The notes under the pieces: generated by a model
Databases searched by the model: none
Told to the model about the DNA's origin: nothing
The model's input: only the letters and a program-made list of their open reading frames with translations
IMG/VR virus record: IMGVR_UViG_3300037089_000251
Span: 40,510 to 104,509 of that record
From: a virus
Direction: 5' to 3' (one strand)
DNA length: 64,000 nt
Made by a program: the position numbers and the translations under genes
Shown: one piece after another, positions 1 to 64,000 of the stretch
Position numbering within the stretch: the stretch's first letter is position 1
Layout: the number at the start of each line of letters is the position of its first letter

Positions 1-3000
1 ACGCAGGAGTTCACCTTCAACTATGTGGACATCCCGCCCAGCGCCGTGGCCGGTGCCTCCCCGTTCTATGTCATGCTGAGCACCGTGGTTCAGGACCCGC
101 TCACCAACGCCGAGTTTGAGTCGCAGCAGAACGGACCCATCACCTGCGGGTTCGTCAACCTGTCACTGGTAAGCCCCACGGACTTCCTCGCCCTCCAGCG
201 CAAGGAGGACATCGCCGGGCGTCTCATCGCCTACATGACCCAGCTATACCCCAACCTCGACCTCTCGCCCCGGTCGGAGATGCGTGACCTGCTCATCGAC
301 CCCGTGGCCATCGAGCTTTCCAACATGAGCGTCCGGGAATGGTTCGCCCGTTGCAGCACCTCGGTGTCGGCGATGAGCCAGATAGACGATGCCAACGGTG
401 ACGGCATCAGCGACGATTTCAATTCCTCGCCCATCAAGCAGCAGATTGCCCGTGCCTTCGGCCTCAACGCCAACGACACGCAGACCCTCATCGACAACCA
501 GTTCAATATCCTCGGGGAGAATGCGGGGCTTACCCGTGCCGGGGCGGCAGCGTCCGTGGTAACCCTGACCTTCTACAACTACACCAAGCCGACCCAGACG
601 TTCTCCTTCCCGCTGGGGATTCTCTGCACCACCACGGCCGACTCCGTCACCCCGGCGCTGAGCTTCATCACCACCGGCTCGGCGTCCCTGACCCCCAACT
701 CGGCAGCCTCCTTCTACAACCCGGTCGCCGGGCGGTGGGAGGTCAGCATCCCGGCCAACTGCCAGAGCACCGGCAGCAGCACCAATGCCGGGGCAGGCAC
801 CATAAGCACGGTAAGCTCGGGCGGTCCGGGTGGATGGAGCGTGACCAACCTCGTGGCCGCCGCCTTCGGGCAGGACCAAGAGATAAACTCCCACTTCGCC
901 TCCCGTATCGCCAACAAGCAGGTTACCGGGGTTGACTCCGGTACCCGCAACGGCTACTATACGGCAGCACAGGCGACTCCGGGAATCGTGGCCACGCAGG
1001 TCGTGGCGGCGGGGGACTTGGAGATGGTTCGTGACTGGGACCCCATCCGCCAGAAGCATGTCTTCGGATGCGTGGACATCTACTGCCAAGGAACCTCCTC
1101 CTCGGAGGAGGACGACATCGTGGCGTTCCAGTACCAGAACAACGGGACTCTCGGCCTGTACACGTCCTACATCCCCCTGACCATAGCCTCGGCCACCGGG
1201 ACTCTCCTCAAGCTACAAGCTGGCAGCCTTGCCTTCCAAGCCCTCGACTGGCCGCTCTATCAAGGGGTGGAGATTATCGTCACTGGGAACACCGGCTCCT
1301 TCTACCTTAATGTCACCAACGCCCAGTTCAACACGGCTACCGGGGCGATTATACTCGACCCTGCCGCCCTGTCGTACCAAGTGCCGGTTACCGGCGTGGG
1401 GCAGGTGAGGATTCCCTACCTTTCCAACCTTGCCGCCGTGCAGGCGGCGGGCGGCAATGTCACCTACGGGCTGCTTGCCCGGCTCCAGTCCCCCTTGACC
1501 GATGTCCCCACGAACCAGCCGGTGGTGGGCGTCAATGATGTCATCGGGCAGCCGACCCAGACAGGAACCGTTCCTACAACGCTGCTGGAGCTTATCCACA
1601 ACTCCGACTTCCTCCTGAACGGAGGCTCCAACCAAGCCGGGGACGAGGTTCAGGTAGCCTCCACGGTAAGCTCCCCCATCACCGTTACCTTGACGGCAAG
1701 CACCAGCGTGCCCGTGACCATCGGCACCGCCGTGGATATCCCCATCGACCTCAACGGCAACATCGGCAACATCCTCTCCGTGCGCTCCACCGACCTCTCC
1801 ACCCTCTACACCTTCGGACCGGGTGGGGACTACGCTATCGTCGCCACCGGACCCTACCGTACCTATGGTCTTGCCTTGCAGCAGTCGTCGGCGACCATAA
1901 CCAACATCTCCATCACGGGCGGCATCCTCACGGTTACGGGCAAGAACCGGTTTGGTACTGCCATCGGTGGCTCAACGCTGACCCTCAACGGCATCACTAA
2001 TGCCACGTTCCTCAACGGCCAGCAGGTCTCGGTCATTGCCTCTACCGGGAATGCCTTCACCGCCTTCTTCCCCCATGCCGACTATGCATCCGCTGCCGAC
2101 ACCGGGACTGCCTCCGGGTTCGCTATCCAAGACGGGCAGCAGGTGGTTGTGTCCTTCAACCAGTTCATCCTGTACGAGCGCCTCAGCTTTGCCTCGAACG
2201 AGGTCCAGACGCTCAACGGAGGGGTTGCCAATACCCTCAACAACAACGGGTTTGTCCACAACACATGGCTCCCGGAGAGCTATGGGACATCATATGGTCC
2301 CAGCCTCCTCAATGGCTTCTCCCTCACTCTGGATGGGGCGGTTCTCAACCCCGATGGCTCTGTCAACATCCCTGCCTCCACGGGATTGGTAGGGGCGGGC
2401 GTGCCGCATGACAGCCGCTACATCAAGGTGCTTTTCCAGACAGCCTCCAGCCCCCCCGTCTACGAGGTCATGCTGGAGAATGTGGACTTCGTGCTCAATG
2501 TGGATGCCGTCTCGGGGACTGCGGCCATCGCCCGCAACCTGGCGACCAATGCCACCAGCCGCATCCCGGACGGTGGTCAGGTGCTCGTGAGCTACTTCTA
2601 CAACGAGGCATTCGATGTCTCGTCAGAGTTCCCCTCGTTCGTGCCCATCCTTGCCGCCCAGATAAACAAGACGAAGCATGCGGCGGCCGATGTCCTCATC
2701 AAGGCGATGGTCGCCAACCCCATCGACATCACCCTCTCGGTCACGCTCAACCCAGGCGTCTCGGCGAACACCTTGGACTCGGACATCCGCACCGCCATCG
2801 ACCGGGTCTTGGATACCGCCACGACCACCCTCTACCAGTCGGAGGTCGTCTCCCAGATACAGAACATCACGGGGGTAAAGTCCGTATCCATCCCGCTCAT
2901 CAAGTGTGCCAAGTCGGACGGCAGCTATGACATCGGGTTCGTCATCCCCACGGGAACCCTCTGGACGCCTCTGGACAATGACCCTGCCTTCTCCTCGCTG

Positions 3001-3483
3001 GCGTTTGTCACGACCCCGACCGGGACCATAAGCTATATCCCCAAGAACAGCTTCATCACGACCAGTCCCATATTGCCGGACTCGACCGTGCCCTCGGGGG
3101 GACCTGCCAATGTGTTCGTCGGTCTCCTCTACGAGGGGCAGGCCTATTCCCGCACGTTCTCAGTGCAGAACTTCCTGACCAGTGCCGTCACCCCCCCAGT
3201 GTCCTCCGGGAACGGCTCCTTCTACATCATCGGCTCGAACGATAAGATATTCATCCCGAACTATAACGGCAACAACCAAGACTACAGCGTGGTGCTCAAT
3301 TCCACCTACCCGCAGCGGGTAATCCTCACCATTCCCTTGGACACACCGACGCCTTCCCTGAAGAGCTACTTCGTCACCTACCAGGTATTCGGGGAAAGCT
3401 CGGCAAAGGACATCACTTTGTCCGCTACCGAGTACTTCGTTCCAGGCAGGGTGACCATCAACTACATCACAACGGGGGCATAA
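1..3483 (+). CDS. Baseplate J-like tail protein, 5' end outside window
   Basis: The frame is open from base 1, so the gene begins upstream; a GTG at 25 is the first internal candidate start but there is no reason to prefer it. About 1160 residues are visible. Residues roughly 880-980 (by the GTG numbering) have the pattern of the C-terminal part of baseplate J/gp47 proteins: a hydrophobic strand of the type IDITLSVTLNPG, then a helix with an I-x-x-A-I-D-R motif, then a 'G-V-K-S-V' turn. The rest is beta-rich, Thr/Ser/Gly-rich sequence typical of virion proteins. It overlaps the next gene by one base (TAATG). Likely a baseplate wedge component; the exact role is inference. Confidence 0.75.
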   Translation, partial: TQEFTFNYVDIPPSAVAGASPFYVMLSTVVQDPLTNAEFESQQNGPITCGFVNLSLVSPTDFLALQRKEDIAGRLIAYMTQLYPNLDLSPRSEMRDLLIDPVAIELSNMSVREWFARCSTSVSAMSQIDDANGDGISDDFNSSPIKQQIARAFGLNANDTQTLIDNQFNILGENAGLTRAGAAASVVTLTFYNYTKPTQTFSFPLGILCTTTADSVTPALSFITTGSASLTPNSAASFYNPVAGRWEVSIPANCQSTGSSTNAGAGTISTVSSGGPGGWSVTNLVAAAFGQDQEINSHFASRIANKQVTGVDSGTRNGYYTAAQATPGIVATQVVAAGDLEMVRDWDPIRQKHVFGCVDIYCQGTSSSEEDDIVAFQYQNNGTLGLYTSYIPLTIASATGTLLKLQAGSLAFQALDWPLYQGVEIIVTGNTGSFYLNVTNAQFNTATGAIILDPAALSYQVPVTGVGQVRIPYLSNLAAVQAAGGNVTYGLLARLQSPLTDVPTNQPVVGVNDVIGQPTQTGTVPTTLLELIHNSDFLLNGGSNQAGDEVQVASTVSSPITVTLTASTSVPVTIGTAVDIPIDLNGNIGNILSVRSTDLSTLYTFGPGGDYAIVATGPYRTYGLALQQSSATITNISITGGILTVTGKNRFGTAIGGSTLTLNGITNATFLNGQQVSVIASTGNAFTAFFPHADYASAADTGTASGFAIQDGQQVVVSFNQFILYERLSFASNEVQTLNGGVANTLNNNGFVHNTWLPESYGTSYGPSLLNGFSLTLDGAVLNPDGSVNIPASTGLVGAGVPHDSRYIKVLFQTASSPPVYEVMLENVDFVLNVDAVSGTAAIARNLATNATSRIPDGGQVLVSYFYNEAFDVSSEFPSFVPILAAQINKTKHAAADVLIKAMVANPIDITLSVTLNPGVSANTLDSDIRTAIDRVLDTATTTLYQSEVVSQIQNITGVKSVSIPLIKCAKSDGSYDIGFVIPTGTLWTPLDNDPAFSSLAFVTTPTGTISYIPKNSFITTSPILPDSTVPSGGPANVFVGLLYEGQAYSRTFSVQNFLTSAVTPPVSSGNGSFYIIGSNDKIFIPNYNGNNQDYSVVLNSTYPQRVILTIPLDTPTPSLKSYFVTYQVFGESSAKDITLSATEYFVPGRVTINYITTGA

Positions 3484-3773
3484 TGAGCTTAACCAACAGC
3501 ATCAGCAGTTTCATCGAGAAGATGGCTTATGATTACACCCACTTCCTCACGGCGACAACGGTCGTGAGTTGGGGGTATATCCTCGGGAAGGGGCACGGGT
3601 CTGCATGGGCCTCGGCGGGAGTCCTCGTCTTCGCTCTGGCGAAGGAGTTTTACTGGGACCTTCGCTATGAAACGCCTGCCCTCAGTGGAGGCTACCTTGG
3701 TGGACTGAGGGACTTCTCCGGGTATCTGGTCGGAGTTGCAAGCTCTCTGTCACTCCTGAAGCTTTTGAAATAA
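3483..3773 (+). CDS. Small membrane protein, 96 aa
   Basis: The start codon overlaps the stop of the preceding baseplate gene by one base, indicating translational coupling. The product has two or three hydrophobic stretches (about residues 20-36, 40-54 and 75-92) separated by short polar turns, and ends in Lys. This size and topology would suit a holin-like or virion-associated membrane protein, but no lysis enzyme lies nearby and no family was recognised. It is followed after one base by the next tail gene, so it belongs to the tail operon. Confidence 0.6.
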   Translation: MSLTNSISSFIEKMAYDYTHFLTATTVVSWGYILGKGHGSAWASAGVLVFALAKEFYWDLRYETPALSGGYLGGLRDFSGYLVGVASSLSLLKLLK

Positions 3774-3774
3774 T

Positions 3775-5259
3775 ATGGCGACCAACAACATCCCGGACCT
3801 TCTCTACCAGCAATCGAGGGAGTCGCTCCTCACCCTTGAGGACACCCGCCTGTTCTTCCTGCTGGCGGCGGTGGCCAACTACTACCTCCCCCGCAACGAC
3901 CAGCCCCAGTGGGGCACGATGATGCGTGCCATCGCACAAGAGATGGCCCGGCTGGACTACGACTACCAGTATGACATCGCTGCCAAGGCTCCCCAGTACC
4001 TCACCCCACCCGACATCAAGCGGGAATATGCCGCCCCGCTGCACATCAAGAGCGCCTATCCCTATCCTGCCCAGTTCGACAAGGGGGACTTCACTGGACC
4101 CTTCAACTCCTCGGACAACCCCGTGGGCTACAGGGACATGCTCGTTGACCTATTGAAGGCATACAACGAGGGGGCGATACCGCAATCCATCACTGATGTC
4201 ATCTATGCCTATACGGGCAAGACCATCACCGTGGTGGAGCTTTACAAGCTCATCGGGCAGGGGGTGTATGACCAGAGCGACCGGAACGCCATCCAGGTGT
4301 CCGTCAATGTCGGCGGCAACAACTCCCTCACGAACATCCAGAGCCTTACCCAGCTACAGGAGATTGTCCAGAACCTCTACGGGGCCATCGACCTTGCCAA
4401 GCCCGCCCATGTGGGGCTGGAGTTCACGACGGTGTTCGCCGAGACGGAGAACGTCAGCCTCAGCATCAAGGACACGCTCCGCATCATCATCCGGCAGGTG
4501 GAGGCACCACCGCTCGACCCGATGCTGTGGATTGCCCCCATCTTCAACCTCAAGCACCCCAAGACCACGCTGGCGGCATGGGGCAGGCGTCTGGAGCCTA
4601 CCATCTCATATGAGACTTGGTTCAACATGCAGCCGATAGCCCCGTCGCTGTCCCCCCCGGTCATCGTTCCGCCCTCCGCCGTCCCGCCTGTGTGGAATCC
4701 TGACCAGACCTACAGCCGTGGCAACCTTGTCGCCCCCTTCTCGGGCAGCTACCAGATGTACCGGGCGGTCAAGAAGAGCACGGGGCAGTCCCCGATAAGC
4801 ACCAGCCCCCCGACCAGCCCCCCGACCGTGAACAGCGCCTACTGGAAGCTCCTCCCCTCCCCTGCCGCCTGGCAGGCATACTACCCCATCGCCTCCGGGA
4901 TGTACACGGTGGGCATGGCCCCGTGGACGGCGGACACCGAGTTCTACACGGGACAGTTCATCGTTGACCCGAACGGAAACCTTGAGATTGCGGTGCAGGG
5001 CGGTACCTCCGGACCCTCCGTCGCCTTCAACACGGAGGTGGGCGGGAACACGGACGACGGCAGCGTGGTCTGGCTGAACCTCGGGGCAAACTACCTTGTT
5101 GACCCGAGCCAGTGGATAATGGTCGTTGACCAGACGGGCATCCCCACGGGCGAGGTCGCAAACTGGAACGTCAACAACCCGATGGGTCTCGTCGCCCCGA
5201 GGGAGAGCACGGCGTGGGAGATAAAATCAGACTCATGGCAGATTTTGAATTACGATTGA
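3775..5259 (+). CDS. Tail/baseplate structural protein, 494 aa
   Basis: The N-terminal third is helical and rich in aromatic residues (LYQQSRES, NYYLPRND). The middle has alternating strands, and residues about 290-350 are rich in Pro (PPVIVPPSAVPPVW), like a hinge between virion domains. The position directly after a baseplate-J-like gene and in the same operon suggests a baseplate or tail-tip component; no named family is recognised. The last 12 or so codons are AT-richer than the rest and run into the AT-rich homing endonuclease gene, so the 3' end may have been carried in with it. Confidence 0.65.
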   Translation: MATNNIPDLLYQQSRESLLTLEDTRLFFLLAAVANYYLPRNDQPQWGTMMRAIAQEMARLDYDYQYDIAAKAPQYLTPPDIKREYAAPLHIKSAYPYPAQFDKGDFTGPFNSSDNPVGYRDMLVDLLKAYNEGAIPQSITDVIYAYTGKTITVVELYKLIGQGVYDQSDRNAIQVSVNVGGNNSLTNIQSLTQLQEIVQNLYGAIDLAKPAHVGLEFTTVFAETENVSLSIKDTLRIIIRQVEAPPLDPMLWIAPIFNLKHPKTTLAAWGRRLEPTISYETWFNMQPIAPSLSPPVIVPPSAVPPVWNPDQTYSRGNLVAPFSGSYQMYRAVKKSTGQSPISTSPPTSPPTVNSAYWKLLPSPAAWQAYYPIASGMYTVGMAPWTADTEFYTGQFIVDPNGNLEIAVQGGTSGPSVAFNTEVGGNTDDGSVVWLNLGANYLVDPSQWIMVVDQTGIPTGEVANWNVNNPMGLVAPRESTAWEIKSDSWQILNYD

Positions 5260-5306
5260 CGACTGAACAAATGAACTTTCTAAAGTATTTATATGAGGAA
5301 GTTGTC

Positions 5307-6230
5307 ATGTTCATCTATCTGATTGTCAACCACGAGACCGGGAAGTACTATGTTGGCCAGCACAAGGGAAACAACCTAAAGAAGTATCTTCAAAAAAAGC
5401 TTTCCAGTGCTAGACACCAGCACAGTGGTCAGTCTCATCTCTTCAATGCGATGCGGAAATACCCACAATCATCCATCTGGTCAATTCATGCTCTTCGGGA
5501 TGACATCCAAACCCGTACAGAGCTTGACGAAACCGAACGAGACTTCATTAAGTTCCTGCGGTCACAAGACCCAGAGTACGGTTACAATATCTGCCAAGGT
5601 GGGGAGGGATTCACAGGACCGCATACAGAAGAAACTAGAGCCAACATAGCTGAAGCTACCCGTAAATATTTTGACCTCAACCCGGAAGTTAGCCGACTTC
5701 GGGGCTTAAAAATTAGTGAGACCAAGCAGAAAAACAAAAAGCCACTGATAATGAAGGGTTGCCCTATATGCAATAAGACCTTCTTTATGCCATTTGGGCG
5801 GCGTGGTGTCATTTACTGTTCTCAGACATGTTATCAGCGTAGCCCAAGAAGAATAGAGGTGGAACAAACTCGGATAGAAAGCCACCGCATCGCTATGCAA
5901 TCTCCCACAACTCGTCGTAATTTAGCTGTAGCCCAATCTGCACGGCGCATGGAAGAAAAAAGACTGGGCATCAAACCAACTATGCCCGTTCGTATTTGGA
6001 CTAAACAGGCAAGGCAAGAACAAGCTGAACGGATGAGATTGCAACGAAGGGGGAAGCCGATGCCAGAAACTCAAAGACTTGCTATATCTAATGCACTTAA
6101 AGGCTTGGTGTGCGACGACACAAGAAAGTTATCGCTTGATAGAGGCAGGCATACCCGATGGCACTCCTCGAAAGGAGTTGTTGCCGATACTTGTCGGTTT
6201 TGCCTAGAGGGACTTTCCAAGCCTAATTAG
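5307..6230 (+). CDS. GIY-YIG homing endonuclease, 307 aa
   Basis: The product starts with the GIY-YIG module: IYLI at residues 3-6 and YYVGQ about ten residues later, followed by a conserved Arg/His region and an N-I-x-x-G-G-E-G-F segment (about residues 95-105) that links the catalytic domain to DNA-binding repeats. A CxxC...CxxxC zinc site (CPICNKTFF, YCSQTC) and basic helical segments follow. The start at 5307 is chosen over the longer open frame (from 5214) because of GAGGAA six bases upstream. The gene is clearly AT-richer than its neighbours and sits between two tail genes, as expected of a free-standing mobile element. Confidence 0.9.
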   Translation: MFIYLIVNHETGKYYVGQHKGNNLKKYLQKKLSSARHQHSGQSHLFNAMRKYPQSSIWSIHALRDDIQTRTELDETERDFIKFLRSQDPEYGYNICQGGEGFTGPHTEETRANIAEATRKYFDLNPEVSRLRGLKISETKQKNKKPLIMKGCPICNKTFFMPFGRRGVIYCSQTCYQRSPRRIEVEQTRIESHRIAMQSPTTRRNLAVAQSARRMEEKRLGIKPTMPVRIWTKQARQEQAERMRLQRRGKPMPETQRLAISNALKGLVCDDTRKLSLDRGRHTRWHSSKGVVADTCRFCLEGLSKPN

Positions 6231-8339
6231 GTGAGTATGGTGACTATAAAGACGGCCTACCTTTCCCCCTCGACTGGGACGCTGGAGATAACGGCGGTCC
6301 GGTCCTTGCAGCCGACTGCCTCCATCGTGCTTGACCTCGGCATACCAAATTTTACCGTCTTTTCAATCAAATTCCCCATCTCCTCCAGCGACCCCATGGA
6401 GTTCAGGCAGGTGAGCAGCGAGGCTCTGGGGGTCATGCTGGACGAGATGACGGCGTTCATGATAAGCACCGGCTACAAGCAGAACGTCATCGCCGGAATA
6501 TACGCCCTCGCCCTCGACTGCTACAAGGGCATGATTGCCAACGACAACCCCGCCAAGCGGGAGAAGGACCCCACCATTGGCAGCATTAGGGGAGCCTTCC
6601 GGCTGCCCCCGGAGTTCATCAACGAAACCCAGAAGTGCGTGGTTACGGCGGCAAAGACCGTCAAGCGGTCACCAAGGGAGCGCAAGCTGGAGTTCACCCC
6701 CTCCCGTCCCCTGACCCCCTCGAAGAACGATGTCCTCAAGGCCATCAAGCGGTACCGTTTCCAGAGCATCAAGAGCCAGCCCTACCCGCTCTACCTGGTG
6801 GTCTACGACAACATGGGTCGCCCCAAGGGGACGCTGTCCTTGGGACCGGGGTTCCACAACGAGCTTCTCAAGATGCAGTACAAGAAGAAGGGGTCCGAAA
6901 ACCCACAGACTGAGCAGGCCAAGACGATAGTCGAGCAAGGCGGAGGGGTGTTCAAGGGCATGTCCGAGGGCATCAACCCCGGCGAGATGCTGGCGTGGTT
7001 CGACACACCTCATCGTTCTACTCTATTCATCCCACTCCAAGGACTTACGGTAGAGGCTGTGGAGCAAGCGATTGAACAGAGCGAGGCTCGGTATGCACAG
7101 GTGGTGAAGCGTGCAGGGCAGTGGGGGCTGCGCTCCTACGACGGGGACAGCGCCCACGACATCCTCGACCGCTACCGCCCGAAGGGCGAGGACACACAGG
7201 GCTTCGACGAGCCGGTACCGGAGGACAGGCTCCCCGACCTTGTCGCCGAGCTTAACTCCATGGACCTCGGCACCCCGGACGCCAAGCAGGACTACCTCGC
7301 CGTGGTGGTGTTCCTCGTCACCCACGGCTCCGACATCCCCGACGACCTCCGCCAGTGTGCCCTTGGCATCGCCCATGAGCTTCACGGCGACACCGAGGGC
7401 AGGAATCCGGGCGGGACCACCGACCGGGGCTACAAGCTCTGGAAGGACCCCTTGGGGCGCAAGAAGGAGCTTGAGAAGGAGATGGCCATACTTGAGGGCG
7501 ACAGTGCCAAGGTGGCCAGCCTGTGGGGGATAGAGAAGCAGGTGAAGGAGGACTTCGACCCGGATGTCCTCATCGACCCCCTGACCAACATCTTCGGCAA
7601 GCTCCAGCCGGAATACCGCAACAAGCTCAAGCGGCTCCTCCTTAAGCCCAGCCACAAGACCTGGAACGACGCCTTCAGCATCATCGTGAGCGGCGGCGGG
7701 AAGTTCATGACCCTATGGCAGGCGGTCATCGCCGTGGACCCGTGGTTCCCGAGGACTGGCCCACGTGAGGACTTCAAGGGCAACCTGATATCCGGCTGGG
7801 AGAAGATTCCCGACCGCAAGACCATCATCCAAGCGCTGCGCTATGCCAACCCGGTCAAGCACGAGAAGAAGTTCAACCCGGACGACCTCAAGTTCCTTGA
7901 GTCCATGGGCATCAAGACCAGCAGGTTCCTCCGCACCGAGGAGATGCGGGCATGGGGTCAGGGTAGGCAGGACGAGTATTACTCCCAGCACCCCGAGCTT
8001 GGGAGTCCGGGAAAGAAGCTCAACCTGATGGTTACAGAGCCGGATGGCACCTCTGTGCCCTTGGCGAAGGCAGTCAGGGCAGACCACACCAACGCCGAGG
8101 GCTACTGGGCGGGCGAGGGCAATGCGGCCAGCGGCATACTCCCCATATGTACAACCACCGGAAGGATTTGCCTTGCTTGGCGCAGTCCCTATGTGAACGA
8201 GGGAAGCTGCTGGGGAACCATCGGTGGGGCGGTCAAGAGAGGGATGCAGCCCGGTCCCAGCGCCGAGGAGGAGCTTGCGGAGGAGACGGGGTATACGGGC
8301 GATATCAAGTTGTATCCAGCTTTTGTCTTTACTGCTTAA
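6231..8339 (+). CDS. Large tail-region protein ending in a cut Nudix domain (N-terminal fragment)
   Basis: About 700 residues. No fold is recognised up to about residue 620; then comes a Nudix domain with GGAVKRG...AEEELAEETGY, which keeps the metal-binding EExxEExG pattern but lacks the usual first Glu and the Arg of the box. The reading frame stops right after VFTA, just where Nudix folds continue with a beta strand. The missing strands are found at 9123-9416, beyond an inserted HNH gene. Residues about 550-562 carry the DLKFLESMGI motif shared with other proteins of this window. Start is uncertain: GTG 6231, ATG 6237 and GTG 6240 are all possible. Confidence 0.75.
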   Translation: MSMVTIKTAYLSPSTGTLEITAVRSLQPTASIVLDLGIPNFTVFSIKFPISSSDPMEFRQVSSEALGVMLDEMTAFMISTGYKQNVIAGIYALALDCYKGMIANDNPAKREKDPTIGSIRGAFRLPPEFINETQKCVVTAAKTVKRSPRERKLEFTPSRPLTPSKNDVLKAIKRYRFQSIKSQPYPLYLVVYDNMGRPKGTLSLGPGFHNELLKMQYKKKGSENPQTEQAKTIVEQGGGVFKGMSEGINPGEMLAWFDTPHRSTLFIPLQGLTVEAVEQAIEQSEARYAQVVKRAGQWGLRSYDGDSAHDILDRYRPKGEDTQGFDEPVPEDRLPDLVAELNSMDLGTPDAKQDYLAVVVFLVTHGSDIPDDLRQCALGIAHELHGDTEGRNPGGTTDRGYKLWKDPLGRKKELEKEMAILEGDSAKVASLWGIEKQVKEDFDPDVLIDPLTNIFGKLQPEYRNKLKRLLLKPSHKTWNDAFSIIVSGGGKFMTLWQAVIAVDPWFPRTGPREDFKGNLISGWEKIPDRKTIIQALRYANPVKHEKKFNPDDLKFLESMGIKTSRFLRTEEMRAWGQGRQDEYYSQHPELGSPGKKLNLMVTEPDGTSVPLAKAVRADHTNAEGYWAGEGNAASGILPICTTTGRICLAWRSPYVNEGSCWGTIGGAVKRGMQPGPSAEEELAEETGYTGDIKLYPAFVFTA

Positions 8340-8388
8340 ATGAACTATCACTTCTACTATTATAGGGGTATCTTTATAGGGGTGGTAG

Positions 8389-9150
8389 ATGAACAAAACA
8401 TCAGGGTATGTTCAGGCTAAGCCGATTCCATACGAAGGGCTTGACCTTTGTTTCTACAAATGTGGCTCCGTGGCAAAGTATCGGCAGAAAAATGGCAAGT
8501 TATGCTGTAGCCGACACTTTATGTTATGCCCGACCATGACGACCAAAAAAGCCAAGCCAGATATCGACTTGACGGGTCAGGAGGTGGGATATTGGAGGGT
8601 GCTTGCCTATGCCTTCAACGGGAAATGGGCTTGCCGTTGCATATGTGGAGTGGAAAGACCTGTCAAGACTCAAGCCTTGGTCGAAAAGACCAGCAAGTCG
8701 TGTGGGTGTAGGAGGGAAGAATTTGTAAGTGCGGCTTTCACGAAAAGGCACGGGTTGAGGGCACGGTACTCCATTTTTAACAATTACAGGGGGGCTGCCC
8801 GCCGTCGAGGGTATGAGTGGGGATTGTCCTTTGAACAGTTTTGTGGTTTTTTAGAAAAGCCTTGTTTTTATTGCGGTATCAAGCCTAGCTCGCTGTGGAA
8901 CGATTCCTACATGGACCGTGCGGGAAAGCATTTTGGTAAGCGCCAAGATTTCTACTATAACGGGGTAGACAGGCTTGACAACTCTGCTGGATATGCTGAG
9001 GGAAATTGCGTTACAGCGTGTTGGCGTTGCAATTTTTCTAAGAATGATTTAAGCCGGGAGGAATGGTTGACTTGGGTTAAGCGGCTGTATGAGCATCAGG
9101 AATTGGACAAAGGAGTATTGGTGTGCCTTTCAAATATCACAACTTCATAG
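8389..9150 (+). CDS. HNH homing endonuclease inserted in the Nudix gene, 253 aa
   Basis: The N-terminal half has a Cys-rich zinc module (WACRCICG...SCGCRR, about residues 85-110), and the C-terminal half the HNH core: CFYCG, then NGVDRLDN, then GNCVTACWRCN (about residues 160-215), a His-Cys-type zinc-stabilised HNH. A near relative lies at 34278-34910 and a fragment at 10087-10296. The gene is AT-rich. Its last 28 bases overlap the downstream Nudix fragment in another frame. Only about 50 bases separate the Nudix stop from this start and almost none follow the HNH core, so there is no obvious room for a group I intron; it looks like an intron-less insertion that splits its target gene. Confidence 0.9.
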   Translation: MNKTSGYVQAKPIPYEGLDLCFYKCGSVAKYRQKNGKLCCSRHFMLCPTMTTKKAKPDIDLTGQEVGYWRVLAYAFNGKWACRCICGVERPVKTQALVEKTSKSCGCRREEFVSAAFTKRHGLRARYSIFNNYRGAARRRGYEWGLSFEQFCGFLEKPCFYCGIKPSSLWNDSYMDRAGKHFGKRQDFYYNGVDRLDNSAGYAEGNCVTACWRCNFSKNDLSREEWLTWVKRLYEHQELDKGVLVCLSNITTS

Positions 9151-9416
9151 GCACCGTCTCGCATGAATTTGGTCTCCATCCTAATGAAGAGCATGGCTGG
9201 GAGACTGAGGCACTTGAGTGGTTCACTTTTGAGGAGGTCCAAGAGATGATGAGGACCGACCCCGGAAGTTTTCATCCCGGTCTTATAAAGCTGTTCAAGC
9301 AGTCCGGCAAGCTCATCCAGCAAATTTGTAACCGGGAAAGAAGAGGGAAGGGAAAAGGCAATGAGAAACCAGATACAGGCAACGCCGATGCCAGCACCAC
9401 CGGCAACGCTGCTTAA
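9123..9416 (+). CDS. C-terminal half of the split Nudix protein, 97 aa
   Basis: The first 55 residues (FKYHNFIGTV, then a P-N-E-E-H-G-W-E-T-E segment and an EALEWFTFEEV helix start) are the C-terminal strands and helix of a Nudix hydrolase, following directly on from the fragment that ends at 8339. It has its own signals: AAGGAG at 9110-9115, seven bases before GTG 9123. It could thus be made as a separate chain that pairs with the N-terminal fragment. The tail (residues 75-97) is Lys/Gly/Asn-rich and overlaps the next gene by 56 bases. Whether the pair is active is unknown. Confidence 0.7.
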   Translation: MPFKYHNFIGTVSHEFGLHPNEEHGWETEALEWFTFEEVQEMMRTDPGSFHPGLIKLFKQSGKLIQQICNRERRGKGKGNEKPDTGNADASTTGNAA

Positions 9417-10074
9417 GTTTGACGGGTCGGACAAGGTACCGAACCCCATCAGGAAGGGAGCGCTCCGCATCTACCGGAAGGACACCGGGGAAGTGCTCTT
9501 CGAGGACCACAACATCATCACGTCCATCAGCAGTTGGCTGTTCGCCCAGTTCATGGCGTGCGCCAGCCCGCTCAGCCTCTCCCCGCCGCAGGTACAGCCC
9601 GTCAGCATCCCTGCCACGGAGCCTGCCTGGGGCGTCTGGGGGCTTGCCCTCGGGGCGGGAAGCCCTACATGGGCACCAACCACCCAGCCGGTCGAGACAG
9701 CGGCTCAAATCGAGCTTATACAGCCCCTCGCCCGTGTCCAGCTTTCCCGTGTGAACTTCGTCACGCAAGACAACAGCGGCAACTGGAACGCCGTGGCCGT
9801 CCTCTCCCAGAATGTGGAGTTCCAGACCACGGTGAACAGCACCACCAACAACATCACGCAGGCAGTGAGGGAGATGGGGCTTATCGGCGGGGGCATTGCC
9901 GACATGGGTTCCTACACCATGCTCACGGCACCGTACTTCAACGGAAACCCGTCCAGCTACGCTACGGTCAAGGCATCGCAGCAGACGGTAGTGCTTTGTA
10001 ACTACAAGACCCTACCCCCACTTTTATTACCTCCTGGGATTGATATAATTTTCAGTTGGATTTTTTCCTTTTAG
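9361..10074 (+). CDS. Virion (tail) structural protein, 237 aa
   Basis: Starts inside the 3' end of the Nudix fragment, with a GGGAAAAGG purine run as ribosome binding site. The product is rich in Ala, Thr, Pro and Asn with long beta-prone segments and no charged helices, typical of phage tail decoration or fibre-attachment proteins. The C-terminus (LPPGIDIIFSWIFSF) matches the common closing strand of such proteins, so the gene is probably complete. Its last 60 bases are AT-rich, unlike the rest, next to an HNH remnant. Confidence 0.6.
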   Translation: MRNQIQATPMPAPPATLLKFDGSDKVPNPIRKGALRIYRKDTGEVLFEDHNIITSISSWLFAQFMACASPLSLSPPQVQPVSIPATEPAWGVWGLALGAGSPTWAPTTQPVETAAQIELIQPLARVQLSRVNFVTQDNSGNWNAVAVLSQNVEFQTTVNSTTNNITQAVREMGLIGGGIADMGSYTMLTAPYFNGNPSSYATVKASQQTVVLCNYKTLPPLLLPPGIDIIFSWIFSF

Positions 10075-10086
10075 CCCCTAAACTTT

Positions 10087-10296
10087 ATGACTTTCAGACG
10101 GCTAACCGTAGAGAGTCCAGCCGGGGTAAACTATCGTGGCTTACGGCAATGGAATTGCCTGTGCAAGTGCGGTGGTCATAAGGTCGCAACAACGACCTGC
10201 CTGCGCAGCGGCAATGTAAGGAGTTGCGGTTGCTTGGCACGGGAATCCTCGATAGCTAACCTACATAATTGGGTTTATCCCCTTTCGGTTCCTTAA
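10087..10296 (+). CDS. Remnant of an HNH homing endonuclease: zinc module only, 69 aa
   Basis: The product holds WNCLCKCGG, then a basic stretch, then VRSCGCLA: the same CxCxCG...SCGC module that forms the N-terminal half of the two complete HNH proteins at 8389 and 34278. The HNH core itself is absent and the frame ends after 69 codons. It is either the decayed rest of a homing gene or a small DNA-binding protein kept by the phage. It lies in an AT-rich patch between two virion genes. Confidence 0.55.
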   Translation: MTFRRLTVESPAGVNYRGLRQWNCLCKCGGHKVATTTCLRSGNVRSCGCLARESSIANLHNWVYPLSVP

Positions 10297-10310
10297 GCAG
10301 GAGACCTATA

Positions 10311-10811
10311 ATGGCTGGCAAGGTACTGGCAATCAAGCTCGGTCCGTGGCATGAGTTCGGCGACGGCATCGTCAGCACCGGCTATCGGGTAATCCTGTCT
10401 GTTAGCCAAGTCCGCATCGACGTGCAGACCACCACCTTCTTTGGCCAGAACCTCTTCCAGATGACCTACTCCCCGTGGGGCGTGGGCATGGTGGATGTCG
10501 GCTCGCTCAACTCTACCAGCCTCTTCATGAACTTCCTTGCCCCCTACAAGAACCGGTGCTTGGAGTGGGCGCAATTCGTCAATCCCCCTTATAATGCAGC
10601 CTTCTACCTTGGGCGCAGCTACACCCTGATTCCCCCTCCCCCGGAGCCTCCCGAGTCCACGGGCAACATGGTTCTCGACGAGGCAAGCTACGATGCCGCA
10701 AAGGGTTGGTGGGTGAGGTTCAAGGGGAACTTCAACATCGCCATCCCCATATTCCACGACTTCCCCAACATCTTGGACTGCACTCCCAACTTCAGCATCA
10801 AGATTAAGTAG
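10311..10811 (+). CDS. Virion-associated protein, 166 aa
   Basis: The start at ATG 10311 is chosen over the longer frame because of CAGGAGA seven bases upstream. The product is beta-rich and aromatic, with a Pro run near residue 105 (PPPPEPPES). No family recognised. Its place at the end of the tail operon, just before a promoter-like box, suggests a minor tail protein. Confidence 0.5.
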   Translation: MAGKVLAIKLGPWHEFGDGIVSTGYRVILSVSQVRIDVQTTTFFGQNLFQMTYSPWGVGMVDVGSLNSTSLFMNFLAPYKNRCLEWAQFVNPPYNAAFYLGRSYTLIPPPPEPPESTGNMVLDEASYDAAKGWWVRFKGNFNIAIPIFHDFPNILDCTPNFSIKIK

Positions 10812-10816
10812 GTTTT

Positions 10817-10836
10817 ACCATAAAAACCGGTATTAT
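10817..10836 (+). promoter_or_regulatory. Promoter-like box directly before a start codon
   Basis: A-tract plus CCGG TATTAT (10831-10836), ending 5 nt before ATG 10842. The same arrangement occurs before 13335 and 24029. TATTAT could be a -10 element giving an almost leaderless transcript. Confidence 0.5.
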
Positions 10837-10841
10837 CCGCC

Positions 10842-10988
10842 ATGGTCATGAGTTATGGAAAAGCATTCTCCTTGGGGATGATAACGCTGTCCGTTTTGGC
10901 CAGCCTGTCGTACTTCGCCGCCAAGGACTATCGCCGGGGAGTATACTGGGCGGCATCCGCCGTCCTCATCACCTCCGTGACCTTCTAG
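10842..10988 (+). CDS. Small membrane protein, 48 aa
   Basis: An open frame of 48 codons with two hydrophobic segments (about residues 10-25 and 35-48) around a basic turn (KDYRRG). There is no Shine-Dalgarno sequence; the start lies 5 nt behind a TATTAT box, so a leaderless message is possible. ATG 10848 is an alternative start. Followed after 5 bases by another small membrane gene. Confidence 0.55.
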   Translation: MVMSYGKAFSLGMITLSVLASLSYFAAKDYRRGVYWAASAVLITSVTF

Positions 10989-10993
10989 GAACG

Positions 10994-11212
10994 ATGCCTA
11001 TGTGCCGGAACCCCGAGCAAGTCAAGATGGTGGACCGCCGAAAGGGTGCGATTAGGGCGGCGGTCGCCGCCTACCTCATCATCCTCATTCTCGTCATCAT
11101 GGTCTCATGCTTGGTGATAGCCCTGACGGTGCAGAAGGCCAAGACCCTACAGCTTATGGTGAGACCACCCTGTTCTCTGGTCATAAAGGAGACCCCATGC
11201 GCATATTCCTGA
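10994..11212 (+). CDS. Single-pass membrane protein, 72 aa
   Basis: A basic N-terminus (DRRKG) is followed by one strong transmembrane helix at about residues 24-45 (AYLIILILVIMVSCLVIALT) and a short Cys-containing tail, predicting an N-in anchor protein. The 3' end overlaps the next gene (start 11197) by 16 bases. Function unknown; other starts in frame are possible. Confidence 0.5.
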   Translation: MPMCRNPEQVKMVDRRKGAIRAAVAAYLIILILVIMVSCLVIALTVQKAKTLQLMVRPPCSLVIKETPCAYS

Positions 11213-11766
11213 TTTGCCCCGTCCGGTTCGCCAGCGAGGAGCAGACCCGAGCCATCGCCGACTGGGTTCGCTATCAAGAGAACGTGGAGGGAAATGCCGT
11301 CCATTGGCCTGCCCGAGATACCCGGCAAGGCCAGGACAGCCTCAAGATATGCGAGGACAACCGCTTCGCCATGGAGCACTCCGACGAGGTCCATGTCTGG
11401 TACGAGCCGACCAGCCAAGGCAGCGTGTTCGACATCGGCATGGCGTTCGTCATGCGCAAGCCGGTATTCCTCGTCAACCCCTCCGCCGTGGTGCCCACCG
11501 AGAGCAAGTCTTATAACAATCTTGTTATAATCCTCGACAAGCAGGCACGGGAGTGGAAGCAGACTATGGTAGATTTGACGAAGGTCAGCGCCGGGCAGGT
11601 GGGATTCTGCGAGTACGACGAGGACCACCGCATGCGGGTGCCGGTCAGCCGTAGGGAGTTCCAAAGGATGGTAGCGGGGATAAACCATAACGAGTCTGAG
11701 ATTGAGGGTGAGTTGGCGGGTATGCCCTATGACGAAGACCCCGCTCAGGAGGCGGCGAACCGATGA
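11197..11766 (+). CDS. Nucleoside 2-deoxyribosyltransferase-like protein, 189 aa
   Basis: Starts with a Rossmann-like strand MRIFLICPVR, then GNAVHWPARDT at residues 37-47 and DEVHVWYEPTSQGSVFDIGMAF near residues 68-89, the order seen in nucleoside 2-deoxyribosyltransferase-type proteins, where the S-x-G-S-x-F-D-x-G-x-A segment lines the nucleotide pocket. ATG 11197 is preferred to the longer frame because it follows AAAGGA and begins exactly at the domain. The substrate is unknown: base exchange on a deoxynucleotide, or handling of an NAD-derived nucleotide, are both possible. It overlaps the ASCH gene that follows by 4 bases (ATGA). Confidence 0.7.
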   Translation: MRIFLICPVRFASEEQTRAIADWVRYQENVEGNAVHWPARDTRQGQDSLKICEDNRFAMEHSDEVHVWYEPTSQGSVFDIGMAFVMRKPVFLVNPSAVVPTESKSYNNLVIILDKQAREWKQTMVDLTKVSAGQVGFCEYDEDHRMRVPVSRREFQRMVAGINHNESEIEGELAGMPYDEDPAQEAANR

Positions 11767-12296
11767 AGGCATGGACGCTGAGAGAGCCTTGGGCTAGCCT
11801 CGTGGTCATCGGAGAGAAGAAGTGGGAGACCCGCTCCCGGCCGAACTGGAAGCTCGTGGGCACGAGGGTCGCCATCCATGCCGCCAAGAAGTTTGACAAG
11901 GGCCTGCTGGACGAGGACAGCGGCATCTTCAAGAATGACTTCTTCAACACCGCACTGGCCAAGTACGACATCGACCCCGACATGTTCGCCCTCGGCAGCG
12001 TCATAGGGTTCGTCCGAGTGATGTCCTGCGACAGGGTTGAGTCTATCAGGGGGTTTCTTCGCTCTGACCAGTTGGCCTTCGGGGACTGGTCTGACGGGAG
12101 GTACTGCTTCCGCCTGGTGGACCCAGAGATGATTGAGCCTGTTCCCGCCAAGGGGGCGCTGTGCGTCTGGGAATGGGACATGAAAGGCTACTACCCCGGC
12201 AGCGACCCGCTGGCAGGATATAGGAACCTAAGGGTGCCTGCGATGGGGCTGGAACCCAGTACATCCCTCCTAGATTTGGAATACCCACACCTTTAG
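11763..12296 (+). CDS. ASCH-domain protein, 177 aa
   Basis: The N-terminus MKAWTLREPWASLVVIGEKKWETRS is the signature of ASCH (PUA-like) domains: a strand, then a W-A-S-L helix, then G-x-K-x-x-E-x-R. ASCH proteins bind RNA or modified bases, and bacterial YqfB of this fold is an N4-acetylcytidine amidohydrolase. The gene overlaps the deoxyribosyltransferase-like gene by 4 bases, so the two are co-translated. A second ASCH protein lies at 33814 beside another nucleotide enzyme. Confidence 0.75.
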   Translation: MKAWTLREPWASLVVIGEKKWETRSRPNWKLVGTRVAIHAAKKFDKGLLDEDSGIFKNDFFNTALAKYDIDPDMFALGSVIGFVRVMSCDRVESIRGFLRSDQLAFGDWSDGRYCFRLVDPEMIEPVPAKGALCVWEWDMKGYYPGSDPLAGYRNLRVPAMGLEPSTSLLDLEYPHL

Positions 12297-12311
12297 GTGA
12301 GGAGCACCGAT

Positions 12312-13304
12312 ATGGCCACACCCAGCCCGTTCAAGTCCGCCTTTCTCAAGAGCGCCGAGCCTCTTCTTTACGTCGTCAAGCGGGATGGGAAGCCCCTTAC
12401 CGACCCGATGTCCCACAACGAGTGCTTCGAGTGGCTCCAGAAGGCACATCCTGCCTATTCCGTGTCCCATGCCACCCAGTACGAGGGGTTCTCCATAGAC
12501 CCCGCCCAGCCCGGCGATGCCGCCGGACCCGAGGACCCGACGCTCGCCCCCAACTTCTTCAAGACCGACGACAAGGACTTCCTGAGGGAGATGGGGATAT
12601 CGTCATCGCTCAAGCGGCGTCCCGACTATGGGCTGGCCAGACCGATAGACCCCCTTGCCAAGAAGGCAGGGTTCAAGTTTGAAACCCCTGGATTGGACAG
12701 GCAGCAGCTTACGAAGGATGTGGCCAAGTATAGGGAGCTTCTGGCAAAGACCAAGGACAACAAGGAGTCGGAAGACCTGGCATTCAAGCTCTCGCTGGCG
12801 GAAGCAAAGTTGAAGATGCTGAGCCAAAAGCAGGCTGCGGGCATATCCGCCGCCCCGAGGGACTACCCGGTCAAGAGGCAGAAGGACGGGTTCTGGTACA
12901 TCATCGGCTTACAGGGAGAGGAGCTTAGCGAGAACGCCGAGGGTTCCCCCACGATAAAGACCCCGGACTCGTGGCTCAATGTCCACCAGAACGCCAAGAA
13001 CCTCGACCTTTCCGAGCAGATTTACCGGGAGCTTTATGCCGAGTTCCAGACCAACGACAACCTCAAGGACGGGGACACCTTCAGCACCCCCATTGGCCAG
13101 TTCATATGCAAGGGGGTGGATGTCATCCCCGCCGACGATATGGCCAAGCAGGCGATAGCCGAGGTCGATGAGAGCTACCGGTGCGCTAACTGCGGGTGTG
13201 ACCAAGGGATGCACCGCAAGGGCTATGACGACAACGGCTATCAAGTGTATGGCCAGTGCTCAGACCATCCCGAGTGCAAGGAATATGTACGCCGTGGTGA
13301 GTGA
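12312..13304 (+). CDS. Protein with shared DKDFLxxMGI motif and C-terminal zinc ribbon, 330 aa
   Basis: ATG 12312 follows GTGAGGAG (12297-12304). Residues 87-96 read DKDFLREMGI, a motif repeated in the 1376-residue protein at 51177 and in the Nudix fusion at 6231. Residues about 115-180 form a helical region (RQQLTKDVAKYRELLAK), and the C-terminus has CANCGCDQGMH...CSDHPEC, a zinc-binding cluster. The family is not recognised. The shared motif suggests it ends up in the same complex, perhaps inside the virion; this is inference. Confidence 0.6.
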   Translation: MATPSPFKSAFLKSAEPLLYVVKRDGKPLTDPMSHNECFEWLQKAHPAYSVSHATQYEGFSIDPAQPGDAAGPEDPTLAPNFFKTDDKDFLREMGISSSLKRRPDYGLARPIDPLAKKAGFKFETPGLDRQQLTKDVAKYRELLAKTKDNKESEDLAFKLSLAEAKLKMLSQKQAAGISAAPRDYPVKRQKDGFWYIIGLQGEELSENAEGSPTIKTPDSWLNVHQNAKNLDLSEQIYRELYAEFQTNDNLKDGDTFSTPIGQFICKGVDVIPADDMAKQAIAEVDESYRCANCGCDQGMHRKGYDDNGYQVYGQCSDHPECKEYVRRGE

Positions 13305-13305
13305 A

Positions 13306-13329
13306 ATTTCCCATAAAACCTAGTATTTT
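13306..13329 (+). promoter_or_regulatory. Promoter-like box directly before a start codon
   Basis: CCCATAAAACCTAG followed by TATTTT (13324-13329), ending 5 nt before ATG 13335; same layout as at 10831 and 24017. Confidence 0.45.
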
Positions 13330-13334
13330 CTGGT

Positions 13335-13706
13335 ATGGCCAGAAAGCATTACACCCAGATGTCCGTGCCCGAGTTGGTGGAGGTGCGGAACTATGTAAAT
13401 GACCTGCGCCTGAGGACTACTCAGCCCCATTACTACAACCGGAAGCAGGAGCGGTCGTTCTCTCAGGGTCAGGTCTACGCTGCCGTCAAGATGGGGAAGC
13501 TCATCGAGGTCCATAACGACAGGGAGCCGGATATCCGGGCGCTTTTCCGGGACGATACGGGAACTTGCGTGGTCATCGACTTGGGCAGCGGGGACATCAT
13601 CACGGTCTACTACAATGACCCCGAGGACAAGCACTTCACCCTCAACAAGGGGTTGTACCGGTGGCAGGTAGACCTGTGCTCGATAGTCATCGGGCTTAGA
13701 AAGTAG
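13335..13706 (+). CDS. Hypothetical protein, 123 aa
   Basis: A compact alpha/beta protein: a helical start (SVPELVEVRNYVNDLRL), a basic middle, then strands (TCVVIDLGSGDIITVYYND). No family recognised. There is no Shine-Dalgarno sequence; the start is 5 nt behind the TATTTT box. Followed after 6 bases by the next gene. Confidence 0.55.
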   Translation: MARKHYTQMSVPELVEVRNYVNDLRLRTTQPHYYNRKQERSFSQGQVYAAVKMGKLIEVHNDREPDIRALFRDDTGTCVVIDLGSGDIITVYYNDPEDKHFTLNKGLYRWQVDLCSIVIGLRK

Positions 13707-13712
13707 GCAACC

Positions 13713-14039
13713 ATGGGAGCAAAAGCAGCAGTAGCGCCGATAGCGCCGATAGTTATGGAACAGGTCACCTACGACCGCTGGGACCCCGTCTACGAGCTTG
13801 ACATGCGGGGCAAGAAGCCCCCCATCCTTGTCTGGAAGTACGAGGATGCCCCCGAGGAGATAAAGGCGAGGATTATCGCCGAGAACTTCTGGTTCACCCC
13901 CGACTGGGTGGCGCTAAGGCCACCGCAGATAAAGAGCGGGGACATCCCCTGCATGCTGGAGGAAGGCTCCTTCCTCTTCATATCCTCGGGCATCGTTGAC
14001 CTTGAGGACGGCGGGGCCATCTTGGTGGGGAACAAGTAA
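13713..14039 (+). CDS. Hypothetical protein, 108 aa
   Basis: An acidic, aromatic protein with an Ala/Pro-rich first 15 residues. ATG 13713 is the longest start; GTTATGG at 13754 offers a shorter one before EQVTYDRWDP. No motif recognised. Shares its operon with the gene before it. Confidence 0.5.
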   Translation: MGAKAAVAPIAPIVMEQVTYDRWDPVYELDMRGKKPPILVWKYEDAPEEIKARIIAENFWFTPDWVALRPPQIKSGDIPCMLEEGSFLFISSGIVDLEDGGAILVGNK

Positions 14040-14046
14040 GGAATCT

Positions 14047-14106
14047 ATGAGCATGCTTGCCGACATCCTGCTGTCTCGTATCCTTTGCCTTGGGGCAAGC
14101 ATCTAA
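14047..14106 (+). CDS. Possible very small peptide, 19 aa
   Basis: A 19-codon frame with TAAGGA 5-10 bases upstream of ATG and a hydrophobic product (MLADILLSRILCLG). It could be real, but length alone cannot exclude chance. Confidence 0.25.
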   Translation: MSMLADILLSRILCLGASI

Positions 14107-14171
14107 TGTTGGAACTCAGTATTATCGCTTAGACTGGCTTGGCCAGAATCAAACTACATGGAATGGTTAAT

Positions 14172-14759
14172 ATGAGCACCACCTACTACAAGTCCAAACG
14201 GGCATTTGACGTATCCCTCACTCTTTTGGCGATGCTGGCTGGCCTCCCCCTTTTCCTGGTAATCGCTGCCTCCATCTGGATGACCTCCAAGGGTCCCATC
14301 ATCTTCCGGCAGAAGCGGGTGGGGTGGAAGGGCAGGGATTTCATGATGTACAAGTTTCGTACCATGAGGCCCGGAACGAGCAGGCGTCTTGACCTCGTCA
14401 CCAAGAACGACCCACGGGTTACGTGGGTGGGAAGGTTCCTCCGGGCGACCCACCTGGACGAGCTTCCTCAGCTTTTCAACGTCCTCAAGGGGGACATGAG
14501 CTTGGTTGGTCCCCGCCCCGAGGAGTACAATCTGGCACAGCACCTCTCCGAGAACATCCCCGGCTATACCGAGGCTCTCGACATGATGCCGGGTCTGACG
14601 GGTCTTTCGCAGCTTTGCGGCCGGGAAAAGGTAAATGCGCTGGGACGTAGGTTCGAGGTGAGGCTCCACAGGTGGTACAGGCGCAATAGAAGCTTCGCTT
14701 ATGACGCCCTTTTGGTTCTGGCCACCGTCCCGCACGTGATTTTGCGCCGGGGCGTGTAA
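14172..14759 (+). CDS. Bacterial-type sugar (phosphoglycosyl) transferase, 195 aa
   Basis: A monotopic phosphoglycosyl transferase of the PglC/WbaP/WcaJ C-terminal type, which moves a sugar phosphate from a nucleotide sugar onto undecaprenyl phosphate at the inner membrane. Visible are: KRAFDV at the start, a hydrophobic re-entrant helix with Pro (about residues 12-35), GPIIFRQKRVGWKGRDF, MYKFRTMR, the catalytic Asp-Glu pair in HLDELPQLFNVLKGDMSLVGPRP and PGLTGLSQ. All core elements are present and length is normal. In-frame starts at 14139 and 14163 also exist. Unusual for a phage: it could change host surface glycans, for example to block other phages. Confidence 0.85.
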   Translation: MSTTYYKSKRAFDVSLTLLAMLAGLPLFLVIAASIWMTSKGPIIFRQKRVGWKGRDFMMYKFRTMRPGTSRRLDLVTKNDPRVTWVGRFLRATHLDELPQLFNVLKGDMSLVGPRPEEYNLAQHLSENIPGYTEALDMMPGLTGLSQLCGREKVNALGRRFEVRLHRWYRRNRSFAYDALLVLATVPHVILRRGV

Positions 14760-15088
14760 AATAATTCCGAAAAACACGACTACCGGGAGTATTATATGAG
14801 TGGAGGGAATCACGGGACACCGAGACACCCTCCATATTATAGCCCACGACTCCTACATTCCCCGGCAAGACCGTGGATGGCACCAAGGGGGGTCGGAAAT
14901 TCTGAGGGGGCGGACGCCCGGCGACTGCCCCCTCTTAGAGATTGCACCATGCTGATGAACGTCACCATGCCGCACACACAAACGCAGACCCAAATTAGGG
15001 CTGGCGGCGGAGCCTGCTCGGGATAATAAAATCCGAGCCGAGACTCTTCAGCCGCCCAAAAGGCGGCTTTCGTGTTTTTAGGGGGGTT
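14760..15088. other. Intergenic stretch with hairpins, no convincing gene
   Basis: Begins with a CCGGGAGTATTAT box (ending 14794), then a 76-codon frame (14796-15026) of low-complexity, non-protein-like composition that I do not accept. A hairpin GCTCGG...CCGAGC lies at 15015-15037, followed by the terminator at 15050. A short non-coding transcript from the box to the terminator is possible. Confidence 0.4.
15050..15080 (+). terminator. Rho-independent terminator
   Basis: Seven-bp stem AGCCGCC/GGCGGCT with a 5-base loop, followed by TTCGTGTTTTT. Confidence 0.8.
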
Positions 15089-15301
15089 ATGGGCAGCGTG
15101 AGCTTGACCGAGGTTGACAGGAACGACCCTTGGGATGTATTCTTGGACAAGCACCTTCCCGAGAAGGAAGATACTCAGGAGGCAGGTGCTCCAAGGCGGG
15201 GCGGTATCCGCTTGGTAAAAAGCGGCGGCACCGGGATGCGGAGGCATGATGGCCAAGTTCGAGCAGCATTGCTTCGATTGCAAGGCTATCCTCGGCAATA
15301 G
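15089..15301 (+). CDS. Hypothetical protein, 70 aa
   Basis: An acidic N-terminal half (NDPWDVFLDKHLPEKED) and a basic C-terminal half. GGGGGG lies 3-8 bases before ATG. The last 56 bases overlap the next gene in another frame, so the basic tail may be an overlap artefact of a shorter functional protein. No family recognised. Confidence 0.4.
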   Translation: MGSVSLTEVDRNDPWDVFLDKHLPEKEDTQEAGAPRRGGIRLVKSGGTGMRRHDGQVRAALLRLQGYPRQ

Positions 15302-15614
15302 GCATGAGGAAGTCAATCGGTGGATGGACGGGCTGTTCTGGAAGAAGGGACCCGCCCACAGGCGCTTCCGGCACCACATGCACGGGGTCAGGAAGGCACA
15401 GGAGCTTTTCGGTCCCGAGGGAGCCAAGGCAGCCATCGTCCACATCGTCAGGGACATGGGTGCGGTGCCGAGGGAGAGGGACTACGACGAGGTACCGGAG
15501 GGGGTCACGATTTTCCCCACTTTCTGTGCCCCGCCGCTAGGCTTCGACCAGCACTTTGACATGTTTCAAGAGAAGACCGAGGAAGAGATTAAGAGGATTC
15601 TGGGGGAGACGTAA
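15246..15614 (+). CDS. Hypothetical protein, 122 aa
   Basis: ATG 15246 or 15249. Contains CFDCK near the N-terminus and a His-rich helix (FRHHMHGVRKAQELFG), perhaps a small metal site, followed by an aromatic/Pro-rich C-terminus. Family not recognised. It ends about 80 bases before the tRNA cluster. Confidence 0.55.
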   Translation: MMAKFEQHCFDCKAILGNRHEEVNRWMDGLFWKKGPAHRRFRHHMHGVRKAQELFGPEGAKAAIVHIVRDMGAVPRERDYDEVPEGVTIFPTFCAPPLGFDQHFDMFQEKTEEEIKRILGET

Positions 15615-15696
15615 GGGATAGACCATGGGGTTTCCGGGCAGTATTGAGCCGTGCAATGAGGCTCCATAGCCCCCTTTTCCTCCCCCATCAGGTTTT

Positions 15697-15772
15697 TGGC
15701 GGGTAGCTCATCTGGCAGAGCGCAGTCCTGATAAGACTGAGGTGATGGGTTCAACTCCCATACCGCCAACCA
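15697..15772 (+). tRNA. tRNA-Ile (anticodon GAT)
   Basis: Cloverleaf with D stem GCTC/GAGC, anticodon loop CTGATAA and T loop TTCAACT. The CCA end is encoded. The acceptor stem has six good pairs and one G-A mismatch next to the T stem. Confidence 0.9.
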
Positions 15773-15776
15773 TATT

Positions 15777-16109
15777 ATGGAAAAACGGCTCCTGTTCTCG
15801 CTCACGAAGAGCGATTTCGACTTCGAGACGTTCTGTACGGGAGGCAAGGGAGGACAGCACCGCAATGCCAAGCAGAACGGGGTGCGCTGCATCCATCCTC
15901 CGTCCGGGGCACGGGCGGAGCACCGTGACGGGCGGGACCAGTACCGTAACAAGCAGGAGGCTTTCCGCAAGTGCGTCGGGTCCCCGGAGTTCAAGGCATG
16001 GCACCGGCTGGAAGTGGCCAGAAGGCTGGGGCAGCTTGGTGACATCGAGCGCAGGGTAGATGAGATGATGCGCTCGGAGAACCTGAAGTTTGAGTTAGTG
16101 GAAGCATAG
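15777..16109 (+). CDS. Stand-alone GGQ release-factor domain protein, 110 aa
   Basis: Residues about 20-45 read TGGKGGQHRNAKQNGVRCIH, the GGQ loop of class I release factors and rescue factors (RF1/RF2, ArfB, PrfH), where Gln promotes hydrolysis of peptidyl-tRNA. A basic helical tail follows. At 110 residues there is no codon-recognition domain (no PxT or SPF tripeptide), so it resembles rescue factors such as ArfB more than true release factors. It lies between two tRNA genes, starting 5 bases after the first, which fits a translation-support cluster. Whether it works on stalled ribosomes is inference. Confidence 0.8.
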   Translation: MEKRLLFSLTKSDFDFETFCTGGKGGQHRNAKQNGVRCIHPPSGARAEHRDGRDQYRNKQEAFRKCVGSPEFKAWHRLEVARRLGQLGDIERRVDEMMRSENLKFELVEA

Positions 16110-16115
16110 TTTTGT

Positions 16116-16190
16116 GGCACCGTCGTCCAGCGGCTAGGACCTCCGCCCGATTAGCGGAAGACCTCGGTTCGAGTCCGAGCGGGGCTACCA
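16116..16190 (+). tRNA. tRNA, anticodon loop CCGATTA (GAT by position, C at 33)
   Basis: Acceptor GGCACCG/CGGGGCT (one mismatch, one G-U), D stem GTCC/GGAC, anticodon stem TCCGC/GCGGA, T arm CTCGG/CCGAG with TTCGAGT, CCA encoded. By position the anticodon is GAT, but base 33 is C instead of the nearly universal T, so the identity is uncertain. Confidence 0.75.
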
Positions 16191-16193
16191 AGT

Positions 16194-16303
16194 TTGTGGG
16201 GCGGTAGGACTCCGCTTAATCGAGCGAGCCGAGGGAGTGACCCCGGCAGTGTCGTACCTTAAAGTGGCGTACACACGCAAGAATTCAATAGACTCGCCCA
16301 CAA
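16194..16303 (+). ncRNA. Candidate structured RNA within tRNA cluster
   Basis: About 110 nt not coding and not a tRNA. Closing helix TTGTGGG-CG (16194-16203) with CGCCCACAA (16295-16303); inner helix ACTCC/GGAGT (16209-16213/16235-16239); hairpin GTGT-c-GTAC/GTACACAC (16249-16276). The shape is a multi-arm RNA. It was folded by eye only. Confidence 0.4.
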
Positions 16304-16359
16304 GGTTTAGCTCGCCTGCCATGCGCAGGAGGAGTTGAGGTCGCCTTAGGCGTCCTTTG

Positions 16360-16435
16360 GCCGGTGTAGTTCAGTTGGCAGAACGCACGCCTCGTAAGCG
16401 TGAAGTCGCAGGTTCGATGCCTGTCACCGGCTCCA
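16360..16435 (+). tRNA. tRNA-Thr (anticodon CGT)
   Basis: Acceptor GCCGGTG/CACCGGC, anticodon stem CACGC/GCGTG with loop CTCGTAA, T loop TTCGATG, CCA encoded. Confidence 0.92.
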
Positions 16436-16441
16436 TTTTCT

Positions 16442-16516
16442 GCTGCCGTATCACAGTGGTAGTGAGCCTGCTTGGTAAGCAGGAGGTCGCTGGTTCGAGT
16501 CCAGCCGGTAGCTCCA
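16442..16516 (+). tRNA. tRNA-Thr (anticodon GGT)
   Basis: Acceptor GCTGCCG/CGGTAGC (one mismatch), anticodon stem CCTGC/GCAGG with loop TTGGTAA, T loop TTCGAGT, CCA encoded. Confidence 0.9.
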
Positions 16517-16522
16517 TTTTAA

Positions 16523-16597
16523 GCCTTCGTAGCTCAGTGGCAGAGCGCTTCCTTGGTAAGGAAGAGGTCGTGGGTTCGATTCCCACCTTCGGCTCCA
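16523..16597 (+). tRNA. tRNA-Thr-like (anticodon GGT), damaged acceptor stem
   Basis: D stem GCTC/GAGC, anticodon stem CTTCC/GGAAG with loop TTGGTAA, T stem GTGGG/CCCAC and CCA are all present. The acceptor halves GCCTTCG and CTTCGGC pair only at the first three and last positions; three central pairs are mismatched. It may be a pseudo-tRNA or need editing or repair. Confidence 0.7.
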
Positions 16598-16601
16598 TTT
16601 G

Positions 16602-16676
16602 GTCGGTGTAGCTCAGTTGCAGAGCGCCGGTCCCGTAAACCGGAGGTCGGGGGTTCAAAACCCCTCATCGGCTCCA
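16602..16676 (+). tRNA. tRNA-Thr (anticodon CGT, C at position 33)
   Basis: Acceptor GTCGGTG/CATCGGC (two G-U pairs), anticodon stem CCGGT/ACCGG with loop CCCGTAA, CCA encoded. Base 33 is C, not T. Confidence 0.82.
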
Positions 16677-16689
16677 TCTTGAGGTTATC

Positions 16690-16899
16690 ATGTGGCGTCA
16701 GGGAAGATTTCGGAAGACGAACGATGGCCAAGCCCCACGCTTCACCTATATGATATGCTGGGTGGAGGACAGGGCAGCCCTGAAGGTCGGGAAGTTCGTT
16801 AACTTCAAGGATGTCGAGGGTCTGTGGGAGGTCACTTGGCTATCGACCATAACCAGCAAGACCCGCCCCCGTCAGACCTGGCATGTCGGGGGACTATAA
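16690..16899 (+). CDS. Hypothetical protein in tRNA cluster, 69 aa
   Basis: GAGGT lies six bases before the ATG. The product is basic and Trp-rich (five Trp), with a beta-prone core (YMICWVEDRAALKVGKFVNF) that looks like a small SH3- or Tudor-like barrel. No family recognised. It sits between two tRNA genes. Confidence 0.5.
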   Translation: MWRQGRFRKTNDGQAPRFTYMICWVEDRAALKVGKFVNFKDVEGLWEVTWLSTITSKTRPRQTWHVGGL

Positions 16900-16903
16900 G
16901 TTT

Positions 16904-16988
16904 GCTACCGTGGCTCAGCGGCGACAGCACCGGTTTTGTAAACCGGCAGAGAAATCTCACAGCGGTTCGAGTCCGCTCGGTAGCTCCA
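16904..16988 (+). tRNA. tRNA with long variable arm, anticodon TGT (Thr)
   Basis: Perfect acceptor GCTACCG/CGGTAGC, anticodon stem CCGGT/ACCGG with loop TTTGTAA, T arm AGCGG/CCGCT, CCA encoded. The variable arm forms its own stem (GAGA..TCTC), the class II form normal for Ser, Leu and Tyr but not Thr, so the amino acid is not certain. Confidence 0.85.
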
Positions 16989-17043
16989 GTTTGTGGTTGC
17001 CATCTGCATGGTTTATGATGCGTCTGGCAACCAAGTAAGGTTG

Positions 17044-17120
17044 TTCCGGGGTCACTTCTAACGGTAGGAAACTGGGCTTTGAACCCAGGAATGGGGGTTC
17101 GACTCCCTCCCCCGGAACCA
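17044..17120 (+). tRNA. tRNA-Gln (anticodon TTG)
   Basis: Acceptor TTCCGGG/CCCGGAA, anticodon stem CTGGG/CCCAG with loop CTTTGAA, T loop TTCGACT, CCA encoded. Confidence 0.88.
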
Positions 17121-17126
17121 AGATTG

Positions 17127-17201
17127 TTCCAGAGTCGTCTAACGTAGGATGCCGCTCTTTGAAAGCGTGCGATGGGGGTTCGATTCCACCCTCTGGAACC
17201 A
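17127..17201 (+). tRNA. tRNA-Gln (anticodon TTG), second copy
   Basis: Acceptor TTCCAGA/TCTGGAA, anticodon loop CTTTGAA, T loop TTCGATT, CCA encoded. It differs from the first copy in stems, so it is a diverged tandem duplicate. Confidence 0.85.
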
Positions 17202-17281
17202 AAGTTAAAGTCCATTATACGACACCTTAAGTTTTCCCGAAAAATCAGTTCTGGCCACGGTATTATGACTTGCAGTGCTGA

Positions 17282-17304
17282 GGCTATGGGGGCGCTTCCT
17301 TCTA
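17282..17304 (+). repeat. Leader direct repeat, copy 1
   Basis: 23 bp starting GGCTATGGGGGCG and ending TTCCTTCTA, identical to 17388-17410. Confidence 0.85.
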
Positions 17305-17387
17305 AATTGACTCATACTCAAACCCTAGCTCCCCCGGTTTCCTCAGCGTAATTTTTGGATTTACCCGGTATTCTATAAGTGGTGGCT

Positions 17388-17410
17388 GGCTATGGGGGCG
17401 CTTCCTTCTA
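17388..17410 (+). repeat. Leader direct repeat, copy 2
   Basis: Second identical copy, 106 bp downstream. A shorter echo (CCCTTCCTTCTATAC) follows the TerD gene near 19750. Confidence 0.85.
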
Positions 17411-17536
17411 TTCCTTTGGCGAAAATAGCTCTCCTGATTTCCAGCCCCGTTCTCATCCCAGTTCCTAGTGATTAGTCCGCATCAAGGTCACGGTTGCTAC
17501 AGCCGAGGCATAGCCTCGTGCCCGAGGAGGCTGAAA

Positions 17537-19729
17537 ATGGAGAACAAGAAGCTGAACACCATACTGATTCGCCGCAAGGGACTCGTGTTGGTCCCGGATG
17601 CGACTACGCCGTTCCCCACTGGGGCTGATGCCGTCGTTCATCGTGACCGCATGAAGACCCTTCTCGCCACCTTCAACCGGAACCTTCAGGACATCGGCTA
17701 CACCCTGTCGGCGAAGCTCATCAAGGCACTCTGCCTTGCGGACGAGCGCTATGCCCTCAACACCATGAAGTCCATCCTTGAAATCGTCAAGGAACTCGGC
17801 GGCGTCAAGCACTATTACCCGATGTACCCGAACTTCCCCGAGCAGGTCATCCAGATGGAGGAGGCGGAGCTTTACCTGAACGCCGTCTTCCACTACTTCT
17901 CCGACTGGCTCGCCGATATCTCGGGCGACCGGGACTACATCTGGATGCCCCGCTACCACAAGGACCACCGGGAGCCGCTGCACGAGAAGGTCAAGCTGCG
18001 TGTGCTCGACCTCGGCACCGAAGATTATGTGAACACCCTGGCGACCCAGCTTGCCACCGCCAATACCTCCCTGTCGCCGACCGACAAGGCAGACCTGGCA
18101 GTCCTCATCGCCGATTTCAGGAAGCTGCCGGAAGGCATCCCCAACAAGGAGAACCTTGCCTTCGTGGCTTCCGTCCTGTTCCAGAGGGTGGAGGACCTGA
18201 CCCCGTACTTCAAGACCGCCACCGATGTCCTTCGGCTCGCCACGGCGCTGAGCGAGGGGGACGTGTCCCTTGCCGCCCCGTCGAAGTTCCGCAAGTTCAA
18301 GAGGGTCGAACGGCGCAGGCTGCTTGACCTGATTGACCACTGCGGCAACCTTCAGGAGGACATGCTGCGCTTCGAGGGACGGTGGGTGAAGCTCTCCGAG
18401 CGCCTGCACCCCGGCGACTACTGGGACAAGTACCAGAAGGCGTTCTCGGCGATTCAGGCCATCCGCAACGGGCACACCGACCAGACCTTCCGCTCCAAGG
18501 TGGAGGAGGCTGTCCGGGGCGGGAAGGTTAAGGCTGCCGTCGAGCTTCTGGGGGACCGCCCCGGCGAGTTCGGCCGCCGTCTCGACCACTTGGTTCGGAA
18601 GGCCCGCACCAAGGATGCCAAGGTTGCGGCCATCCAGGGATTCCTTGACGTTGCGTCCGTCGCCTCGACCCCCGTGCTGCTCCAGATGATGGCGCACTTC
18701 GACCACCGTCAGGACGGAACGGACAGGACCATCTTCCCCAAGGGGAACGTGGCCAAGGTCATGAGCATCGACCCTCTCCCGGAGATGGACGGGGAGCTTT
18801 CCAAGCTGGTGTCCCGTGGCATCCGCCGTGTCCTCCGCAAGCGGTTCAGCGAGCTACCGGAGCTTGGGAACGTATACCTCGACCCGGCGCTCAAGGACTA
18901 CCTGCTCCCTTTCAGCCAGAGGAGCGCCTCGAAGGCATTGAGGACGCTCGTCCGGGGCAGCCACATCCCGTTCGGATTTTCGGACAAGAACACCATCCGC
19001 CTGTTCATCTGGTGGAAGGAGCCGAAGGGGGGGTTGCAGGGGGAGTGGTCCGACCGTGTGGACCTCGACCTGTCGGCGGTCGCCTATGCCGATGGCTGGA
19101 GGAACTTGGGTGCGGTCGCCTACTACGACTTGCGGAACGACTATGCCCGGCACTCCGGGGACATCACGTCCGCCCCGAAGGGAGCGAGCGAGTTCATTGA
19201 CATCGACATCAACAAGGCGCTTGCGGCCGGTGTCCGCTACATCGTCATGAGCGTCAACAGCTACACCGAGCAGAACCTCTGTGACCTTCCTGAGTGCTAT
19301 GCCGGTTGGATGCTCCGGGAGAAGCCGCAGTCCGGGGAGGTCTATGACCCTCGTACCCTTGAGGACAAGGTTGACCTCGCCATGCAGGCGACGGCGGGAA
19401 TCCCGCTCATCGCCGACCTGGTGGAGCGCAAGCTCATCTGGTGCGATGCCGCCATGTCGGTAAACCGCTACCGCTGGAACAATGTCGAGAGCAACAAGGG
19501 GACCATCGAGCTTCTCGGCAAGGCTCTGGAGAATGTCACCAAGCCGAGCATCTACGACCTGCTCTACCTGCACGCCAAGGCCCGTGGGACGCTCGTGGAA
19601 GACCGTAAGAAGGCGGATGTGGAGTTCTCCGTCGCCAAGGGCACCCAGTATGACCTTGAGAGGCTTGCCTCCGAGTTCATGGCGGATGCCCCCAAGGCGA
19701 TGCCGAAGGCACACACCGCAGCGGCGTAA
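17537..19729 (+). CDS. Large TerD-domain protein, 730 aa
   Basis: ATG 17537 is chosen because of GAGGAGG seven bases upstream. Residues about 1-480 are helical and of unknown fold. Residues about 480-640 have the TerD pattern: FIWWKEP, RVDLDLSAVAYADGW, AVAYYDLRN, HSGDITSAPKGASEFIDIDI and RYIVMSVNSYTEQ, including the Asp-rich calcium-binding loops of the family. TerD proteins belong to the tellurite-resistance (ter) gene group, linked in bacteria to stress and phage defence. A TerD domain on a 730-residue chain is much longer than the ~190-residue stand-alone proteins. Two promoter-leader units and a following terminator suggest a strongly expressed single-gene unit. Confidence 0.75.
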   Translation: MENKKLNTILIRRKGLVLVPDATTPFPTGADAVVHRDRMKTLLATFNRNLQDIGYTLSAKLIKALCLADERYALNTMKSILEIVKELGGVKHYYPMYPNFPEQVIQMEEAELYLNAVFHYFSDWLADISGDRDYIWMPRYHKDHREPLHEKVKLRVLDLGTEDYVNTLATQLATANTSLSPTDKADLAVLIADFRKLPEGIPNKENLAFVASVLFQRVEDLTPYFKTATDVLRLATALSEGDVSLAAPSKFRKFKRVERRRLLDLIDHCGNLQEDMLRFEGRWVKLSERLHPGDYWDKYQKAFSAIQAIRNGHTDQTFRSKVEEAVRGGKVKAAVELLGDRPGEFGRRLDHLVRKARTKDAKVAAIQGFLDVASVASTPVLLQMMAHFDHRQDGTDRTIFPKGNVAKVMSIDPLPEMDGELSKLVSRGIRRVLRKRFSELPELGNVYLDPALKDYLLPFSQRSASKALRTLVRGSHIPFGFSDKNTIRLFIWWKEPKGGLQGEWSDRVDLDLSAVAYADGWRNLGAVAYYDLRNDYARHSGDITSAPKGASEFIDIDINKALAAGVRYIVMSVNSYTEQNLCDLPECYAGWMLREKPQSGEVYDPRTLEDKVDLAMQATAGIPLIADLVERKLIWCDAAMSVNRYRWNNVESNKGTIELLGKALENVTKPSIYDLLYLHAKARGTLVEDRKKADVEFSVAKGTQYDLERLASEFMADAPKAMPKAHTAAA

Positions 19730-19819
19730 AGCTTAGCTGGCTAATCTGGACCCTTCCTTCTATACTTTGAGAGCCGAAAGGCTCCCGCCAAACAGGTTCC
19801 GGGGTTTCCAGCGGATACT

Positions 19820-19880
19820 AGAGGGTGGCTCAAGGGGTATCATTAAATTGAAAACCCCATCGGCTGCCCTCTTTTATTTT
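19820..19880 (+). terminator. Rho-independent terminator after TerD gene
   Basis: AGAGGG/CCCTCT outer stem with inner GGGGT/ACCCC, followed by TTTTATTTT. Confidence 0.75.
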
Positions 19881-19919
19881 ACAACACCCGTATGAATACA
19901 AAATATTTAATTCGTCTAT

Positions 19920-20528
19920 ATGACTAAGGAAGTCTTCCTCTATCGGTATCTGCATCCCTTCTTCTCAGAATCTTGGATTTATGTGGGTCAAACAACAAAT
20001 CCAGACTACAGGGACTCTTCCCATCGTCGGGGGACTAGGGCGTTCGGTCATCGTTTTAATGAGCGGTTTCCTGGTACTCCACTACCTAAGCCCGAAATTT
20101 TTGGAAATTCCTTCTCTACCAAAGCCAATGCTGATTGGGCTGAGATAGAGGCGATGTTCCGATTCCACACTTGGCATGGCTATCCAGGCGGGATGAACCT
20201 AACCCTTCCTGGCTCTCAGGATTATACTAATATCGGTCGTATCGGTGGTTTAAGTGTCTCTACTGAGGCGGCTATTTTGCGTGGCAAGAAGGGAAACAAA
20301 GGACTATCCCGTGAAGACAAAGTCAAGGGGGGAAGAATGGGAGCCAGAAACCAGCCCTTGGAAGCTCGGTCCCGTGGTGGGAAAAACCAACCGTGGGAAA
20401 CAAAGGTTCGTATCGGTCGTATTGGCGGTCTGCTGGGCGGACCGATTGGGGGGAAAATTACGGCTTGCCTCCGCTGGAACGTCAACCGTGGCAAGCCCTG
20501 CACCTGCGGGAAGCATGTGACTCCTTAA
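19920..20528 (+). CDS. GIY-YIG homing endonuclease, 202 aa
   Basis: The N-terminus has the GIY-YIG elements in the form FLYRYLHP...WIYVGQT (residues 6-25), followed by His/Arg positions and a conserved Glu (AEIEAMFRF). The C-terminal part repeats IGRIGGL-type segments three times (about residues 100-180), which are likely DNA-binding repeats. It ends with CTCGKH. The gene is AT-rich and follows a terminator, with no clear ribosome binding site. Confidence 0.8.
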   Translation: MTKEVFLYRYLHPFFSESWIYVGQTTNPDYRDSSHRRGTRAFGHRFNERFPGTPLPKPEIFGNSFSTKANADWAEIEAMFRFHTWHGYPGGMNLTLPGSQDYTNIGRIGGLSVSTEAAILRGKKGNKGLSREDKVKGGRMGARNQPLEARSRGGKNQPWETKVRIGRIGGLLGGPIGGKITACLRWNVNRGKPCTCGKHVTP

Positions 20529-20558
20529 AAATCCCCCGTAAAACTCGGTTATGCTGTG

Positions 20559-20564
20559 TATACT
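20559..20564 (+). promoter_or_regulatory. Promoter -10-like box TGTATACT
   Basis: GTG-TATACT 20 bases before ATG 20584, with a GTAAAA tract about 25 bases further upstream. Same class as boxes at 21982, 30514 and 31730. Confidence 0.55.
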
Positions 20565-20583
20565 ATGGGTGGAGGCAATCACC

Positions 20584-20799
20584 ATGGCTTTTGATTCCTT
20601 GCTAAACTTCGAGCCTGACCCTCCCGACCATATGGCCACCCAGAAGGAGGCCGACCAGGAGTATGCCCGCAATGTGGGGCATGAGCGCCGTGGCCAAGCT
20701 TGGATTCTGGCGGATACCGACGTGTGGTACCGCAACCCCTACTACAGCGGGCCTCCTGTCCCCCACCCGGAGGAAGAACCGGAAGGAGCCTATGCCTAA
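20584..20799 (+). CDS. Hypothetical protein, 71 aa
   Basis: ATG 20584 follows GGAGG. The product is acidic at the C-terminus (PEEEPEGAYA) and Tyr/Trp-rich in the middle. No family recognised. The stop overlaps the start of the next gene by 8 bases, so the two are co-translated. Confidence 0.6.
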   Translation: MAFDSLLNFEPDPPDHMATQKEADQEYARNVGHERRGQAWILADTDVWYRNPYYSGPPVPHPEEEPEGAYA

Positions 20800-20983
20800 A
20801 ATCATCAAGGTCAGCGACCTCAGGGTCGGGGACATCCTGCACCACCGGAACATCGGGCTGGTCCAGTATACGGACGATGCGGCCGAGTTACAAAGAACCA
20901 ACCCCGACCCTACCTCCATCTTCGTGCAGTACCGGGGGGCGGTCATCGAGGTCAGCGTCCATCTGGTGGACAAGTCCGCCTGA
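20792..20983 (+). CDS. Hypothetical protein, 63 aa
   Basis: ATG 20792 follows GGAAGGAG. The product looks like a small all-beta barrel (KVSDLRVGDILHHRNIGLVQY, then FVQYRGAVIEVSV). No family recognised. Its 3' end overlaps the opposite-strand endonuclease gene by 32 bases. Confidence 0.6.
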   Translation: MPKIIKVSDLRVGDILHHRNIGLVQYTDDAAELQRTNPDPTSIFVQYRGAVIEVSVHLVDKSA

Positions 20984-21482
20984 GGGGTGTGAGTGGAATT
21001 AGCCTGTATCGTCCCCAACTGACTCGTTCGAGCCATTTCTTCCGCCGTAGAGATTCGATTACATTGTCGGCGGCTTTTTTACTGGAGCCTAGCAGGGCGA
21101 TGATTTCGGTTCTGTTTACCTTTGTCCTTTTCTGCTCCTCCATCGTGAGCACGACCTTGGCTTCTTGTCGTGACAAAGTCCGTGGAAGGGCAGGTTTAAT
21201 GGGCTTTACGGGAGGAAAATGGACTCCGATGCTTCTGATGTCATCAGGAGATAGGCGGAACCACTCATAGTGGACATGTTTTTCAGAGAATTGCTGATGT
21301 AACCGTTTCTCTCCTGCTGGAGCGTTGTCTGAGTATGCTGTGGCTGCTATCCTTAGGATAACCGGTGAGCCTACCTGCAAGTGATGGAGCCTGTTTTCCT
21401 GAGGGTGGCGACGAGAATACCCAATTTTATAGACGCCAAGCTCGTCATTGCCGATGACATACACATAGCCTTTAAGTCGCAT
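20952..21482 (-). CDS. T5orf172/MUG113-type GIY-YIG endonuclease, 176 aa
   Basis: Begins GYVYVIGNDELGVYKIGYS, the diverged GIY-YIG form (Y-V-Y-x-I...Y-K-I-G) of the T5orf172/MUG113 group, followed by a conserved LH..F...YEWF segment. Residues about 120-165 form a winged-helix-like DNA-binding part (NRTEIIALLGSSKKAADNVI). ATG at 21482 follows GGAG; the longer frame is not needed. AT-rich and on the opposite strand to its neighbours, as expected for a mobile gene. Confidence 0.8.
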   Translation of the reverse strand: MRLKGYVYVIGNDELGVYKIGYSRRHPQENRLHHLQVGSPVILRIAATAYSDNAPAGEKRLHQQFSEKHVHYEWFRLSPDDIRSIGVHFPPVKPIKPALPRTLSRQEAKVVLTMEEQKRTKVNRTEIIALLGSSKKAADNVIESLRRKKWLERVSWGRYRLIPLTPLRRTCPPDGR

Positions 21483-21538
21483 TTTTATCTCCATTAGATA
21501 ATAATGGAAGTCAATTATTTTCAATACTCTGTGCAAAT

Positions 21539-21561
21539 AACCCCCCTTTGTAGGGGTTTTT
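21539..21561 (+). terminator. Possible rho-independent terminator
   Basis: AACCCC/GGGGTT with a short loop, followed by TTTTT; it lies 15 bases before the next start, so it could also act as an attenuator. Confidence 0.4.
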
Positions 21562-21576
21562 GATGAAAGGAATAAC

Positions 21577-21948
21577 ATGAAGAAACCCATCGACGACACC
21601 TGCAAGGACTATCCCATCCAGCCCAAGGACATCAATACCTCGGAGCACTTCTGGTCGGCGTTCGGAGAGCACGACACGGAGGTATCCGCCGCCTACATCG
21701 TCATGCTCTGCCAGAATAACAAGGGATGGAAGCCCTTCACCTTCGAGGAAATCAACCGGTTGTACAAGTGCAACAAGGACCCGGAGACGCTGGACTATGA
21801 CTTCAACAACCTCAGGGCGTGGAATATCCCCCTCAACCAAGAACAATACCAGTACATTCAGCATGGCGAGGACGGCAAGTTCCGGGTCACGCACGAGTTC
21901 GTCACCGCCTGCTTCGGGTCGTCCCCCAGTAAGGACAGGCTGAGATAG
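21577..21948 (+). CDS. Hypothetical protein, 123 aa
   Basis: GAAAGGA precedes the ATG. The product is acidic and helical with a winged-helix-like central stretch (FTFEEINRLYKCN...LDYDFNNLRAW), but no family is recognised. Confidence 0.55.
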   Translation: MKKPIDDTCKDYPIQPKDINTSEHFWSAFGEHDTEVSAAYIVMLCQNNKGWKPFTFEEINRLYKCNKDPETLDYDFNNLRAWNIPLNQEQYQYIQHGEDGKFRVTHEFVTACFGSSPSKDRLR

Positions 21949-21981
21949 GCGGAATCCTCTAAGATTAGGGTTTTCCCGGTG

Positions 21982-21987
21982 TATACT
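21982..21987 (+). promoter_or_regulatory. Promoter -10-like box TGTATACT
   Basis: CGGTG-TATACT 16 bases before ATG 22004. Confidence 0.55.
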
Positions 21988-22003
21988 GTACTTGGGAGAA
22001 TAC

Positions 22004-22825
22004 ATGGCAAAGAGTGTTCGACAACCAAAATACGTTGCGCCCACGACCTATGAGGGGTGGCTGGCGGAGGCGCACGCCGAGTGGGCCAGCCGCAACCGGC
22101 ACTTCCATCCGTCCCCCGACCCCACCTACCAGTATGTCGTGGGGGAAGAGGTTGAGTTCCACGGGTACAAGGATGTCCGGGTCGAGGAAATACTGGACGG
22201 CGGGATGCGCCTGCACCTGAGCTATCAGGACATCAGCAAGACCTCCGATGGCTTCTTCGACCGTGGCCGCAAGCCCAAGCTGGCTTGGTGGTTCGATGTC
22301 ATCCCCAAGAAGCATATCGAGCCGACCGCCTTCTCCCGTGAGCGCATCCGTGCGCAGTATATCGGGACATCCTTGGACAGCCTTATCCACACCTGCTACT
22401 TCCGGGGTCTGCTTGACAACCCCGACTACCAGCGGGACTACGTGTGGACGCTGGAGGACAAGCAGCGGCTAGTCCGCAGCATCTTCAACCGCTGCGACAT
22501 CGGCAAGTTCGTGCTCATATCCTTCCCCGAAACCGAGGAACTGGAGGTCGTGGACGGCAAGCAGCGGCTCCGGGCGATACTCGACTTCATCGAGGGGCGC
22601 TACCCGTTCGAGGGGAAGTACTGGAATCAGCTTTCTTGGAAGGACCGCCACTCCTTCAACGACATCATGGTGCAGTACTGCGAACTGGATAGTACTATGG
22701 TGAAGAAGTCCGATATCCTGTGGCTCTTCCTGAGCATCAATGCCGGGGGCGTGCCGCAGACCGAGGAGCACATCGCCAAGGCTAAGAGGATGTACGAGGC
22801 AGAACTGGCGAAGGAGAATAGCTAA
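22004..22825 (+). CDS. DUF262 (ParB/GmrS-like) protein, 273 aa
   Basis: Residues about 145-215 show the DUF262 signature: NPDYQRDYVWTLEDKQRLV, then EVVDGKQRLRAILDFI (the DGxQR motif). This ParB-like nucleotide-binding/nuclease fold occurs in type IV restriction enzymes (GmrSD) and other defence proteins, but here the long C-terminal nuclease half of those enzymes is absent. The N-terminal 130 residues are unassigned. Start ATG 22004 follows GGGAGA. It overlaps the next gene by one base. It could be a phage regulator, a decoy or a nuclease; the role is unknown. Confidence 0.8.
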   Translation: MAKSVRQPKYVAPTTYEGWLAEAHAEWASRNRHFHPSPDPTYQYVVGEEVEFHGYKDVRVEEILDGGMRLHLSYQDISKTSDGFFDRGRKPKLAWWFDVIPKKHIEPTAFSRERIRAQYIGTSLDSLIHTCYFRGLLDNPDYQRDYVWTLEDKQRLVRSIFNRCDIGKFVLISFPETEELEVVDGKQRLRAILDFIEGRYPFEGKYWNQLSWKDRHSFNDIMVQYCELDSTMVKKSDILWLFLSINAGGVPQTEEHIAKAKRMYEAELAKENS

Positions 22826-23019
22826 TGGCAATCAGGGTCATCAGGAAGCCTCCCGAGGAGAAGCCACAGGAAATCGAATGCCCCGAGTGCCATGCAGCCT
22901 TGGAGTACCTGCCCTCGGATGTCAAGCACCAGAGCGACTACGGGGAGAGTTGGGACGAGATTACATGCCCCAATTGCAGCAAGAGAGTCTACATGAACAG
23001 CGATAGCAACTGGAGGTAG
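22825..23019 (+). CDS. Small zinc-ribbon protein, 64 aa
   Basis: CPECHAALEYL and ITCPNCSKRVYM form a two-knuckle zinc ribbon (CxxC...CxxC) of a DNA- or RNA-binding type. The start overlaps the preceding stop (TAATG), so the genes are translationally coupled. Confidence 0.65.
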   Translation: MAIRVIRKPPEEKPQEIECPECHAALEYLPSDVKHQSDYGESWDEITCPNCSKRVYMNSDSNWR

Positions 23020-23021
23020 CC

Positions 23022-23339
23022 ATGGCAAAGAAACGGCAAGCCAGACCCATGAAACCGGATGAGGTGGGGGCAAAGAAAAGAGGGCTGTTCCCTTCCGAGG
23101 TCTTCCACGCCTTCGACGAGCTTATCGCCAAGGACTTCCAGGACGGTCAGGCGGTGGTCGGCCAGTGGAAGGTCATCGACCTCATGGTCAAGAAGGGGCT
23201 TAAACGGGATAAGATATTCAGCGAGGGGTGGCTCAACATCGAGAGCGTCTACGAGGACGCCGGGTGGGACGTGTACTACGACAAGCCGGGGTTCAATGAG
23301 GACTACGAGCCGAGCTTCCACTTCACCAAGAAGGAGTAA
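23022..23339 (+). CDS. Hypothetical protein, 105 aa
   Basis: A basic N-terminal tail (MAKKRQARPMKP) followed by an alpha/beta domain (VFHAFDELIAKDF, WKVIDLMVKKGL) that ends FHFTKKE. GGAGG stands 10 bases upstream. No family recognised; part of a run of tightly spaced small genes. Confidence 0.6.
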   Translation: MAKKRQARPMKPDEVGAKKRGLFPSEVFHAFDELIAKDFQDGQAVVGQWKVIDLMVKKGLKRDKIFSEGWLNIESVYEDAGWDVYYDKPGFNEDYEPSFHFTKKE

Positions 23340-23341
23340 CC

Positions 23342-23605
23342 ATGTTCTCGACCAAGACGAAGAGGCAGATTGCCGACGCCGTGCAGAGAATCCTCCGGGA
23401 CACCAAGGACTGGGAGCTACCGCAGGGCGAGATTACCTTCCACCTGCATGTGGACGGGGATGACCCGAACATGTCGTGGGCGGACATCCGCAACAACGGG
23501 GCTGTTGCCTTTACCCCGGAGGAGCAGGAAGCTCTGCCGGAAGCCCCGGCGTTCGCCGGGGACATGCGGGTATTCTATGCGCTTGTGCCCAAAAAGGGGG
23601 GATAG
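23342..23605 (+). CDS. Hypothetical protein, 87 aa
   Basis: AAGGAG precedes the ATG. The product has a helix (KRQIADAVQRILRD) followed by strands containing HLHVDGDD and a closing FYALVPKK. No family recognised. Confidence 0.55.
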   Translation: MFSTKTKRQIADAVQRILRDTKDWELPQGEITFHLHVDGDDPNMSWADIRNNGAVAFTPEEQEALPEAPAFAGDMRVFYALVPKKGG

Positions 23606-23606
23606 G

Positions 23607-23801
23607 ATGGTCATCAAGTTCAAATCAGGTGAAGACTTTGAGGAAGTCACCATCCCGGCAATCGACGGGAAACTCGTGGACGGCATCCTCAGGCAGCTCA
23701 GGCTCACCCTGAAGGCACAGGAGGACGCAGCCCGTGCGCAGGAGAGGCTCGCCGACGAGCAGGCTAAGGCCACCAAGGCCGGTATCGACGCCCTGGCGTA
23801 G
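23607..23801 (+). CDS. Hypothetical protein, 64 aa
   Basis: Starts one base after the previous stop, with GGGGGGATAGG upstream. The second half is a coiled-coil-like helix rich in Ala, Glu and Arg (KAQEDAARAQERLADEQAKA). No family recognised. Confidence 0.55.
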   Translation: MVIKFKSGEDFEEVTIPAIDGKLVDGILRQLRLTLKAQEDAARAQERLADEQAKATKAGIDALA

Positions 23802-23838
23802 ATTTCTGCCCTCAATAAGGAACTGTCCAAGCCATAAT

Positions 23839-24057
23839 GTGGACCCCTTTTGCTGCCCGTACTGCCTCAGCCCGCTGACCGAGGAGTGTCGGGATGACCG
23901 AGCCAAGACTGTGTTCTGGTTCGGCTATCCCGATGGGGTTCAATATGCCCACTCAAAGTGCTGGGGAGACGACCAGCTTAATCCCATTCCCCGTACAGAT
24001 TTTCCCCAAAAAAACGGTATTCTTAAGCATGAGAACCGAGACTGGCCTCTTGCTTGA
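23839..24057 (+). CDS. Small zinc-finger-like protein, 72 aa, GTG start
   Basis: CCPYCLSPLTEEC near the N-terminus and HSKCW in the middle form a CxxC...HxxxC-type zinc site. The GTG start is tentative: AAGGAA lies about 15 bases upstream. The 3' end overlaps the next gene by 29 bases. Confidence 0.45.
   Translation: MDPFCCPYCLSPLTEECRDDRAKTVFWFGYPDGVQYAHSKCWGDDQLNPIPRTDFPQKNGILKHENRDWPLA
24000..24022 (+). promoter_or_regulatory. Promoter-like box directly before a start codon
   Basis: CCCC-A-tract-CGG followed by TATTCT (ending about 24023), 5 nt before ATG 24029; the third case of this layout. Confidence 0.45.
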
Positions 24058-24427
24058 ACGCCTCTTCCACGACCTCCCCCGGAGATACATGCTGTGCTGG
24101 GCGGGGCAGGGGGAGGAGGAGGTCTACGACTGTGCTTGCTGCATGGTGGGGGTGGACGACCCGAACGTGAAGGATTGCCCCTGTGTCTGCCACTTCCGCA
24201 TCGAGAAGATGGCCAGAGACCCGGAGATTGCCCTTTGGCTTACCGCCATGAAGGCGATGGACCGGATGCCGGAAGAGGCGGAGAAGATTTGCAACCTGCC
24301 CCCCGAGCCTGCGGGACCCCGGAATACAAAATTACCCGGAGCCAAGGATGCCTGGAACAAGATGTGGGCAGTGCTCATCGTGTTCGCCGCCGCCATCATG
24401 TTCGCAGCGGCGGTAATGTACAAGTGA
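24029..24427 (+). CDS. Cys-rich membrane-anchored protein, 132 aa
   Basis: Residues about 30-55 have CACCMVGVDDP...CPCVCHF, a dense Cys/His cluster likely to bind zinc. The C-terminus is a single transmembrane helix (MWAVLIVFAAAIMFAAAVMYK), so this is a tail-anchored protein with its metal domain in the cytoplasm. ATG 24029 is chosen because it follows the promoter-like box and starts the plausible protein; the longer frame upstream overlaps another gene. Function unknown. Confidence 0.55.
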   Translation: MRTETGLLLERLFHDLPRRYMLCWAGQGEEEVYDCACCMVGVDDPNVKDCPCVCHFRIEKMARDPEIALWLTAMKAMDRMPEEAEKICNLPPEPAGPRNTKLPGAKDAWNKMWAVLIVFAAAIMFAAAVMYK

Positions 24428-24433
24428 GGAAAC

Positions 24434-24790
24434 ATGAACCACGACATCAGCAGTGCGAGCAGACCTTGCCTTACGGCGGTACACAACAAGCTATGGGGCG
24501 AGGTAATGCTGGAGCGGGAGCGCCAAGAGTATAAGACTTGGGGCTTCACCTTCGACAAGGCCAACACCATAAACGACTGGGCGGCATACGCCAACATCTA
24601 CCTCGGGAAGGCAACCTCCATCAAGGCCACCCCCGTGGAGCAGAGGGTCAACATCCTCAAGGCGGCCACCCTGCTCATCGGGGCGCTGGAGACCTTTGAC
24701 CTCAACGGGGGATTTGCCCCCCGGCACTACGACCCGGAGCACGCCAACCCCACCATCCCGATTGACCAGACGAGGGTGAGAACCGTATGA
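24434..24790 (+). CDS. Conserved-type phage hypothetical protein, 118 aa
   Basis: GAGGAA precedes the ATG. A helical protein: KLWGEVMLERERQEYKTWGF, then ILKAATLLIGALETFDL. Tryptophan- and Glu-rich helices of this kind occur in many small phage proteins of unknown role. Its last codons overlap the next start (ATGA). Confidence 0.55.
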   Translation: MNHDISSASRPCLTAVHNKLWGEVMLERERQEYKTWGFTFDKANTINDWAAYANIYLGKATSIKATPVEQRVNILKAATLLIGALETFDLNGGFAPRHYDPEHANPTIPIDQTRVRTV

Positions 24791-25542
24791 CGGAAGACCA
24801 GTATGTTGACAAGCACCTTGCCACTCTCGGTTTCAAGCCAGTGGAGAAGTCCGGCTGGTGCCCTGTCCGTGACAACTGGGGAATCCCCCCATTGTGGATG
24901 GCGAAGCTCGGAATAGGATGGTGGTGGGTCGGTCTTAAAAGGTATATCAAGGGGCTTTTCGTTCCCCTTCCCCAGTGGGCTAGCAGGATAACCTACCATG
25001 AGGACGTGGGGTTCGGCGGAACCCCGAGAACCATCCTCGCCGAGTATGACGGCGGCGGGGCGTGGCGCTACACCGTGACCAACCGGGACGGCACCGTGGT
25101 CGTGGTCAAGGAGAACGACTACGAGTCGATAAACCACTACATCAGGACAGGCAAGGCGACCTACATCCCACAGAAGTGCAAGGGGCCAGAGGTAACCTTC
25201 GACGGTAATAAGCTGGATAATGGATGGCGGGCTATCTCCCTTGGCGGCAGCGAGGTTCCCGAGGCTCTCCCGAAAGACAAGAACGCCGAAGAAAAGGGGG
25301 CATACTTGGTCAAGACCCCTACCCGACCGGGGTGGGTAAGGGAATACATCCATTCCCATATGTCCAAGGTTCCCCAAGAAAGCCTTGACCAACTGGATGC
25401 CGAGATTGCGAAGATTCTCATCCTCGCCCCGGACGAGGATATCCCCCTGTCCTCCTTCATGGAAGGTCTTGACGAGGGCTACAAGAGGATTGTAGACGAG
25501 GCTGAGGAAGCGTACAAGAAAGCCGCAGGCATCGAAGAATGA
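24787..25542 (+). CDS. Hypothetical protein, 251 aa
   Basis: Overlaps the previous gene by 4 bases. The first 60 residues are Trp-rich with a hydrophobic stretch (WMAKLGIGWWWVGLKRYIKGLF) that might touch membrane. The centre is beta-rich, and the last 60 residues form acidic helices (DQLDAEIAKILIL...DEAEEAYKKAAG). No family recognised. Confidence 0.55.
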   Translation: MTEDQYVDKHLATLGFKPVEKSGWCPVRDNWGIPPLWMAKLGIGWWWVGLKRYIKGLFVPLPQWASRITYHEDVGFGGTPRTILAEYDGGGAWRYTVTNRDGTVVVVKENDYESINHYIRTGKATYIPQKCKGPEVTFDGNKLDNGWRAISLGGSEVPEALPKDKNAEEKGAYLVKTPTRPGWVREYIHSHMSKVPQESLDQLDAEIAKILILAPDEDIPLSSFMEGLDEGYKRIVDEAEEAYKKAAGIEE

Positions 25543-25558
25543 GGGAAGCGGGTTAGCC

Positions 25559-26110
25559 ATGGCAAAAGTCAGGGTGAAGAAAGTCCATCCCCCCGAGAGC
25601 GAGTCATGGGGGGCGGGAGACAGCGTCTACTGGAAAGCTAAAGGCGGACCCAAGGCGACAGAAAATCTGAGAAAAAAGCGCCTTAAGATTTCCGGCATCT
25701 CCACCCCCCGCCCGTCCCGTGGTCAGCTTGCTTGGCTCTCAAGGGAGATAGCCAAAGGTTATTCCCCTAAGAAGGACGCAAAAGAGGAGTCTTCTTCCAG
25801 CAAGTGGTTATGGAACCACGGCTGGATATACATGGGAATACACGGTCGTGGCGGAGGTATGGGTTACGGCGTATGGCATGAGTTTGAACATCCCAAGTAT
25901 GGAACCTTGGCATTTGAAGCCAGTGCTTACTGGGCAGACAAGCTGGTGGTAGCGAAGGAAGAAAAGGCATACTGCTACCGAAACTTCTATGATTGGTACC
26001 TCCTGCCGCACAACTCGGACTTTTTCCTTGATATAAAATTCTCAGGGCAGGGGTTCGAGGAACTGGAGGAGGTCTTGAGGGAGATAGACCTCGGGTACTA
26101 CGCAGCTTAG
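25559..26110 (+). CDS. Hypothetical protein, 183 aa
   Basis: A basic N-terminal 70 residues (PKATENLRKKRLKIS) precede a Gly/Trp/Tyr-rich middle (GWIYMGIHGRGGGMGYGVWHEF) and an acidic C-terminus. No family recognised. Lies in the same direction between two co-oriented genes with short gaps. Confidence 0.55.
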   Translation: MAKVRVKKVHPPESESWGAGDSVYWKAKGGPKATENLRKKRLKISGISTPRPSRGQLAWLSREIAKGYSPKKDAKEESSSSKWLWNHGWIYMGIHGRGGGMGYGVWHEFEHPKYGTLAFEASAYWADKLVVAKEEKAYCYRNFYDWYLLPHNSDFFLDIKFSGQGFEELEEVLREIDLGYYAA

Positions 26111-26119
26111 GCTAACGAT

Positions 26120-26722
26120 ATGAAACCAGGAACAAAGAACCTGCTGTTCGGCGAGCACCAGATAATCATCCACTCGCTCTTCGTCGCCCGTGCGTGGTGG
26201 CGGCTGTTTGGGTTCCCTAAGCAACTAGCCTTGTGGGCATGCTTCTTCCTGCACGACATCGGGTACTGGGGAAAGAACGACATCGACGGCGAGGATGGCC
26301 GGAACCACCCGGAGCTTGGGGCACAGATAATCCACTGGCTATTCGACAAGAAGGGGAAGTCGGAATACTGGTTCATCCAGCCGCCCGTATGGTATGAGTT
26401 CTGCCTCTACCACTCCCGATATTACGCCAAGAAGGAAGACCACCCGATATCCTCCCTTGCGCTGGCCGACAAGATGGCATTCGTCATCACCCCATGGTGG
26501 ATTTTCCTCCCTCTGGCCAAGCTATCGGGGGGACTCAAGGAGTACCTCAAGCTCTATGAGCACAACACCACCAGCCTGCGGGAGTGGCACAGGAAGGCAA
26601 AAGAATCCTGCTGGGATTGGATATACCGGACGATGGAACAACCGCATCCGATGAAGGGGTATTATACTTCGTGGGAAAGGCAGAAGGGCGATGCCCAAGT
26701 ACCCCCTGTCGAAGAAGGCTAG
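26120..26722 (+). CDS. HD-domain phosphohydrolase, 200 aa
   Basis: The metal-binding HD pattern is visible: H near residue 13, FFLHDIGYWG (HD pair) near residues 48-57, NHPELGAQII, LYHSRYY (H) and ALADKMAF (D) near residue 120. HD enzymes of this size remove phosphates from nucleotides or cleave cyclic nucleotides; in a phage this could serve nucleotide metabolism or break a defence signal. The substrate is unknown. The 3' end overlaps the next small gene. Confidence 0.75.
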   Translation: MKPGTKNLLFGEHQIIIHSLFVARAWWRLFGFPKQLALWACFFLHDIGYWGKNDIDGEDGRNHPELGAQIIHWLFDKKGKSEYWFIQPPVWYEFCLYHSRYYAKKEDHPISSLALADKMAFVITPWWIFLPLAKLSGGLKEYLKLYEHNTTSLREWHRKAKESCWDWIYRTMEQPHPMKGYYTSWERQKGDAQVPPVEEG

Positions 26723-26822
26723 GAAGTGGCTGTGGGAGGAGTTCCTTAAAGAACTGGAGCGCCTACGGCATATCGGTCAGAAGCCGCCAATCAAGCGGCG
26801 GTGGCACTCTAAGTGGCGCTAG
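26691..26822 (+). CDS. Small basic protein, 43 aa
   Basis: ATG 26691 follows AGAAGGG and overlaps the HD gene by 32 bases in another frame. The product has a high share of Lys/Arg and four Trp (KKARKWLWEEFLKELERLR, then RRWHSKWR), like a small nucleic-acid- or membrane-binding peptide. Confidence 0.5.
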   Translation: MPKYPLSKKARKWLWEEFLKELERLRHIGQKPPIKRRWHSKWR

Positions 26823-26830
26823 GAGGGCAT

Positions 26831-27066
26831 ATGGAGCTTTCAGATATCGAAGTCATGCAGACCCCCGAGGAGTGGCCACATCGGGTCGTGCTGCCTCTAA
26901 AGAGGTACTCCAAGACTCCGGGTTCATCACCAACAAGACCGGATGCAGGGTTTTCCTTGAGAATATATTCAGTATCTCCTTGGGAGAGACGCCGCTTGAG
27001 TTGGTGAAGTCCAAGCAGTACGACTCGTTCGAGGCCATCTTGGCGGATGGCTGGATGGTGGATTGA
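26831..27066 (+). pseudogene. Small gene with a frame break near 26900
   Basis: ATG 26831 follows AGGAGG. The first 25 codons (to WPHRVVLPLKR) and the last 50 codons (from DSGFITNKTG to ADGWMVD) read like one phage protein, but the second part is in the -1 frame. The break lies around CTAAAGAGG (26899-26907). It may be a mutation, a sequence error or programmed -1 frameshifting. If unshifted, the first frame ends at 27007 with an implausible tail. Confidence 0.5.
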
Positions 27067-27114
27067 CGATTATCGGGGAAGCCTGCATCAAATAGCACTG
27101 ACGAGGAGGAGCAT

Positions 27115-27291
27115 ATGAAGGTATGGGAAGTGGAGTCCAGGTGGAGCAAGCAATTGGTAAAGGCCAGTTGCCTTTTGGTAGCCTGCAACAAGTATGTCAG
27201 GCAGGCGAAGAAGGAGCTTAACGCCGTGCGGCGTTCGCTCAGGTGCAGCCCGGAGCCGACTGCCGTCAGGCTCGTCGGCGAGGCCATCTAA
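27115..27291 (+). CDS. Small basic helical protein, 58 aa
   Basis: A strong ribosome binding site (GAGGAGG) 5 bases before ATG 27115. The product is basic and helical (KQLVKASCLL, KYVRQAKKELNAVRRSLR). It ends 10 bases before the helicase gene. No family recognised. Confidence 0.55.
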   Translation: MKVWEVESRWSKQLVKASCLLVACNKYVRQAKKELNAVRRSLRCSPEPTAVRLVGEAI

Positions 27292-27301
27292 CAGAAACCC
27301 T

Positions 27302-30109
27302 ATGCTCAAACTCAACGAGGAACAACTACGGGCGGTAGCCCACCCCTTGGGGCGACCCGCCTGCCTCATCGCCGGGGCAGGCTCGGGCAAGACCAGCACC
27401 ATCACCGAGAGGGTCCGCTGGCTCATGACGGAAAAGGTTCTGCCCTTCCGCATCTGCTGCATCACCTTCACCAACAAGGCCGCCCAAGAGATAAAGAACC
27501 GGCTCAACATACCCTTTGAGCCGGACTTCCATAGGGAGCAGACCGAGCCGCATGTGAGCACCATCCATAGCCTCGCCCTCAATGCCATCCGCAAGAACCC
27601 CGAGGGCTTCGGGTTCACCGGCAAGGTCACGCCCATGGACGACTACGACCAGTCGCAGATGATAAAGAAGCTCATCGAGCGCAGCGCCCCGGAGCCGGGC
27701 GTGGAGAAGAACCCCTACCGGTTCCTGGAGAAGCTCGGGTACCACCGTGCCCGTGGCGTAGGATTCGCCGTGGACTATACTGATGAGGTTCATGAGGATG
27801 CCTTGGAGCGCCACGGTGGGTACCACGCCCTAGAAGACTGGGAGAAGACCATCTGGGCGCAGTTTGAGACCGAGAAGAACAAGTGCGGGTCGGTGGACTT
27901 CGACGACATGATTCACCTGGTGGTGCGCCGGGGGGAGTCGCAGGACGACTGGCGGGCAGCCCTCCAACGGCGTTTCCATCACGTATTGCAGGACGAGTCG
28001 CAGGACACCAGCCCCATCCAGTGGCGCTTCGTCAACCTCCTCCTCGGGGATGACAACCCCAATCTTTATTGCGTGGGGGATTTGGCCCAATGTCAACCTC
28101 CGGGCACAAAAGTTAAGGTAACCCAAAGTCCTCCTATTGGTTCAAGGAAAGCAATATGCAAAGAGTGGAACATTGAAGACCTAAACGATGGGTTTCTCGT
28201 TCCGTTTTGGCGTCAGGATGACCAGAGAACTTATTGTTCAGGGAAGCCGATTAAGGTTGCATCCCGATTCTACATCGGAGACCTTATCAAGATTAAGACT
28301 GGAATAGGGAGTACAGAAGTCACTCCAAGTCATTGGAATTGGGTGCGTTTCAACAAGAATGTGCGGGGCAAATACTTGGTCTACCTTATGTATCGCCACG
28401 ACTTGGGATTTCGGGTAGGAACCAGCGTGTTCAAGCGCAGCACGGCGCAGACAGGCGAGAGGGGTGCTTATGGTCTTTCATATCGTATGAACCAAGAGAA
28501 GGCGGAAGCTGGATGGATTCTACGCATTTGTGACTTCAAAGCTGAGGCTGAGGCGTGGGAGGAAATTTATTCTGTCAGGTACGGCATCCCCGAATCTCTT
28601 TTTGAAAGTGGACCTTGTCGCAGTAAGTCTGACGAACTAATTAGACTGGTCTTTAGCCATGTCAACCCACAAGGGGGGAGGGCGTGTTTGGCAGCCCTCG
28701 GTTTGCTAGAAAGCCATCCGATAATTACAAATCAACGGCACGGACGTGGGAATAGCTGGAGGGGATTCTTCAAGACTGCGGCGGTTAATATATTTCCTGA
28801 ATATATGGATATTCCTATTGAGGGAAGGAACAAAAGCACCCCGATACTGGGTATATCGAAACGGCATTATCAGGGGCTAGTATACTCCTTAGAAGTCGAA
28901 CAGCACCATACCTACATTGCTGACGGTTTGGTGGTTGGGAACTCTATCTATGCCTTCCAAGGGGCGGAGCCACGCCTGCTCAAGGAGTACAGCGAGGGGT
29001 GGCGTGGGTTCGTTCCCGACCTCTACAAGATATCCCGGAACCATAGGAGCCTCCCGAACATCATCCGGCTCTCCAACAAGATTAACGCCACGATGACGGA
29101 GGTAATCCCCCTCAAGATGCAGACCTTCCGGGGAGTTCTGCCGGACGGTAAGGAGACGGAAACCGGGGCTACCCGGCTCATCCGTTCCTCCACGCCGGGC
29201 GACGTGGCCGTCATCATCGCACAGGAGATAAAGCACGACAGCCAGCTTAAGGGAATCGGCAACATCGCCTACAAGGACAACGCCATACTCGTGCGCTCCG
29301 CCATGCAGGTCCGTGACTTGGAGGGAGCGCTAGTGCGGTTCCGCATCCCCTATGTCGTCCGGGGCGGCAAGGGCTTGCTCCAGACCGAGGAGATAAAGGA
29401 CATCCTAAGCTACTTCCGGCTGGCGGTCAACAACAAGGACTTCACGGCGTTCGTCCGGGCGGCTGCCGTACCCAAGCGGGGAGTCGGGGATGTCGCCATG
29501 GAGCGGATAAGGAAGAAGGCCGACCAAGAGGAGGAGGGAGACCTCGTTGCCGCCTGCGAGGGCGACAAGAAGCTCGAACTCTTCGTCTATGGGATGAAGA
29601 CCGTCATCGGCAGGCTGGGAACCCCTGCGGCCGCCATGGAGGAAATCGTCACCTCCTTCAACTACAAGGACTACATCAACGCCAAGTACCACAAGGAGCC
29701 GGGCAAGGCAAGAACCAAGTGCGAGAACATCGACCGCTTCCTGTTGCTGATAAACAACCTGGTGAGCGACGGGCTTTCGGCGGAGGACCTTGTCTTTCAA
29801 TTGGCCCTTGAACACCCGACCGACAATGACGAGGAGACTGGCAAGGTCACCATCTCGACCATCCACAGCGCCAAGGGACTAGAATGGAAAAAAGTTTTTC
29901 TTACTAATTGCACAGAAGGCTCAATTCCTCATAGGTTTAGCATGGGGTCAGAGACAGAAATTGAGGAAGAACGCAGGTTGCTATACGTTGCCTGCACGAG
30001 GGCTAGGGACCAATTGGCGATATGCGTCCATGGGTTGGAGCCACGGGGACCAAATACTGTGTCCGTGGCACCGAGTCGGTTCCTTAAAGAACTCAATATA
30101 GTTTCGTGA
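27302..30109 (+). CDS. UvrD/Rep-type DNA helicase with in-frame intein, 935 aa
   Basis: Superfamily 1A helicase: Walker A AGAGSGKT (residues 24-31), CITFTNKAAQEI (Ia), LQDESQD (II), VGDLAQ + SIYAFQGAEP (III, interrupted by the intein), NHRSLPNI (IV), STIHSAKGLEW (V) and LLYVACTRARDQL (VI). Removing intein residues 264-547 leaves about 651 residues, normal for the family. ATG 27302 is chosen as it starts at the Q-motif (LNEEQLRAV); the longer frame overlaps the preceding gene. It unwinds DNA with ATP during replication, repair or recombination. The last 230 bases are AT-rich compared with the rest. Confidence 0.92.
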   Translation: MLKLNEEQLRAVAHPLGRPACLIAGAGSGKTSTITERVRWLMTEKVLPFRICCITFTNKAAQEIKNRLNIPFEPDFHREQTEPHVSTIHSLALNAIRKNPEGFGFTGKVTPMDDYDQSQMIKKLIERSAPEPGVEKNPYRFLEKLGYHRARGVGFAVDYTDEVHEDALERHGGYHALEDWEKTIWAQFETEKNKCGSVDFDDMIHLVVRRGESQDDWRAALQRRFHHVLQDESQDTSPIQWRFVNLLLGDDNPNLYCVGDLAQCQPPGTKVKVTQSPPIGSRKAICKEWNIEDLNDGFLVPFWRQDDQRTYCSGKPIKVASRFYIGDLIKIKTGIGSTEVTPSHWNWVRFNKNVRGKYLVYLMYRHDLGFRVGTSVFKRSTAQTGERGAYGLSYRMNQEKAEAGWILRICDFKAEAEAWEEIYSVRYGIPESLFESGPCRSKSDELIRLVFSHVNPQGGRACLAALGLLESHPIITNQRHGRGNSWRGFFKTAAVNIFPEYMDIPIEGRNKSTPILGISKRHYQGLVYSLEVEQHHTYIADGLVVGNSIYAFQGAEPRLLKEYSEGWRGFVPDLYKISRNHRSLPNIIRLSNKINATMTEVIPLKMQTFRGVLPDGKETETGATRLIRSSTPGDVAVIIAQEIKHDSQLKGIGNIAYKDNAILVRSAMQVRDLEGALVRFRIPYVVRGGKGLLQTEEIKDILSYFRLAVNNKDFTAFVRAAAVPKRGVGDVAMERIRKKADQEEEGDLVAACEGDKKLELFVYGMKTVIGRLGTPAAAMEEIVTSFNYKDYINAKYHKEPGKARTKCENIDRFLLLINNLVSDGLSAEDLVFQLALEHPTDNDEETGKVTISTIHSAKGLEWKKVFLTNCTEGSIPHRFSMGSETEIEEERRLLYVACTRARDQLAICVHGLEPRGPNTVSVAPSRFLKELNIVS
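28091..28942 (+). mobile_element. Intein in helicase motif III, 284 aa
   Basis: Starts with Cys (TGT 28091; CQPPGTKVKV, block A) and ends with Asn before extein Ser (block F/G: GLVYSLEVEQHHTYIADGLVVGN|S). Excision would rejoin VGDLAQ-SIYAFQGAEP exactly. The penultimate residue is Gly instead of the usual His. The centre (GKYLVYLMYRHDLGFRVG, YRMNQEKAEAGWIL, YGIPESLF) lacks clear LAGLIDADG motifs and resembles a diverged GIY-YIG-like module. The element is AT-rich compared with the exteins. Confidence 0.9.
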
Positions 30110-30138
30110 TTCGCTGTATATTAAATTAAGGAGGACAG

Positions 30139-30483
30139 ATGTCAACATTCTCAAAGCGTTTTCCGGGGCTTAAGCCCGGAGAGTACATGGAAATCGGCAC
30201 CCCGGAGCACATCACGAGGCAGTTGCCGGGATGCGTCTCCGTCAGGACCTTCGCCACGCCGTCGCAGACCGTTCCCGACGAGGGATACCTCCTGCAAGCC
30301 GTCAAGACGACCAAGGCGGGCTGGGGCAACGGCTCGGCGGCCATCGTATGCGGCTGCATGGACTGCACCCTCAAGGCAGGACTGGTGCTCACGGGCATCA
30401 AGACCCCGTGCAAGCACGCCAAGGGTCTGCGGGTTCTCCTGCGTGGGCGTCGTCGGGCGTGGATGAAGATTGACGACAAGTAA
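30139..30483 (+). CDS. SWIM-like zinc-finger protein, 114 aa
   Basis: AAGGAGG lies directly upstream. Residues about 68-95 read CGCMDC...PCKHAKG, a CxC...CxH arrangement as in SWIM zinc fingers, which bind DNA or proteins. The first half is a small beta domain. A possible -10 box (TATATT) lies at 30117. Confidence 0.6.
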   Translation: MSTFSKRFPGLKPGEYMEIGTPEHITRQLPGCVSVRTFATPSQTVPDEGYLLQAVKTTKAGWGNGSAAIVCGCMDCTLKAGLVLTGIKTPCKHAKGLRVLLRGRRRAWMKIDDK

Positions 30484-30513
30484 GATTCCCCCTGTTTTTC
30501 ATCCGCCTCGGTG

Positions 30514-30519
30514 TATACT
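30514..30519 (+). promoter_or_regulatory. Promoter -10-like box TGTATACT
   Basis: CGGTG-TATACT 63 bases before ATG 30582. Confidence 0.55.
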
Positions 30520-30581
30520 ATAGGTGTAGGAACAGAGCCTCCGCTTAGGCGTAGAGGCAAAAAGTATTCGAGGAGTTTGAC

Positions 30582-30923
30582 ATGAAAGAATTGGACCAGA
30601 AGAGGGCGGAAGCCCTTGCGTGGGGGTATTTCCGTGTGATTCTGCCGGTAAGCCGGGAGAAGCTCAAGGACAAGTACAAGGAAGCTTCGGACCGGATGGA
30701 CCCCAAGGCACGGCCGAGCAACACCAAGGGTGAGTTCATGGAGATGCGTAACTTCTACCATGACTTGCTTGAGGCCAACCCCTCGTGGGCGTTCACTGCC
30801 TATGAGGCTCCCCGTACCCGGCGACCGAACCGTGGTTCCAACCGGGTAGGGTTCAAGCCGGGGCGCAACTCACAGACCTCCGAGCCGCTCATGAAGGCAT
30901 TCTCCGTTTTGCTACCGAGGTAA
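30582..30923 (+). CDS. Hypothetical protein, 113 aa
   Basis: GAGGAG precedes the ATG. A helical N-terminal 60 residues rich in Lys/Glu and a basic, Pro/Arg-rich C-terminus (PRTRRPNRGSNRVGFKPGR) that would bind nucleic acid or stay disordered. No family recognised. Confidence 0.55.
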   Translation: MKELDQKRAEALAWGYFRVILPVSREKLKDKYKEASDRMDPKARPSNTKGEFMEMRNFYHDLLEANPSWAFTAYEAPRTRRPNRGSNRVGFKPGRNSQTSEPLMKAFSVLLPR

Positions 30924-30926
30924 GGC

Positions 30927-31712
30927 ATGGAAAGCGCACGCTTTGACATCAGCATCCCCCGTGACGACAAGGGGAATGTCCAAGGGGTCATCCTTGGGCA
31001 TGACTTCTGCGCCGAGCATGAGTGGGGCATCGACGACATGCTCGACCGGTTTGGCATCCCCGGAAAGCCCCGTGCCATAGGCGTCAACAAGCGCCGGGTC
31101 ACCGTCATCCCCGAGGGTCTGACGTGGGTCAAGATGGGCGTCCGGGAGGGCATCCTCCTGCCCACTGCGTTCGATGTCTGGTATGCCGGTAACCAGAAGG
31201 CTGATATCGGCATGATTTATTGGAAATCCCTCTATCTTGCCGAAGCCAAACCTGGACTTGCGGCCGCTTGGGACAAAGATTCTTTTTTGGTTACCTCCAC
31301 GAGCCACAAGGACATAAAAGCCCTTAAAGAGGTCTACCACGCCTTCATGGCGATGGATGCCGCCGTCACCCTGCTCTCACCCACGGTCTATGTCGGCAAC
31401 AACCTGAGCCTCATCATCATCAGCCGGATGTCCAAGGATACCATCGACCTGTGGAAGAGCTATGACCTTGAGGAACGGTCGCTTAACAGCTACATGCGGC
31501 GTTCCCGTATAGAAAAGCTCCTCCTGAGGCACAAGAAGGCGTACTTCTCCCTGCGCCCCCGGCGCAAGAAGGACGGCTCCGTGGAGTTCTGGCTAAACCC
31601 CTTTCAGCAGAGCCTCTACGGCAGCGGCTACTACACCCTGCAAGACCTGCGGGCGTGGGCGAGGGACAAGGGGAAGGTCATCAAGAAGCCGGAAACAAAA
31701 AATTCCCGCTAA
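30927..31712 (+). CDS. Hypothetical protein, 261 aa
   Basis: Starts 3 bases after the previous stop with GAGGTAAGG as ribosome binding site. Alpha/beta composition with a strand-turn beginning (RFDISIPRDDKGNVQGVILGH) and a basic C-terminal third (RRSRIEKLLLRHKKAYF, RPRRKKDG). No family recognised. A short AT-rich patch (31210-31320) stands out. Confidence 0.5.
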   Translation: MESARFDISIPRDDKGNVQGVILGHDFCAEHEWGIDDMLDRFGIPGKPRAIGVNKRRVTVIPEGLTWVKMGVREGILLPTAFDVWYAGNQKADIGMIYWKSLYLAEAKPGLAAAWDKDSFLVTSTSHKDIKALKEVYHAFMAMDAAVTLLSPTVYVGNNLSLIIISRMSKDTIDLWKSYDLEERSLNSYMRRSRIEKLLLRHKKAYFSLRPRRKKDGSVEFWLNPFQQSLYGSGYYTLQDLRAWARDKGKVIKKPETKNSR

Positions 31713-31729
31713 AAGCCATGCGGCGGGTG

Positions 31730-31735
31730 TATACT
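31730..31735 (+). promoter_or_regulatory. Promoter -10-like box TGTATACT
   Basis: GGGTG-TATACT with an upstream CCCGCTAAAA tract; a leader of about 110 bases runs to ATG 31853. Confidence 0.55.
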
Positions 31736-31852
31736 ACGACTGAGTAACCTGTGCAGTCCACCGTGTCGAAGCTGAGCTAGATGCGGCTAACCGAGGTCTA
31801 ACGACTTCGTTCGTCCCAAACTGGGGCAGGACCGGCAGGAAGAAGGAATCAT

Positions 31853-32071
31853 ATGTCTGAACTCGGTTACGGTTCGTATTACACCACCAAGGAACACCGG
31901 GTGGAGATTGACAGGGCTGGCGGCGGTTACCCTCGCATGACCTGCTATACATGCGAGGGAGCCACGCTCGTCAAGCAGCCCTACATGACCACCGAAATCT
32001 GGCTGGCCAAGACCACGGAGTTCCAAGAGAACCATGGTCAGCTTGACCTCAGCACCTATGTGAAATTCTAG
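31853..32071 (+). CDS. Hypothetical protein, 72 aa
   Basis: AGAAGGA precedes the ATG. Tyr-rich N-terminus (YGSYYTTKEHRVEID), one CYTC pair. No family recognised. Forms an operon with the membrane protein that follows after 9 bases. Confidence 0.55.
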   Translation: MSELGYGSYYTTKEHRVEIDRAGGGYPRMTCYTCEGATLVKQPYMTTEIWLAKTTEFQENHGQLDLSTYVKF

Positions 32072-32080
32072 GGGGAGTCC

Positions 32081-32719
32081 ATGTACCTTGCCCTGCTCTT
32101 ATTGCTGCCGTTTCTCCTTGCCCTTCTGGCGTGGTATATCCTCAAGGCACGGGGAGAGACTTTCTTTGGTCCCCTTCAAGTCGGCATCGCCTTGGGCATC
32201 TGCCTCCTCATCGCCGGGGCGGGGCTTGGCTTGGAGTTCTACGGGGTCACGAGCGATACCGAGATTTGGAGCGGCTCCATCACCCAAAAACAACGGGAGG
32301 AAGTCTCCTGCCGCCATTCCTACCAGTGCAACTGCCATGAAGTCTGCACAGGCTCGGGCAAAGACGAGACATGCTCAGAGCATTGCGACACCTGCTATGA
32401 ACACAGCTTTGACGTGGATTGGGACGTGTTCTCCTCCACCGGAAAGCAAATCAGCATCGACACCATTGACCGGCAGGGACTCTCCATGCCGCCCCGGTGG
32501 GGAGCCGCCTATGTGGGCGAACCCACGGCGGAGGCACATGAGTTCACTAATTACTTCCTCGCCGCACCCGACGACATTATGCTGCGCCATGACGCCCCCA
32601 AGGGCTTCGAGGGGCTGGTACCGGAGTATCCGAAATCCATCACCGACTATTACCATTGCAACCGGTTCCTCCTCGGCGGCGGTGTCGGTATCAGACCATA
32701 TCTGGATGCTCGGGCGTGA
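32081..32719 (+). CDS. Phage membrane protein with Cys-rich domain, possibly truncated, 212 aa
   Basis: Two transmembrane helices (residues 1-20 and about 33-52) are followed by SDTEIWSG and a Cys-rich stretch (CNCHEVCTGSG...CSEHCDTCYEHSFDVDW), a pattern I know from membrane proteins of unknown role in several large myoviruses; those proteins are longer. Here the frame ends soon after YPKSITDYYHCNR, and an overlapping frame continues to 32882, so a frameshift is possible. Confidence 0.6.
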   Translation: MYLALLLLLPFLLALLAWYILKARGETFFGPLQVGIALGICLLIAGAGLGLEFYGVTSDTEIWSGSITQKQREEVSCRHSYQCNCHEVCTGSGKDETCSEHCDTCYEHSFDVDWDVFSSTGKQISIDTIDRQGLSMPPRWGAAYVGEPTAEAHEFTNYFLAAPDDIMLRHDAPKGFEGLVPEYPKSITDYYHCNRFLLGGGVGIRPYLDARA

Positions 32720-32882
32720 GCGTGGACCTGACGGTAAGCCCGTCCCCGGTGCCAAGATTGTCCACACATATGACCTTATCGAGGCGGGGCTGTGCTGGGA
32801 GCAGTGGAACCCCCGCAACGCCACACGTCCCGCTATATCCGAGTTCGTGCGCCAGTTGAAGGAAGACTTCTATAACCTGTGA
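32706..32882 (+). CDS. Small overlapping frame, possible shifted C-terminus, 58 aa
   Basis: ATG 32706 overlaps the previous gene by 14 bases. The product (ending FVRQLKEDFYNL) looks protein-like, but there is no good ribosome binding site. It may be the shifted C-terminus of the membrane protein or a separate small gene. Confidence 0.35.
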   Translation: MLGRERGPDGKPVPGAKIVHTYDLIEAGLCWEQWNPRNATRPAISEFVRQLKEDFYNL

Positions 32883-32891
32883 GGAGACTCT

Positions 32892-33845
32892 ATGAACAAG
32901 CCAAGTTTCGGCGTGATAGTCGGGCGATTCCAAGTCCATGAGCTTCACGACGGGCACATGGAGCTTTTCCGCATCGTCAAGGGACGGCATAACCGCATCA
33001 TCGTGTTCCTCGGATGCAACAAGGTCGGCCCCACCCGGCACGACCCGCTGGACTTCGAGACCAGGAAAAAGATGGTGCAGGCGAAGTTCCCCGAGTTCAC
33101 CGTCCTGCCGCTCAAGGACAAGAAGACGGACGAGGAGTGGTCCAAGGACTTGGACGAGCGCATATCCGACGCCGTGGGGGAGATTCCCTCCGAGGTCATC
33201 CTGTATGGCAGCCGGGAGAGCTTTGCCCCCCATTACCACGGCAGGCACAAGGTCAGGGAACTGGAAATCGAGGTTCCTCCGTCCCTTACCAGCACGGACA
33301 TACGTGCCAAGCTGACCAATCAAGTCATGGAGTCGCCGGACTTCCGTGCTGGCATCATCTATGCCATGAACCAGCTATGGCCACGGCTCATCCCCGTGGT
33401 GGATATCGCCATCGTCCACAAGGCGGAGAAGGGGCTGATGCTCCTGCTCGGAAAGAAGAAGGACGACACCAACTGGCGCTTTCCCGGTGGTCACGCCATA
33501 AAAAAGAACAGCACCTTCGAGGCGGACGCCAAGATGGAGGTATTCGAGGAGACGGGCTTGGATGTCCATGACCTTGAGTACATCGGCTCAGGTCTGGTGG
33601 ATAGCTGGCGCTGGAGGTCGGAGCCGTCCGAGGGGTTCAAGACCATCTTCTACCTCGCCCACAGCATGACCATGGGCGGCAAGGGGGCGGACGACCTGGC
33701 GGAGTCCCGGTGGTTCGAGTTCAGCAAGCTCACCGTGTACGACATCGAGAAGGAGCACAAGCCGCTCTTCGAGATGCTGCAACAACACCTTACTACCAAA
33801 AAGGAGAACACCCATGCCGGAAAAGATGGTTCCAGTATTCGCTAA
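32892..33845 (+). CDS. nadM-like: Bifunctional NMN adenylyltransferase / Nudix protein, 317 aa
   Basis: The N-terminal domain (residues 1-165) is a nucleotidyltransferase: GVIVGRFQVHELHDGHMEL (the HxGH-type ATP site, here HDGH) and LTSTDIRAKL (the STxIR motif), joining NMN and ATP to make NAD+. The C-terminal domain (about 175-300) is Nudix-like: WRFPGGHAIKK...MEVFEETGLD, which keeps the metal-binding EVxEExG but lacks the usual Arg and first Glu. The two-domain layout matches NadM/Nudix enzymes. With the nicotinamide phosphoribosyltransferase at 34888 it completes a two-step NAD+ salvage route (nicotinamide to NMN to NAD+). Confidence 0.9.
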   Translation: MNKPSFGVIVGRFQVHELHDGHMELFRIVKGRHNRIIVFLGCNKVGPTRHDPLDFETRKKMVQAKFPEFTVLPLKDKKTDEEWSKDLDERISDAVGEIPSEVILYGSRESFAPHYHGRHKVRELEIEVPPSLTSTDIRAKLTNQVMESPDFRAGIIYAMNQLWPRLIPVVDIAIVHKAEKGLMLLLGKKKDDTNWRFPGGHAIKKNSTFEADAKMEVFEETGLDVHDLEYIGSGLVDSWRWRSEPSEGFKTIFYLAHSMTMGGKGADDLAESRWFEFSKLTVYDIEKEHKPLFEMLQQHLTTKKENTHAGKDGSSIR

Positions 33846-34236
33846 CCGGGCACCGTGGAATGACCTCGTACTTGACGGAAAACGCCATGTTAAAACACTT
33901 TCCTTTAACTGGAAACACCGGGGACCCATCCTCCTTTACACGTCCTCCAACCGGGTGGATTGGTGGGGGTTCGACCAGTACGACATGACCAAGCAGGACA
34001 TCCCAAAGGGTGTAATCGTAGGCTCTGCAATGGTGGTTGATGTGGTCCCCACGGACACACTTCCACAGATTTTCTACGACAAGGACCCCAATCTGGAGGG
34101 CACTATGGGGCAGGCGTTCGTGGTCATCGTGGAGAACCCACGGCGCTTCAAACGTCCCATCCCGTTCAAGCCGCCACAGGGGACAGTCAGGATTAGTTCA
34201 GCGCCCGCACGCTATTTGCGACGAGCAGTGCTCTAA
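33814..34236 (+). CDS. ASCH-domain protein, 140 aa
   Basis: AAAAAGGAG precedes ATG 33814, which overlaps the NMN adenylyltransferase gene by 32 bases. The domain pattern (WNDLVLDGKRHVKTLSFNWKHRGPILLYTSS at the start, FKRPIPFKPPQG near the end) fits the ASCH/PUA-like fold, predicted to bind RNA or modified nucleosides. It is the second ASCH protein in the window, again next to a nucleotide enzyme. The C-terminus looks complete. Confidence 0.6.
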   Translation: MPEKMVPVFANRAPWNDLVLDGKRHVKTLSFNWKHRGPILLYTSSNRVDWWGFDQYDMTKQDIPKGVIVGSAMVVDVVPTDTLPQIFYDKDPNLEGTMGQAFVVIVENPRRFKRPIPFKPPQGTVRISSAPARYLRRAVL

Positions 34237-34277
34237 TTTCAGGACTATGACAATCATTATAGGAGGTATTGCATATT

Positions 34278-34910
34278 ATGGTTGTCTACAAGGGTGAGGA
34301 CTTATCAGGAAAGTTTTTTGGATATTGGGAAGTTATTAAACCCATACGGGAGGAATATCCGTATAAAGGGGGAAGCAAGTCTCGGTGGGTATGGGTGTGC
34401 CGTTGTAAGTGTGGAAAAGAAAGACCACAGCGTAGGGAATCTCTTATAAAGGGGTTTACCAAGTCTTGTGGATGCATGGCACTCCTGTTTATGCACGAAG
34501 CCCGCATAAAGCCTGACCAGCACCGGTTGAAGTGGGCTGCTTACAGGAATTATAAGTCTGCTGCCAAGCGGCGTGGCTATGGTTTTTCTCTATCGTTTGA
34601 TGAGTTCAAGGTTCTGATGGCTTCAGACTGTCATTACTGCGGAATGCCCCCGTCACTAGTCTACAAGGATGATTATCTGGAAAAGGCTTCAAGTTTTTAC
34701 AAGGCTCAGGCGAGGGATTTCTTGTACAACGGAGTAGACCGTGTTGATAATCGACTCGGATATACATCGGAAAACTGTGTTGCAGCCTGTGGTCCCTGCA
34801 ACCGTTCCAAGCACGCAATGACATTGGAAAATTGGCTGAAGTGGATAAGCAGACTATATGAGTACCAATTTTCAAAAGGAGATAGAAATGCCCCAAAAGC
34901 TCAAGATTAA
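34278..34910 (+). CDS. HNH homing endonuclease, 210 aa
   Basis: AGGAGG lies 12 bases before ATG 34278. N-terminal zinc module (WVCRCKCGKER...KSCGCMA), then CHYCGM, NGVDRVDN and NCVAACGPCN forming the HNH core. It is clearly related to the protein at 8389 (both share RNYKSAAKRRGY-type helices and the closing LxWxxRLYE). AT-rich; its 3' end overlaps the following NAD+ salvage gene by 23 bases. Confidence 0.9.
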   Translation: MVVYKGEDLSGKFFGYWEVIKPIREEYPYKGGSKSRWVWVCRCKCGKERPQRRESLIKGFTKSCGCMALLFMHEARIKPDQHRLKWAAYRNYKSAAKRRGYGFSLSFDEFKVLMASDCHYCGMPPSLVYKDDYLEKASSFYKAQARDFLYNGVDRVDNRLGYTSENCVAACGPCNRSKHAMTLENWLKWISRLYEYQFSKGDRNAPKAQD

Positions 34911-36324
34911 CCCTATTCTCGATACTGATTCCTATAAGCTCTCACACTGGGTTCAGTACCCCCCGGATACGGAGTATGTCTACTCTTATCTGATGAGTCG
35001 GGGTGGATTCTGGAAGAACACCCTGTTCTTTGGGCTTCAGTATACTCTGAAAGCTTATTTTGAGGGCAAGGTTTTTGATAAAAAAGACGTGGAGCAGGCC
35101 GCCGCCGAGTCCTTCAAGCATTTCGGCAATGGCGACGTGTTCAATTACAAGGGCTGGATGCGGCTCCTCAAAAAGCACGGAGGGATACTGCCCCTGCATG
35201 TCCGGGCGGTCCCGGAGGGCATGGTTGTCCCCGTCAAGCACCCCATCATGACTATTCAGAACACTGACAAGGAGTTCCCGTGGCTGACCAACTGGGCGGA
35301 GACCCGACTACTGAGCGGCACTTGGTACCCCATCACGGTCGGGACGCTCTCTTTTGAAATCAAGCAGGCCATCGGGGCGGACCTCGTGCGCACGGGCGAC
35401 CCCTCGCTCCTGCCCTTCAAGCTGCACGACTTCGGATACCGGGGCGTCTCCTCGCAGGAGACGGCAGCCATCGGCGGGGCTGCCCACCTTGTCAACTTCA
35501 TGGGCACCGACACCATGGCTGCCTTGGCGCTCTTGGAGCAGTACTACGATGCCGACATGGCGGGGTTCAGCATCCCGGCTATGGAGCACAGCACCGTTAC
35601 CTCGTGGGGCGAGGAGAACGAGGCTGACGCCTACGAGAACATGATTGACAGGTTCCCGAACGGTCTCGTGGCGTGCGTCATCGACTCCTATGACCCGCAC
35701 CGGGCGGTAGCGGAGATATTCGGCGGCAAGCTGCGGGAGAAGATTCTCCGCAGGGGCGGGACGGTCGTCCTGCGCCCCGACTCCGGGGACCCCTGCGTCG
35801 TCATTGAGGACATCTTCAACATCGCCGCCGACAAGTTCGGGTTCGAGACGAACAACAAGGGCTGGAAGGTGCTTCCAAGGCAGATTCGCCTGATACAGGG
35901 TGACGGCGTCAACTACCAGAACATCCTCCGCATCAACTCGCACCTTACCCGTGCGGGCTGGTCGATGGACAACTGGGGCTATGGCATGGGCGGGGCGCTG
36001 CTCCAGCAGCAGAACCGGGACACCATGCGCTTCGCCATCAAGTGCTCCGCCATTAGGCGTGACGGTACTTGGGAGGAGGTCCACAAGACCACCATCACCG
36101 ACCCCTCCAAGGCGAGCATCGGCGGGCGCTTCAACCTGATGCTCACCCCTGACGGGGAGTTCGAGACCTCGCAGGTGGACGACTTCGACGACCGCACGTC
36201 CATCGGCTGCACCAACCTGCTGGAGACGGTGTTCGAGGACGGAAAGGTCACCCGCCACCAGACGCTCGAACAGATTCGTGCCATCGCCAAGGAGTACGAC
36301 CGTTACGACAAAGAGGAGTACTAG
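34888..36324 (+). CDS. nadV: Nicotinamide phosphoribosyltransferase, 478 aa
   Basis: Makes NMN from nicotinamide and PRPP. Recognised by INPILDTDSYKLSHW (start), FKLHDFGYRGVSSQETAAIGG, FSIPAMEHSTVTSWGEENE (with the His that is phosphorylated in the family), IDSYDPHRAV, VLRPDSGDP (PRPP-binding Asp) and LIQGDGVN. Length is normal for phage and bacterial NadV/Nampt. ATG 34888 follows AAAGGAGA. The first 200 bases are AT-richer than the rest, next to the HNH gene. With the NMN adenylyltransferase it restores NAD+. Confidence 0.95.
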   Translation: MPQKLKINPILDTDSYKLSHWVQYPPDTEYVYSYLMSRGGFWKNTLFFGLQYTLKAYFEGKVFDKKDVEQAAAESFKHFGNGDVFNYKGWMRLLKKHGGILPLHVRAVPEGMVVPVKHPIMTIQNTDKEFPWLTNWAETRLLSGTWYPITVGTLSFEIKQAIGADLVRTGDPSLLPFKLHDFGYRGVSSQETAAIGGAAHLVNFMGTDTMAALALLEQYYDADMAGFSIPAMEHSTVTSWGEENEADAYENMIDRFPNGLVACVIDSYDPHRAVAEIFGGKLREKILRRGGTVVLRPDSGDPCVVIEDIFNIAADKFGFETNNKGWKVLPRQIRLIQGDGVNYQNILRINSHLTRAGWSMDNWGYGMGGALLQQQNRDTMRFAIKCSAIRRDGTWEEVHKTTITDPSKASIGGRFNLMLTPDGEFETSQVDDFDDRTSIGCTNLLETVFEDGKVTRHQTLEQIRAIAKEYDRYDKEEY

Positions 36325-36594
36325 ATGTTCGAGGGCTACTTCAACAACCGGCTGACGGACCTAACCCTCGTCAGCCGTAGGATTCTTGGGCGCTGGTTCC
36401 TGTGGGAGGTCCATACGGACGCCTGCACCTGCACCTACTGCACGGGCTACTGGGACTTCGACAAGTCCCAAAACGGCAAGGGGTGGCGTGGGTGCAGGTT
36501 CAAGATTATCCTCCCCGAAAGCTGGCGTCACGGCTGGAAGATACTTACCTTCCGAACCAACAACGCATACCAGCACTACCTGAGACTGGCATGA
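36325..36594 (+). CDS. Hypothetical Cys/Trp-rich protein, 89 aa
   Basis: Starts directly after the stop of the nicotinamide phosphoribosyltransferase gene, with AGAGGAG as ribosome binding site. It has one CTCTYC cluster and five Trp. No family recognised. Overlaps the next gene by 4 bases (ATGA). Confidence 0.55.
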   Translation: MFEGYFNNRLTDLTLVSRRILGRWFLWEVHTDACTCTYCTGYWDFDKSQNGKGWRGCRFKIILPESWRHGWKILTFRTNNAYQHYLRLA

Positions 36595-37190
36595 GACAAT
36601 ATCCCGAGATACCCGGAAGCTCCAAGGCACCCCTTGGAAAGCCTTGCATAGCCTTCTACAAATATGACGGCTCCAACCTGCGGTGGGAGTGGTCACCCAA
36701 GCGTGGGTGGTACAAGTTCGGGACCCGGACACAGCTTTTCGACCACACCGACCCCCTCTACGGTCAGGCCATTCCCATCTTCCTCGACACCATGGGGGAC
36801 GAGATTGCCCGGCGCTGCCGGAAGCTTGAGCGGGGCGTCCAGCGCATCATTGTCTTCACCGAGTTCTTCGGTCCCTCCAGCTTCGCCGGTCAGCACGTCG
36901 AGGCTGAGCCTAAAGAGCTTCGCCTCATCGACGCCAACCTCTTCAAGCGGGGCATCATGAAGCCCCGAATATTCTCCGACACCTTCGGTGACCTTCCATA
37001 CTGCGCACAGGTCGTCTACGAGGGGAACCTCAACCAGCCGTTCATAGAGGACGTGCGGGCGGGAAAGTATCCCGTGTGGGAGGGGGTCGTGGCCAAGGGC
37101 GACGACTTCATGGTGAAGATAAAGACCAAGGCGTACTTCGACAAGCTCATCGAGGTCTACAAAACCGAATATCGGCGGTATTGGGAATAG
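36591..37190 (+). CDS. RNA ligase-like nucleotidyltransferase, 199 aa
   Basis: Motif I is KYDGSNLRW (residues 24-32), where Lys would carry AMP; FTEFFG fits motif III, PVWEGVVAKG motif IV and MVKIKTKAYF motif V of the DNA/RNA ligase superfamily. At 199 residues it is only the nucleotidyltransferase core, like small Rnl2-type RNA ligases, without a C-terminal domain. It may mend tRNA cut by host defences, fitting the tRNA cluster; this is inference. Confidence 0.75.
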   Translation: MRQYPEIPGSSKAPLGKPCIAFYKYDGSNLRWEWSPKRGWYKFGTRTQLFDHTDPLYGQAIPIFLDTMGDEIARRCRKLERGVQRIIVFTEFFGPSSFAGQHVEAEPKELRLIDANLFKRGIMKPRIFSDTFGDLPYCAQVVYEGNLNQPFIEDVRAGKYPVWEGVVAKGDDFMVKIKTKAYFDKLIEVYKTEYRRYWE

Positions 37191-37200
37191 AGAGGTCATC

Positions 37201-37596
37201 ATGGAAAAGCACTTCGTCACGTTCTATAGCCCCGGCACCTTCGTGGCCGAGGAAAGCTCTACTCCCATGGATAGCTGGGATGTGGATGCCGCCAAGAAGG
37301 CGGCGACCAAAATCAAGGAGCGGCACGGTGCCGTGCCCTATGGTTTCAGGTTCACTACCCGGAGCCGGGGGGAAGAAGACCTTGACTCCAAGGTCACCAA
37401 GACGAGTCCGTTCTATTTCCTCGGCGGAAGGGTCGAGACTCTCGCCCAGGTCAAGGCACGGGCGACCTCCAACGACAGCATCCTCGTCAGCAACATGGAA
37501 TGCAACAAGTTCAAGAGAATAATCACCAACAGCAACTCGGGATGGTCATGGACCCAGCCCTTGGAGGACACGGATATCGTGCTGGACTGGCCATGA
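37201..37596 (+). CDS. Hypothetical protein, 131 aa
   Basis: AGAGGTC precedes the ATG. An alpha/beta protein (FVTFYSPGTFVAEES, AAKKAATKIKERHGAVPYGFRF, ILVSNMECNKF) with a pattern seen in many phage proteins of unknown role. Part of the operon from the salvage genes to the HAD gene. Confidence 0.55.
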   Translation: MEKHFVTFYSPGTFVAEESSTPMDSWDVDAAKKAATKIKERHGAVPYGFRFTTRSRGEEDLDSKVTKTSPFYFLGGRVETLAQVKARATSNDSILVSNMECNKFKRIITNSNSGWSWTQPLEDTDIVLDWP

Positions 37597-37606
37597 GGGA
37601 GGCTTG

Positions 37607-37942
37607 ATGGGTTGGATAGGCGTTGATTTAGATGGCACACTGGCGGACATGAGCAAGCCGCCGATTCCTGGAACCAATATTGGTCCACCGATTGAAAAAA
37701 TGGTACAGCGTATCCGCAAGTGGATTGCGGAGGGCAAAGAGGTTCGTATCGTCACGGCTCGGGTGGGGTGGAACCGGGACCAAGTCCCGATGATTCAGTG
37801 GTACATACGGGCTTGCGGGGTCACGGACAAGGAACTTGCCATAACCGCATCCAAGGACTACGACATGGAGTATCTCTGGGACGACCGGGCAATCCAGATA
37901 GTAACCAACACCGGAGACAGGGCGGACGGGCTGGAGGACTAG
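37607..37942 (+). CDS. HAD-superfamily phosphatase-like protein, 111 aa
   Basis: Motif I is GVDLDGTLAD (residues 4-13), with the nucleophile and acid-base Asp pair. VRIVTARVG carries the motif II Thr, and WDDRAIQI near the C-terminus fits motif IV. The small size without a large cap suits a 5'(3')-nucleotidase-like or polynucleotide 3'-phosphatase-like role. ATG 37607 is preferred to TTG 37604. Followed without a gap by the next gene. Confidence 0.75.
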   Translation: MGWIGVDLDGTLADMSKPPIPGTNIGPPIEKMVQRIRKWIAEGKEVRIVTARVGWNRDQVPMIQWYIRACGVTDKELAITASKDYDMEYLWDDRAIQIVTNTGDRADGLED

Positions 37943-38167
37943 ATGAGGATAGCCATGCGTGCCCCCGAGGGGCATTTCATACAGGACAGGCTCAAGAGGG
38001 TGACCTTGGAGGCAGAGAACCCCGCCGATGAGGAGACCCTCGTGTCCATCATGAGGATGATTCAGGCATTCCCTATCGGCAAGCTCAACAAGGCTGCCAA
38101 GAAAAACACAGAAGACCTGCCTGTAGTCGAATCTGATATCATGGAATGGGCTAACAAGGAAGGCTAG
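37943..38167 (+). CDS. Hypothetical protein, 74 aa
   Basis: Starts right after the HAD gene stop with GGAGGA upstream. A mixed helical protein (ETLVSIMRMIQAFPIGKLNKAAKK) with an acidic end. No family recognised. Ends in a 4-base overlap with the convergent gene from the other strand. Confidence 0.5.
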   Translation: MRIAMRAPEGHFIQDRLKRVTLEAENPADEETLVSIMRMIQAFPIGKLNKAAKKNTEDLPVVESDIMEWANKEG

Positions 38168-39828
38168 GTATAAGACTCAAGGAACCCAGTGGCCCCGAAG
38201 GCTCTCACCCTCGGGGTCATCGTTATTTTGGGGGCCGTGACGGTTGCGGTCTCGATTATCTCAAGGTTCACCAGCCGGGTGACCAGCGGGACAAACACCT
38301 TCCAGTCAGCCATCGCCGATATGCTCAGGGTATAGACGAACTGCGGGGCGGTGCCGGACTGGTCACGCTGCGCTCCGATGTAAGAGCGGCTCGCCTCAAA
38401 CAGGGTTATCCCGTCCGCCTCCATGTTCGTCCGCCTCATGATGAGAAGCTGCTGGCGTAGCATCTCGCTGAGGTCCGAGGCGGTCTGGAGGTCGTTCGCC
38501 CGGCAGTCAACAGTGAAGTTCAGGTTCTCCTTGCTCCCGTACACCTCGTAGGTTTCGCACACCGTAGGAGACACGATGATGGCCACTTGGTCGTCCTTGA
38601 ACACGTTGTCCCCGATGGCAAGCCTGAGACCAGGAATGATGTTCTGGTTAAGGTTGTACTTCTTGGCCACAGCCTTCGCTACACCGGCATCCACCCGCAT
38701 TTCCCACCGCAGCCATTGCCCCGGCATGAGCAGGGTCGGGAGCGTCACTGTCCCGTCGCTGCTTACAATAGCCGTCGTGGAGCTTCCCGACGAGGTCTGG
38801 ATGAAGACTTGGTTGGGGGCGAGGGTCTCCCCCGGAGCCACCCCCACCTGTAGGATGTCCTCGGGGTTGGTGCCTATCGCTGCCGTGGGGTCAACCTTCA
38901 CGACGAGGTGCGCCGTCAAGGTCTGCCCGGCAGGCGTCCACTCGGAAAGCTCCAGCCAGTCGTTCGAGGCATACCATGTGAAGTCCTTTCCGGGGACAAG
39001 CTGGTAGCCTGTGTCGTCCGTCAGGGTGAACGATATCATGGTCTGGATGGTCTGTGGCGGGCTGGTGGGCACTACCGTGCGCCCCACCGGTATGCCGACT
39101 ATCTCCCTTCCCCCCACCGTGCTCGGGCACACCACCTCTTCAACCGTCTGCTGATACCAATAATCCACCAGGGGAACCAAGGGCGTGGGCGGCGACCCGG
39201 ACAGCAGTATCAGTCCGGCCGGTGTAGGGGTGAGGAGGTATATCTGCTCCGGGGACAAAAGCATGTCTATGGGGATGGGGGGGCTGCTGCCTACGGTCGT
39301 GGGGTATGTCCCGTCGTTTACGAAGGTCACCAGGTCAACGGGAGGGCTGTTCTCCCCCTCGATATAGCCGGACAGCGCAGTGCCGTCTATACCTGGAGCG
39401 AGATACACCACCGAACCCTTGGCATTGGATACCTTGCCTTCCTTCCACCGGAAGGTCTGGATGGTCAGGGCTACATCCCTTGTCTGCTCGTCCACGGAGT
39501 CCACATTGAGGTAGTACACGCCGGATACGGGCGTTTTCCGAGTGGCGTCAACCTCCTGCACCCACTCGATGAACTGCCCCTCCTTGCTCTGAATCTTGGC
39601 GAGGATGGCACGACCATAGTCCTTGCAGATGAAGTAGTCGGGGGAGAGGCGGTTGCCCGAGGAGGTCACGTTCTTGATGTTGACCTGGGCGTCCTTCCAC
39701 TGGATAAGGTTGTTGAATTGGGAGGATACTTCGCCCAAGGTACTGCGGAACCGTGGGCTGCGGCTGACGGCGTCTTCGATAACCCTGCGGATATAGGCAA
39801 TGAGATTCCCGCCCGTGAGGTCAAGCAT
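38164..39828 (-). CDS. Virion structural protein, 554 aa
   Basis: A long, beta-rich protein with many Thr, Pro and Val, few Cys, and repeats of short strand pairs (VAPGETLAPNQVFIQTSS, LPTLLMPGQWLRWEM). The last 150 residues are more mixed (SDLSEMLRQQLLIMRRTNMEADG, VFVPLVTRLVNLEI), like tail or neck proteins. No exact family. It is the last gene of a reverse-strand cluster that begins near 43304. Confidence 0.6.
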   Translation of the reverse strand: MLDLTGGNLIAYIRRVIEDAVSRSPRFRSTLGEVSSQFNNLIQWKDAQVNIKNVTSSGNRLSPDYFICKDYGRAILAKIQSKEGQFIEWVQEVDATRKTPVSGVYYLNVDSVDEQTRDVALTIQTFRWKEGKVSNAKGSVVYLAPGIDGTALSGYIEGENSPPVDLVTFVNDGTYPTTVGSSPPIPIDMLLSPEQIYLLTPTPAGLILLSGSPPTPLVPLVDYWYQQTVEEVVCPSTVGGREIVGIPVGRTVVPTSPPQTIQTMISFTLTDDTGYQLVPGKDFTWYASNDWLELSEWTPAGQTLTAHLVVKVDPTAAIGTNPEDILQVGVAPGETLAPNQVFIQTSSGSSTTAIVSSDGTVTLPTLLMPGQWLRWEMRVDAGVAKAVAKKYNLNQNIIPGLRLAIGDNVFKDDQVAIIVSPTVCETYEVYGSKENLNFTVDCRANDLQTASDLSEMLRQQLLIMRRTNMEADGITLFEASRSYIGAQRDQSGTAPQFVYTLSISAMADWKVFVPLVTRLVNLEIIETATVTAPKITMTPRVRAFGATGFLESYT

Positions 39829-39912
39829 CGTGTCTCCCTATGAGTTTCGGCTACCAAGCCGCCGAACAGGCTCTATAATCCAATCCCATAGGCGGGAACC
39901 TGCGAGTTTAGC

Positions 39913-40137
39913 TTACAGCTTCGCTTTGATGGCGGCGATGACCTTCTTGGCGTCCGTCTCGGCGGCGGTCTCAAGCTTGGTGACCTCGGCTTTGACCTCG
40001 GCGAGAACCTTCTCCGCCTCGGGCTTTACCTTGGCTGCTTCAGTGGAGGCAAAAAGCTTTGCCTTCGCCCACCACCCGGTCAGGATGGCCACGAGATGGC
40101 TGATGGTCAGCCCCGCTACGATGGTTGATACTACCAT
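39913..40137 (-). CDS. Membrane-anchored coiled-coil protein, 74 aa
   Basis: One N-terminal transmembrane helix (about residues 3-23, VSTIVAGLTISHLVAILTGWW) is followed by a 45-residue Ala/Lys/Glu coiled coil (KPEAEKVLAEVKAEVTKLETA). AAGGAGA precedes the start. This form resembles small spanin-, holin- or membrane-tether-like proteins, but no lysis gene is beside it. Confidence 0.6.
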   Translation of the reverse strand: MVVSTIVAGLTISHLVAILTGWWAKAKLFASTEAAKVKPEAEKVLAEVKAEVTKLETAAETDAKKVIAAIKAKL

Positions 40138-40172
40138 GGTGTTTCTCCTTTTGACTCTTCTCTGCCGAACTC

Positions 40173-40694
40173 TTACCAGCTACTTCCCCGACTGACCTCG
40201 TTGTCGTCGGTAAGCTTGTCGATGTCCCCCTTGTTGCTGTCCTTGTCCATTATCTTGACGGGCAGGGCGGCATAATCGACACCGGGCGGCGGGGGCGGAA
40301 CAGTCTGGGTGACAGGCTCAATCCACTGGTGGATGGAGCGCCGGATGTCCCCGATGGACACATAGGCGTGTATCCTCGGGTACCAGCGGTTCTCGATTTC
40401 AATCTGGTCTGGGGAACTGTACTCAAGGATATTCCACTCGGAGCCGTCGTTTGCCTGGAAGGTTGCCCAAGGCATCAGGTAGGCAAAGAAAATCTCGTCC
40501 CCCTCAATCGGCGACAGGGGGTTGGGCATCTGCATGGTTCCGGGATTGGGCTTGAACTGGGCGAAGGTGGAGGTACGCACATCCAAGGGGTCGCCCACGA
40601 TGGCCTGAAGCTCCTGGTCATCGTTCGGATGGTCTGCCTCGCACAGGACCCCGGCAGTCTTTGCCAATGCATCGGTAAGCTCGGTTACGTTCAT
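40173..40694 (-). CDS. Hypothetical virion-associated protein, 173 aa
   Basis: A helical start (VTELTDALAKTAGVL), a beta-rich middle (FFAYLMPWATFQANDGSEWNILEY) and a Pro run near residue 133 (VPPPPPGVDY). AGAGAGGAA precedes the start. No family recognised; placement among virion genes suggests a minor structural protein. Confidence 0.5.
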   Translation of the reverse strand: MNVTELTDALAKTAGVLCEADHPNDDQELQAIVGDPLDVRTSTFAQFKPNPGTMQMPNPLSPIEGDEIFFAYLMPWATFQANDGSEWNILEYSSPDQIEIENRWYPRIHAYVSIGDIRRSIHQWIEPVTQTVPPPPPGVDYAALPVKIMDKDSNKGDIDKLTDDNEVSRGSSW

Positions 40695-40751
40695 AGCGGT
40701 TCCTCTCTTAAGGCTTGAATAGTTCTGTTTCGGGGTTGTTTCCCCGCTTTG

Positions 40752-42095
40752 CTACTGCGGCCTCTTCACCAAGTCGAGGGGCGACCCCAGTATGCGCCCG
40801 AAGGACACGGTGCGCCCGATGGGAACTACCGACTTGTTCTCCCATGGCTCCTTGTTCGGCTCTTCCCTCACGTCCACCAGAGGCTCCCCGTCTCCCTTGA
40901 GGTGATGCGGGTCGATGCCTTGGTCGGGGTTGTTCCTGATAATAGGGTCGAAGAGCGTGGGCAGCCCCGTCTGGATGGGGATGAGGTAACGGGTATCCCC
41001 TTCCTTGAGAAGCTCCACCCCGAAGTCCTGCTGGAGGAGGACGCCACGGGGGTTCTTGTAGGTGACCCCATGGATGACCAAGCGCTCCCCGTTCCTGCGG
41101 ATGAGAAGGTCCCCGTCCTGCACGATGGGCGTGTTGGTGAGGAAGCTGCGGCTCTCCCGTGAGGTCTTGATGCCCCCGCCCTCGTCAATCTCACGCACCA
41201 AGGCGGTGTCGGGGGGGATGTAGAGGAGGTCGTAGGGACCATAGTAACCGCCCACCACGCCAGTCTCGTAGCAGGATGGGCATCCGTGCCTCGGCGTCCC
41301 GAGACCCGCCTCCGGGCGGATACACCCGCAAGGCTCCCCTCTCGTCCTGCGGAACATGATGTAGGCAGGCTCGCCGGTCTGCTCAAATATCCACTGGTTG
41401 CGGTTCACCATCTCGGCGAACTCCCAAGTGAGGTTGTCCACCTCCTGCGTGTTGACTATCTTGCTGCGGTCGGCACCCGGCTTGTGCAGTTCCCCATGCT
41501 CCCCCACGCCCACGACGGTATAGAACTGCCTCGCCATGGAGGTGTAGATGTCCACGAAGTTGGCCAGCCGCTTGAACTTCACCCTGACCTCCACGACGGC
41601 GGCGTAGTTGGCTTGGCTGACATTGCCGCTGGAAACCTGGGCCGTGTCCGAAACCGCCCCGCCCTGTGCTAGGCTGTTGTCGGCGGGGAGCCAGACGGTC
41701 TGGTCCAAGGCAATGACCGATATCGGCCGGAGGTCCACGATGTTGTTGCCGATGTCAACCATGGATATCCTGACATCGTCCGGGCTGGTGGCCACCTTGG
41801 GGCGGAAGTGGACAACGTCGGAGTAGGGGATGTCCGGGAGCTTGAAGCCCCACCTGCCCAACTCACCCCTCTCCACCCAGTCAACATCCTTGACGATGTA
41901 CTCCACCTCTTCCAAGGCTGCCTGGTCTCTCCAGAAGTGCCCCCTCCACAGGAAGTTGTTTAATTTCTTCCAGTTGCTAGGGTGGTCATAGGCACGGTAG
42001 ATATTGTACCCCTTGGTCGCCTCCGGGTCGTCAACCCACCAGAGGTCCCGGGACCCGACATAGCTCGAATTGAGAACGAGAAGCTCATTTACCAT
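40752..42095 (-). CDS. Virion protein with internal zinc motif, 447 aa
   Basis: Trp- and Tyr-rich N-terminus, then a CGCIRPEAG...HGCPSCYETG segment (about residues 255-280) that forms a four-Cys zinc site, which is unusual in a structural protein. The rest is beta-rich (GERLVIHGVTYKNPRG). The start lies one base after the stop of the HTH gene (TAATATG), so the two are translationally coupled. Likely a tail or neck protein; no named family. Confidence 0.55.
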   Translation of the reverse strand: MVNELLVLNSSYVGSRDLWWVDDPEATKGYNIYRAYDHPSNWKKLNNFLWRGHFWRDQAALEEVEYIVKDVDWVERGELGRWGFKLPDIPYSDVVHFRPKVATSPDDVRISMVDIGNNIVDLRPISVIALDQTVWLPADNSLAQGGAVSDTAQVSSGNVSQANYAAVVEVRVKFKRLANFVDIYTSMARQFYTVVGVGEHGELHKPGADRSKIVNTQEVDNLTWEFAEMVNRNQWIFEQTGEPAYIMFRRTRGEPCGCIRPEAGLGTPRHGCPSCYETGVVGGYYGPYDLLYIPPDTALVREIDEGGGIKTSRESRSFLTNTPIVQDGDLLIRRNGERLVIHGVTYKNPRGVLLQQDFGVELLKEGDTRYLIPIQTGLPTLFDPIIRNNPDQGIDPHHLKGDGEPLVDVREEPNKEPWENKSVVPIGRTVSFGRILGSPLDLVKRPQ

Positions 42096-42096
42096 A

Positions 42097-42366
42097 TTAT
42101 ACCTGAGGGAAACGCAGCTTTAACTGGGGACTCTTGGATACAAATTCCCAGATAGCCTGCCTGCTTATGCCCAGTCTTTTAGATGCTTCGCTGTAGTTGT
42201 CCCCTGAAGCCTCCAAGGCATCCCATATGAGGGCGTTTTTGACCTTCTTCAGGAACTCCAAGAGGTTGAAGCCCGGCTCTGGAATAGGCAATGCCCCAAG
42301 GAAAGATTCCATGTTGAAGTTTGCCCGCTTGGATAAGGGGGCATGGAGAAATTCGCTGGAAAACAT
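42097..42366 (-). CDS. Fis-type helix-turn-helix protein, 89 aa
   Basis: Residues about 46-80 (NALIWDALEASGDNYSEASKRLGISRQAIWEFV) match the Fis/NtrC C-terminal helix-turn-helix, including A-L-x-x-x-x-x-N-x-x-x-A-x-x-L-G-I-S-R. Such domains bind DNA as dimers. A regulator inside a virion operon suggests control of this reverse-strand cluster. GGAGGAGG lies directly upstream of the start. Confidence 0.7.
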   Translation of the reverse strand: MFSSEFLHAPLSKRANFNMESFLGALPIPEPGFNLLEFLKKVKNALIWDALEASGDNYSEASKRLGISRQAIWEFVSKSPQLKLRFPQV

Positions 42367-42380
42367 GTAACCTCCTCCTT

Positions 42381-43304
42381 TTAACCCAACAGCCAGCGCT
42401 GCTGCCTGAGACCGGCGCTATACGGACGGATGGCCGTAACCAAGGGTGCCATCTCCGTGAACTCCTGCCCGTAGCTCTGAGCCAACGACAAGTAAAGGGA
42501 CGACTTATTGATATCCAAGCTGACCCCGTTCAGGCTGTAGCTGAACTCGTCGGCCGCCCACCGGGCGCTCTCCCCGGTCAGGCAAGAGGACGCTGCACCG
42601 ATGGCGGCAATCCTCCCCCAGTCCACCGGGATGGTGTCGAGGGTGTAGTTGGTGATGTTCTTGGGATTGTACCAGTTGAGCTTGGAGATGTTAATGTCCA
42701 GCATCCTCAGAACGGTGGGGTCGAGCCAGATGTACCCAACCCGGCTGGTATACCCTGCGACCACCTTGCCCGGCGTGGGGGGGCGGAAATGGTAGTTGCG
42801 GTCGGGATTGGTGTCGGAGAGTAGCTCCCGGACATACATGATGGCTGGGGCGTACTTGTTGGTGGTTATTGGGCGCTGGGCGATGATGGTGCTGGGTGCC
42901 TCGAACGCCGAGTCGGCCGGGTCGATGGTCTGGACGACGAAGTCCTCGTAAACTCGGTTCTCGGGCTGCCCGGAATACTGCACGATATACCACACGAGCC
43001 TGTAAACGCCCTTCCAGAGCGTCGGAACCGTCATGTTGACCCAGTATGCCCCGGCGCTCGACCGGCAGGGCACCAGCTTCGGCTGGCTCACGAGGACAAG
43101 GTCGCTCTCGGGGAGCATCCGCATATGGTTCGGCTGCTCCAGGTCAAAGTCGTATGCCCGCTGCCCTGCGGTGGGCACCTTCTCGCTAATCTGGAAGATT
43201 GAGTAGCAGATGATGGCGGGGTCAATCAATGCCCCGTTGGCGTCCCGGATGAGGATGCTAAGGTCCCCCGGTCCCAGCTTTTTCCCCTGTGTCAGCGTAA
43301 TCAT
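42381..43304 (-). CDS. Virion structural protein, 307 aa
   Basis: First gene of the reverse-strand cluster, preceded by CAGGAGAAG. The N-terminus (LGPGDLSILIRDANGALIDPAIICYSIFQ) and middle (WVNMTVPTLWKGVYRLVWYIVQYSGQ) are immunoglobulin-like strands; the C-terminal third is helical. No named family; probably a tail or neck component. Confidence 0.55.
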   Translation of the reverse strand: MITLTQGKKLGPGDLSILIRDANGALIDPAIICYSIFQISEKVPTAGQRAYDFDLEQPNHMRMLPESDLVLVSQPKLVPCRSSAGAYWVNMTVPTLWKGVYRLVWYIVQYSGQPENRVYEDFVVQTIDPADSAFEAPSTIIAQRPITTNKYAPAIMYVRELLSDTNPDRNYHFRPPTPGKVVAGYTSRVGYIWLDPTVLRMLDINISKLNWYNPKNITNYTLDTIPVDWGRIAAIGAASSCLTGESARWAADEFSYSLNGVSLDINKSSLYLSLAQSYGQEFTEMAPLVTAIRPYSAGLRQQRWLLG

Positions 43305-43430
43305 GGCTTCTCCTGCCTAAAGAAACAGGTAGTCGTTCCTCCAGCCCAAAGCACAAAATGACTATGACTTCTACTTTATAGGGACTCGGCAGAGCCAATA
43401 ACCCGCCTGAGAGGCGGATGAAGGGAAGTC
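43305..43430. promoter_or_regulatory. Divergent intergenic region
   Basis: 125 bases between a reverse-strand virion operon and the forward structural block; must hold the promoters for both or for the reverse cluster. It has TTTATA at 43375-43380 and a small hairpin CCGCCT/AGGCGG before the forward start. Confidence 0.4.
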
Positions 43431-43820
43431 ATGGCAATCTATGCGTTCAAGTGCCCCGTATGCGGGGCGGTTTTGGAAGAGCTAATGCCGATGGACAAGG
43501 CCACCTTCGAGGACCGCCCTTGTCCGCATCCCAAATGCCTCGGATATTGCGTCTACCAGCTAAAAGGCGCACCCGCCGTTGCCACCGCCAACATGTCCAA
43601 CCCTACCTTTGATGTGGTCGTGGGTGTGGACGCAGAGAAGCGCTGGAAGCAAATCAAGGAACGTCAAGCAGTTAGGGATAAGATTCGGAAGGAGACAGGC
43701 CAGAAGGCTCTCATCGCAACCAGCCACGAGGCCTATCGAGTCCTGCCGGGAACGAAGCTCCGGGAAGTGGTAATCCCGGAAAAAGTACAGGAGCCGGTTT
43801 TGTCCGGTTTGGCAAAATAG
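43431..43820 (+). CDS. FmdB-type zinc-ribbon protein, 129 aa
   Basis: MAIYAFKCPVCGAVLEELMPM is the start of FmdB-type regulatory zinc ribbons (Y-x-F-x-C-x-x-C-G), with a second pair CPHPKC. The C-terminal part is basic and helical (EKRWKQIKERQAVRDKIRKE). GAAGGGAAG precedes the start. Phages often carry such a protein near tail or portal genes; its role there is not known. Confidence 0.7.
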   Translation: MAIYAFKCPVCGAVLEELMPMDKATFEDRPCPHPKCLGYCVYQLKGAPAVATANMSNPTFDVVVGVDAEKRWKQIKERQAVRDKIRKETGQKALIATSHEAYRVLPGTKLREVVIPEKVQEPVLSGLAK

Positions 43821-43919
43821 GCTACGTTGGGAGCATAAAGGGGGTAGCAAATTGACTTCCATCCCCCTAAATGAGAGGAACTAAACGAGCGGCGACTCGC
43901 CGTCAGAGGAGACAAGAAC

Positions 43920-46900
43920 ATGGCACTATTTGGGTCATACGCACCTCCAGGGGTTTACACCACGGTACAGATTGCAGGAGCAGGGCAGCCCCTTTTCGGG
44001 AACGCTCGTATTCCGGTAATCATCGGCGAGGGTCAGGAGTTTTTCGAGCAGGACAACGTCGAACTCTTCCGTGGCTCGACCGCCAACTCTGACGAGCAGG
44101 TGGTGAACGAGAACATCTCCGACCAGGTGGTCGCCATCACCAACGAGTTCCACACCACTTACTTCCCCGTGACCGATGGGTCCGGCAAGGGCGTGGTTTC
44201 CAACGACCCGAGCAAGGTGCAGATTGTCGTGGACGGTATCCCCGGCACGGTCATCTCCTTGGATGGAGCGACCGGAGACTTTACCACGCAGGAGCTTGTC
44301 ACTCCGGGACAGAACGTGGAAATCAGCTACTTCTTCCAGCGGATTGACACGCTCGTCACCAACGAGGATGTCTCCGACCAAGTCCCCAGCTTTGCCACCC
44401 TCAAGATTTTTGACACGGACGGCAACTGGAGCGTCATCAGTACCTCGCTTCCCGGCATCACTGGCAATGCCGTAACCATCTCCATCACGGACGCCAGCCT
44501 CCTCTCGCCTCCGGGACCCGGCGTGCTCGACACGCAGGCGGTCAGCGGAGTGGGCACGGACCATATCTCCATCGAAATCCTTAAGACCACCTCTTCCGGC
44601 TCGCCCCCGACTCAGGACAAGCGCACCCTTGAGGATATCTTCAATCTCGTGGCGGCAGGCATCCCCACCCTTGATGCCGGGTATCTGACGGCGACCACCC
44701 CCGGTGGCGGCTCCCCTCCGACCCTGACTCCCGCAGTGCCCATCGTGGCGACCAACCTGTTCGGCGGCCTCGGACCCAACACCAACAAGGTGTTCAAGGT
44801 AGAACGGGTGCCCATCGTGGACGGAACCAACGGCGGCGTCGTTACCACCGACCCGACCAAGGTGACTGTACTGGTCAACGGGAACAAGGTTTCGGTATCG
44901 GCCGTTGACGGTCAGACCGGCTACATCACCCTGACCAACCCGGTTGCGTTCCCCTCGACCGTGACCATCACCTACTGGACCAACACCTACCAGAACACCT
45001 TTGACCTCATCCCGGCGCAGAACGTGTCGGAAATCGTCAGGGTGGGTCTCGGCCCCAACCGCTCGGACTTCGTCCAGGACACGGACTATGTCCTCGGTAA
45101 GGACTCCTACGGGAACAGCATCATCAACTGGGGTGCCAGCACCACGACCGCAGTCGGGCTGGCCTCGTCCGGCTTCACGCCGTTCGGACCGACCCAGATT
45201 CTCACCACGCTCGTTGACGAGCATGTCTACCTGCGCTCCTGCACGGGCGTGTCGAACGGTAAGAACCTTGTGTTCTCCGCCCCCGACGCCGTCACGGACG
45301 GAAGCGGGCTGAGCATCAACACCGACGACCCGACCAAGATTTCGGTCTATGTCGGCGTCAATCCCGTGGAAGCCTTGGCAGACGGGGCAGTCCGGGTCAT
45401 CTCCCTCGCTGGAGACACCGGTAAGTTCACCCTGTACAATGCCCCCCTGACGGGCACCAACGTGTACGCCAGCTACTACCGCAACGCCCTCAACGACCAC
45501 ACCTACACGGCCACGGTTGTCAACCCCGGAATCTCCGGGCAAGGCACCTATACCCTGAAGGACGAGGTCGGACGGGTCCTGCCGGTAGTCAGCTTTGACC
45601 CCGCCCACAGCGTGGTAACCCAGTCCGGCGAGTTCGCCCAGACTGGCATCGTGTGGCCATTCGCCTTCCCCGACCTCTATGACTCGCCGGGTGAGGTGGA
45701 CGAAACCGTGACCCTCACCTTCCAAGATGACGGGCTTACCAAGGATGTCAACCCCGGTGCGCAGGCCTACCTGAACACTCAGGGTCTCCTGTTCTTCGTC
45801 ACCACCCCCGGTGTCGGCGGAGATGCCATCACGGTCGCCTTCAACAACACCGGAACCTTCGGGGTTGTCGTCACCGGAAACGCCATCGTCTTCAACGGCG
45901 TCACCACGACCAACCAAGTTGTCACCCTTGTCGGAGCGGGTCTCACGACCACCTTCGGCACGGTTCTTGTGCAACTCCTGACCGCTGGCTCCGTCTCCAC
46001 CGCCGCCCCGCTCAACTTGGCGGGAGGCGTGGACCCCACTACCCCCGAGCCTTATGCCATCCGCTACCTCGTGACCTCCAGCAGCCCCAAGGGGTCCTCG
46101 GGACAGGGCTACCTCGACCAGACCTACATCGACCAGGACACGGGGTTGAAGTTCACCATCGTGGCCCCGGCCGACGCCCTGAGCTACGGCTACCAGTCCC
46201 TCCCCACCCCGCAGTACACGTTCCAGCCGGGAGACACTCTGGTGTTTGTGGTCAGCAGCGAGCAGGCTCGCTTCACCGGGGCAACCTATGTCCCCTTCAG
46301 TGAGGCTCAGCAGAACAACCTCATCGCCATCGCCGGTCTCCACACCGAGGTCGTGACGACCTACGGTGCCAACGCCGGGGACACTGCGCTCATCCAGACC
46401 TTCAACAAGTCCGGGAACGAGCCGCTGGTCGGGGAGTACTACTACATCTCCTTCCAGACCACCAAGCAGCCCTCCGACTTCGCCATCAAGATGTACACCA
46501 AGGCGACGGATGCCTACAACGCCTACGGGCAGCCCAGCACCATCAACCGTGTATCTCTGGGTATCCAACTCATGACCCAGAACGGGGCGCAGCAGTTCGG
46601 CGTCGTGCAGGTGCCGAAGCAGCCTGGGCTTAACACCGCCACGGATGCCAGCTTCATCGCCGCCATCCAGACGCTCACCACGGCTCTGCCGGGGCTTAAC
46701 ACGAAGGCGAATGTCATCGTCCCCCTGAGCACCAGCACCACGGTGCAGCAGTTCCTCAGCCGCCAGTTGATTACGCAGGCGGGTCCGAGAAACAAGGGCG
46801 AGGCAATCGGTTTCGTCGGCTACAGCACCTTCACGGGCTTCCAGCAGGCGATAGCCAATGCCCAGAGCCTCAAGAGTTCCCGCATGATTGCCATCGGCAT

Positions 46901-47483
46901 GCCTGCCGCTGGCATTCTCATAACCAACACCCAGACGGGACAGCAGCAGGAGTACTCCGTGGACGGCAGCTTCATCGCCGCCGCCATGGCTGGCCTCAAC
47001 ATCAACCCGTCCAACGACGTGGCCACCACGCTGACCAACCAGAACCTCACCGGGTTCTCCCGCCTGCTCGTCCAGTACGACGACACGGTCATGGACCAGA
47101 TGGCGGCGGCAGGACTGGTGGCTCTGACCAACAACAACGGGGCGCTCAACATCCGGCACTACAAGAGCACCGACCCGAGCAACCCCATCACCTCCGAGCC
47201 GACCTGCACGACCATCACGGATTACGTCTGCCAGCAGTTCCGGGCCGACTTCAAGCAGTTCATCGGTCGCAAGCTGGTAACCGGTCTGCTCAACGACATC
47301 ACCATTGTCGGGAACTCCCGGCTTACGTCGTTGTCGAACAACCAAATCATCGCCGGGTACAATCCGCCGAACGTGGCGCAGGACCCGACCGACCCGACCA
47401 CGGTGGATGTGACCATCACCTTCAAGCCGATGTTCTCGTTGCTCTATATTTCGGTCACTTTCACGGTGACCACGACTCTGTAA
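43920..47483 (+). CDS. Tail sheath protein with three repeated insert domains, 1187 aa
   Basis: The N-terminus (SYAPPGVYTTV...RIPVIIGEG) and the last 200 residues (GFSRLLVQYDD, TTITDYVCQQFRADFKQFIGRKL, TVDVTITFKPMFSLLYISVTF) match contractile tail sheath proteins, which form the tube that shortens on infection. It is about twice the usual length. Three similar beta domains (near residues 78-142, 288-358 and 445-520) share a V-T-D-G...DPTKVxVxVxG...TGxxTL...VxxxYxxN pattern. These outer domains would decorate the sheath surface. GAGGAGA precedes the ATG. Confidence 0.9.
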   Translation: MALFGSYAPPGVYTTVQIAGAGQPLFGNARIPVIIGEGQEFFEQDNVELFRGSTANSDEQVVNENISDQVVAITNEFHTTYFPVTDGSGKGVVSNDPSKVQIVVDGIPGTVISLDGATGDFTTQELVTPGQNVEISYFFQRIDTLVTNEDVSDQVPSFATLKIFDTDGNWSVISTSLPGITGNAVTISITDASLLSPPGPGVLDTQAVSGVGTDHISIEILKTTSSGSPPTQDKRTLEDIFNLVAAGIPTLDAGYLTATTPGGGSPPTLTPAVPIVATNLFGGLGPNTNKVFKVERVPIVDGTNGGVVTTDPTKVTVLVNGNKVSVSAVDGQTGYITLTNPVAFPSTVTITYWTNTYQNTFDLIPAQNVSEIVRVGLGPNRSDFVQDTDYVLGKDSYGNSIINWGASTTTAVGLASSGFTPFGPTQILTTLVDEHVYLRSCTGVSNGKNLVFSAPDAVTDGSGLSINTDDPTKISVYVGVNPVEALADGAVRVISLAGDTGKFTLYNAPLTGTNVYASYYRNALNDHTYTATVVNPGISGQGTYTLKDEVGRVLPVVSFDPAHSVVTQSGEFAQTGIVWPFAFPDLYDSPGEVDETVTLTFQDDGLTKDVNPGAQAYLNTQGLLFFVTTPGVGGDAITVAFNNTGTFGVVVTGNAIVFNGVTTTNQVVTLVGAGLTTTFGTVLVQLLTAGSVSTAAPLNLAGGVDPTTPEPYAIRYLVTSSSPKGSSGQGYLDQTYIDQDTGLKFTIVAPADALSYGYQSLPTPQYTFQPGDTLVFVVSSEQARFTGATYVPFSEAQQNNLIAIAGLHTEVVTTYGANAGDTALIQTFNKSGNEPLVGEYYYISFQTTKQPSDFAIKMYTKATDAYNAYGQPSTINRVSLGIQLMTQNGAQQFGVVQVPKQPGLNTATDASFIAAIQTLTTALPGLNTKANVIVPLSTSTTVQQFLSRQLITQAGPRNKGEAIGFVGYSTFTGFQQAIANAQSLKSSRMIAIGMPAAGILITNTQTGQQQEYSVDGSFIAAAMAGLNINPSNDVATTLTNQNLTGFSRLLVQYDDTVMDQMAAAGLVALTNNNGALNIRHYKSTDPSNPITSEPTCTTITDYVCQQFRADFKQFIGRKLVTGLLNDITIVGNSRLTSLSNNQIIAGYNPPNVAQDPTDPTTVDVTITFKPMFSLLYISVTFTVTTTL

Positions 47484-47488
47484 AAACG

Positions 47489-47518
47489 TGGGGGGAAAGG
47501 TGGGTACCTTTTCCCCCA
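47489..47518 (+). terminator. Strong hairpin after sheath gene
   Basis: 13-bp stem (TGGGGGGAAAGGT/ACCTTTTCCCCCA, one G-U) with a GGGT loop. No U-tract follows, so it may protect or process mRNA instead of ending it. Confidence 0.55.
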
Positions 47519-47535
47519 TAAGCTAAGGTGGGAGA

Positions 47536-48000
47536 ATGCAAATCACTCCGGTAACCACGCAGGCGAACGGCGTCATCAGCATACGCCTACAGGCCTTGTT
47601 TGTCGGCGACCCTGATGATGCACAGGACAAGGCGCTGATTGCGGCATACGGCGACCCCCAGATTTCTCTCGTGGGCAACGGCACCTTCACGGCTCCCCTG
47701 CCGGGGTCCAGCCCCCCTGCCAGTTTCAGCTTCACCTTCCCGACCACCGAGTATTTCGTCGGGATAACAACCCAGATGTCGGGGAAGACGATAAAGTTCA
47801 TGCAGTCGTTGCCGAGCACCCCGCCGCTGTGCAACCCCAACGCCTCGGCACCGGTACAGGGTCCTCTGGATTGCATTACCGTGTATCCGGCATACGCATT
47901 GGAAGCTTGGTACACAGCGATGGTCAGTGCCATCACCGCAGCCTTGACAGCGCTCAGGAACCTTTCCTTGGTTCCGCCGCTCACGCCTGTGGATGTTTAG
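47536..48000 (+). CDS. Virion-associated protein, 154 aa
   Basis: AAGGTGGGAG precedes the ATG. A beta-rich first 100 residues (ISIRLQALFVGDP, SFSFTFPTTEYFVGI) and a hydrophobic helix at the end (ALEAWYTAMVSAITAALTALRNLSL). No named family; it lies between sheath and internal-protein genes, so it is probably structural. Confidence 0.55.
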   Translation: MQITPVTTQANGVISIRLQALFVGDPDDAQDKALIAAYGDPQISLVGNGTFTAPLPGSSPPASFSFTFPTTEYFVGITTQMSGKTIKFMQSLPSTPPLCNPNASAPVQGPLDCITVYPAYALEAWYTAMVSAITAALTALRNLSLVPPLTPVDV

Positions 48001-48009
48001 GAGAAGGGG

Positions 48010-50016
48010 ATGAAATCTAAGCTCATCAACCGCCGCAAGAAGGCCACCACATTGGTCAGTCCCGAGACTCTCCAGATGGCGGTCAAGAAGGGTCAGGAGA
48101 TTATCCCGATTCTCCAGTCCAAGAACGACCCTCGGCTGGCGAAGCTCCAGAAGGCTGTCCAGTGGCTAAGCAGGGTGGCCAAGTCGCCCATGGGGCAGAC
48201 CAACCTTGACGACCAAGCCTACCCGCAGTATGCCCAGACCGTCAGGCAGTATGTGGAGTGGGTGAGCCAGCTTGCGGGCACTTTCCGTGACAGCAACGCC
48301 ATGGAGCAGACGGAAATTCCTGAGACTGTTTCCCAAGTAGCCTCGGCAGGTGCCGACCCGTGGGTGACAGACAGAGATGAGAAGTCGGAGGCTAAGATGC
48401 CTGTAAAGGCAGAAGTACCTCGTTTGGCAGCACAGAAGAAGACAGCCCAGCCGGGAGTACCTCCCGGTGCCCCGCCCCCTCCCGCAGGAGCAGGCGGAGG
48501 AGCGGCCGCAGCACCCGCCCCAGCCCCGGCCGCAGCGGCAGGAGCAGCGCCAGCACCCGTCAAGCAGGCTCCCCCTATCACGCAGGCAGGCAATGGGGAC
48601 ATCAACGCCGACATCCACCAGATGTCCAGCGAGACGCTTGCCAACATCATCTCCGCCATCTCCAAGAACGTGGAAATCAACGACAAGGCAGGTCTGGACT
48701 TTATGGAGTCACTAGCCAAGCAACTCAAGGGACGCCCCGTGGAGACACAGGCTCCCGCAGGCAGGGCAGCTTCCGTCAAGGACACATTGAGCCTCTACGA
48801 CGGCAACAGAACCGCCACGGGCGAGATGACGCAGTCGGAGGCGGATAGCCCCGAGGAGTGGCCTATTCACCATGCCATCGCCCAAGCCCTCGGCGGCAAG
48901 GTCAAGGCGTTCGACGTATACCAGGGACCCTACATCCTCATCGGCTCGGAGATTCGTGGCGAGGGCGTCTATGCCCCGGCGTTCCCACAGGCAGGCACCG
49001 TCCGCCTCTGGGTGCAGTCAGAGGGTGACGGCGGGCTGCTCACCGTCTACAACGAGGAAAACGAGAAGCAGAGCGAGCCATTTGCGTGGGACGACACGAT
49101 AGCGGCAGTCGAGGCTGCCCGGAGCGTCCTCGGGGAAGGTGGTGGAGAGGCGGAGATGGAGAACCTATGTATGGCCAGCCTGAGGCTTGCCGGTATAGAG
49201 GGCGAGCCGGTGGGAAAGGTAGCCGTGACCCCTCCTGACATCAGCGAGGAGACGGCGCACGAAATCAAGGATGAGTATCCGGGCGAGAAGGACAAGGCCT
49301 ATGCCACGATGTGGGCTATCCACAACAAGAAAAAGAAGAAGGGGACCCTCCGTGAGGTCCTTGCCGACCTTCACAAGGAGATTGACGCCTATGTCCTGAA
49401 GACCGCAGCCGGGTCGGAGGGAAGCTCTTGGTTCGTCGAGGACCAAGACACCATGGATATCAAGGAAGGCGACAAGAACGTGAAGGAGATTGCCGAGGCG
49501 CACGGTCTGGAGGACGAGGGTCCTGCCAAGCTGGAGCGCCACGAGACCACCCTTCCCATCACCCTCAACGGCAGCAAGAACGCCGCCGAGGAGATGAAGG
49601 CGACCAAGGCGCTCAAGGAGGTCGAGAAGCTGTCCGACCGCCTCAAGGAGATGTACCTGGACGCCAAGGAGATTACCAACGCCAATGATTCCCGCCCTGT
49701 CAGGGAGGCGGTGGAGGCAATCTACCGGGCGTATGACCAGCTTGGTCAGGCTGCCAAGGTACTCGGCAAGCAGCAGATGCAGGAAGAGGCCGAGGAAGAC
49801 GCAGTCAAGGTCAAGGAGAAGGCCAGCAAGAAGAAGGGCAACTGGATGGACAGCTTGGTCTTAGCGGCAGAGGACGACGACGATGAGGTCAAGTGCGAGG
49901 GTTGCGGGAAGCCCCACAACAACCAGAACGGAGGCTACTTGTCCGAGCTTTGCAGGAAGTGCGAGAAGGAGACCGAGGCGGAGAAGAAGCGGACAAAGTT
50001 CAAGGACAAGCAGTAG
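48010..50016 (+). CDS. Large virion-region protein with Ala/Pro linker and zinc ribbon, 668 aa
   Basis: N-terminal helical domain (about 1-120), then a long flexible Ala/Pro/Gly linker (about 140-200), a middle beta domain (VYQGPYILIGSEIR), a segment EIKDEYPGEKDKAYATMWAIHNKKKKK that resembles a motif common in phage virion proteins, then acidic helices and a C-terminal CEGCGK...CRKC zinc ribbon. It has KKTAQ and LKTAAG sequences like those in the next large proteins. Possibly an internal or scaffold-like head component; inference. Confidence 0.5.
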   Translation: MKSKLINRRKKATTLVSPETLQMAVKKGQEIIPILQSKNDPRLAKLQKAVQWLSRVAKSPMGQTNLDDQAYPQYAQTVRQYVEWVSQLAGTFRDSNAMEQTEIPETVSQVASAGADPWVTDRDEKSEAKMPVKAEVPRLAAQKKTAQPGVPPGAPPPPAGAGGGAAAAPAPAPAAAAGAAPAPVKQAPPITQAGNGDINADIHQMSSETLANIISAISKNVEINDKAGLDFMESLAKQLKGRPVETQAPAGRAASVKDTLSLYDGNRTATGEMTQSEADSPEEWPIHHAIAQALGGKVKAFDVYQGPYILIGSEIRGEGVYAPAFPQAGTVRLWVQSEGDGGLLTVYNEENEKQSEPFAWDDTIAAVEAARSVLGEGGGEAEMENLCMASLRLAGIEGEPVGKVAVTPPDISEETAHEIKDEYPGEKDKAYATMWAIHNKKKKKGTLREVLADLHKEIDAYVLKTAAGSEGSSWFVEDQDTMDIKEGDKNVKEIAEAHGLEDEGPAKLERHETTLPITLNGSKNAAEEMKATKALKEVEKLSDRLKEMYLDAKEITNANDSRPVREAVEAIYRAYDQLGQAAKVLGKQQMQEEAEEDAVKVKEKASKKKGNWMDSLVLAAEDDDDEVKCEGCGKPHNNQNGGYLSELCRKCEKETEAEKKRTKFKDKQ

Positions 50017-50086
50017 CGTTTGCAAGGAAAAGGACTTTTGAGGTTTTGAATAGAACGCCGCCTCGGGCGGCTTCAGGAGGAAGACC

Positions 50087-50779
50087 ATGGCGCAAGGCGG
50101 TTACATCTATCAGCAAGGAGCAAGCCCCCAGACGGAATCCGTAATCTCGTCTCGCTTCAAGATTTTTACGGATGTCGTGGGTGTGGGCAAGTTTGTGAAG
50201 CTGGGCGTCACGTCCTCCTTCCAAATCTCTGAAACCCGCACGGTCGAGGCAATCCGTGGGTTGGGCTATGGCGACCAAGTCGCTGAGCTTGTGCCCGGCG
50301 TCACGGAACCGCTGAGCATCACCATCCAGCGCACCTGCCTCTACCTTGCCAACATCATGCAGGTTCTCGGCTACAAGGCTGGCGTATCAGGCGGCGTCCG
50401 TTCCATCCGTCATCACCGCTGGCCGTTCGACATCAAGACCGAGATTGTCTTCTCCCAGCTTGCCTCGGAAGACCCGAGCAACGCCTCCGGTTTCGGCGGC
50501 GGAACCCCGGACCTCACCCCTGCGGACATCCCGAACGAGGGTGGGTTCAACAACCTCGGCAACCCCGGACTACAGGCGGTTGCGACGGTGTACGAGGGCT
50601 GCTGGATTTCCAACTACACCACTGGCTATGCCATTGAAACGGCCGCCGTGAACGAGAACGTAACCGTCTCCGTCACCGACATCTTCGATGTCAGCGGCAC
50701 GGTGTACGGTGAGTTCCTCGACAGCGGTCTGAACTCCGGTGATGCGACCGGCAGGAGCTTGCTCTACTCGATTTCTTAA
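50087..50779 (+). CDS. Probable tail tube protein, 230 aa
   Basis: Starts behind CAGGAGGAAG. The chain is all-beta with the order expected of tail tube subunits: FKIFTDVVGVGKFVKLGVTSSFQISETRTVEAIRGLGYGD, then VPGVTEPLSITIQRTCLYLANIM, then HHRWPFDIKTEIVF and YEGCWISNYTTGYAIET...ENVTVSVTDI near the end. Lying downstream of the sheath and with a size around 230 residues, it is a good tube candidate, although no named family could be confirmed. A GC hairpin (GCCGCC/GGCGGC) lies 15 bases before the ribosome binding site. Confidence 0.65.
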   Translation: MAQGGYIYQQGASPQTESVISSRFKIFTDVVGVGKFVKLGVTSSFQISETRTVEAIRGLGYGDQVAELVPGVTEPLSITIQRTCLYLANIMQVLGYKAGVSGGVRSIRHHRWPFDIKTEIVFSQLASEDPSNASGFGGGTPDLTPADIPNEGGFNNLGNPGLQAVATVYEGCWISNYTTGYAIETAAVNENVTVSVTDIFDVSGTVYGEFLDSGLNSGDATGRSLLYSIS

Positions 50780-50818
50780 TTCGGCGGTATTAAATCGCTA
50801 GGGGGTGAGACGGTATAC

Positions 50819-51106
50819 GTGGCGAGCATCGTTACCCAAAAGCAAGTCACGGCCAACGTCTCCCCTGCCCGCAAGTGCTGGCGGCTAGTCTGGAATACCC
50901 TGTCCAAGCGGGTCTTCATCCTCTACGAGAATGAGGGCCACACCATGACAATGCAATCCATGTTCTGCTCGTCCCCCACGGACGGGGGTCCTGATTCTGT
51001 GCCCAGCATCGAGGGAAAGAAGGAATGCCTGGAGGAGATGAAGAGGCTGGGACTGGTCTACTCCCCACCGCCAGCAGAGATGGTTAAAGGTGAGATTGGT
51101 CCCTAA
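50819..51106 (+). CDS. Hypothetical protein, 95 aa, GTG start
   Basis: GGGGGTGAG lies 10 bases before GTG 50819. The product has a Trp-rich strand start (ARKCWRLVWNTLSKRVFILYEN) and a helical end. No family recognised; it may be a tail assembly chaperone by position (between the tube gene and the next large gene), but nothing in the sequence proves it. Confidence 0.45.
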   Translation: MASIVTQKQVTANVSPARKCWRLVWNTLSKRVFILYENEGHTMTMQSMFCSSPTDGGPDSVPSIEGKKECLEEMKRLGLVYSPPPAEMVKGEIGP

Positions 51107-51176
51107 GGTATTTCCCTCCTTGTTCAAAACCCCATTTTAACAGAATACCCGAAGCCTAAGTAGGGGAATTGTCTCT

Positions 51177-54100
51177 ATGCTTACCAAGCCTCACTCGTCG
51201 CTGCTCCAGAAGAAAGCCTCCATGCTGCCCATCCCCGGAACAGGGGGGGTCGGTGGGATTGACGTTGCCGATATGGATAGCCTTGCCAGTCATGGCTTGG
51301 ACAGCCCGGCAGACCCCGCCAACAACTATACCCCTCTCTATGGCAAGGGGTCGGAGACGGATAGCCTCAAGCAGGCATGGTGGAGGGGTCGCAGTAAGAA
51401 CTACAAGCCTTGGAATCCCAAGGGCTGGTCCACGCAGCAACTCGCCGAGGGGATGGAGTCCAGAAAGAAAAGGATTGCTGAGGCAAATATAGAACGGGAC
51501 GAGGAGTTCACCAAGTACGTCCCTATTACCGACCGCCCCAGCGACTACTGGGAGCAGATGGACTATGACAGCGCCAACCGCATGGGACGGGGAATCCTCC
51601 ATGACGATGTCCGGGGACGGCGCTTCCGGGACCTTGACAAAGAGATTGCCCGCCTCAAGCGGGAGATGCGGTCCATAGAGATTGAGCAGGGGCGGCAAGC
51701 CAAGTCCCCTCTCCAGCAGCCTACCACCGCCAGCCTGAAGCTTGCCGACAACTCCATATGCCGTTGTGGTCATCAGTGGCACGAGCATTGGAGCCTCGGT
51801 AATTTTGGCTGCAAGGACACCTCGTGCGAGTGCAAAGGGTTCAAGGCAAAGACCGGCTCCGTAAACTCATTGCTCCACCCCAAGCGGGCCGACCTGAGCG
51901 ACATCTGGGCAACCGGGAGCGAGGGACTGGGGGACAAGGAGGACTTCCGGGCAGGACTTAAGCAGGAATGGGACGACCCGGACGGCTACCTGTACCGCTC
52001 CGAGGTCTACTGCCCCCGCTGCGGTCGGGAGCTTATCGACGAGCTTATCGACACCAAGCAAATAGGTCCGTCTGCACCGGATGAAAACGACGAGTGGACC
52101 AAGGACTCGGACATAGTCCCCCAGCCCATACTCTCCTTGGAGCCTGGCATGGAGAGATGCGGGAAGTGCGGCGACGACGCCCGCCCGGAGACGAGGGAGC
52201 CGGGCGAGCTTAACGACCAAGACAAGGACTTCCTCAAGGACATGAAAATCTCCCTCGCTTCCCTCAAGGGGCTTTCCAAGCGGGTAGCCTCGGACAGTCC
52301 GCTACTTCAGCCGCCCGACCCAAGCAGCGCCACCTTCTTCAAGGAGAGCGAGAACGACGGCTGGGAGGACCCCGAGTACAACAAGGAGTGGCTAAAGGGG
52401 GTAAGGGCAAAGAAGAAGCCCCGCTGCCCGCATTGCGGCTCAGATGATTATGCCCTGATGCCTACCGACTTCGAGACTGCCAAGTGCAACAAGTGCGAGA
52501 AGACCTGGGACCACGGCATCGTGCCGGGGATAAACGACCCCAGTGAAGGCAAGACGGCGGCGAACCCCAACCACACCGTGCGGGACTTCAACCGCAAGAA
52601 CCCTAATAGGTGGAAAGAACTCAGAGAGAGTCAAGGGGTGCCTGAACGACCCTTGCAGCCCTTCACCCAGTGGCTCATCGAAGAGGCTGGGAAGGGAAAG
52701 CGTTACAATACCATTGAAGAGGCACGGGCTGTCTATGACACCTTGCCTGCCGAGGGCAAGACTGCCTCCGACTGGAATACCGAAGACCCCTCCAAGATGG
52801 ACCCGGCTCTCGCCGCCCATCTCAGGAGCAAGGGGATGAACCCATGGATGGCCCCCACTACCAGGCTCCCTGATGCGGAGATGAAGAAGTTCCCGATAAC
52901 CAAGGAGATTCTGGCTTGGGAGAAGGAGACAGGACGCCGGATGGACTCCGGGCAGGCATCCCTGCTCCTCCCCCGGACGGCCGCCGATGCGGGTCCCGAG
53001 GGCTTCCCCCCGCCCCAGCGTGAGCTTGACTACGATGGGTGGTCCACCATCGGCACCCTGCGCAAGCGCATGACGGAACTCTACAATGCCTGGCGCAACA
53101 AGGAAATCACCCGTGAGGAGTACGAGGTCGAGAACTACCTCCTGAATGTAGCCAGAGAGGCTGCCAAGAAGGCTTGGACAGACGACCCCAAGTACCGGGA
53201 ACTGACCAAGGCCATAGACTCATCGGAAGGCAGGAATGACACGGACTTCCTGAAGTCAATGGGAGTCACATCTGCCAAGAACGCCAGCGAGAAGTCCTAC
53301 GGCATGGGCACACCGCTCGGCGGGGCATCCAGCGTGCCCGCCCCGAACAACACGCAGGAGAAGTCACAAGACCCACTCCAGACCCCACAGAGTCCATGGC
53401 AACCGCCCGACACCGCCAAGGCCAACACCGCCCCGGAGCAGGCGACCGACCAGATGGCGGACGAGGTGGTGAAGAAGCTCCAGGACAAGATGGGCAATGT
53501 GGAACTCTCCCAAATCGTCCGGACCGACGAGGGCGAGGAGAAGCCGGGCAGGTCGGACATCAAGCGGCACATCGACAAGAGCTTGCTTGACAAGGACTAT
53601 TCCCCTCCCCGCCCGCTGAGCAAGGGTGCGGGTATAGCAGATGAGGCAGAGTATGACGAGGAGCCGTATGACCCAGAAGCTTACAATGCGAATGCCTTCC
53701 TCAGAGCAGACGAGAGTGTTGAAGACCTACCCACCATTAGACAGATAGAGGAAACCAACAAAGCCCCTGCTGAGTTGGAGTGCAATACCTGCAAGCTGAA
53801 AAGCAGCCAGATGAATGATGGAAAAGCCACCAACTATGAGTTGGCTATATGGCTGATGAGGCAGCATCTCCACGATAAACACCAAGCGAAGTTTGGTCCC
53901 CATTCATTCACTAATCTCACTTCTGTCGAAAGGAATCTTACGCCGAGCAGCGAAGACAAGGACTTCCTCAAGGGGATGGGCATCAAGGAAGCTGGGCGCT
54001 ACCACGGATACGGTGAGGACGAGGGCGACGACGAGGAAGTCACCGACCTCGGAACCAAGTATGGGCAGCCCATCGGGGGTAAGCCCAAGCCAGAGTACCG

Positions 54101-55307
54101 TTGCCCCATATGCGGATGGAGCGGCGAGGGGTCCATGCTGAACCACATGCAGGCATACCATCCCGGAAGCACCCCATCCATCGACATCGACGAGACGCTC
54201 TCCGATGTCAAGATGGGACCGGAGGACCATTGCCCGATATGCGGACTCAACTGGGTGGGATGGGGACAGAGCTACAAGGACGACCACACCGAGGGTCACC
54301 TTGCCAAGAAGGAAGCACCGCCGTCCTCCAAGCCCCCTCGATTCCGCCCGACCAAGGACGACAAGGACTTCCTCAAGGGGATGGGCATCAAGGGGTCGAA
54401 GACCGCCGCCGACGCCGAGGCGTGGTGGAGGAGCACCGTCAATACCAAGCGCCGGGAGCTTGCGGGCGCATTGGGCATCGACAAGTACTGGAGCCATTTC
54501 GTCTGGGAGTCCCTGCCCCCGGAGATACAGGAGAAGGTCAAGGCAAGCCTGCCGCAGGCGACAGAGCCACAGCTTGAGCTTAACCCCGAGGACAGGGAAC
54601 TCCTCGGCGGCATGAAGATACAGGCTGCGGGCAAGAAATGGAACCCCATATTGGCCAAGGAATTCTATGACAAGGGGCTGGCATCGGCCATGGACGGCAA
54701 CTGGAACGAGGCGGCCAACGCCCTGAGCCAGTCACTCAACCACAACCCCTATAACGGACCTGCTCATTTCATGCTGGGTATTGTCTTCGCCCAAGACGGG
54801 GACACGGCAGCAGCACTCTCGCAGTTCAAGGACTCCCTCCGCACCAGCCCCAAGGAGGACTACCCCTACCATGGGATTATCACCGAGCTTTCCCGCAAGG
54901 GCGAGCTAGACGGGCTTCCGCAGGACGTGAAGAACTATCTCCTCGACAACATGGTGGCCAAGACGGCGGCGGGCAGCAAGGTAGCCAAGGGTTTGGGTGC
55001 CCCGATAAAGGAGCGCACGGCCGCTGAGGGAGAGACGTGGTGGAGGAGTTGCAAGACCTGCGGAAAGCCCGCCTTGGAGTTGAAGAAGGGGGAGAACGTC
55101 CGGGGACCAGTGTGGTGCGAGGAATGCTCCCCAAGTGGTCTCAAGGAACCCCGTACCCTCCCGAAAGCAGCGGTGCAGGTGGAGGATGGTGTCAACCTCG
55201 TGTGCCCAAACTGCAAGGGGACGGAAACCAAACCCGTGGACGACCCTGATACCGAGGATGGAAATCTAGTCGAATGTGTAACATGTGGGGCGTTCTTTGC
55301 CAAATAA
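51177..55307 (+). CDS. Giant multidomain protein with five DKDFLxxMGI motifs and zinc ribbons, 1376 aa
   Basis: Five copies of an acidic-x-D-F-L-x-x-M-(G/K)-I motif lie at residues 349-358, 688-697, 927-936, 1062-1071 and 1139-1148, spaced by unlike sequence. Between them are zinc clusters (CRCGHQWHEH...CECKG near 195; CPRCG...CGKCG near 280-335; CPHCG...CNKCEKTW near 420; CPICGW...H and CPICGL...H near 980-1040; CKTCGK...CEEC and CPNCKG...CVTCG at the C-terminus) and a TPR-like segment (FYDKGLASAMDGNWNEAANALSQSL, near 1165). Several KTAA/RTAA sites occur. It looks like a string of domains, possibly a processed internal head protein. No family known to me. Confidence 0.55.
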   Translation: MLTKPHSSLLQKKASMLPIPGTGGVGGIDVADMDSLASHGLDSPADPANNYTPLYGKGSETDSLKQAWWRGRSKNYKPWNPKGWSTQQLAEGMESRKKRIAEANIERDEEFTKYVPITDRPSDYWEQMDYDSANRMGRGILHDDVRGRRFRDLDKEIARLKREMRSIEIEQGRQAKSPLQQPTTASLKLADNSICRCGHQWHEHWSLGNFGCKDTSCECKGFKAKTGSVNSLLHPKRADLSDIWATGSEGLGDKEDFRAGLKQEWDDPDGYLYRSEVYCPRCGRELIDELIDTKQIGPSAPDENDEWTKDSDIVPQPILSLEPGMERCGKCGDDARPETREPGELNDQDKDFLKDMKISLASLKGLSKRVASDSPLLQPPDPSSATFFKESENDGWEDPEYNKEWLKGVRAKKKPRCPHCGSDDYALMPTDFETAKCNKCEKTWDHGIVPGINDPSEGKTAANPNHTVRDFNRKNPNRWKELRESQGVPERPLQPFTQWLIEEAGKGKRYNTIEEARAVYDTLPAEGKTASDWNTEDPSKMDPALAAHLRSKGMNPWMAPTTRLPDAEMKKFPITKEILAWEKETGRRMDSGQASLLLPRTAADAGPEGFPPPQRELDYDGWSTIGTLRKRMTELYNAWRNKEITREEYEVENYLLNVAREAAKKAWTDDPKYRELTKAIDSSEGRNDTDFLKSMGVTSAKNASEKSYGMGTPLGGASSVPAPNNTQEKSQDPLQTPQSPWQPPDTAKANTAPEQATDQMADEVVKKLQDKMGNVELSQIVRTDEGEEKPGRSDIKRHIDKSLLDKDYSPPRPLSKGAGIADEAEYDEEPYDPEAYNANAFLRADESVEDLPTIRQIEETNKAPAELECNTCKLKSSQMNDGKATNYELAIWLMRQHLHDKHQAKFGPHSFTNLTSVERNLTPSSEDKDFLKGMGIKEAGRYHGYGEDEGDDEEVTDLGTKYGQPIGGKPKPEYRCPICGWSGEGSMLNHMQAYHPGSTPSIDIDETLSDVKMGPEDHCPICGLNWVGWGQSYKDDHTEGHLAKKEAPPSSKPPRFRPTKDDKDFLKGMGIKGSKTAADAEAWWRSTVNTKRRELAGALGIDKYWSHFVWESLPPEIQEKVKASLPQATEPQLELNPEDRELLGGMKIQAAGKKWNPILAKEFYDKGLASAMDGNWNEAANALSQSLNHNPYNGPAHFMLGIVFAQDGDTAAALSQFKDSLRTSPKEDYPYHGIITELSRKGELDGLPQDVKNYLLDNMVAKTAAGSKVAKGLGAPIKERTAAEGETWWRSCKTCGKPALELKKGENVRGPVWCEECSPSGLKEPRTLPKAAVQVEDGVNLVCPNCKGTETKPVDDPDTEDGNLVECVTCGAFFAK

Positions 55308-55338
55308 CGAATAGGGAACACCTTATTAGGTGGTGTAG

Positions 55339-56238
55339 ATGTCTTTTGAGAAGGTCGCCAGTGCGGTAGTCAGGGAGCCGGTGCTCACCCCCCAAGCTTG
55401 GGAGCAGGAATGGGGCGGTAGGGCGTTTCATATCCCTCTGTCCACGCCCGCCAAGACGTTCTGGAAGACCGCCTCGTCCAACAAGACCAAGTACCTCCTG
55501 AGCCACTGCACCATCATGTCCTCCGTGGCCACGGAATCCGCCCCCGAGGACTATCTCATCCGCCCGGCCTCTGCCCACCTCGTTAACAACAATGATGACG
55601 CTTGGTCGAACGGCGTCATGAAGTCATCCTACAAGACCTTCGTGGGGGCGTTCAACTTCGTCGAGCACTTCCAGAACAGCAAGTACGCCAAGGGGCATAT
55701 CGTCGATAGCGTCCTGCGCAAGATACACCTGACTCAGGACCCACGGGACAGCGTCTACTTCGTGGACATCCTCGTGGCCACCGACCTGTCCCACAGCAAG
55801 CTGGCCGCCCAGATTCGCAACGGGGAGGTCAAGTACCTCAGCATGGGCTGCGTCACCGACCTCGTCATCTGCTCATTCTGCGGGCAGCATGTTACCGATG
55901 CCTCGACCTACTGCCACCACCTCCAGTTCAACAAGGGTTCGTTCCTCCCCGACGAGGACGGGCAGCCCCGCCGTGTAGCCGAGCTTTGCGGCCACGAGTC
56001 CCTGCCGGGCGGCGGCGTCAAGTTCGTGGAGGCAAGCTGGGTGCAGACCCCGGCGTTCCCCGGAGCCGTAAAGAGGTCGATTGTGGCGGAGGAATGGCTG
56101 GGTCCGGCCACCTCGTATACCCGCAAATCCGCCGATGCTAGCAGATTTGCCAAGGCTGCCTCGCAAAACGAGGACTATGGTTCCCTTAATTTGGGAGAGA
56201 TGTTGCTCTCACGGGACAACGGAGGAAATCTCAGATAA
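55339..56238 (+). CDS. Prohead protease-like protein, 299 aa
   Basis: Positioned before a scaffold-like gene and upstream of the capsid gene, the usual place of the head maturation protease. VDILVATDLSHSKLAAQIRNGEVKYLSMGCV (about residues 145-175) has the protease pattern of a strand, a helix and then the L-S-M-G turn with the likely nucleophile Ser; a candidate His lies in NFVEHFQ. A CSFCGQHV...YCHHL zinc-like insertion follows. Its last base overlaps the scaffold start. Assignment rests on pattern and context. Confidence 0.65.
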   Translation: MSFEKVASAVVREPVLTPQAWEQEWGGRAFHIPLSTPAKTFWKTASSNKTKYLLSHCTIMSSVATESAPEDYLIRPASAHLVNNNDDAWSNGVMKSSYKTFVGAFNFVEHFQNSKYAKGHIVDSVLRKIHLTQDPRDSVYFVDILVATDLSHSKLAAQIRNGEVKYLSMGCVTDLVICSFCGQHVTDASTYCHHLQFNKGSFLPDEDGQPRRVAELCGHESLPGGGVKFVEASWVQTPAFPGAVKRSIVAEEWLGPATSYTRKSADASRFAKAASQNEDYGSLNLGEMLLSRDNGGNLR

Positions 56239-58559
56239 TGGCAAACACCAACCCACTTATCCTGAAGTATCGGCGCAAGGTGGCTGAACTCGGCCAACTG
56301 GACAACGAAATCAACAAGCTGGACATGACCCTCCCCGAGGGCGAGGGCGAGAAGACGTTCGACTACCTTGCCCAGAAGCGCACCGAGATTGAGGAAGAAA
56401 TCAAGGGCATGCAGGAGAAGGTGCAATTCCTGACTGCCTGGGGACGATTCAAGGAAGGACCGTGGTCGGAGGCTCTCAAGTCCGAGCTTGACGGCTTGGA
56501 CGATAACATCGGGGAGATTGCCACCAGCAATGCCGCCCCCACCGACGAGCCGCTCACCGAAGCCGGACTACCGGCCCCCCCGAAAGCAACCTCCCCGAAC
56601 GAGCCGCCCCTGCCCGAGGCAGGACCGGAAGTACCCCCCGAGCCATCCCCCACCGAGGACTTCCCCCCGGAGGCACCCCCTGCCGAGGCGTCACCAGAGC
56701 CACCCGTAGGACCCGAAGGAACCTCCGAGGTTCCGCCCGAACCATCTCCTGCCCCGCCAACACCCATGCAGGCGAGCAAGAAACACAACTATCCAAGTTC
56801 TAATAAGAAGGGCAATACCAGCCCTAACTCCGAGAGGGGAAAGATTATGGCAAACGACACGAAGACTTCATTGAAAGAAAAGCTCGCCGACCTGAAGCAG
56901 AACCGGGCAGTAATCAGCCGGGAAGCCAAGATGAGGGTCGCCGCAGCTTGGACCATCGCCAAGACGATGCTCCCGTCCGCCCCGGTGGAAGCCCAGAAAG
57001 CGTTCGCTGCGTCCTTGCTCAACAACAAGACCAGCGCCCTCAAGGCTGCCTTGAAGCAGACCGCCGTCAACGCCCATTACACCAAGGTGGCCGAGACCTT
57101 CAAGGAAGTCCACAAGGTCGAGATGAACGACCTCTTGGAGAACCCCAGCGTCCTCTCGGAAGCGAAGAACGCCGTGAAGTCCGAGGTCAAGGGCGAGGCG
57201 AAGAACGCCACCCCCAAGAGCGCCGACGACCGCAAGGACGCCGGACCGCAGACCCCGACCTATAACGACGGTCGTGGCCATGGCGGTGGGACTGCCTCGG
57301 AGCCGAAGGAAGTCGATGCCGGTAAGGCAGCCGAACGTCCGGGTGCTGGCGAGCGTCCTGGCGACACCGTGGACCTGTCCGAGGGCAAGTCGGCTGGCAA
57401 GAAGGCGGCCGTATGTCCCAACTGCAAGGGCGGAAAGATGTGCTCCAAGTGCGCTGCCAAGGCAGCCGCCGCCAAGTCCAAGAAGGCGGAGTTCCCGCCC
57501 GCCGCAGGCGCACCGCCTGCTGCACCTCCTGTTGACGCAGGCGCACCCCCAGTGGATGCAGGCGTACCGCCTGTTGACGCAGGAGCGCCCCCGGTAGAGG
57601 AGGGAATCCCCGGTGAAGAGCCGCCCATGGACATGCCGCCCACAGATGGTCTGCCCCCGGCTGGTCCCGAAGGCGGGATGGGTGGAGAGGCCGAGGCCAC
57701 CGAGATGGTGACCGAGGAGAAGATTAAGGAACTCGGCGAGAAGGCGCAAGAGCTTTCCGACGAAATCCAAGCCCTCGTCCAAGATGTCAATGCCGAGGAG
57801 GCCGAAGGGGAGGAAGTTCCCGGAGGCGTCCTGGAGACCGAAGGCGAGGAGCTTGAGGAAATCGGCGAAGGCTTGGAAGGCGAGGCCGAGGTCGTTGAGG
57901 GAGAGGGCGAGTCGCTCGAAGGCGAAGGCGACGAGCAGGCGCTTGACCTCGACCAAATCTTCAACGAGGAGTCCATGGGCGAGAAGCAGTCAGCCCTGGC
58001 GAACGAGTCCGACAACAGCGGTTCCGAGTTCTTTGCCCCCTCCGCTGCCATGGACATGGAAGCCACTCTGGATGACAACGGCGTGCAGGAATTTGGCGAT
58101 GTCGTAGCCGCCATGTTCAGCCGCCAAGGTGCGGACGACGACCCATTGGCAGCACTGATGGGCGGAGTCAGGACCGCTGCCCAGGTGGCAGGCATGGAAG
58201 TCGTGCCCAGCTTTACGGGCGAGGCTGCCAAGCACTTCGAGCAGAGCGAAACCAGCAAGGAGGCTCGTGACAGCGAGTCCGACCACTCCGACGACCTCTG
58301 GGCCGACACCATCAAGATTGTGGAGCCAGAGGACAGCGAGCAGAAGCGCACCCCGCAGGATGCCGTGCCGGAACTCAAGGAACCCGCCGAAGGCAAGGCT
58401 CCTGAGTCTCAGGGCAAGGCAGCAGGCAGAGCAGCCGCAAAGCCCGCCGCCAAGAAGCCCGCAACCCTTCGGAAGATTAAGCCCATCATCGCTTCCGACA
58501 AGGATGCGCCGAAGAACTTCGACCCGGCAAAGGCGTTGTTCGCTGACGACTTCGAGTAA
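56238..58559 (+). CDS. Scaffold-like head protein with internal start, 773 aa
   Basis: Coiled-coil N-terminus (RRKVAELGQLDNEINKLD...EEIKGMQEKVQF), a Pro/Glu linker (about 100-180), then at residue 204 an internal Met with GAGAGGGGAAAG upstream (ATG 56847), starting a helical, Lys/Ala-rich part. A CPNCKGGKMCSKC site, PVDAG repeats and a very acidic stretch (about 480-600) follow, ending in a basic tail. High charge and low Cys/Trp fit a scaffolding or core protein that is cut by the protease encoded just before it. The internal start could yield a 570-residue second form. Confidence 0.6.
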   Translation: MANTNPLILKYRRKVAELGQLDNEINKLDMTLPEGEGEKTFDYLAQKRTEIEEEIKGMQEKVQFLTAWGRFKEGPWSEALKSELDGLDDNIGEIATSNAAPTDEPLTEAGLPAPPKATSPNEPPLPEAGPEVPPEPSPTEDFPPEAPPAEASPEPPVGPEGTSEVPPEPSPAPPTPMQASKKHNYPSSNKKGNTSPNSERGKIMANDTKTSLKEKLADLKQNRAVISREAKMRVAAAWTIAKTMLPSAPVEAQKAFAASLLNNKTSALKAALKQTAVNAHYTKVAETFKEVHKVEMNDLLENPSVLSEAKNAVKSEVKGEAKNATPKSADDRKDAGPQTPTYNDGRGHGGGTASEPKEVDAGKAAERPGAGERPGDTVDLSEGKSAGKKAAVCPNCKGGKMCSKCAAKAAAAKSKKAEFPPAAGAPPAAPPVDAGAPPVDAGVPPVDAGAPPVEEGIPGEEPPMDMPPTDGLPPAGPEGGMGGEAEATEMVTEEKIKELGEKAQELSDEIQALVQDVNAEEAEGEEVPGGVLETEGEELEEIGEGLEGEAEVVEGEGESLEGEGDEQALDLDQIFNEESMGEKQSALANESDNSGSEFFAPSAAMDMEATLDDNGVQEFGDVVAAMFSRQGADDDPLAALMGGVRTAAQVAGMEVVPSFTGEAAKHFEQSETSKEARDSESDHSDDLWADTIKIVEPEDSEQKRTPQDAVPELKEPAEGKAPESQGKAAGRAAAKPAAKKPATLRKIKPIIASDKDAPKNFDPAKALFADDFE
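56847..58559 (+). CDS. Nested in-frame product of the scaffold gene, 570 aa
   Basis: ATG 56847 is in frame and is preceded by GAGAGGGGAAAG. The sequence just before it is linker-like (NKKGNTSPNSERGK), as expected for a fusion boundary. Nested scaffolds of this kind are known in lambda (Nu3 inside C). Expression is not proven. Confidence 0.4.
   Translation: MANDTKTSLKEKLADLKQNRAVISREAKMRVAAAWTIAKTMLPSAPVEAQKAFAASLLNNKTSALKAALKQTAVNAHYTKVAETFKEVHKVEMNDLLENPSVLSEAKNAVKSEVKGEAKNATPKSADDRKDAGPQTPTYNDGRGHGGGTASEPKEVDAGKAAERPGAGERPGDTVDLSEGKSAGKKAAVCPNCKGGKMCSKCAAKAAAAKSKKAEFPPAAGAPPAAPPVDAGAPPVDAGVPPVDAGAPPVEEGIPGEEPPMDMPPTDGLPPAGPEGGMGGEAEATEMVTEEKIKELGEKAQELSDEIQALVQDVNAEEAEGEEVPGGVLETEGEELEEIGEGLEGEAEVVEGEGESLEGEGDEQALDLDQIFNEESMGEKQSALANESDNSGSEFFAPSAAMDMEATLDDNGVQEFGDVVAAMFSRQGADDDPLAALMGGVRTAAQVAGMEVVPSFTGEAAKHFEQSETSKEARDSESDHSDDLWADTIKIVEPEDSEQKRTPQDAVPELKEPAEGKAPESQGKAAGRAAAKPAAKKPATLRKIKPIIASDKDAPKNFDPAKALFADDFE
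57522..57602 (+). repeat. Tandem PVDAG peptide repeat in scaffold gene
   Basis: Three to four copies of a ~24-base unit encoding PPVDAGAP/PPVDAGVP. Confidence 0.7.
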
Positions 58560-58575
58560 ACCACCCAACCATCAG

Positions 58576-58609
58576 ACCCCCGGACATCCGGTCCGGGGGT
58601 TCGTGTTTT
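58576..58609 (+). terminator. Rho-independent terminator
   Basis: 10-bp stem ACCCCCGGAC/GTCCGGGGGT with a 5-base loop, then TCGTGTTTT. Confidence 0.85.
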
Positions 58610-58763
58610 AGGCTCGCCCGTACTGGGCGAGGCTAGATAATCCCACCCTAATGCGCCCGGAACCTAGATGTTTCGGGCGTCCCTCCTCTAGCTACAAAAC
58701 TAGACTATCTAATCTGGTAGTGAAGACAATTAACATTTTAATTTTACAAGAAGGAGCATCCGC
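58610..58763. other. Structured intergenic region
   Basis: Two further hairpins (CTCGCCC/GGGCGAG at 58613-58632; CGCCCG/CGGGCG at 58652-58679), then AT-rich sequence with AAGAAGGAG before the fibre gene. Probably holds the promoter of the fibre gene. Confidence 0.45.
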
Positions 58764-59504
58764 ATGTCAACCGCAGAATTCACAGGTGTGTTTCAATTTC
58801 GGCATGATACCGCAGCCAACTGGATGACCAATAATCCCGTTTTAGCAACCAGCGAAATGGGGGTGGAGACAGATACAGAATTGTTCAAACTTGGAGATGG
58901 TTCAACAGCGTGGAACTCTCTTCCCTATGGGGGGATTGTTGGACCTACCGGACCAACGGGATATACGGGATATAGTGGCTACACAGGCTACACAGGACCG
59001 AACATCACCGGTTACACAGGATACACCGGCCCCGGCAACTTCACAGGGTACTCGGGATATACCGGAATGACAGGTTATACCGGACCTTCTCTATCTGGTG
59101 GGGTTACTGTGTTGAATTTTCAAGGTCCAGGTAGTGCTGTGGCAGGACCAAATACTCTTTACAGTTACACCCTCCCTGGAGGAACGGTGTCGGCTGGTCA
59201 AGCGTTGAGAGTCACAGCAGGTGTATATGATAGTAGTGCAAATGCCCAGTTTGATTTTTACTTGAATGGAGTAAAAGCAGATGGGGGCTACTATAACTCT
59301 GGAGAACTTTATGGGTTATTCAGATTTCATGCTGTCTATGCGTCATCGACAACCGGTTATGGGTTTGGGGAAAGCGCAACGTCGCATGAAGGTGGAGGAG
59401 CGTCAGTAAGCGGACTTGCTTGGGGTTCTGACCAAACCCTAGCATTCAAAGTTGTAAACAGTCAGACAATAACTCCTCTATTCCTCTGCGTAGAGTTGTT
59501 ATAG
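58764..59504 (+). CDS. Collagen-like fibre or decoration protein, 246 aa
   Basis: N-terminal attachment module (FQFRHDTAANW, ETDTELFKLGDGSTAWNSLPYGG, about residues 8-55) as found on many phage tail fibre proteins, then a Gly-x-Thr-Gly repeat region (GPTGPTGYTGYSGYTG..., about residues 60-110) forming a collagen-like triple helix, then a beta-rich head (about 115-246). AAGAAGGAG precedes the start. Codon use is AT-richer than in the neighbouring structural genes, so it may have been acquired recently. Confidence 0.75.
   Translation: MSTAEFTGVFQFRHDTAANWMTNNPVLATSEMGVETDTELFKLGDGSTAWNSLPYGGIVGPTGPTGYTGYSGYTGYTGPNITGYTGYTGPGNFTGYSGYTGMTGYTGPSLSGGVTVLNFQGPGSAVAGPNTLYSYTLPGGTVSAGQALRVTAGVYDSSANAQFDFYLNGVKADGGYYNSGELYGLFRFHAVYASSTTGYGFGESATSHEGGGASVSGLAWGSDQTLAFKVVNSQTITPLFLCVELL
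58938..59090 (+). repeat. GYTG-coding collagen-like repeat
   Basis: Repeated ggatayacmgg/tatags units encoding Gly-Tyr-Thr-Gly and Gly-Tyr-Ser-Gly. Confidence 0.75.
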
Positions 59505-59514
59505 ATTACTGCTA

Positions 59515-60147
59515 TCAGCACTTTTGCGGTAGCTGCGAAGTATTCCAAAACAGGCAGGCTTTCCGATGCCCTCCGTACACGCTTCGGGATACCTGCTTGA
59601 ATTCCTGCTTGCAAGTGGGGCAAGTAAAATCGTTTAGTTTTTTGTTTTCTACAGAGTTTACATGCCGAGCTATACTAGCTTGCATTGAACGACGTTGGTC
59701 GGTCCAAGCATCTGCTATTTTCTTCCGTTGGGCAAGGGGCTTAGGCTTACCTTTATGGGCTTTGCTGAGAGCATCTCTTGTTGCTTGAGATGCCTTTCTG
59801 CCTAATGCTGATAGTCTCATCTTCGTTCGAGAGGCTTTGGAGAAAGAGTACCCAGAACACCCATCCCCCCCGGATGTCATGTTATACCCCACTTCTGGGT
59901 TTTTGGTATCCAGAAGGATTATCCACATCTCCTCAAGTGCATTAAGCTGTTCTTGATTGTCACATTCTGTTAAACCCTCAGCAACAAAAGCCTCTGGCCC
60001 ATATTTTCGGATAGCACCATAGAGCCGGTTTCTATACCCTGTCCGAGCGCATTTTAGATGTATCCTCCACCGCTCTTTTACTTCTTTGACCGTCTGCCCC
60101 ACATACATCTTTCCGTTAATGAGATTGGTCACCAAGTAGATGTGCAT
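59515..60147 (-). CDS. GIY-YIG homing endonuclease, 210 aa
   Basis: The N-terminus IYLVTNLINGKMYVGQT (residues 3-19) is a textbook GIY-YIG motif, followed by the conserved Arg (RWRIHL), Y-x-A-I-R-K-Y-G, the catalytic-type Glu (ALEEMWIILL) and GYNMTSGGDG. Then come repeated small helices (RTKMRLSALGRKASQATRDALSKAHKGK), typical NUMOD-like DNA-binding motifs, and a C-terminal CPTCKQEFKQ...HRKAC zinc finger. AT-rich, opposite strand, next to the AT-rich fibre gene. Confidence 0.92.
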   Translation of the reverse strand: MHIYLVTNLINGKMYVGQTVKEVKERWRIHLKCARTGYRNRLYGAIRKYGPEAFVAEGLTECDNQEQLNALEEMWIILLDTKNPEVGYNMTSGGDGCSGYSFSKASRTKMRLSALGRKASQATRDALSKAHKGKPKPLAQRKKIADAWTDQRRSMQASIARHVNSVENKKLNDFTCPTCKQEFKQVSRSVYGGHRKACLFWNTSQLPQKC

Positions 60148-60351
60148 TTATCCCCCATATAATAATACGAATAGTTGTTGTTATATGGGCACCACTTTAT
60201 CTACTTTGGGCAAATGTCAGCGATTCCAAATTCTTGCTATCAACCCCTTTAGATGTATGAAGCAGTCTGTGCTCCTATAGTCCCGAGGTCCACTCCTGGA
60301 CAGAGGATTGGGAGCATAGCCTAATCCAATCTTCCTACATGGAGACCTAGT
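60148..60351. promoter_or_regulatory. Divergent intergenic region before head genes
   Basis: No gene. AT-rich near the endonuclease (with ATAATAATAC), then GC-balanced sequence with a hairpin-like GGTCCACTCCTGGACAG near 60289 and GGAGA before ATG 60352. Probably the promoter region of the decoration and capsid genes. Confidence 0.4.
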
Positions 60352-60969
60352 ATGGCAGTTAAGCTCATATATTACGGTCAAAACGATAGCGTGAACTGCA
60401 CGCCGGACGTTGTCCTCACGGGCGACCCCGGAACCGACCAGACCACGCTCATCAATGCCGGGTACCTTGGCGGGCGCATCATGGCGATTGCGGACACTCC
60501 GCATAACGCCACGGGCGTGGAATCCGTCATCGTTCCCTGCGACACGGAATCAACCCCTGACGGGACTGAAACCGCACACGCAGGCGTCGTCGGCACTGGT
60601 CCGTTCAACCCCGGAAGCGTAACCTACACTTCCCCTTCTACCACCACCGTAGGAGCGGGCAACATTCCGTTCGCCGTCCTCCTCAACGGTCCCGGTGAGT
60701 TTGCAGGCGCAATCGGACCCTCGGGCAGCAAGAAGGCCCCGGTCGTCCGTGCCCTCTTCCAGGGTAACATCAACAACGAGTCGTATGACACGCAGGCTGG
60801 CGTAGCATTCAAGGCCGGTCAGTATGTCTACTGCGGTAACGGTGCAACGGCCGGGTTGTATACCGACGTAGCTCACGCTGGCACCAACGGCGCAAAGATT
60901 CCTGTAGGAATCTGCACTCACGTCCCCACAACGCAGGAGCCTTGGCTCGGCGTAGCAAGTCTGCTCTAA
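60352..60969 (+). CDS. Probable capsid decoration protein, 205 aa
   Basis: All-beta, Gly/Thr/Asn-rich and almost without helices (YCGNGATAGLYTDVAHAGTNG, VRALFQGNINNESYDTQAGVAFKAGQYVYCG). Placed directly before the capsid gene, where decoration or head-stabilising proteins usually lie. TGGAGA precedes the start. Exact family not confirmed. Confidence 0.6.
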   Translation: MAVKLIYYGQNDSVNCTPDVVLTGDPGTDQTTLINAGYLGGRIMAIADTPHNATGVESVIVPCDTESTPDGTETAHAGVVGTGPFNPGSVTYTSPSTTTVGAGNIPFAVLLNGPGEFAGAIGPSGSKKAPVVRALFQGNINNESYDTQAGVAFKAGQYVYCGNGATAGLYTDVAHAGTNGAKIPVGICTHVPTTQEPWLGVASLL

Positions 60970-61003
60970 GGAGAAGTTCCCTCCGGGGAACCCACTTCTT
61001 AGG
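60966..61003 (+). other. Hairpin between decoration and capsid genes
   Basis: GTTCCC/GGGGAAC with outer CTAAG/CTTAG pairing. No U-tract; may tune or protect the capsid message. Confidence 0.4.
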
Positions 61004-61027
61004 CGCTAAGAGAGGAGATTTACTTCA

Positions 61028-62026
61028 ATGGCAAACCTTTCCCGCACACAACAGCAGACGGCGATGCTTGGCCAACTGCTTAAGACCGCTGGCGGACGGC
61101 AGAAGCTCGCCGCTAGCCTCGGACCGTCGCTTCGTCGGCGTCGTGACTACATGAGCATCGCTCGCAAGGCGCTCATGGTCGAAACGCTGCCGGACGGCGC
61201 ACTTCCCATCTATGACAAGGAATTTGACGTATCCGCCCAGACCGTGTCCAGCACGCCTGGCGGGTCCTTCGTCGAAGCCTTCGTCGTTGGCGAGGAAGGC
61301 GGAGACATCGTTCGGGTTACCAAGCCCAAGCGTGTCACCGTTCCGACGTTTGAAATCGTGTCCAACCCGATGATTCCGATTACCCAGATTAAGGAGCGCC
61401 GTTTTGACCTCGTCGCTCGTTCCCTTAACCTGGCAAAGGCTGAAGTCGGCGCTGCCGAAGACGGCTACGTGTTCGGTCTCTTCGACGCTGTCGCTGCCGC
61501 TGCGAACGCTCAGGTGGCAATTGACAACGCCGCAAAGGCTGGCTCGGGTCTCTTCGACCCAGTATACAACGGCGACATCGCAATCTCGCCGCCCATCGAC
61601 ATCAACTCGATGGCAGACGGTTTCGGACAGGTTCAGCGTCATGACCTCTCCGTCGCCTTCTGTTTCTTCAACCCCCGTGACTACACGGACCTGTTGAAGT
61701 GGACCCAACAGAATATCGACCGTGAGACCCAGCGCAAGCTTCTCAAGACGGGTGTCATGGGCTACCTCTGGGGAGCCACACTGCTCCAGTCCCGTAAGGT
61801 AGGCTACGGATGCATCTACATCCTGGCTGATGCCGAGTTCCTCGGCGTTATCCCGGAGCGCATCCCGCTCACCGTCATGTCCGCCGACCGGCCTGACCTC
61901 CGTCAGATTGGGTTCAGCATCTTCGAGAACCTCGGGTTCTTGGTGTTCAACCCCTCCGGTGTTCAGCGGCTCACCGTCACTGGGCGCTTCCAGGTGTTCA
62001 ACGGCTTCAACCAGGGCGAGAACTAA
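61028..62026 (+). CDS. Major capsid protein, 332 aa
   Basis: Length and layout fit an HK97-fold capsid protein: a basic, helical N-terminal segment (residues 1-50, LRRRRDYMSIARKALMVETLPDG), an E-loop-like stretch, a central helix (LVARSLNLAKAEVGAAEDGYVFGLFDAVAAAA) and a C-terminal beta region (LGVIPERIPLTVMSADRPDLRQIGF, then VFNPSGVQRLTVTGRFQVF). It has highly regular codon use, a GAGAGGAG ribosome binding site and its own terminator, all expected of the most abundant phage protein. The protease and scaffold genes upstream support the call. Confidence 0.85.
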   Translation: MANLSRTQQQTAMLGQLLKTAGGRQKLAASLGPSLRRRRDYMSIARKALMVETLPDGALPIYDKEFDVSAQTVSSTPGGSFVEAFVVGEEGGDIVRVTKPKRVTVPTFEIVSNPMIPITQIKERRFDLVARSLNLAKAEVGAAEDGYVFGLFDAVAAAANAQVAIDNAAKAGSGLFDPVYNGDIAISPPIDINSMADGFGQVQRHDLSVAFCFFNPRDYTDLLKWTQQNIDRETQRKLLKTGVMGYLWGATLLQSRKVGYGCIYILADAEFLGVIPERIPLTVMSADRPDLRQIGFSIFENLGFLVFNPSGVQRLTVTGRFQVFNGFNQGEN

Positions 62027-62051
62027 TAGCCCCCGGTAAGCTCAAACCTTG

Positions 62052-62093
62052 CGGCGGGAATCCTTAACCGGATTCCCGCCGTTCTCTTTTTTT
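62052..62093 (+). terminator. Strong rho-independent terminator after capsid gene
   Basis: 12-bp perfect stem (CGGCGGGAATCC/GGATTCCCGCCG), 6-base loop, then TTCTCTTTTTTT. Confidence 0.95.
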
Positions 62094-62096
62094 ACC

Positions 62097-62113
62097 CACA
62101 AAACCGGTATTAT
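62097..62113 (+). promoter_or_regulatory. Promoter-like box after capsid terminator
   Basis: CCCACAAAACCGG followed by TATTAT (62108-62113), the same box as at 10831, directly behind the terminator. Confidence 0.6.
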
Positions 62114-62147
62114 CCTGTAGGCGCATATGTGTCGCCAAGGAGCCATC

Positions 62148-62408
62148 ATGCCCGGTGAAATCTCTCTTAACCCCTGTAAAATCTGTAGCAAAGACAGACC
62201 AAAGCTGGTATGCATACTCTCTGACGGCTCCACCCATGACGGCTGGATAGACATCCGCTGCCGGGGATGCGGGCAGGGCTTCCGGCTGTGGCCGGGGGAT
62301 GTTCCTGTCGATGGCGTAGCCGGGGAGACTGGCTGGGAGCACCACGCACGGAAGTACGAGGCGGCAAAGCAGGAGGTCATCCGCAGGTGGAACATCCTCA
62401 ACTGCTAG
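62148..62408 (+). CDS. Lar-like zinc-binding protein, 86 aa
   Basis: ATG 62148 follows AAGGAG. NPCKICSKDRP, then WIDIRCRGCGQGF and AAKQEVIRRWN at the end give a CxxC...CxxC...WN order like that of Lar-type restriction-alleviation proteins, which help phage or prophage DNA survive type I restriction. Similarity is by pattern only. Confidence 0.5.
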   Translation: MPGEISLNPCKICSKDRPKLVCILSDGSTHDGWIDIRCRGCGQGFRLWPGDVPVDGVAGETGWEHHARKYEAAKQEVIRRWNILNC

Positions 62409-62444
62409 GAGTTGCACTATCCCGCCCTTTGATGGGAGGCAAGA

Positions 62445-62957
62445 ATGAAGTCGTTTGTGGCCAGTACTACCATAAATTTCGAGGGGTCTAAGTTCTATGT
62501 GCGACCGGGAGACATGCTCTCCCATGACGCCCAGCATGGTAATTCCCTTGCCATCTACCGCAACGGGCAGCTTGTCAAGGTTCTCAAGGTGGATTCCCTC
62601 GCCATCGAGGCATTCCTGAAGAGCAAGTTCATATCCGAAGTGAAGAAGCAGCCTGCCAAGAAGGAGACTAAGGCACCAGCCCCTCCCCCCGGATACGACC
62701 TCAAGGACAAGTTCAACAACCCCATCAACGACCTCGGCAACACCCCGGCTGCGCAGGCGGACATGGACTCCCTCGCCCGGCAGCATGACGAACTGATGGA
62801 CCAGCCGCCCAAGCCTGATACGACAGAGGACGAAAAGTTCCTCCAGTACAAGAAGCAGAAGCGCCAGAGGGCGGTACCGAAGGAAGTCCCCATCCCCGAC
62901 GACCTCAAGGACCTTGTCAAGGAAACCCCGCCGCCGCTAGAACAAGCAGAGATGTAG
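62445..62957 (+). CDS. Hypothetical protein, 170 aa
   Basis: GGGAGG precedes the ATG. A small beta domain (residues 1-60; FVASTTINFEGSKFYVRPGD) is followed by a Pro/Lys-rich, probably disordered region and helical acidic segments. No family recognised. In line with the capsid-side genes, perhaps a minor head protein. Confidence 0.5.
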   Translation: MKSFVASTTINFEGSKFYVRPGDMLSHDAQHGNSLAIYRNGQLVKVLKVDSLAIEAFLKSKFISEVKKQPAKKETKAPAPPPGYDLKDKFNNPINDLGNTPAAQADMDSLARQHDELMDQPPKPDTTEDEKFLQYKKQKRQRAVPKEVPIPDDLKDLVKETPPPLEQAEM

Positions 62958-62998
62958 ACCGCCGCAAACCCTCTACAAGAACCATAGTTGAGGGGATT

Positions 62999-64000
62999 AT
63001 GGCCTTTGCTGCACTTCCACCGCACCTGGCTAACAAGCTCTGGGTGACCATACCTGTAATCAAGCTCCAGCCGCCTTACACCAAGGTGGCCATCTCGTTG
63101 CCCGAGCTTATCCGGCAGACGAACGCCTTCAGCGTGAAGCGCCGGGCGGGGTGCGAGCCAACCCTCATAAAGTCAAGACCCAAAGAGCTTTTCCTCGAAT
63201 ACAAGGTCGTCTGCCACGAGAACTACTCCGACCCACGGGGGCATGACGTGCAGGTTCAGTTCGACCTGTCGCAGGTGGAGAAGACACAGGACGCCAAGAC
63301 CCTTGATGTCCGGTGCAACTGCTCCTGCCCGGCGTTCCTCTACTGGGGGGCGCAGTGGAACATCAACCAGCGGGACGGGCTGCTGGGGGAGGCACGGCCG
63401 CTCCTGCAAGCCCCCACCCAGAGGCTTGACCTCCGGGGCAACTTCGTCATCTGCAAGCACTGCAAGGCGGTCTTCGAGCGCATCCTGCCCGCCGTGCAGA
63501 ACAACATCCAGACCATCGTCCGCAAGCGTGAGGTGGAACTTAACAAGAAGCGCCTGGAGGAGGCACCGCCCTCCGAGAAGGAGAAGAAGCTGCGCACCCG
63601 GCAGGAGGAACTGCGCAAGAAGAAGGAAATCGAGAAGATTGTCAAGACCAAGGACCCGGACAAGCAGAAGCAGATGATTGACGAGCTTCTGGAGGAGGAA
63701 GAGGGAAAGCTGGAGAAGCCCGCCAAGCCCGGAAAGCCGGGGGAGGCTCCTGCACTCCCGCCGCTCGCCGCCCCTCCCAAGCCCACCCCGGCACCAGCGC
63801 CCGCACCGCCGAAGCAGAAGGTGGTCCAGCGGGACGAGAAGGCCACGACGCCCGAGCCAGCGCCAGCCAAGGTTCCGACGCCGCTGCCACCGAGCTTGGA
63901 GGACCTCATCCGGTCGGAGGAGGACAAGCTCCAGAAGCGCAAGCAGAAGCCCTCCCGCAAGCAGGTCTGGGACGGCAAGAAGTGGGTATGGGTAAACGAG
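62999..64000 (+). CDS. SWIM zinc-finger protein, 3' end outside window
   Basis: Open to the end of the window (334 codons visible). ATG 62999 follows TGAGGGG. Residues about 105-160 have VRCNCSCPAFLYWGAQW...ICKHCKAVF, the CxCx(n)CxH SWIM zinc finger, inside a beta-rich domain; then come highly charged coiled coils (LEEAPPSEKEKKLRTRQEEL) and an Ala/Pro/Lys-rich linker. It might be a virion or DNA-associated protein. Neighbouring genes are structural. Confidence 0.65.
   Translation, partial: MAFAALPPHLANKLWVTIPVIKLQPPYTKVAISLPELIRQTNAFSVKRRAGCEPTLIKSRPKELFLEYKVVCHENYSDPRGHDVQVQFDLSQVEKTQDAKTLDVRCNCSCPAFLYWGAQWNINQRDGLLGEARPLLQAPTQRLDLRGNFVICKHCKAVFERILPAVQNNIQTIVRKREVELNKKRLEEAPPSEKEKKLRTRQEELRKKKEIEKIVKTKDPDKQKQMIDELLEEEEGKLEKPAKPGKPGEAPALPPLAAPPKPTPAPAPAPPKQKVVQRDEKATTPEPAPAKVPTPLPPSLEDLIRSEEDKLQKRKQKPSRKQVWDGKKWVWVNE

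Follow-up and report, generated by a model that had tools for sequence, protein, structure and literature searches.

A short motif recurring in putative polyvalent polyproteins beside the head maturation protease of a Tunturi_5-lineage phage

Phage polyvalent proteins, such as P1 DarA and DdrB and the N4 virion RNAP, are described by Iyer et al. 2017 (PMC5512222) as multi-domain proteins that combine ART with other effector domains and are thought to be packaged and injected. The same source reports proteolytic processing of DarA and DdrB, and PMC12810830 reports it for DarA as well. In phage T4, the internal head proteins IPI-III and Alt, an ADP-ribosyltransferase, are packaged into the head and ejected, and their N-terminal leader of 10-19 residues is removed by the prohead protease gp21 (PMC9026906). 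According to PMC10052503, the prohead protease gp245 of the giant phage SPN3US cuts many internal proteins, as well as itself, at one short motif; cleavage occurs after A-x-E and removes N-terminal propeptides, the C-terminal propeptide of gp245 itself being the exception. The cargo-loading peptide of encapsulins is short, usually C-terminal, and loads cargo into an HK97-like shell (PMC7355545).

The DNA analyzed in this work (the window) comprises 64,000 nucleotides of the 104,509-bp IMG/VR record IMGVR_UViG_3300037089_000251, and the phage belongs to the lineage of Tunturiibacter phage Tunturi_5. Seven copies of a ten-residue motif of the D-K-x-F-L-x-x-M-G-I type are encoded, five in a 1376-aa protein and one each in proteins of 702 and 335 aa (Table 1), and no further copy was present in the remaining 40.5 kb. 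These positions agree with the original prediction, which had placed the copy of the 702-aa protein near residue 551. It had also announced an acidic residue before each copy, which holds for five of the seven, the other two being preceded by Q and N. In its extended form, the consensus reads T-x-x-D-K-x-[FW]-[LM]-K-x-[ML]-G-[IV]-K-x-[SA], and Ser/Ala and Lys at +3/+4 after the motif Ile belong to it; in the wider family, the Thr/Ser three residues before the motif Asp is conserved and represents a helix cap. AlphaFold modelled copy 4, at low confidence (pLDDT about 40-50), as a short helix that is not part of the folded TPR. The motif has no family name in PHROGs, PADLOC or Pfam, a 27-aa motif peptide found no match among 50,697 phage records, and no description of the motif or of its partner was found in the literature searched.

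Table 1. Features of the window (positions in nucleotides of the window; residues numbered within each protein)
Feature	Position	Strand	Basis or remark
702-aa polyvalent protein, 5' part of NUDIX-containing gene	6231..8339	+	homologue (L005) has ART-PolyVal + NUDIX
Motif copy DLKFLESMGI, residue 552	7884..7913	+	closes ~130-aa mobile module
335-aa protein (ATG 12312)	12297..13304	+	leader SPFKSAFLKSAE, motif, C-terminal Zn-ribbon-like cysteines
Motif copy DKDFLREMGI, residue 87 from ATG 12312	12570..12599	+	in 335-aa protein
DNA ejection protein (annotation of homologue)	48010..50016	+	homologue of Tunturi_5 gp328
Tube-like virion protein bounding the slot	50087..50779	+	orthologue of Tunturi_5 gp329
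1376-aa polyvalent polyprotein (Zn ribbons, TPR)	51177..55307	+	Pfam TPR/Zn-ribbon matches below curated cut-offs; slot and modular homologues
KKAS in N-terminal leader SSLLQKKAS, likely propeptide cut site	51210..51221	+	leader common to slot polyproteins
Motif copy 1, DKDFLKDMKI, residue 349	52221..52250	+	
RVAS, likely cleavage site	52281..52292	+	
KTAA, likely cleavage site	52551..52562	+	closes Zn-ribbon module ...GINDPSEG; same end in relatives
KTAS, likely cleavage site	52758..52769	+	
RTAA, likely cleavage site	52974..52985	+	
Motif copy 2, DTDFLKSMGV, residue 688	53238..53267	+	
KNAS, likely cleavage site	53277..53288	+	directly after motif copy 2
Motif copy 3, DKDFLKGMGI, residue 927	53955..53984	+	
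Motif copy 4, DKDFLKGMGI, residue 1062	54360..54389	+	followed by KGSKTAA
KTAA, likely cleavage site	54399..54410	+	directly after motif copy 4
Motif copy 5, DRELLGGMKI, residue 1139	54591..54620	+	directly ahead of TPR module
KTAA following TPR module	54960..54971	+	
RTAA, likely cleavage site	55014..55025	+	
Head maturation (prohead) protease, 299 aa	55339..56238	+	phrog_18299, E 1.5e-15; Tunturi_5 gp331
KVAS at protease N-terminus	55351..55362	+	K5 and A7 invariant in 36 relatives
KTAS in variable N-terminal region of protease, likely self-processing site	55465..55476	+	
KAAS in protease C-terminal region	56152..56163	+	A274 invariant, S275 over 90%
773-aa acidic, low-complexity scaffold/core-like protein with K-x-A sites	56238..58559	+	position and sequence
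Major head protein	61028..62026	+	phrog_2522, E 4.7e-41; 69% to Tunturi_5

The gene for the 1376-aa protein sits between the tube-like gene and the protease gene, with the major head protein gene nearby. This slot is conserved in relatives, in which it is filled by proteins of 1000-2600 aa built from swappable modules, namely, Zn ribbons, ADP-ribosyltransferase, GNAT, and TPR domains. Effector-type domains are represented by ART-PolyVal and NUDIX in the homologue of the 702-aa protein, by the weak TPR/Zn-ribbon matches of the 1376-aa protein, and by GNAT in its slot homologues. In the NUDIX protein, the same motif-ended module of about 130 aa was found inserted at two different places, and the orthologue of the 335-aa protein in G012 reads EDQAFMKDVGI at the motif position. 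The statement that the three carriers share no clear domain is only partly right, as all three are modular proteins of the polyvalent type. They resemble the polyvalent proteins of PMC5512222 in joining ART and other effector domains, but differ from them, as presented in the available sections, in having a repeated protease-like site between modules, an adjoining protease gene, and a linear motif that ends some modules; no such recurring motif was found in those sections.

The adjoining protease was assigned to the prohead protease family by its sequence match to phrog_18299 and by its fold, for which BFVD gave Bacillus phage G gp19 and prohead proteases as matches; a PDB fold search with its model (pLDDT 62) returned no match. 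Its variable ends carry K-x-A at three places, as judged from 36 relatives, and the N-terminus of the major head protein, LLKTAGGRQKLAAS, has two K-x-A sites. Since the tetrapeptide is conserved in the variable ends of the protease and at the capsid N-terminus, K-x-A-[SA] is, from its sequence context, probably the maturation cleavage site. The scaffold/core-like protein has homologues in G003, G005, and Tunturi_5. Tunturi_5 is a relative that has been isolated, and it shares the protease, the slot, and the K-x-A sites with this phage; no results from mass spectrometry or SDS-PAGE were found in the Tunturi paper. The modules of the slot polyproteins are joined at K-x-A-[SA], of which 100 sites were counted compared with 29.6+-5.6 in shuffled sequences, and 36 homology breakpoints lie within 5 aa of such a site against 11.3 expected (maximum 21 of 500). 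A Zn-ribbon module with the end ...GINDPSEG, present in five relatives, stops at K[TE]A[SA] ahead of six different partners. The idea that the motif itself marks recombination points was rejected, as it occurs at 7 breakpoints against 4.2 expected; these points are marked by the K-x-A sites instead.

A search with a profile built from the seven copies, as the original prediction had proposed, scored 19 bits or more for 21 windows among 42 homologous polyproteins of related phages, and for none in 200 shuffles. With up to two mismatches allowed, a degenerate DNA pattern matched the genome seven times, six of these being motif copies; its reversed control matched nowhere. In a set of 297 bacterial genomes from a single phylum, the exact pattern occurred twice (control, 0). 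A DNA-level search of Tunturi_5, phage G, and LR745208 gave no convincing motif. Windows resembling the motif do arise by chance in folded proteins, for instance in a DUF4422 protein and at a probable ligase BRCT end, as would be expected if a common amphipathic helix had been picked by eye; the independent profile test refutes this, the bacterial genomes with their two exact matches also speak against it, and its probability is negligible. Two candidates were set aside as carriers, the L057 group, which is DUF4422, and a 690-aa ORF of G001 ending in EADFFKMLGM, presumably similar to the BRCT end of a DNA ligase.

Across the non-redundant set of slot proteins, 31 motif instances were found in 16 of 43, in 11 unrelated flank contexts, and more carriers occur elsewhere. 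Copies 3 and 4, predicted to be near-identical over about 33 bases, share 34 consecutive identical bases; duplication has therefore occurred. Together with the observation that modules travel as blocks, this would suit a functionless linker relic spread with modules by recombination. Such an origin is nevertheless very improbable in our view, since the F/L/M/G/I pattern is kept in all these contexts and in stand-alone proteins, which encode it with different codons and in diverged flanks.

In other phages, stand-alone proteins carry the motif at their C-terminus, and several of these proteins have a propeptide-like leader; in five distinct carriers and one in G001 it lies within 14 aa of the C-terminus. 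The G001 carriers have a MKLxLKAxVKxA-type leader, although only two of four qualify when leader and motif are counted strictly (P 0.006), the other two leaders being alike by eye only. The G008 carrier resembles an integral membrane protein and lacks the leader, and those of G007 and G010 are small proteins with no known head link. The remaining 27 of 43 slot proteins, some of which are fragments or neighboring genes, have no confident motif. Because several slot polyproteins lack it, the motif is not a universal packaging tag, nor is it needed for packaging in general. Both the motif-less polyproteins and the membrane-like and small carriers would fit a tail that targets effectors to a host or non-head phage protein in the infected cell, unrelated to packaging. 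We consider such targeting unlikely, as most carriers of G000, G001, G003, and G005 are linked by context to the head or to a leader, and in the searched genomes the motif goes along with polyvalent proteins.

A K-x-A follows within 14 aa downstream in 18 of the 31 copies, against 4.8 at random, and is rare upstream (3 of 31). This arrangement, along with the Lys and Ser/Ala of the consensus, is compatible with an exosite or extended recognition helix that binds the maturation protease and guides its cut to the K-x-A just downstream. However, the majority of K-x-A-[SA] sites lack a preceding motif, and in stand-alone carriers with a C-terminal motif nothing follows that could be cut, and we regard this role as quite unlikely. 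As the motif usually precedes a likely cut site or ends a protein, it may instead be a docking tag borne by the separated pieces.

The explanation that we prefer, and to which we assign about an even chance, is that the carriers are capsid-packaged polyvalent polyproteins cut at K-x-A-[SA], with the motif as a docking helix tailing some of the mature fragments. The three carriers would be late-made polyvalent proteins of a jumbo-type myophage that are incorporated in the prohead, where the adjacent maturation protease would most likely cut the K-x-A-[SA] linkers between modules and release separate effectors for ejection. The motif (T-x-x-D-K-x-[FW]-[LM]-x-x-[ML]-G-[IV]), predicted to form a short amphipathic helix with an N-cap, closes some modules on their C-terminal side. 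Cutting would turn it into a tail close to the C-terminus, a place that it already occupies in the stand-alone carriers of other phages, and there it would most likely dock the fragment to one common head-assembly partner, be it the core/scaffold, the shell interior, or the protease. The motif-less slot proteins, the G007, G008, and G010 carriers, the lack of motif enrichment at breakpoints, and the low confidence of the helix model weigh against this explanation.

A leader of the T4 capsid targeting kind seems to be present here too. Whereas T4 places its tag at the N-terminus and removes it, the motif either precedes K-x-A within the protein or stands at the C-terminus; it would be a second element, with K-x-A-[SA] as the cut site. 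Neither tandem-module release nor a C-terminal tag, as proposed here, is described for SPN3US in the passages of PMC10052503 that were consulted. With the encapsulin peptide the motif has in common that it is short and stands at the C-terminus of several unrelated proteins, here putative cargo; no sequence relation is claimed, and shell docking is only a candidate. The original reading as a head tag, docking peptide, or protease signal is consistent with head-module polyproteins as carriers and with a motif just N-terminal to likely cut sites and at the C-termini of leader-bearing proteins. Its status as the packaging tag is not established, because cleavage and the partner, like packaging and docking, are steps that we infer, many slot polyproteins are motif-less, and one carrier is membrane-like.

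A more specific proposal, which we hold to be somewhat unlikely, is a two-signal loading system in which effectors strung together in a single polyprotein are separated by the maturation protease at K-x-A-[SA] inside the prohead, pieces tailed by D-K-x-F-L-x-x-M-G-I are held by one dedicated head receptor until ejection, and any effector could plug in via recombination at cut sites. If true, this would account for the delivery of many unrelated takeover proteins by large phages through a single head-assembly route, and new effectors would be acquired by module exchange at protease sites. Motif and cut site together would provide a simple sequence rule by which injected effectors could be predicted in uncultured phages; as a portable tag, the motif may also serve to load proteins into phage heads.

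All seven copies of the ten-residue motif D-K-x-F-L-x-x-M-G-I were found where the original prediction had placed them, distributed over three proteins, termed carriers here. Two of its further claims concerned the copies themselves: the near-identity of those at 53955 and 54360 extends over 34 consecutive identical bases, and the acidic residue said to precede every copy is present in five of the seven and absent from the remaining two. The stretch analysed spans positions 40,510-104,509 of a 104,509-bp IMG/VR record, whose other 40.5 kb yielded no additional copy, and a DNA pattern allowing up to two mismatches gave seven matches in this genome, six of them motif copies (reversed control, 0).

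Coordinates of features in this and other phage genomes
Feature	Location	Observation
GIY-YIG homing endonuclease ORF	5214-6230	immediately 5' of polyvalent NUDIX gene
702-residue carrier (W702)	from 6231	NUDIX domain ends at 8339; remaining NUDIX coding restarts at ~9141-9368
Intron-like insertion (judged from sequence)	within 8340-9370	interrupts NUDIX coding
HNH/endonuclease VII ORF	8389-9150	between the two NUDIX coding parts
335-residue carrier	ATG at 12312	
1376-residue carrier	from 51177	motif copies 4 and 5 at 54360 and 54591
Carrier L068	G008, 17882-18562	227-residue ORF, motif SDDDFLKGMGIA at end
ADP-ribosyltransferase-like gene	G001, 98518-98901	among bearers of leader MKLxLxAxV[KR]KA
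Second repeated linear element, LN[DA]QGELF[SA]-x-[DE]KT[AS][AS]	G003, L250 polyprotein, residues ~695-880	three copies, each flanked by small repeated domains

The 1376-residue gene is followed immediately 3' by the head maturation protease gene (phrog_18299 match), whose product has Tunturi_5 gp331 as its nearest named relative and a predicted fold matching Bacillus phage G gp19 and several prohead proteases. The major head protein shares 69% identity with its counterpart in Tunturi_5, a 309-kb Tunturiibacter phage whose host belongs to the Acidobacteriota. In relatives, collected via their maturation protease, the slot between a tube-like gene and this protease holds ORFs of up to 2572 codons with Zn ribbon, TPR, GNAT and ART-like modules, the latter starting with LYHxT straight after K-x-A-A; the Tunturi_5 slot holds only a 169-residue protein. 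The leader common to these slot polyproteins, [SN]PL[LF]x[KR][KR]A, resembles the T4 capsid targeting sequence (PMC9026906). Those of loci L190-L269 mostly start with the leader and have a conserved C-terminal Zn ribbon (CPxC...LxECxxCGxFF), whatever their middle. The 702-residue carrier is a polyvalent protein, as judged from a homologue (L005) containing ART-PolyVal and NUDIX domains.

The profile search that had been proposed bore out the recurrence of the motif in related phages. A 19-column profile built only from the seven copies gave 21 matches of at least 19 bits in 42 slot proteins, some of them orthologues of the copies reported here, versus 0 in 200 shuffled sets; at 15 bits, 24 matches compare with a shuffled mean of 0.03. 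The 31 confident instances in 16 slot proteins represent 11 unrelated contexts when grouped by flanking sequence, a count confined to slot proteins. Among 297 bacterial genomes the exact pattern matched twice (control, 0). Refinement gave the consensus [LPY]-T-x-x-D-K-x-[FW]-[LM]-K-x-[ML]-[GK]-[IV]-K-x-[SA]-K, whose T-x-x-D is typical of a helix cap and whose hydrophobic positions would all lie on one helix face. AlphaFold models copies 4 and 5, with low confidence, as short separate helices outside a well-modelled TPR.

The tetrapeptide K-x-A-[SA] occurs at 100 sites in 53 slot-type proteins versus 29.6 +- 5.6 after shuffling, and 36 homology breakpoints are no more than 5 residues away from one, versus 11.3 at random (500 trials, maximum 21). 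The clearest case is a Zn-ribbon module ending in NWDHGIVPGINDP or a near variant: in six phages K[TE]A[SA] comes after it, and beyond that site each phage has a different module. The G018 orthologue of the 335-residue protein lacks the motif-bearing stretch between LKSA and KQAAGISA, and a motif-ended module of ~130 residues is present at two different places in W702 and the L005 protein. This short sequence is also conserved in the termini of 36 maturation proteases, at three positions within regions that vary in other respects, and in the major head protein N-terminus. T4 gp21 (PMC9026906) and SPN3US gp245 (PMC10052503) each cleave numerous head proteins at a single short motif; on this analogy, K-x-A-[SA] is a putative cut site of the adjacent maturation protease.

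Of the 31 copies, 18 have a K-x-A no more than 14 residues downstream (4.8 expected) and 3 have one upstream, so that the motif seems to mark module C-termini. The breakpoint analysis of slot-type proteins revealed no motif enrichment at homology breakpoints. Stand-alone proteins of other phages have the motif as their tail (SDDDFLKGMGIA-stop, ESDKDFLHRMGIK-stop, QSDTDFLHKMGINAGG-stop and SDDDFLKGMGIKGKSKR-stop). The G008 carrier is probably a multi-pass membrane protein. This carrier and the many slot proteins without the motif argue against a universal packaging role. Because T4 proheads come off the membrane at maturation (PMC9026906), a membrane-anchored carrier could, speculatively, still suit head loading. 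The main rival explanations are that the motif forms an exosite for the maturation protease or a host-side targeting tail.

The 307-kb phage G001 has four carriers starting with leaders like MKLYLKAFVKTAD, MKLNLKAFVKQSD or MAELRLIARIKKAG, a leader type common to about ten further genes; when the pattern is applied strictly, just two of these carriers qualify (P 0.006). One of the four carriers lies near what is probably a capsid gene, and also near a homologue of a module from a G005 slot polyprotein. At L110-L125 of this phage, the N-terminal leader listed in the table occurs on roughly a dozen genes that are unrelated to one another.

Precedents exist for polyvalent proteins, for head loading directed by a leader and for prohead proteases specific to a motif; neither a phage effector polyprotein delimited by repeated cut sites nor the motif itself was found described in the literature searched. 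Most likely, the carriers would become part of the prohead core, where the maturation protease would separate them into fragments that are later ejected together with the DNA, and the motif, by then close to a free C-terminus, would dock a fragment onto a common head partner.
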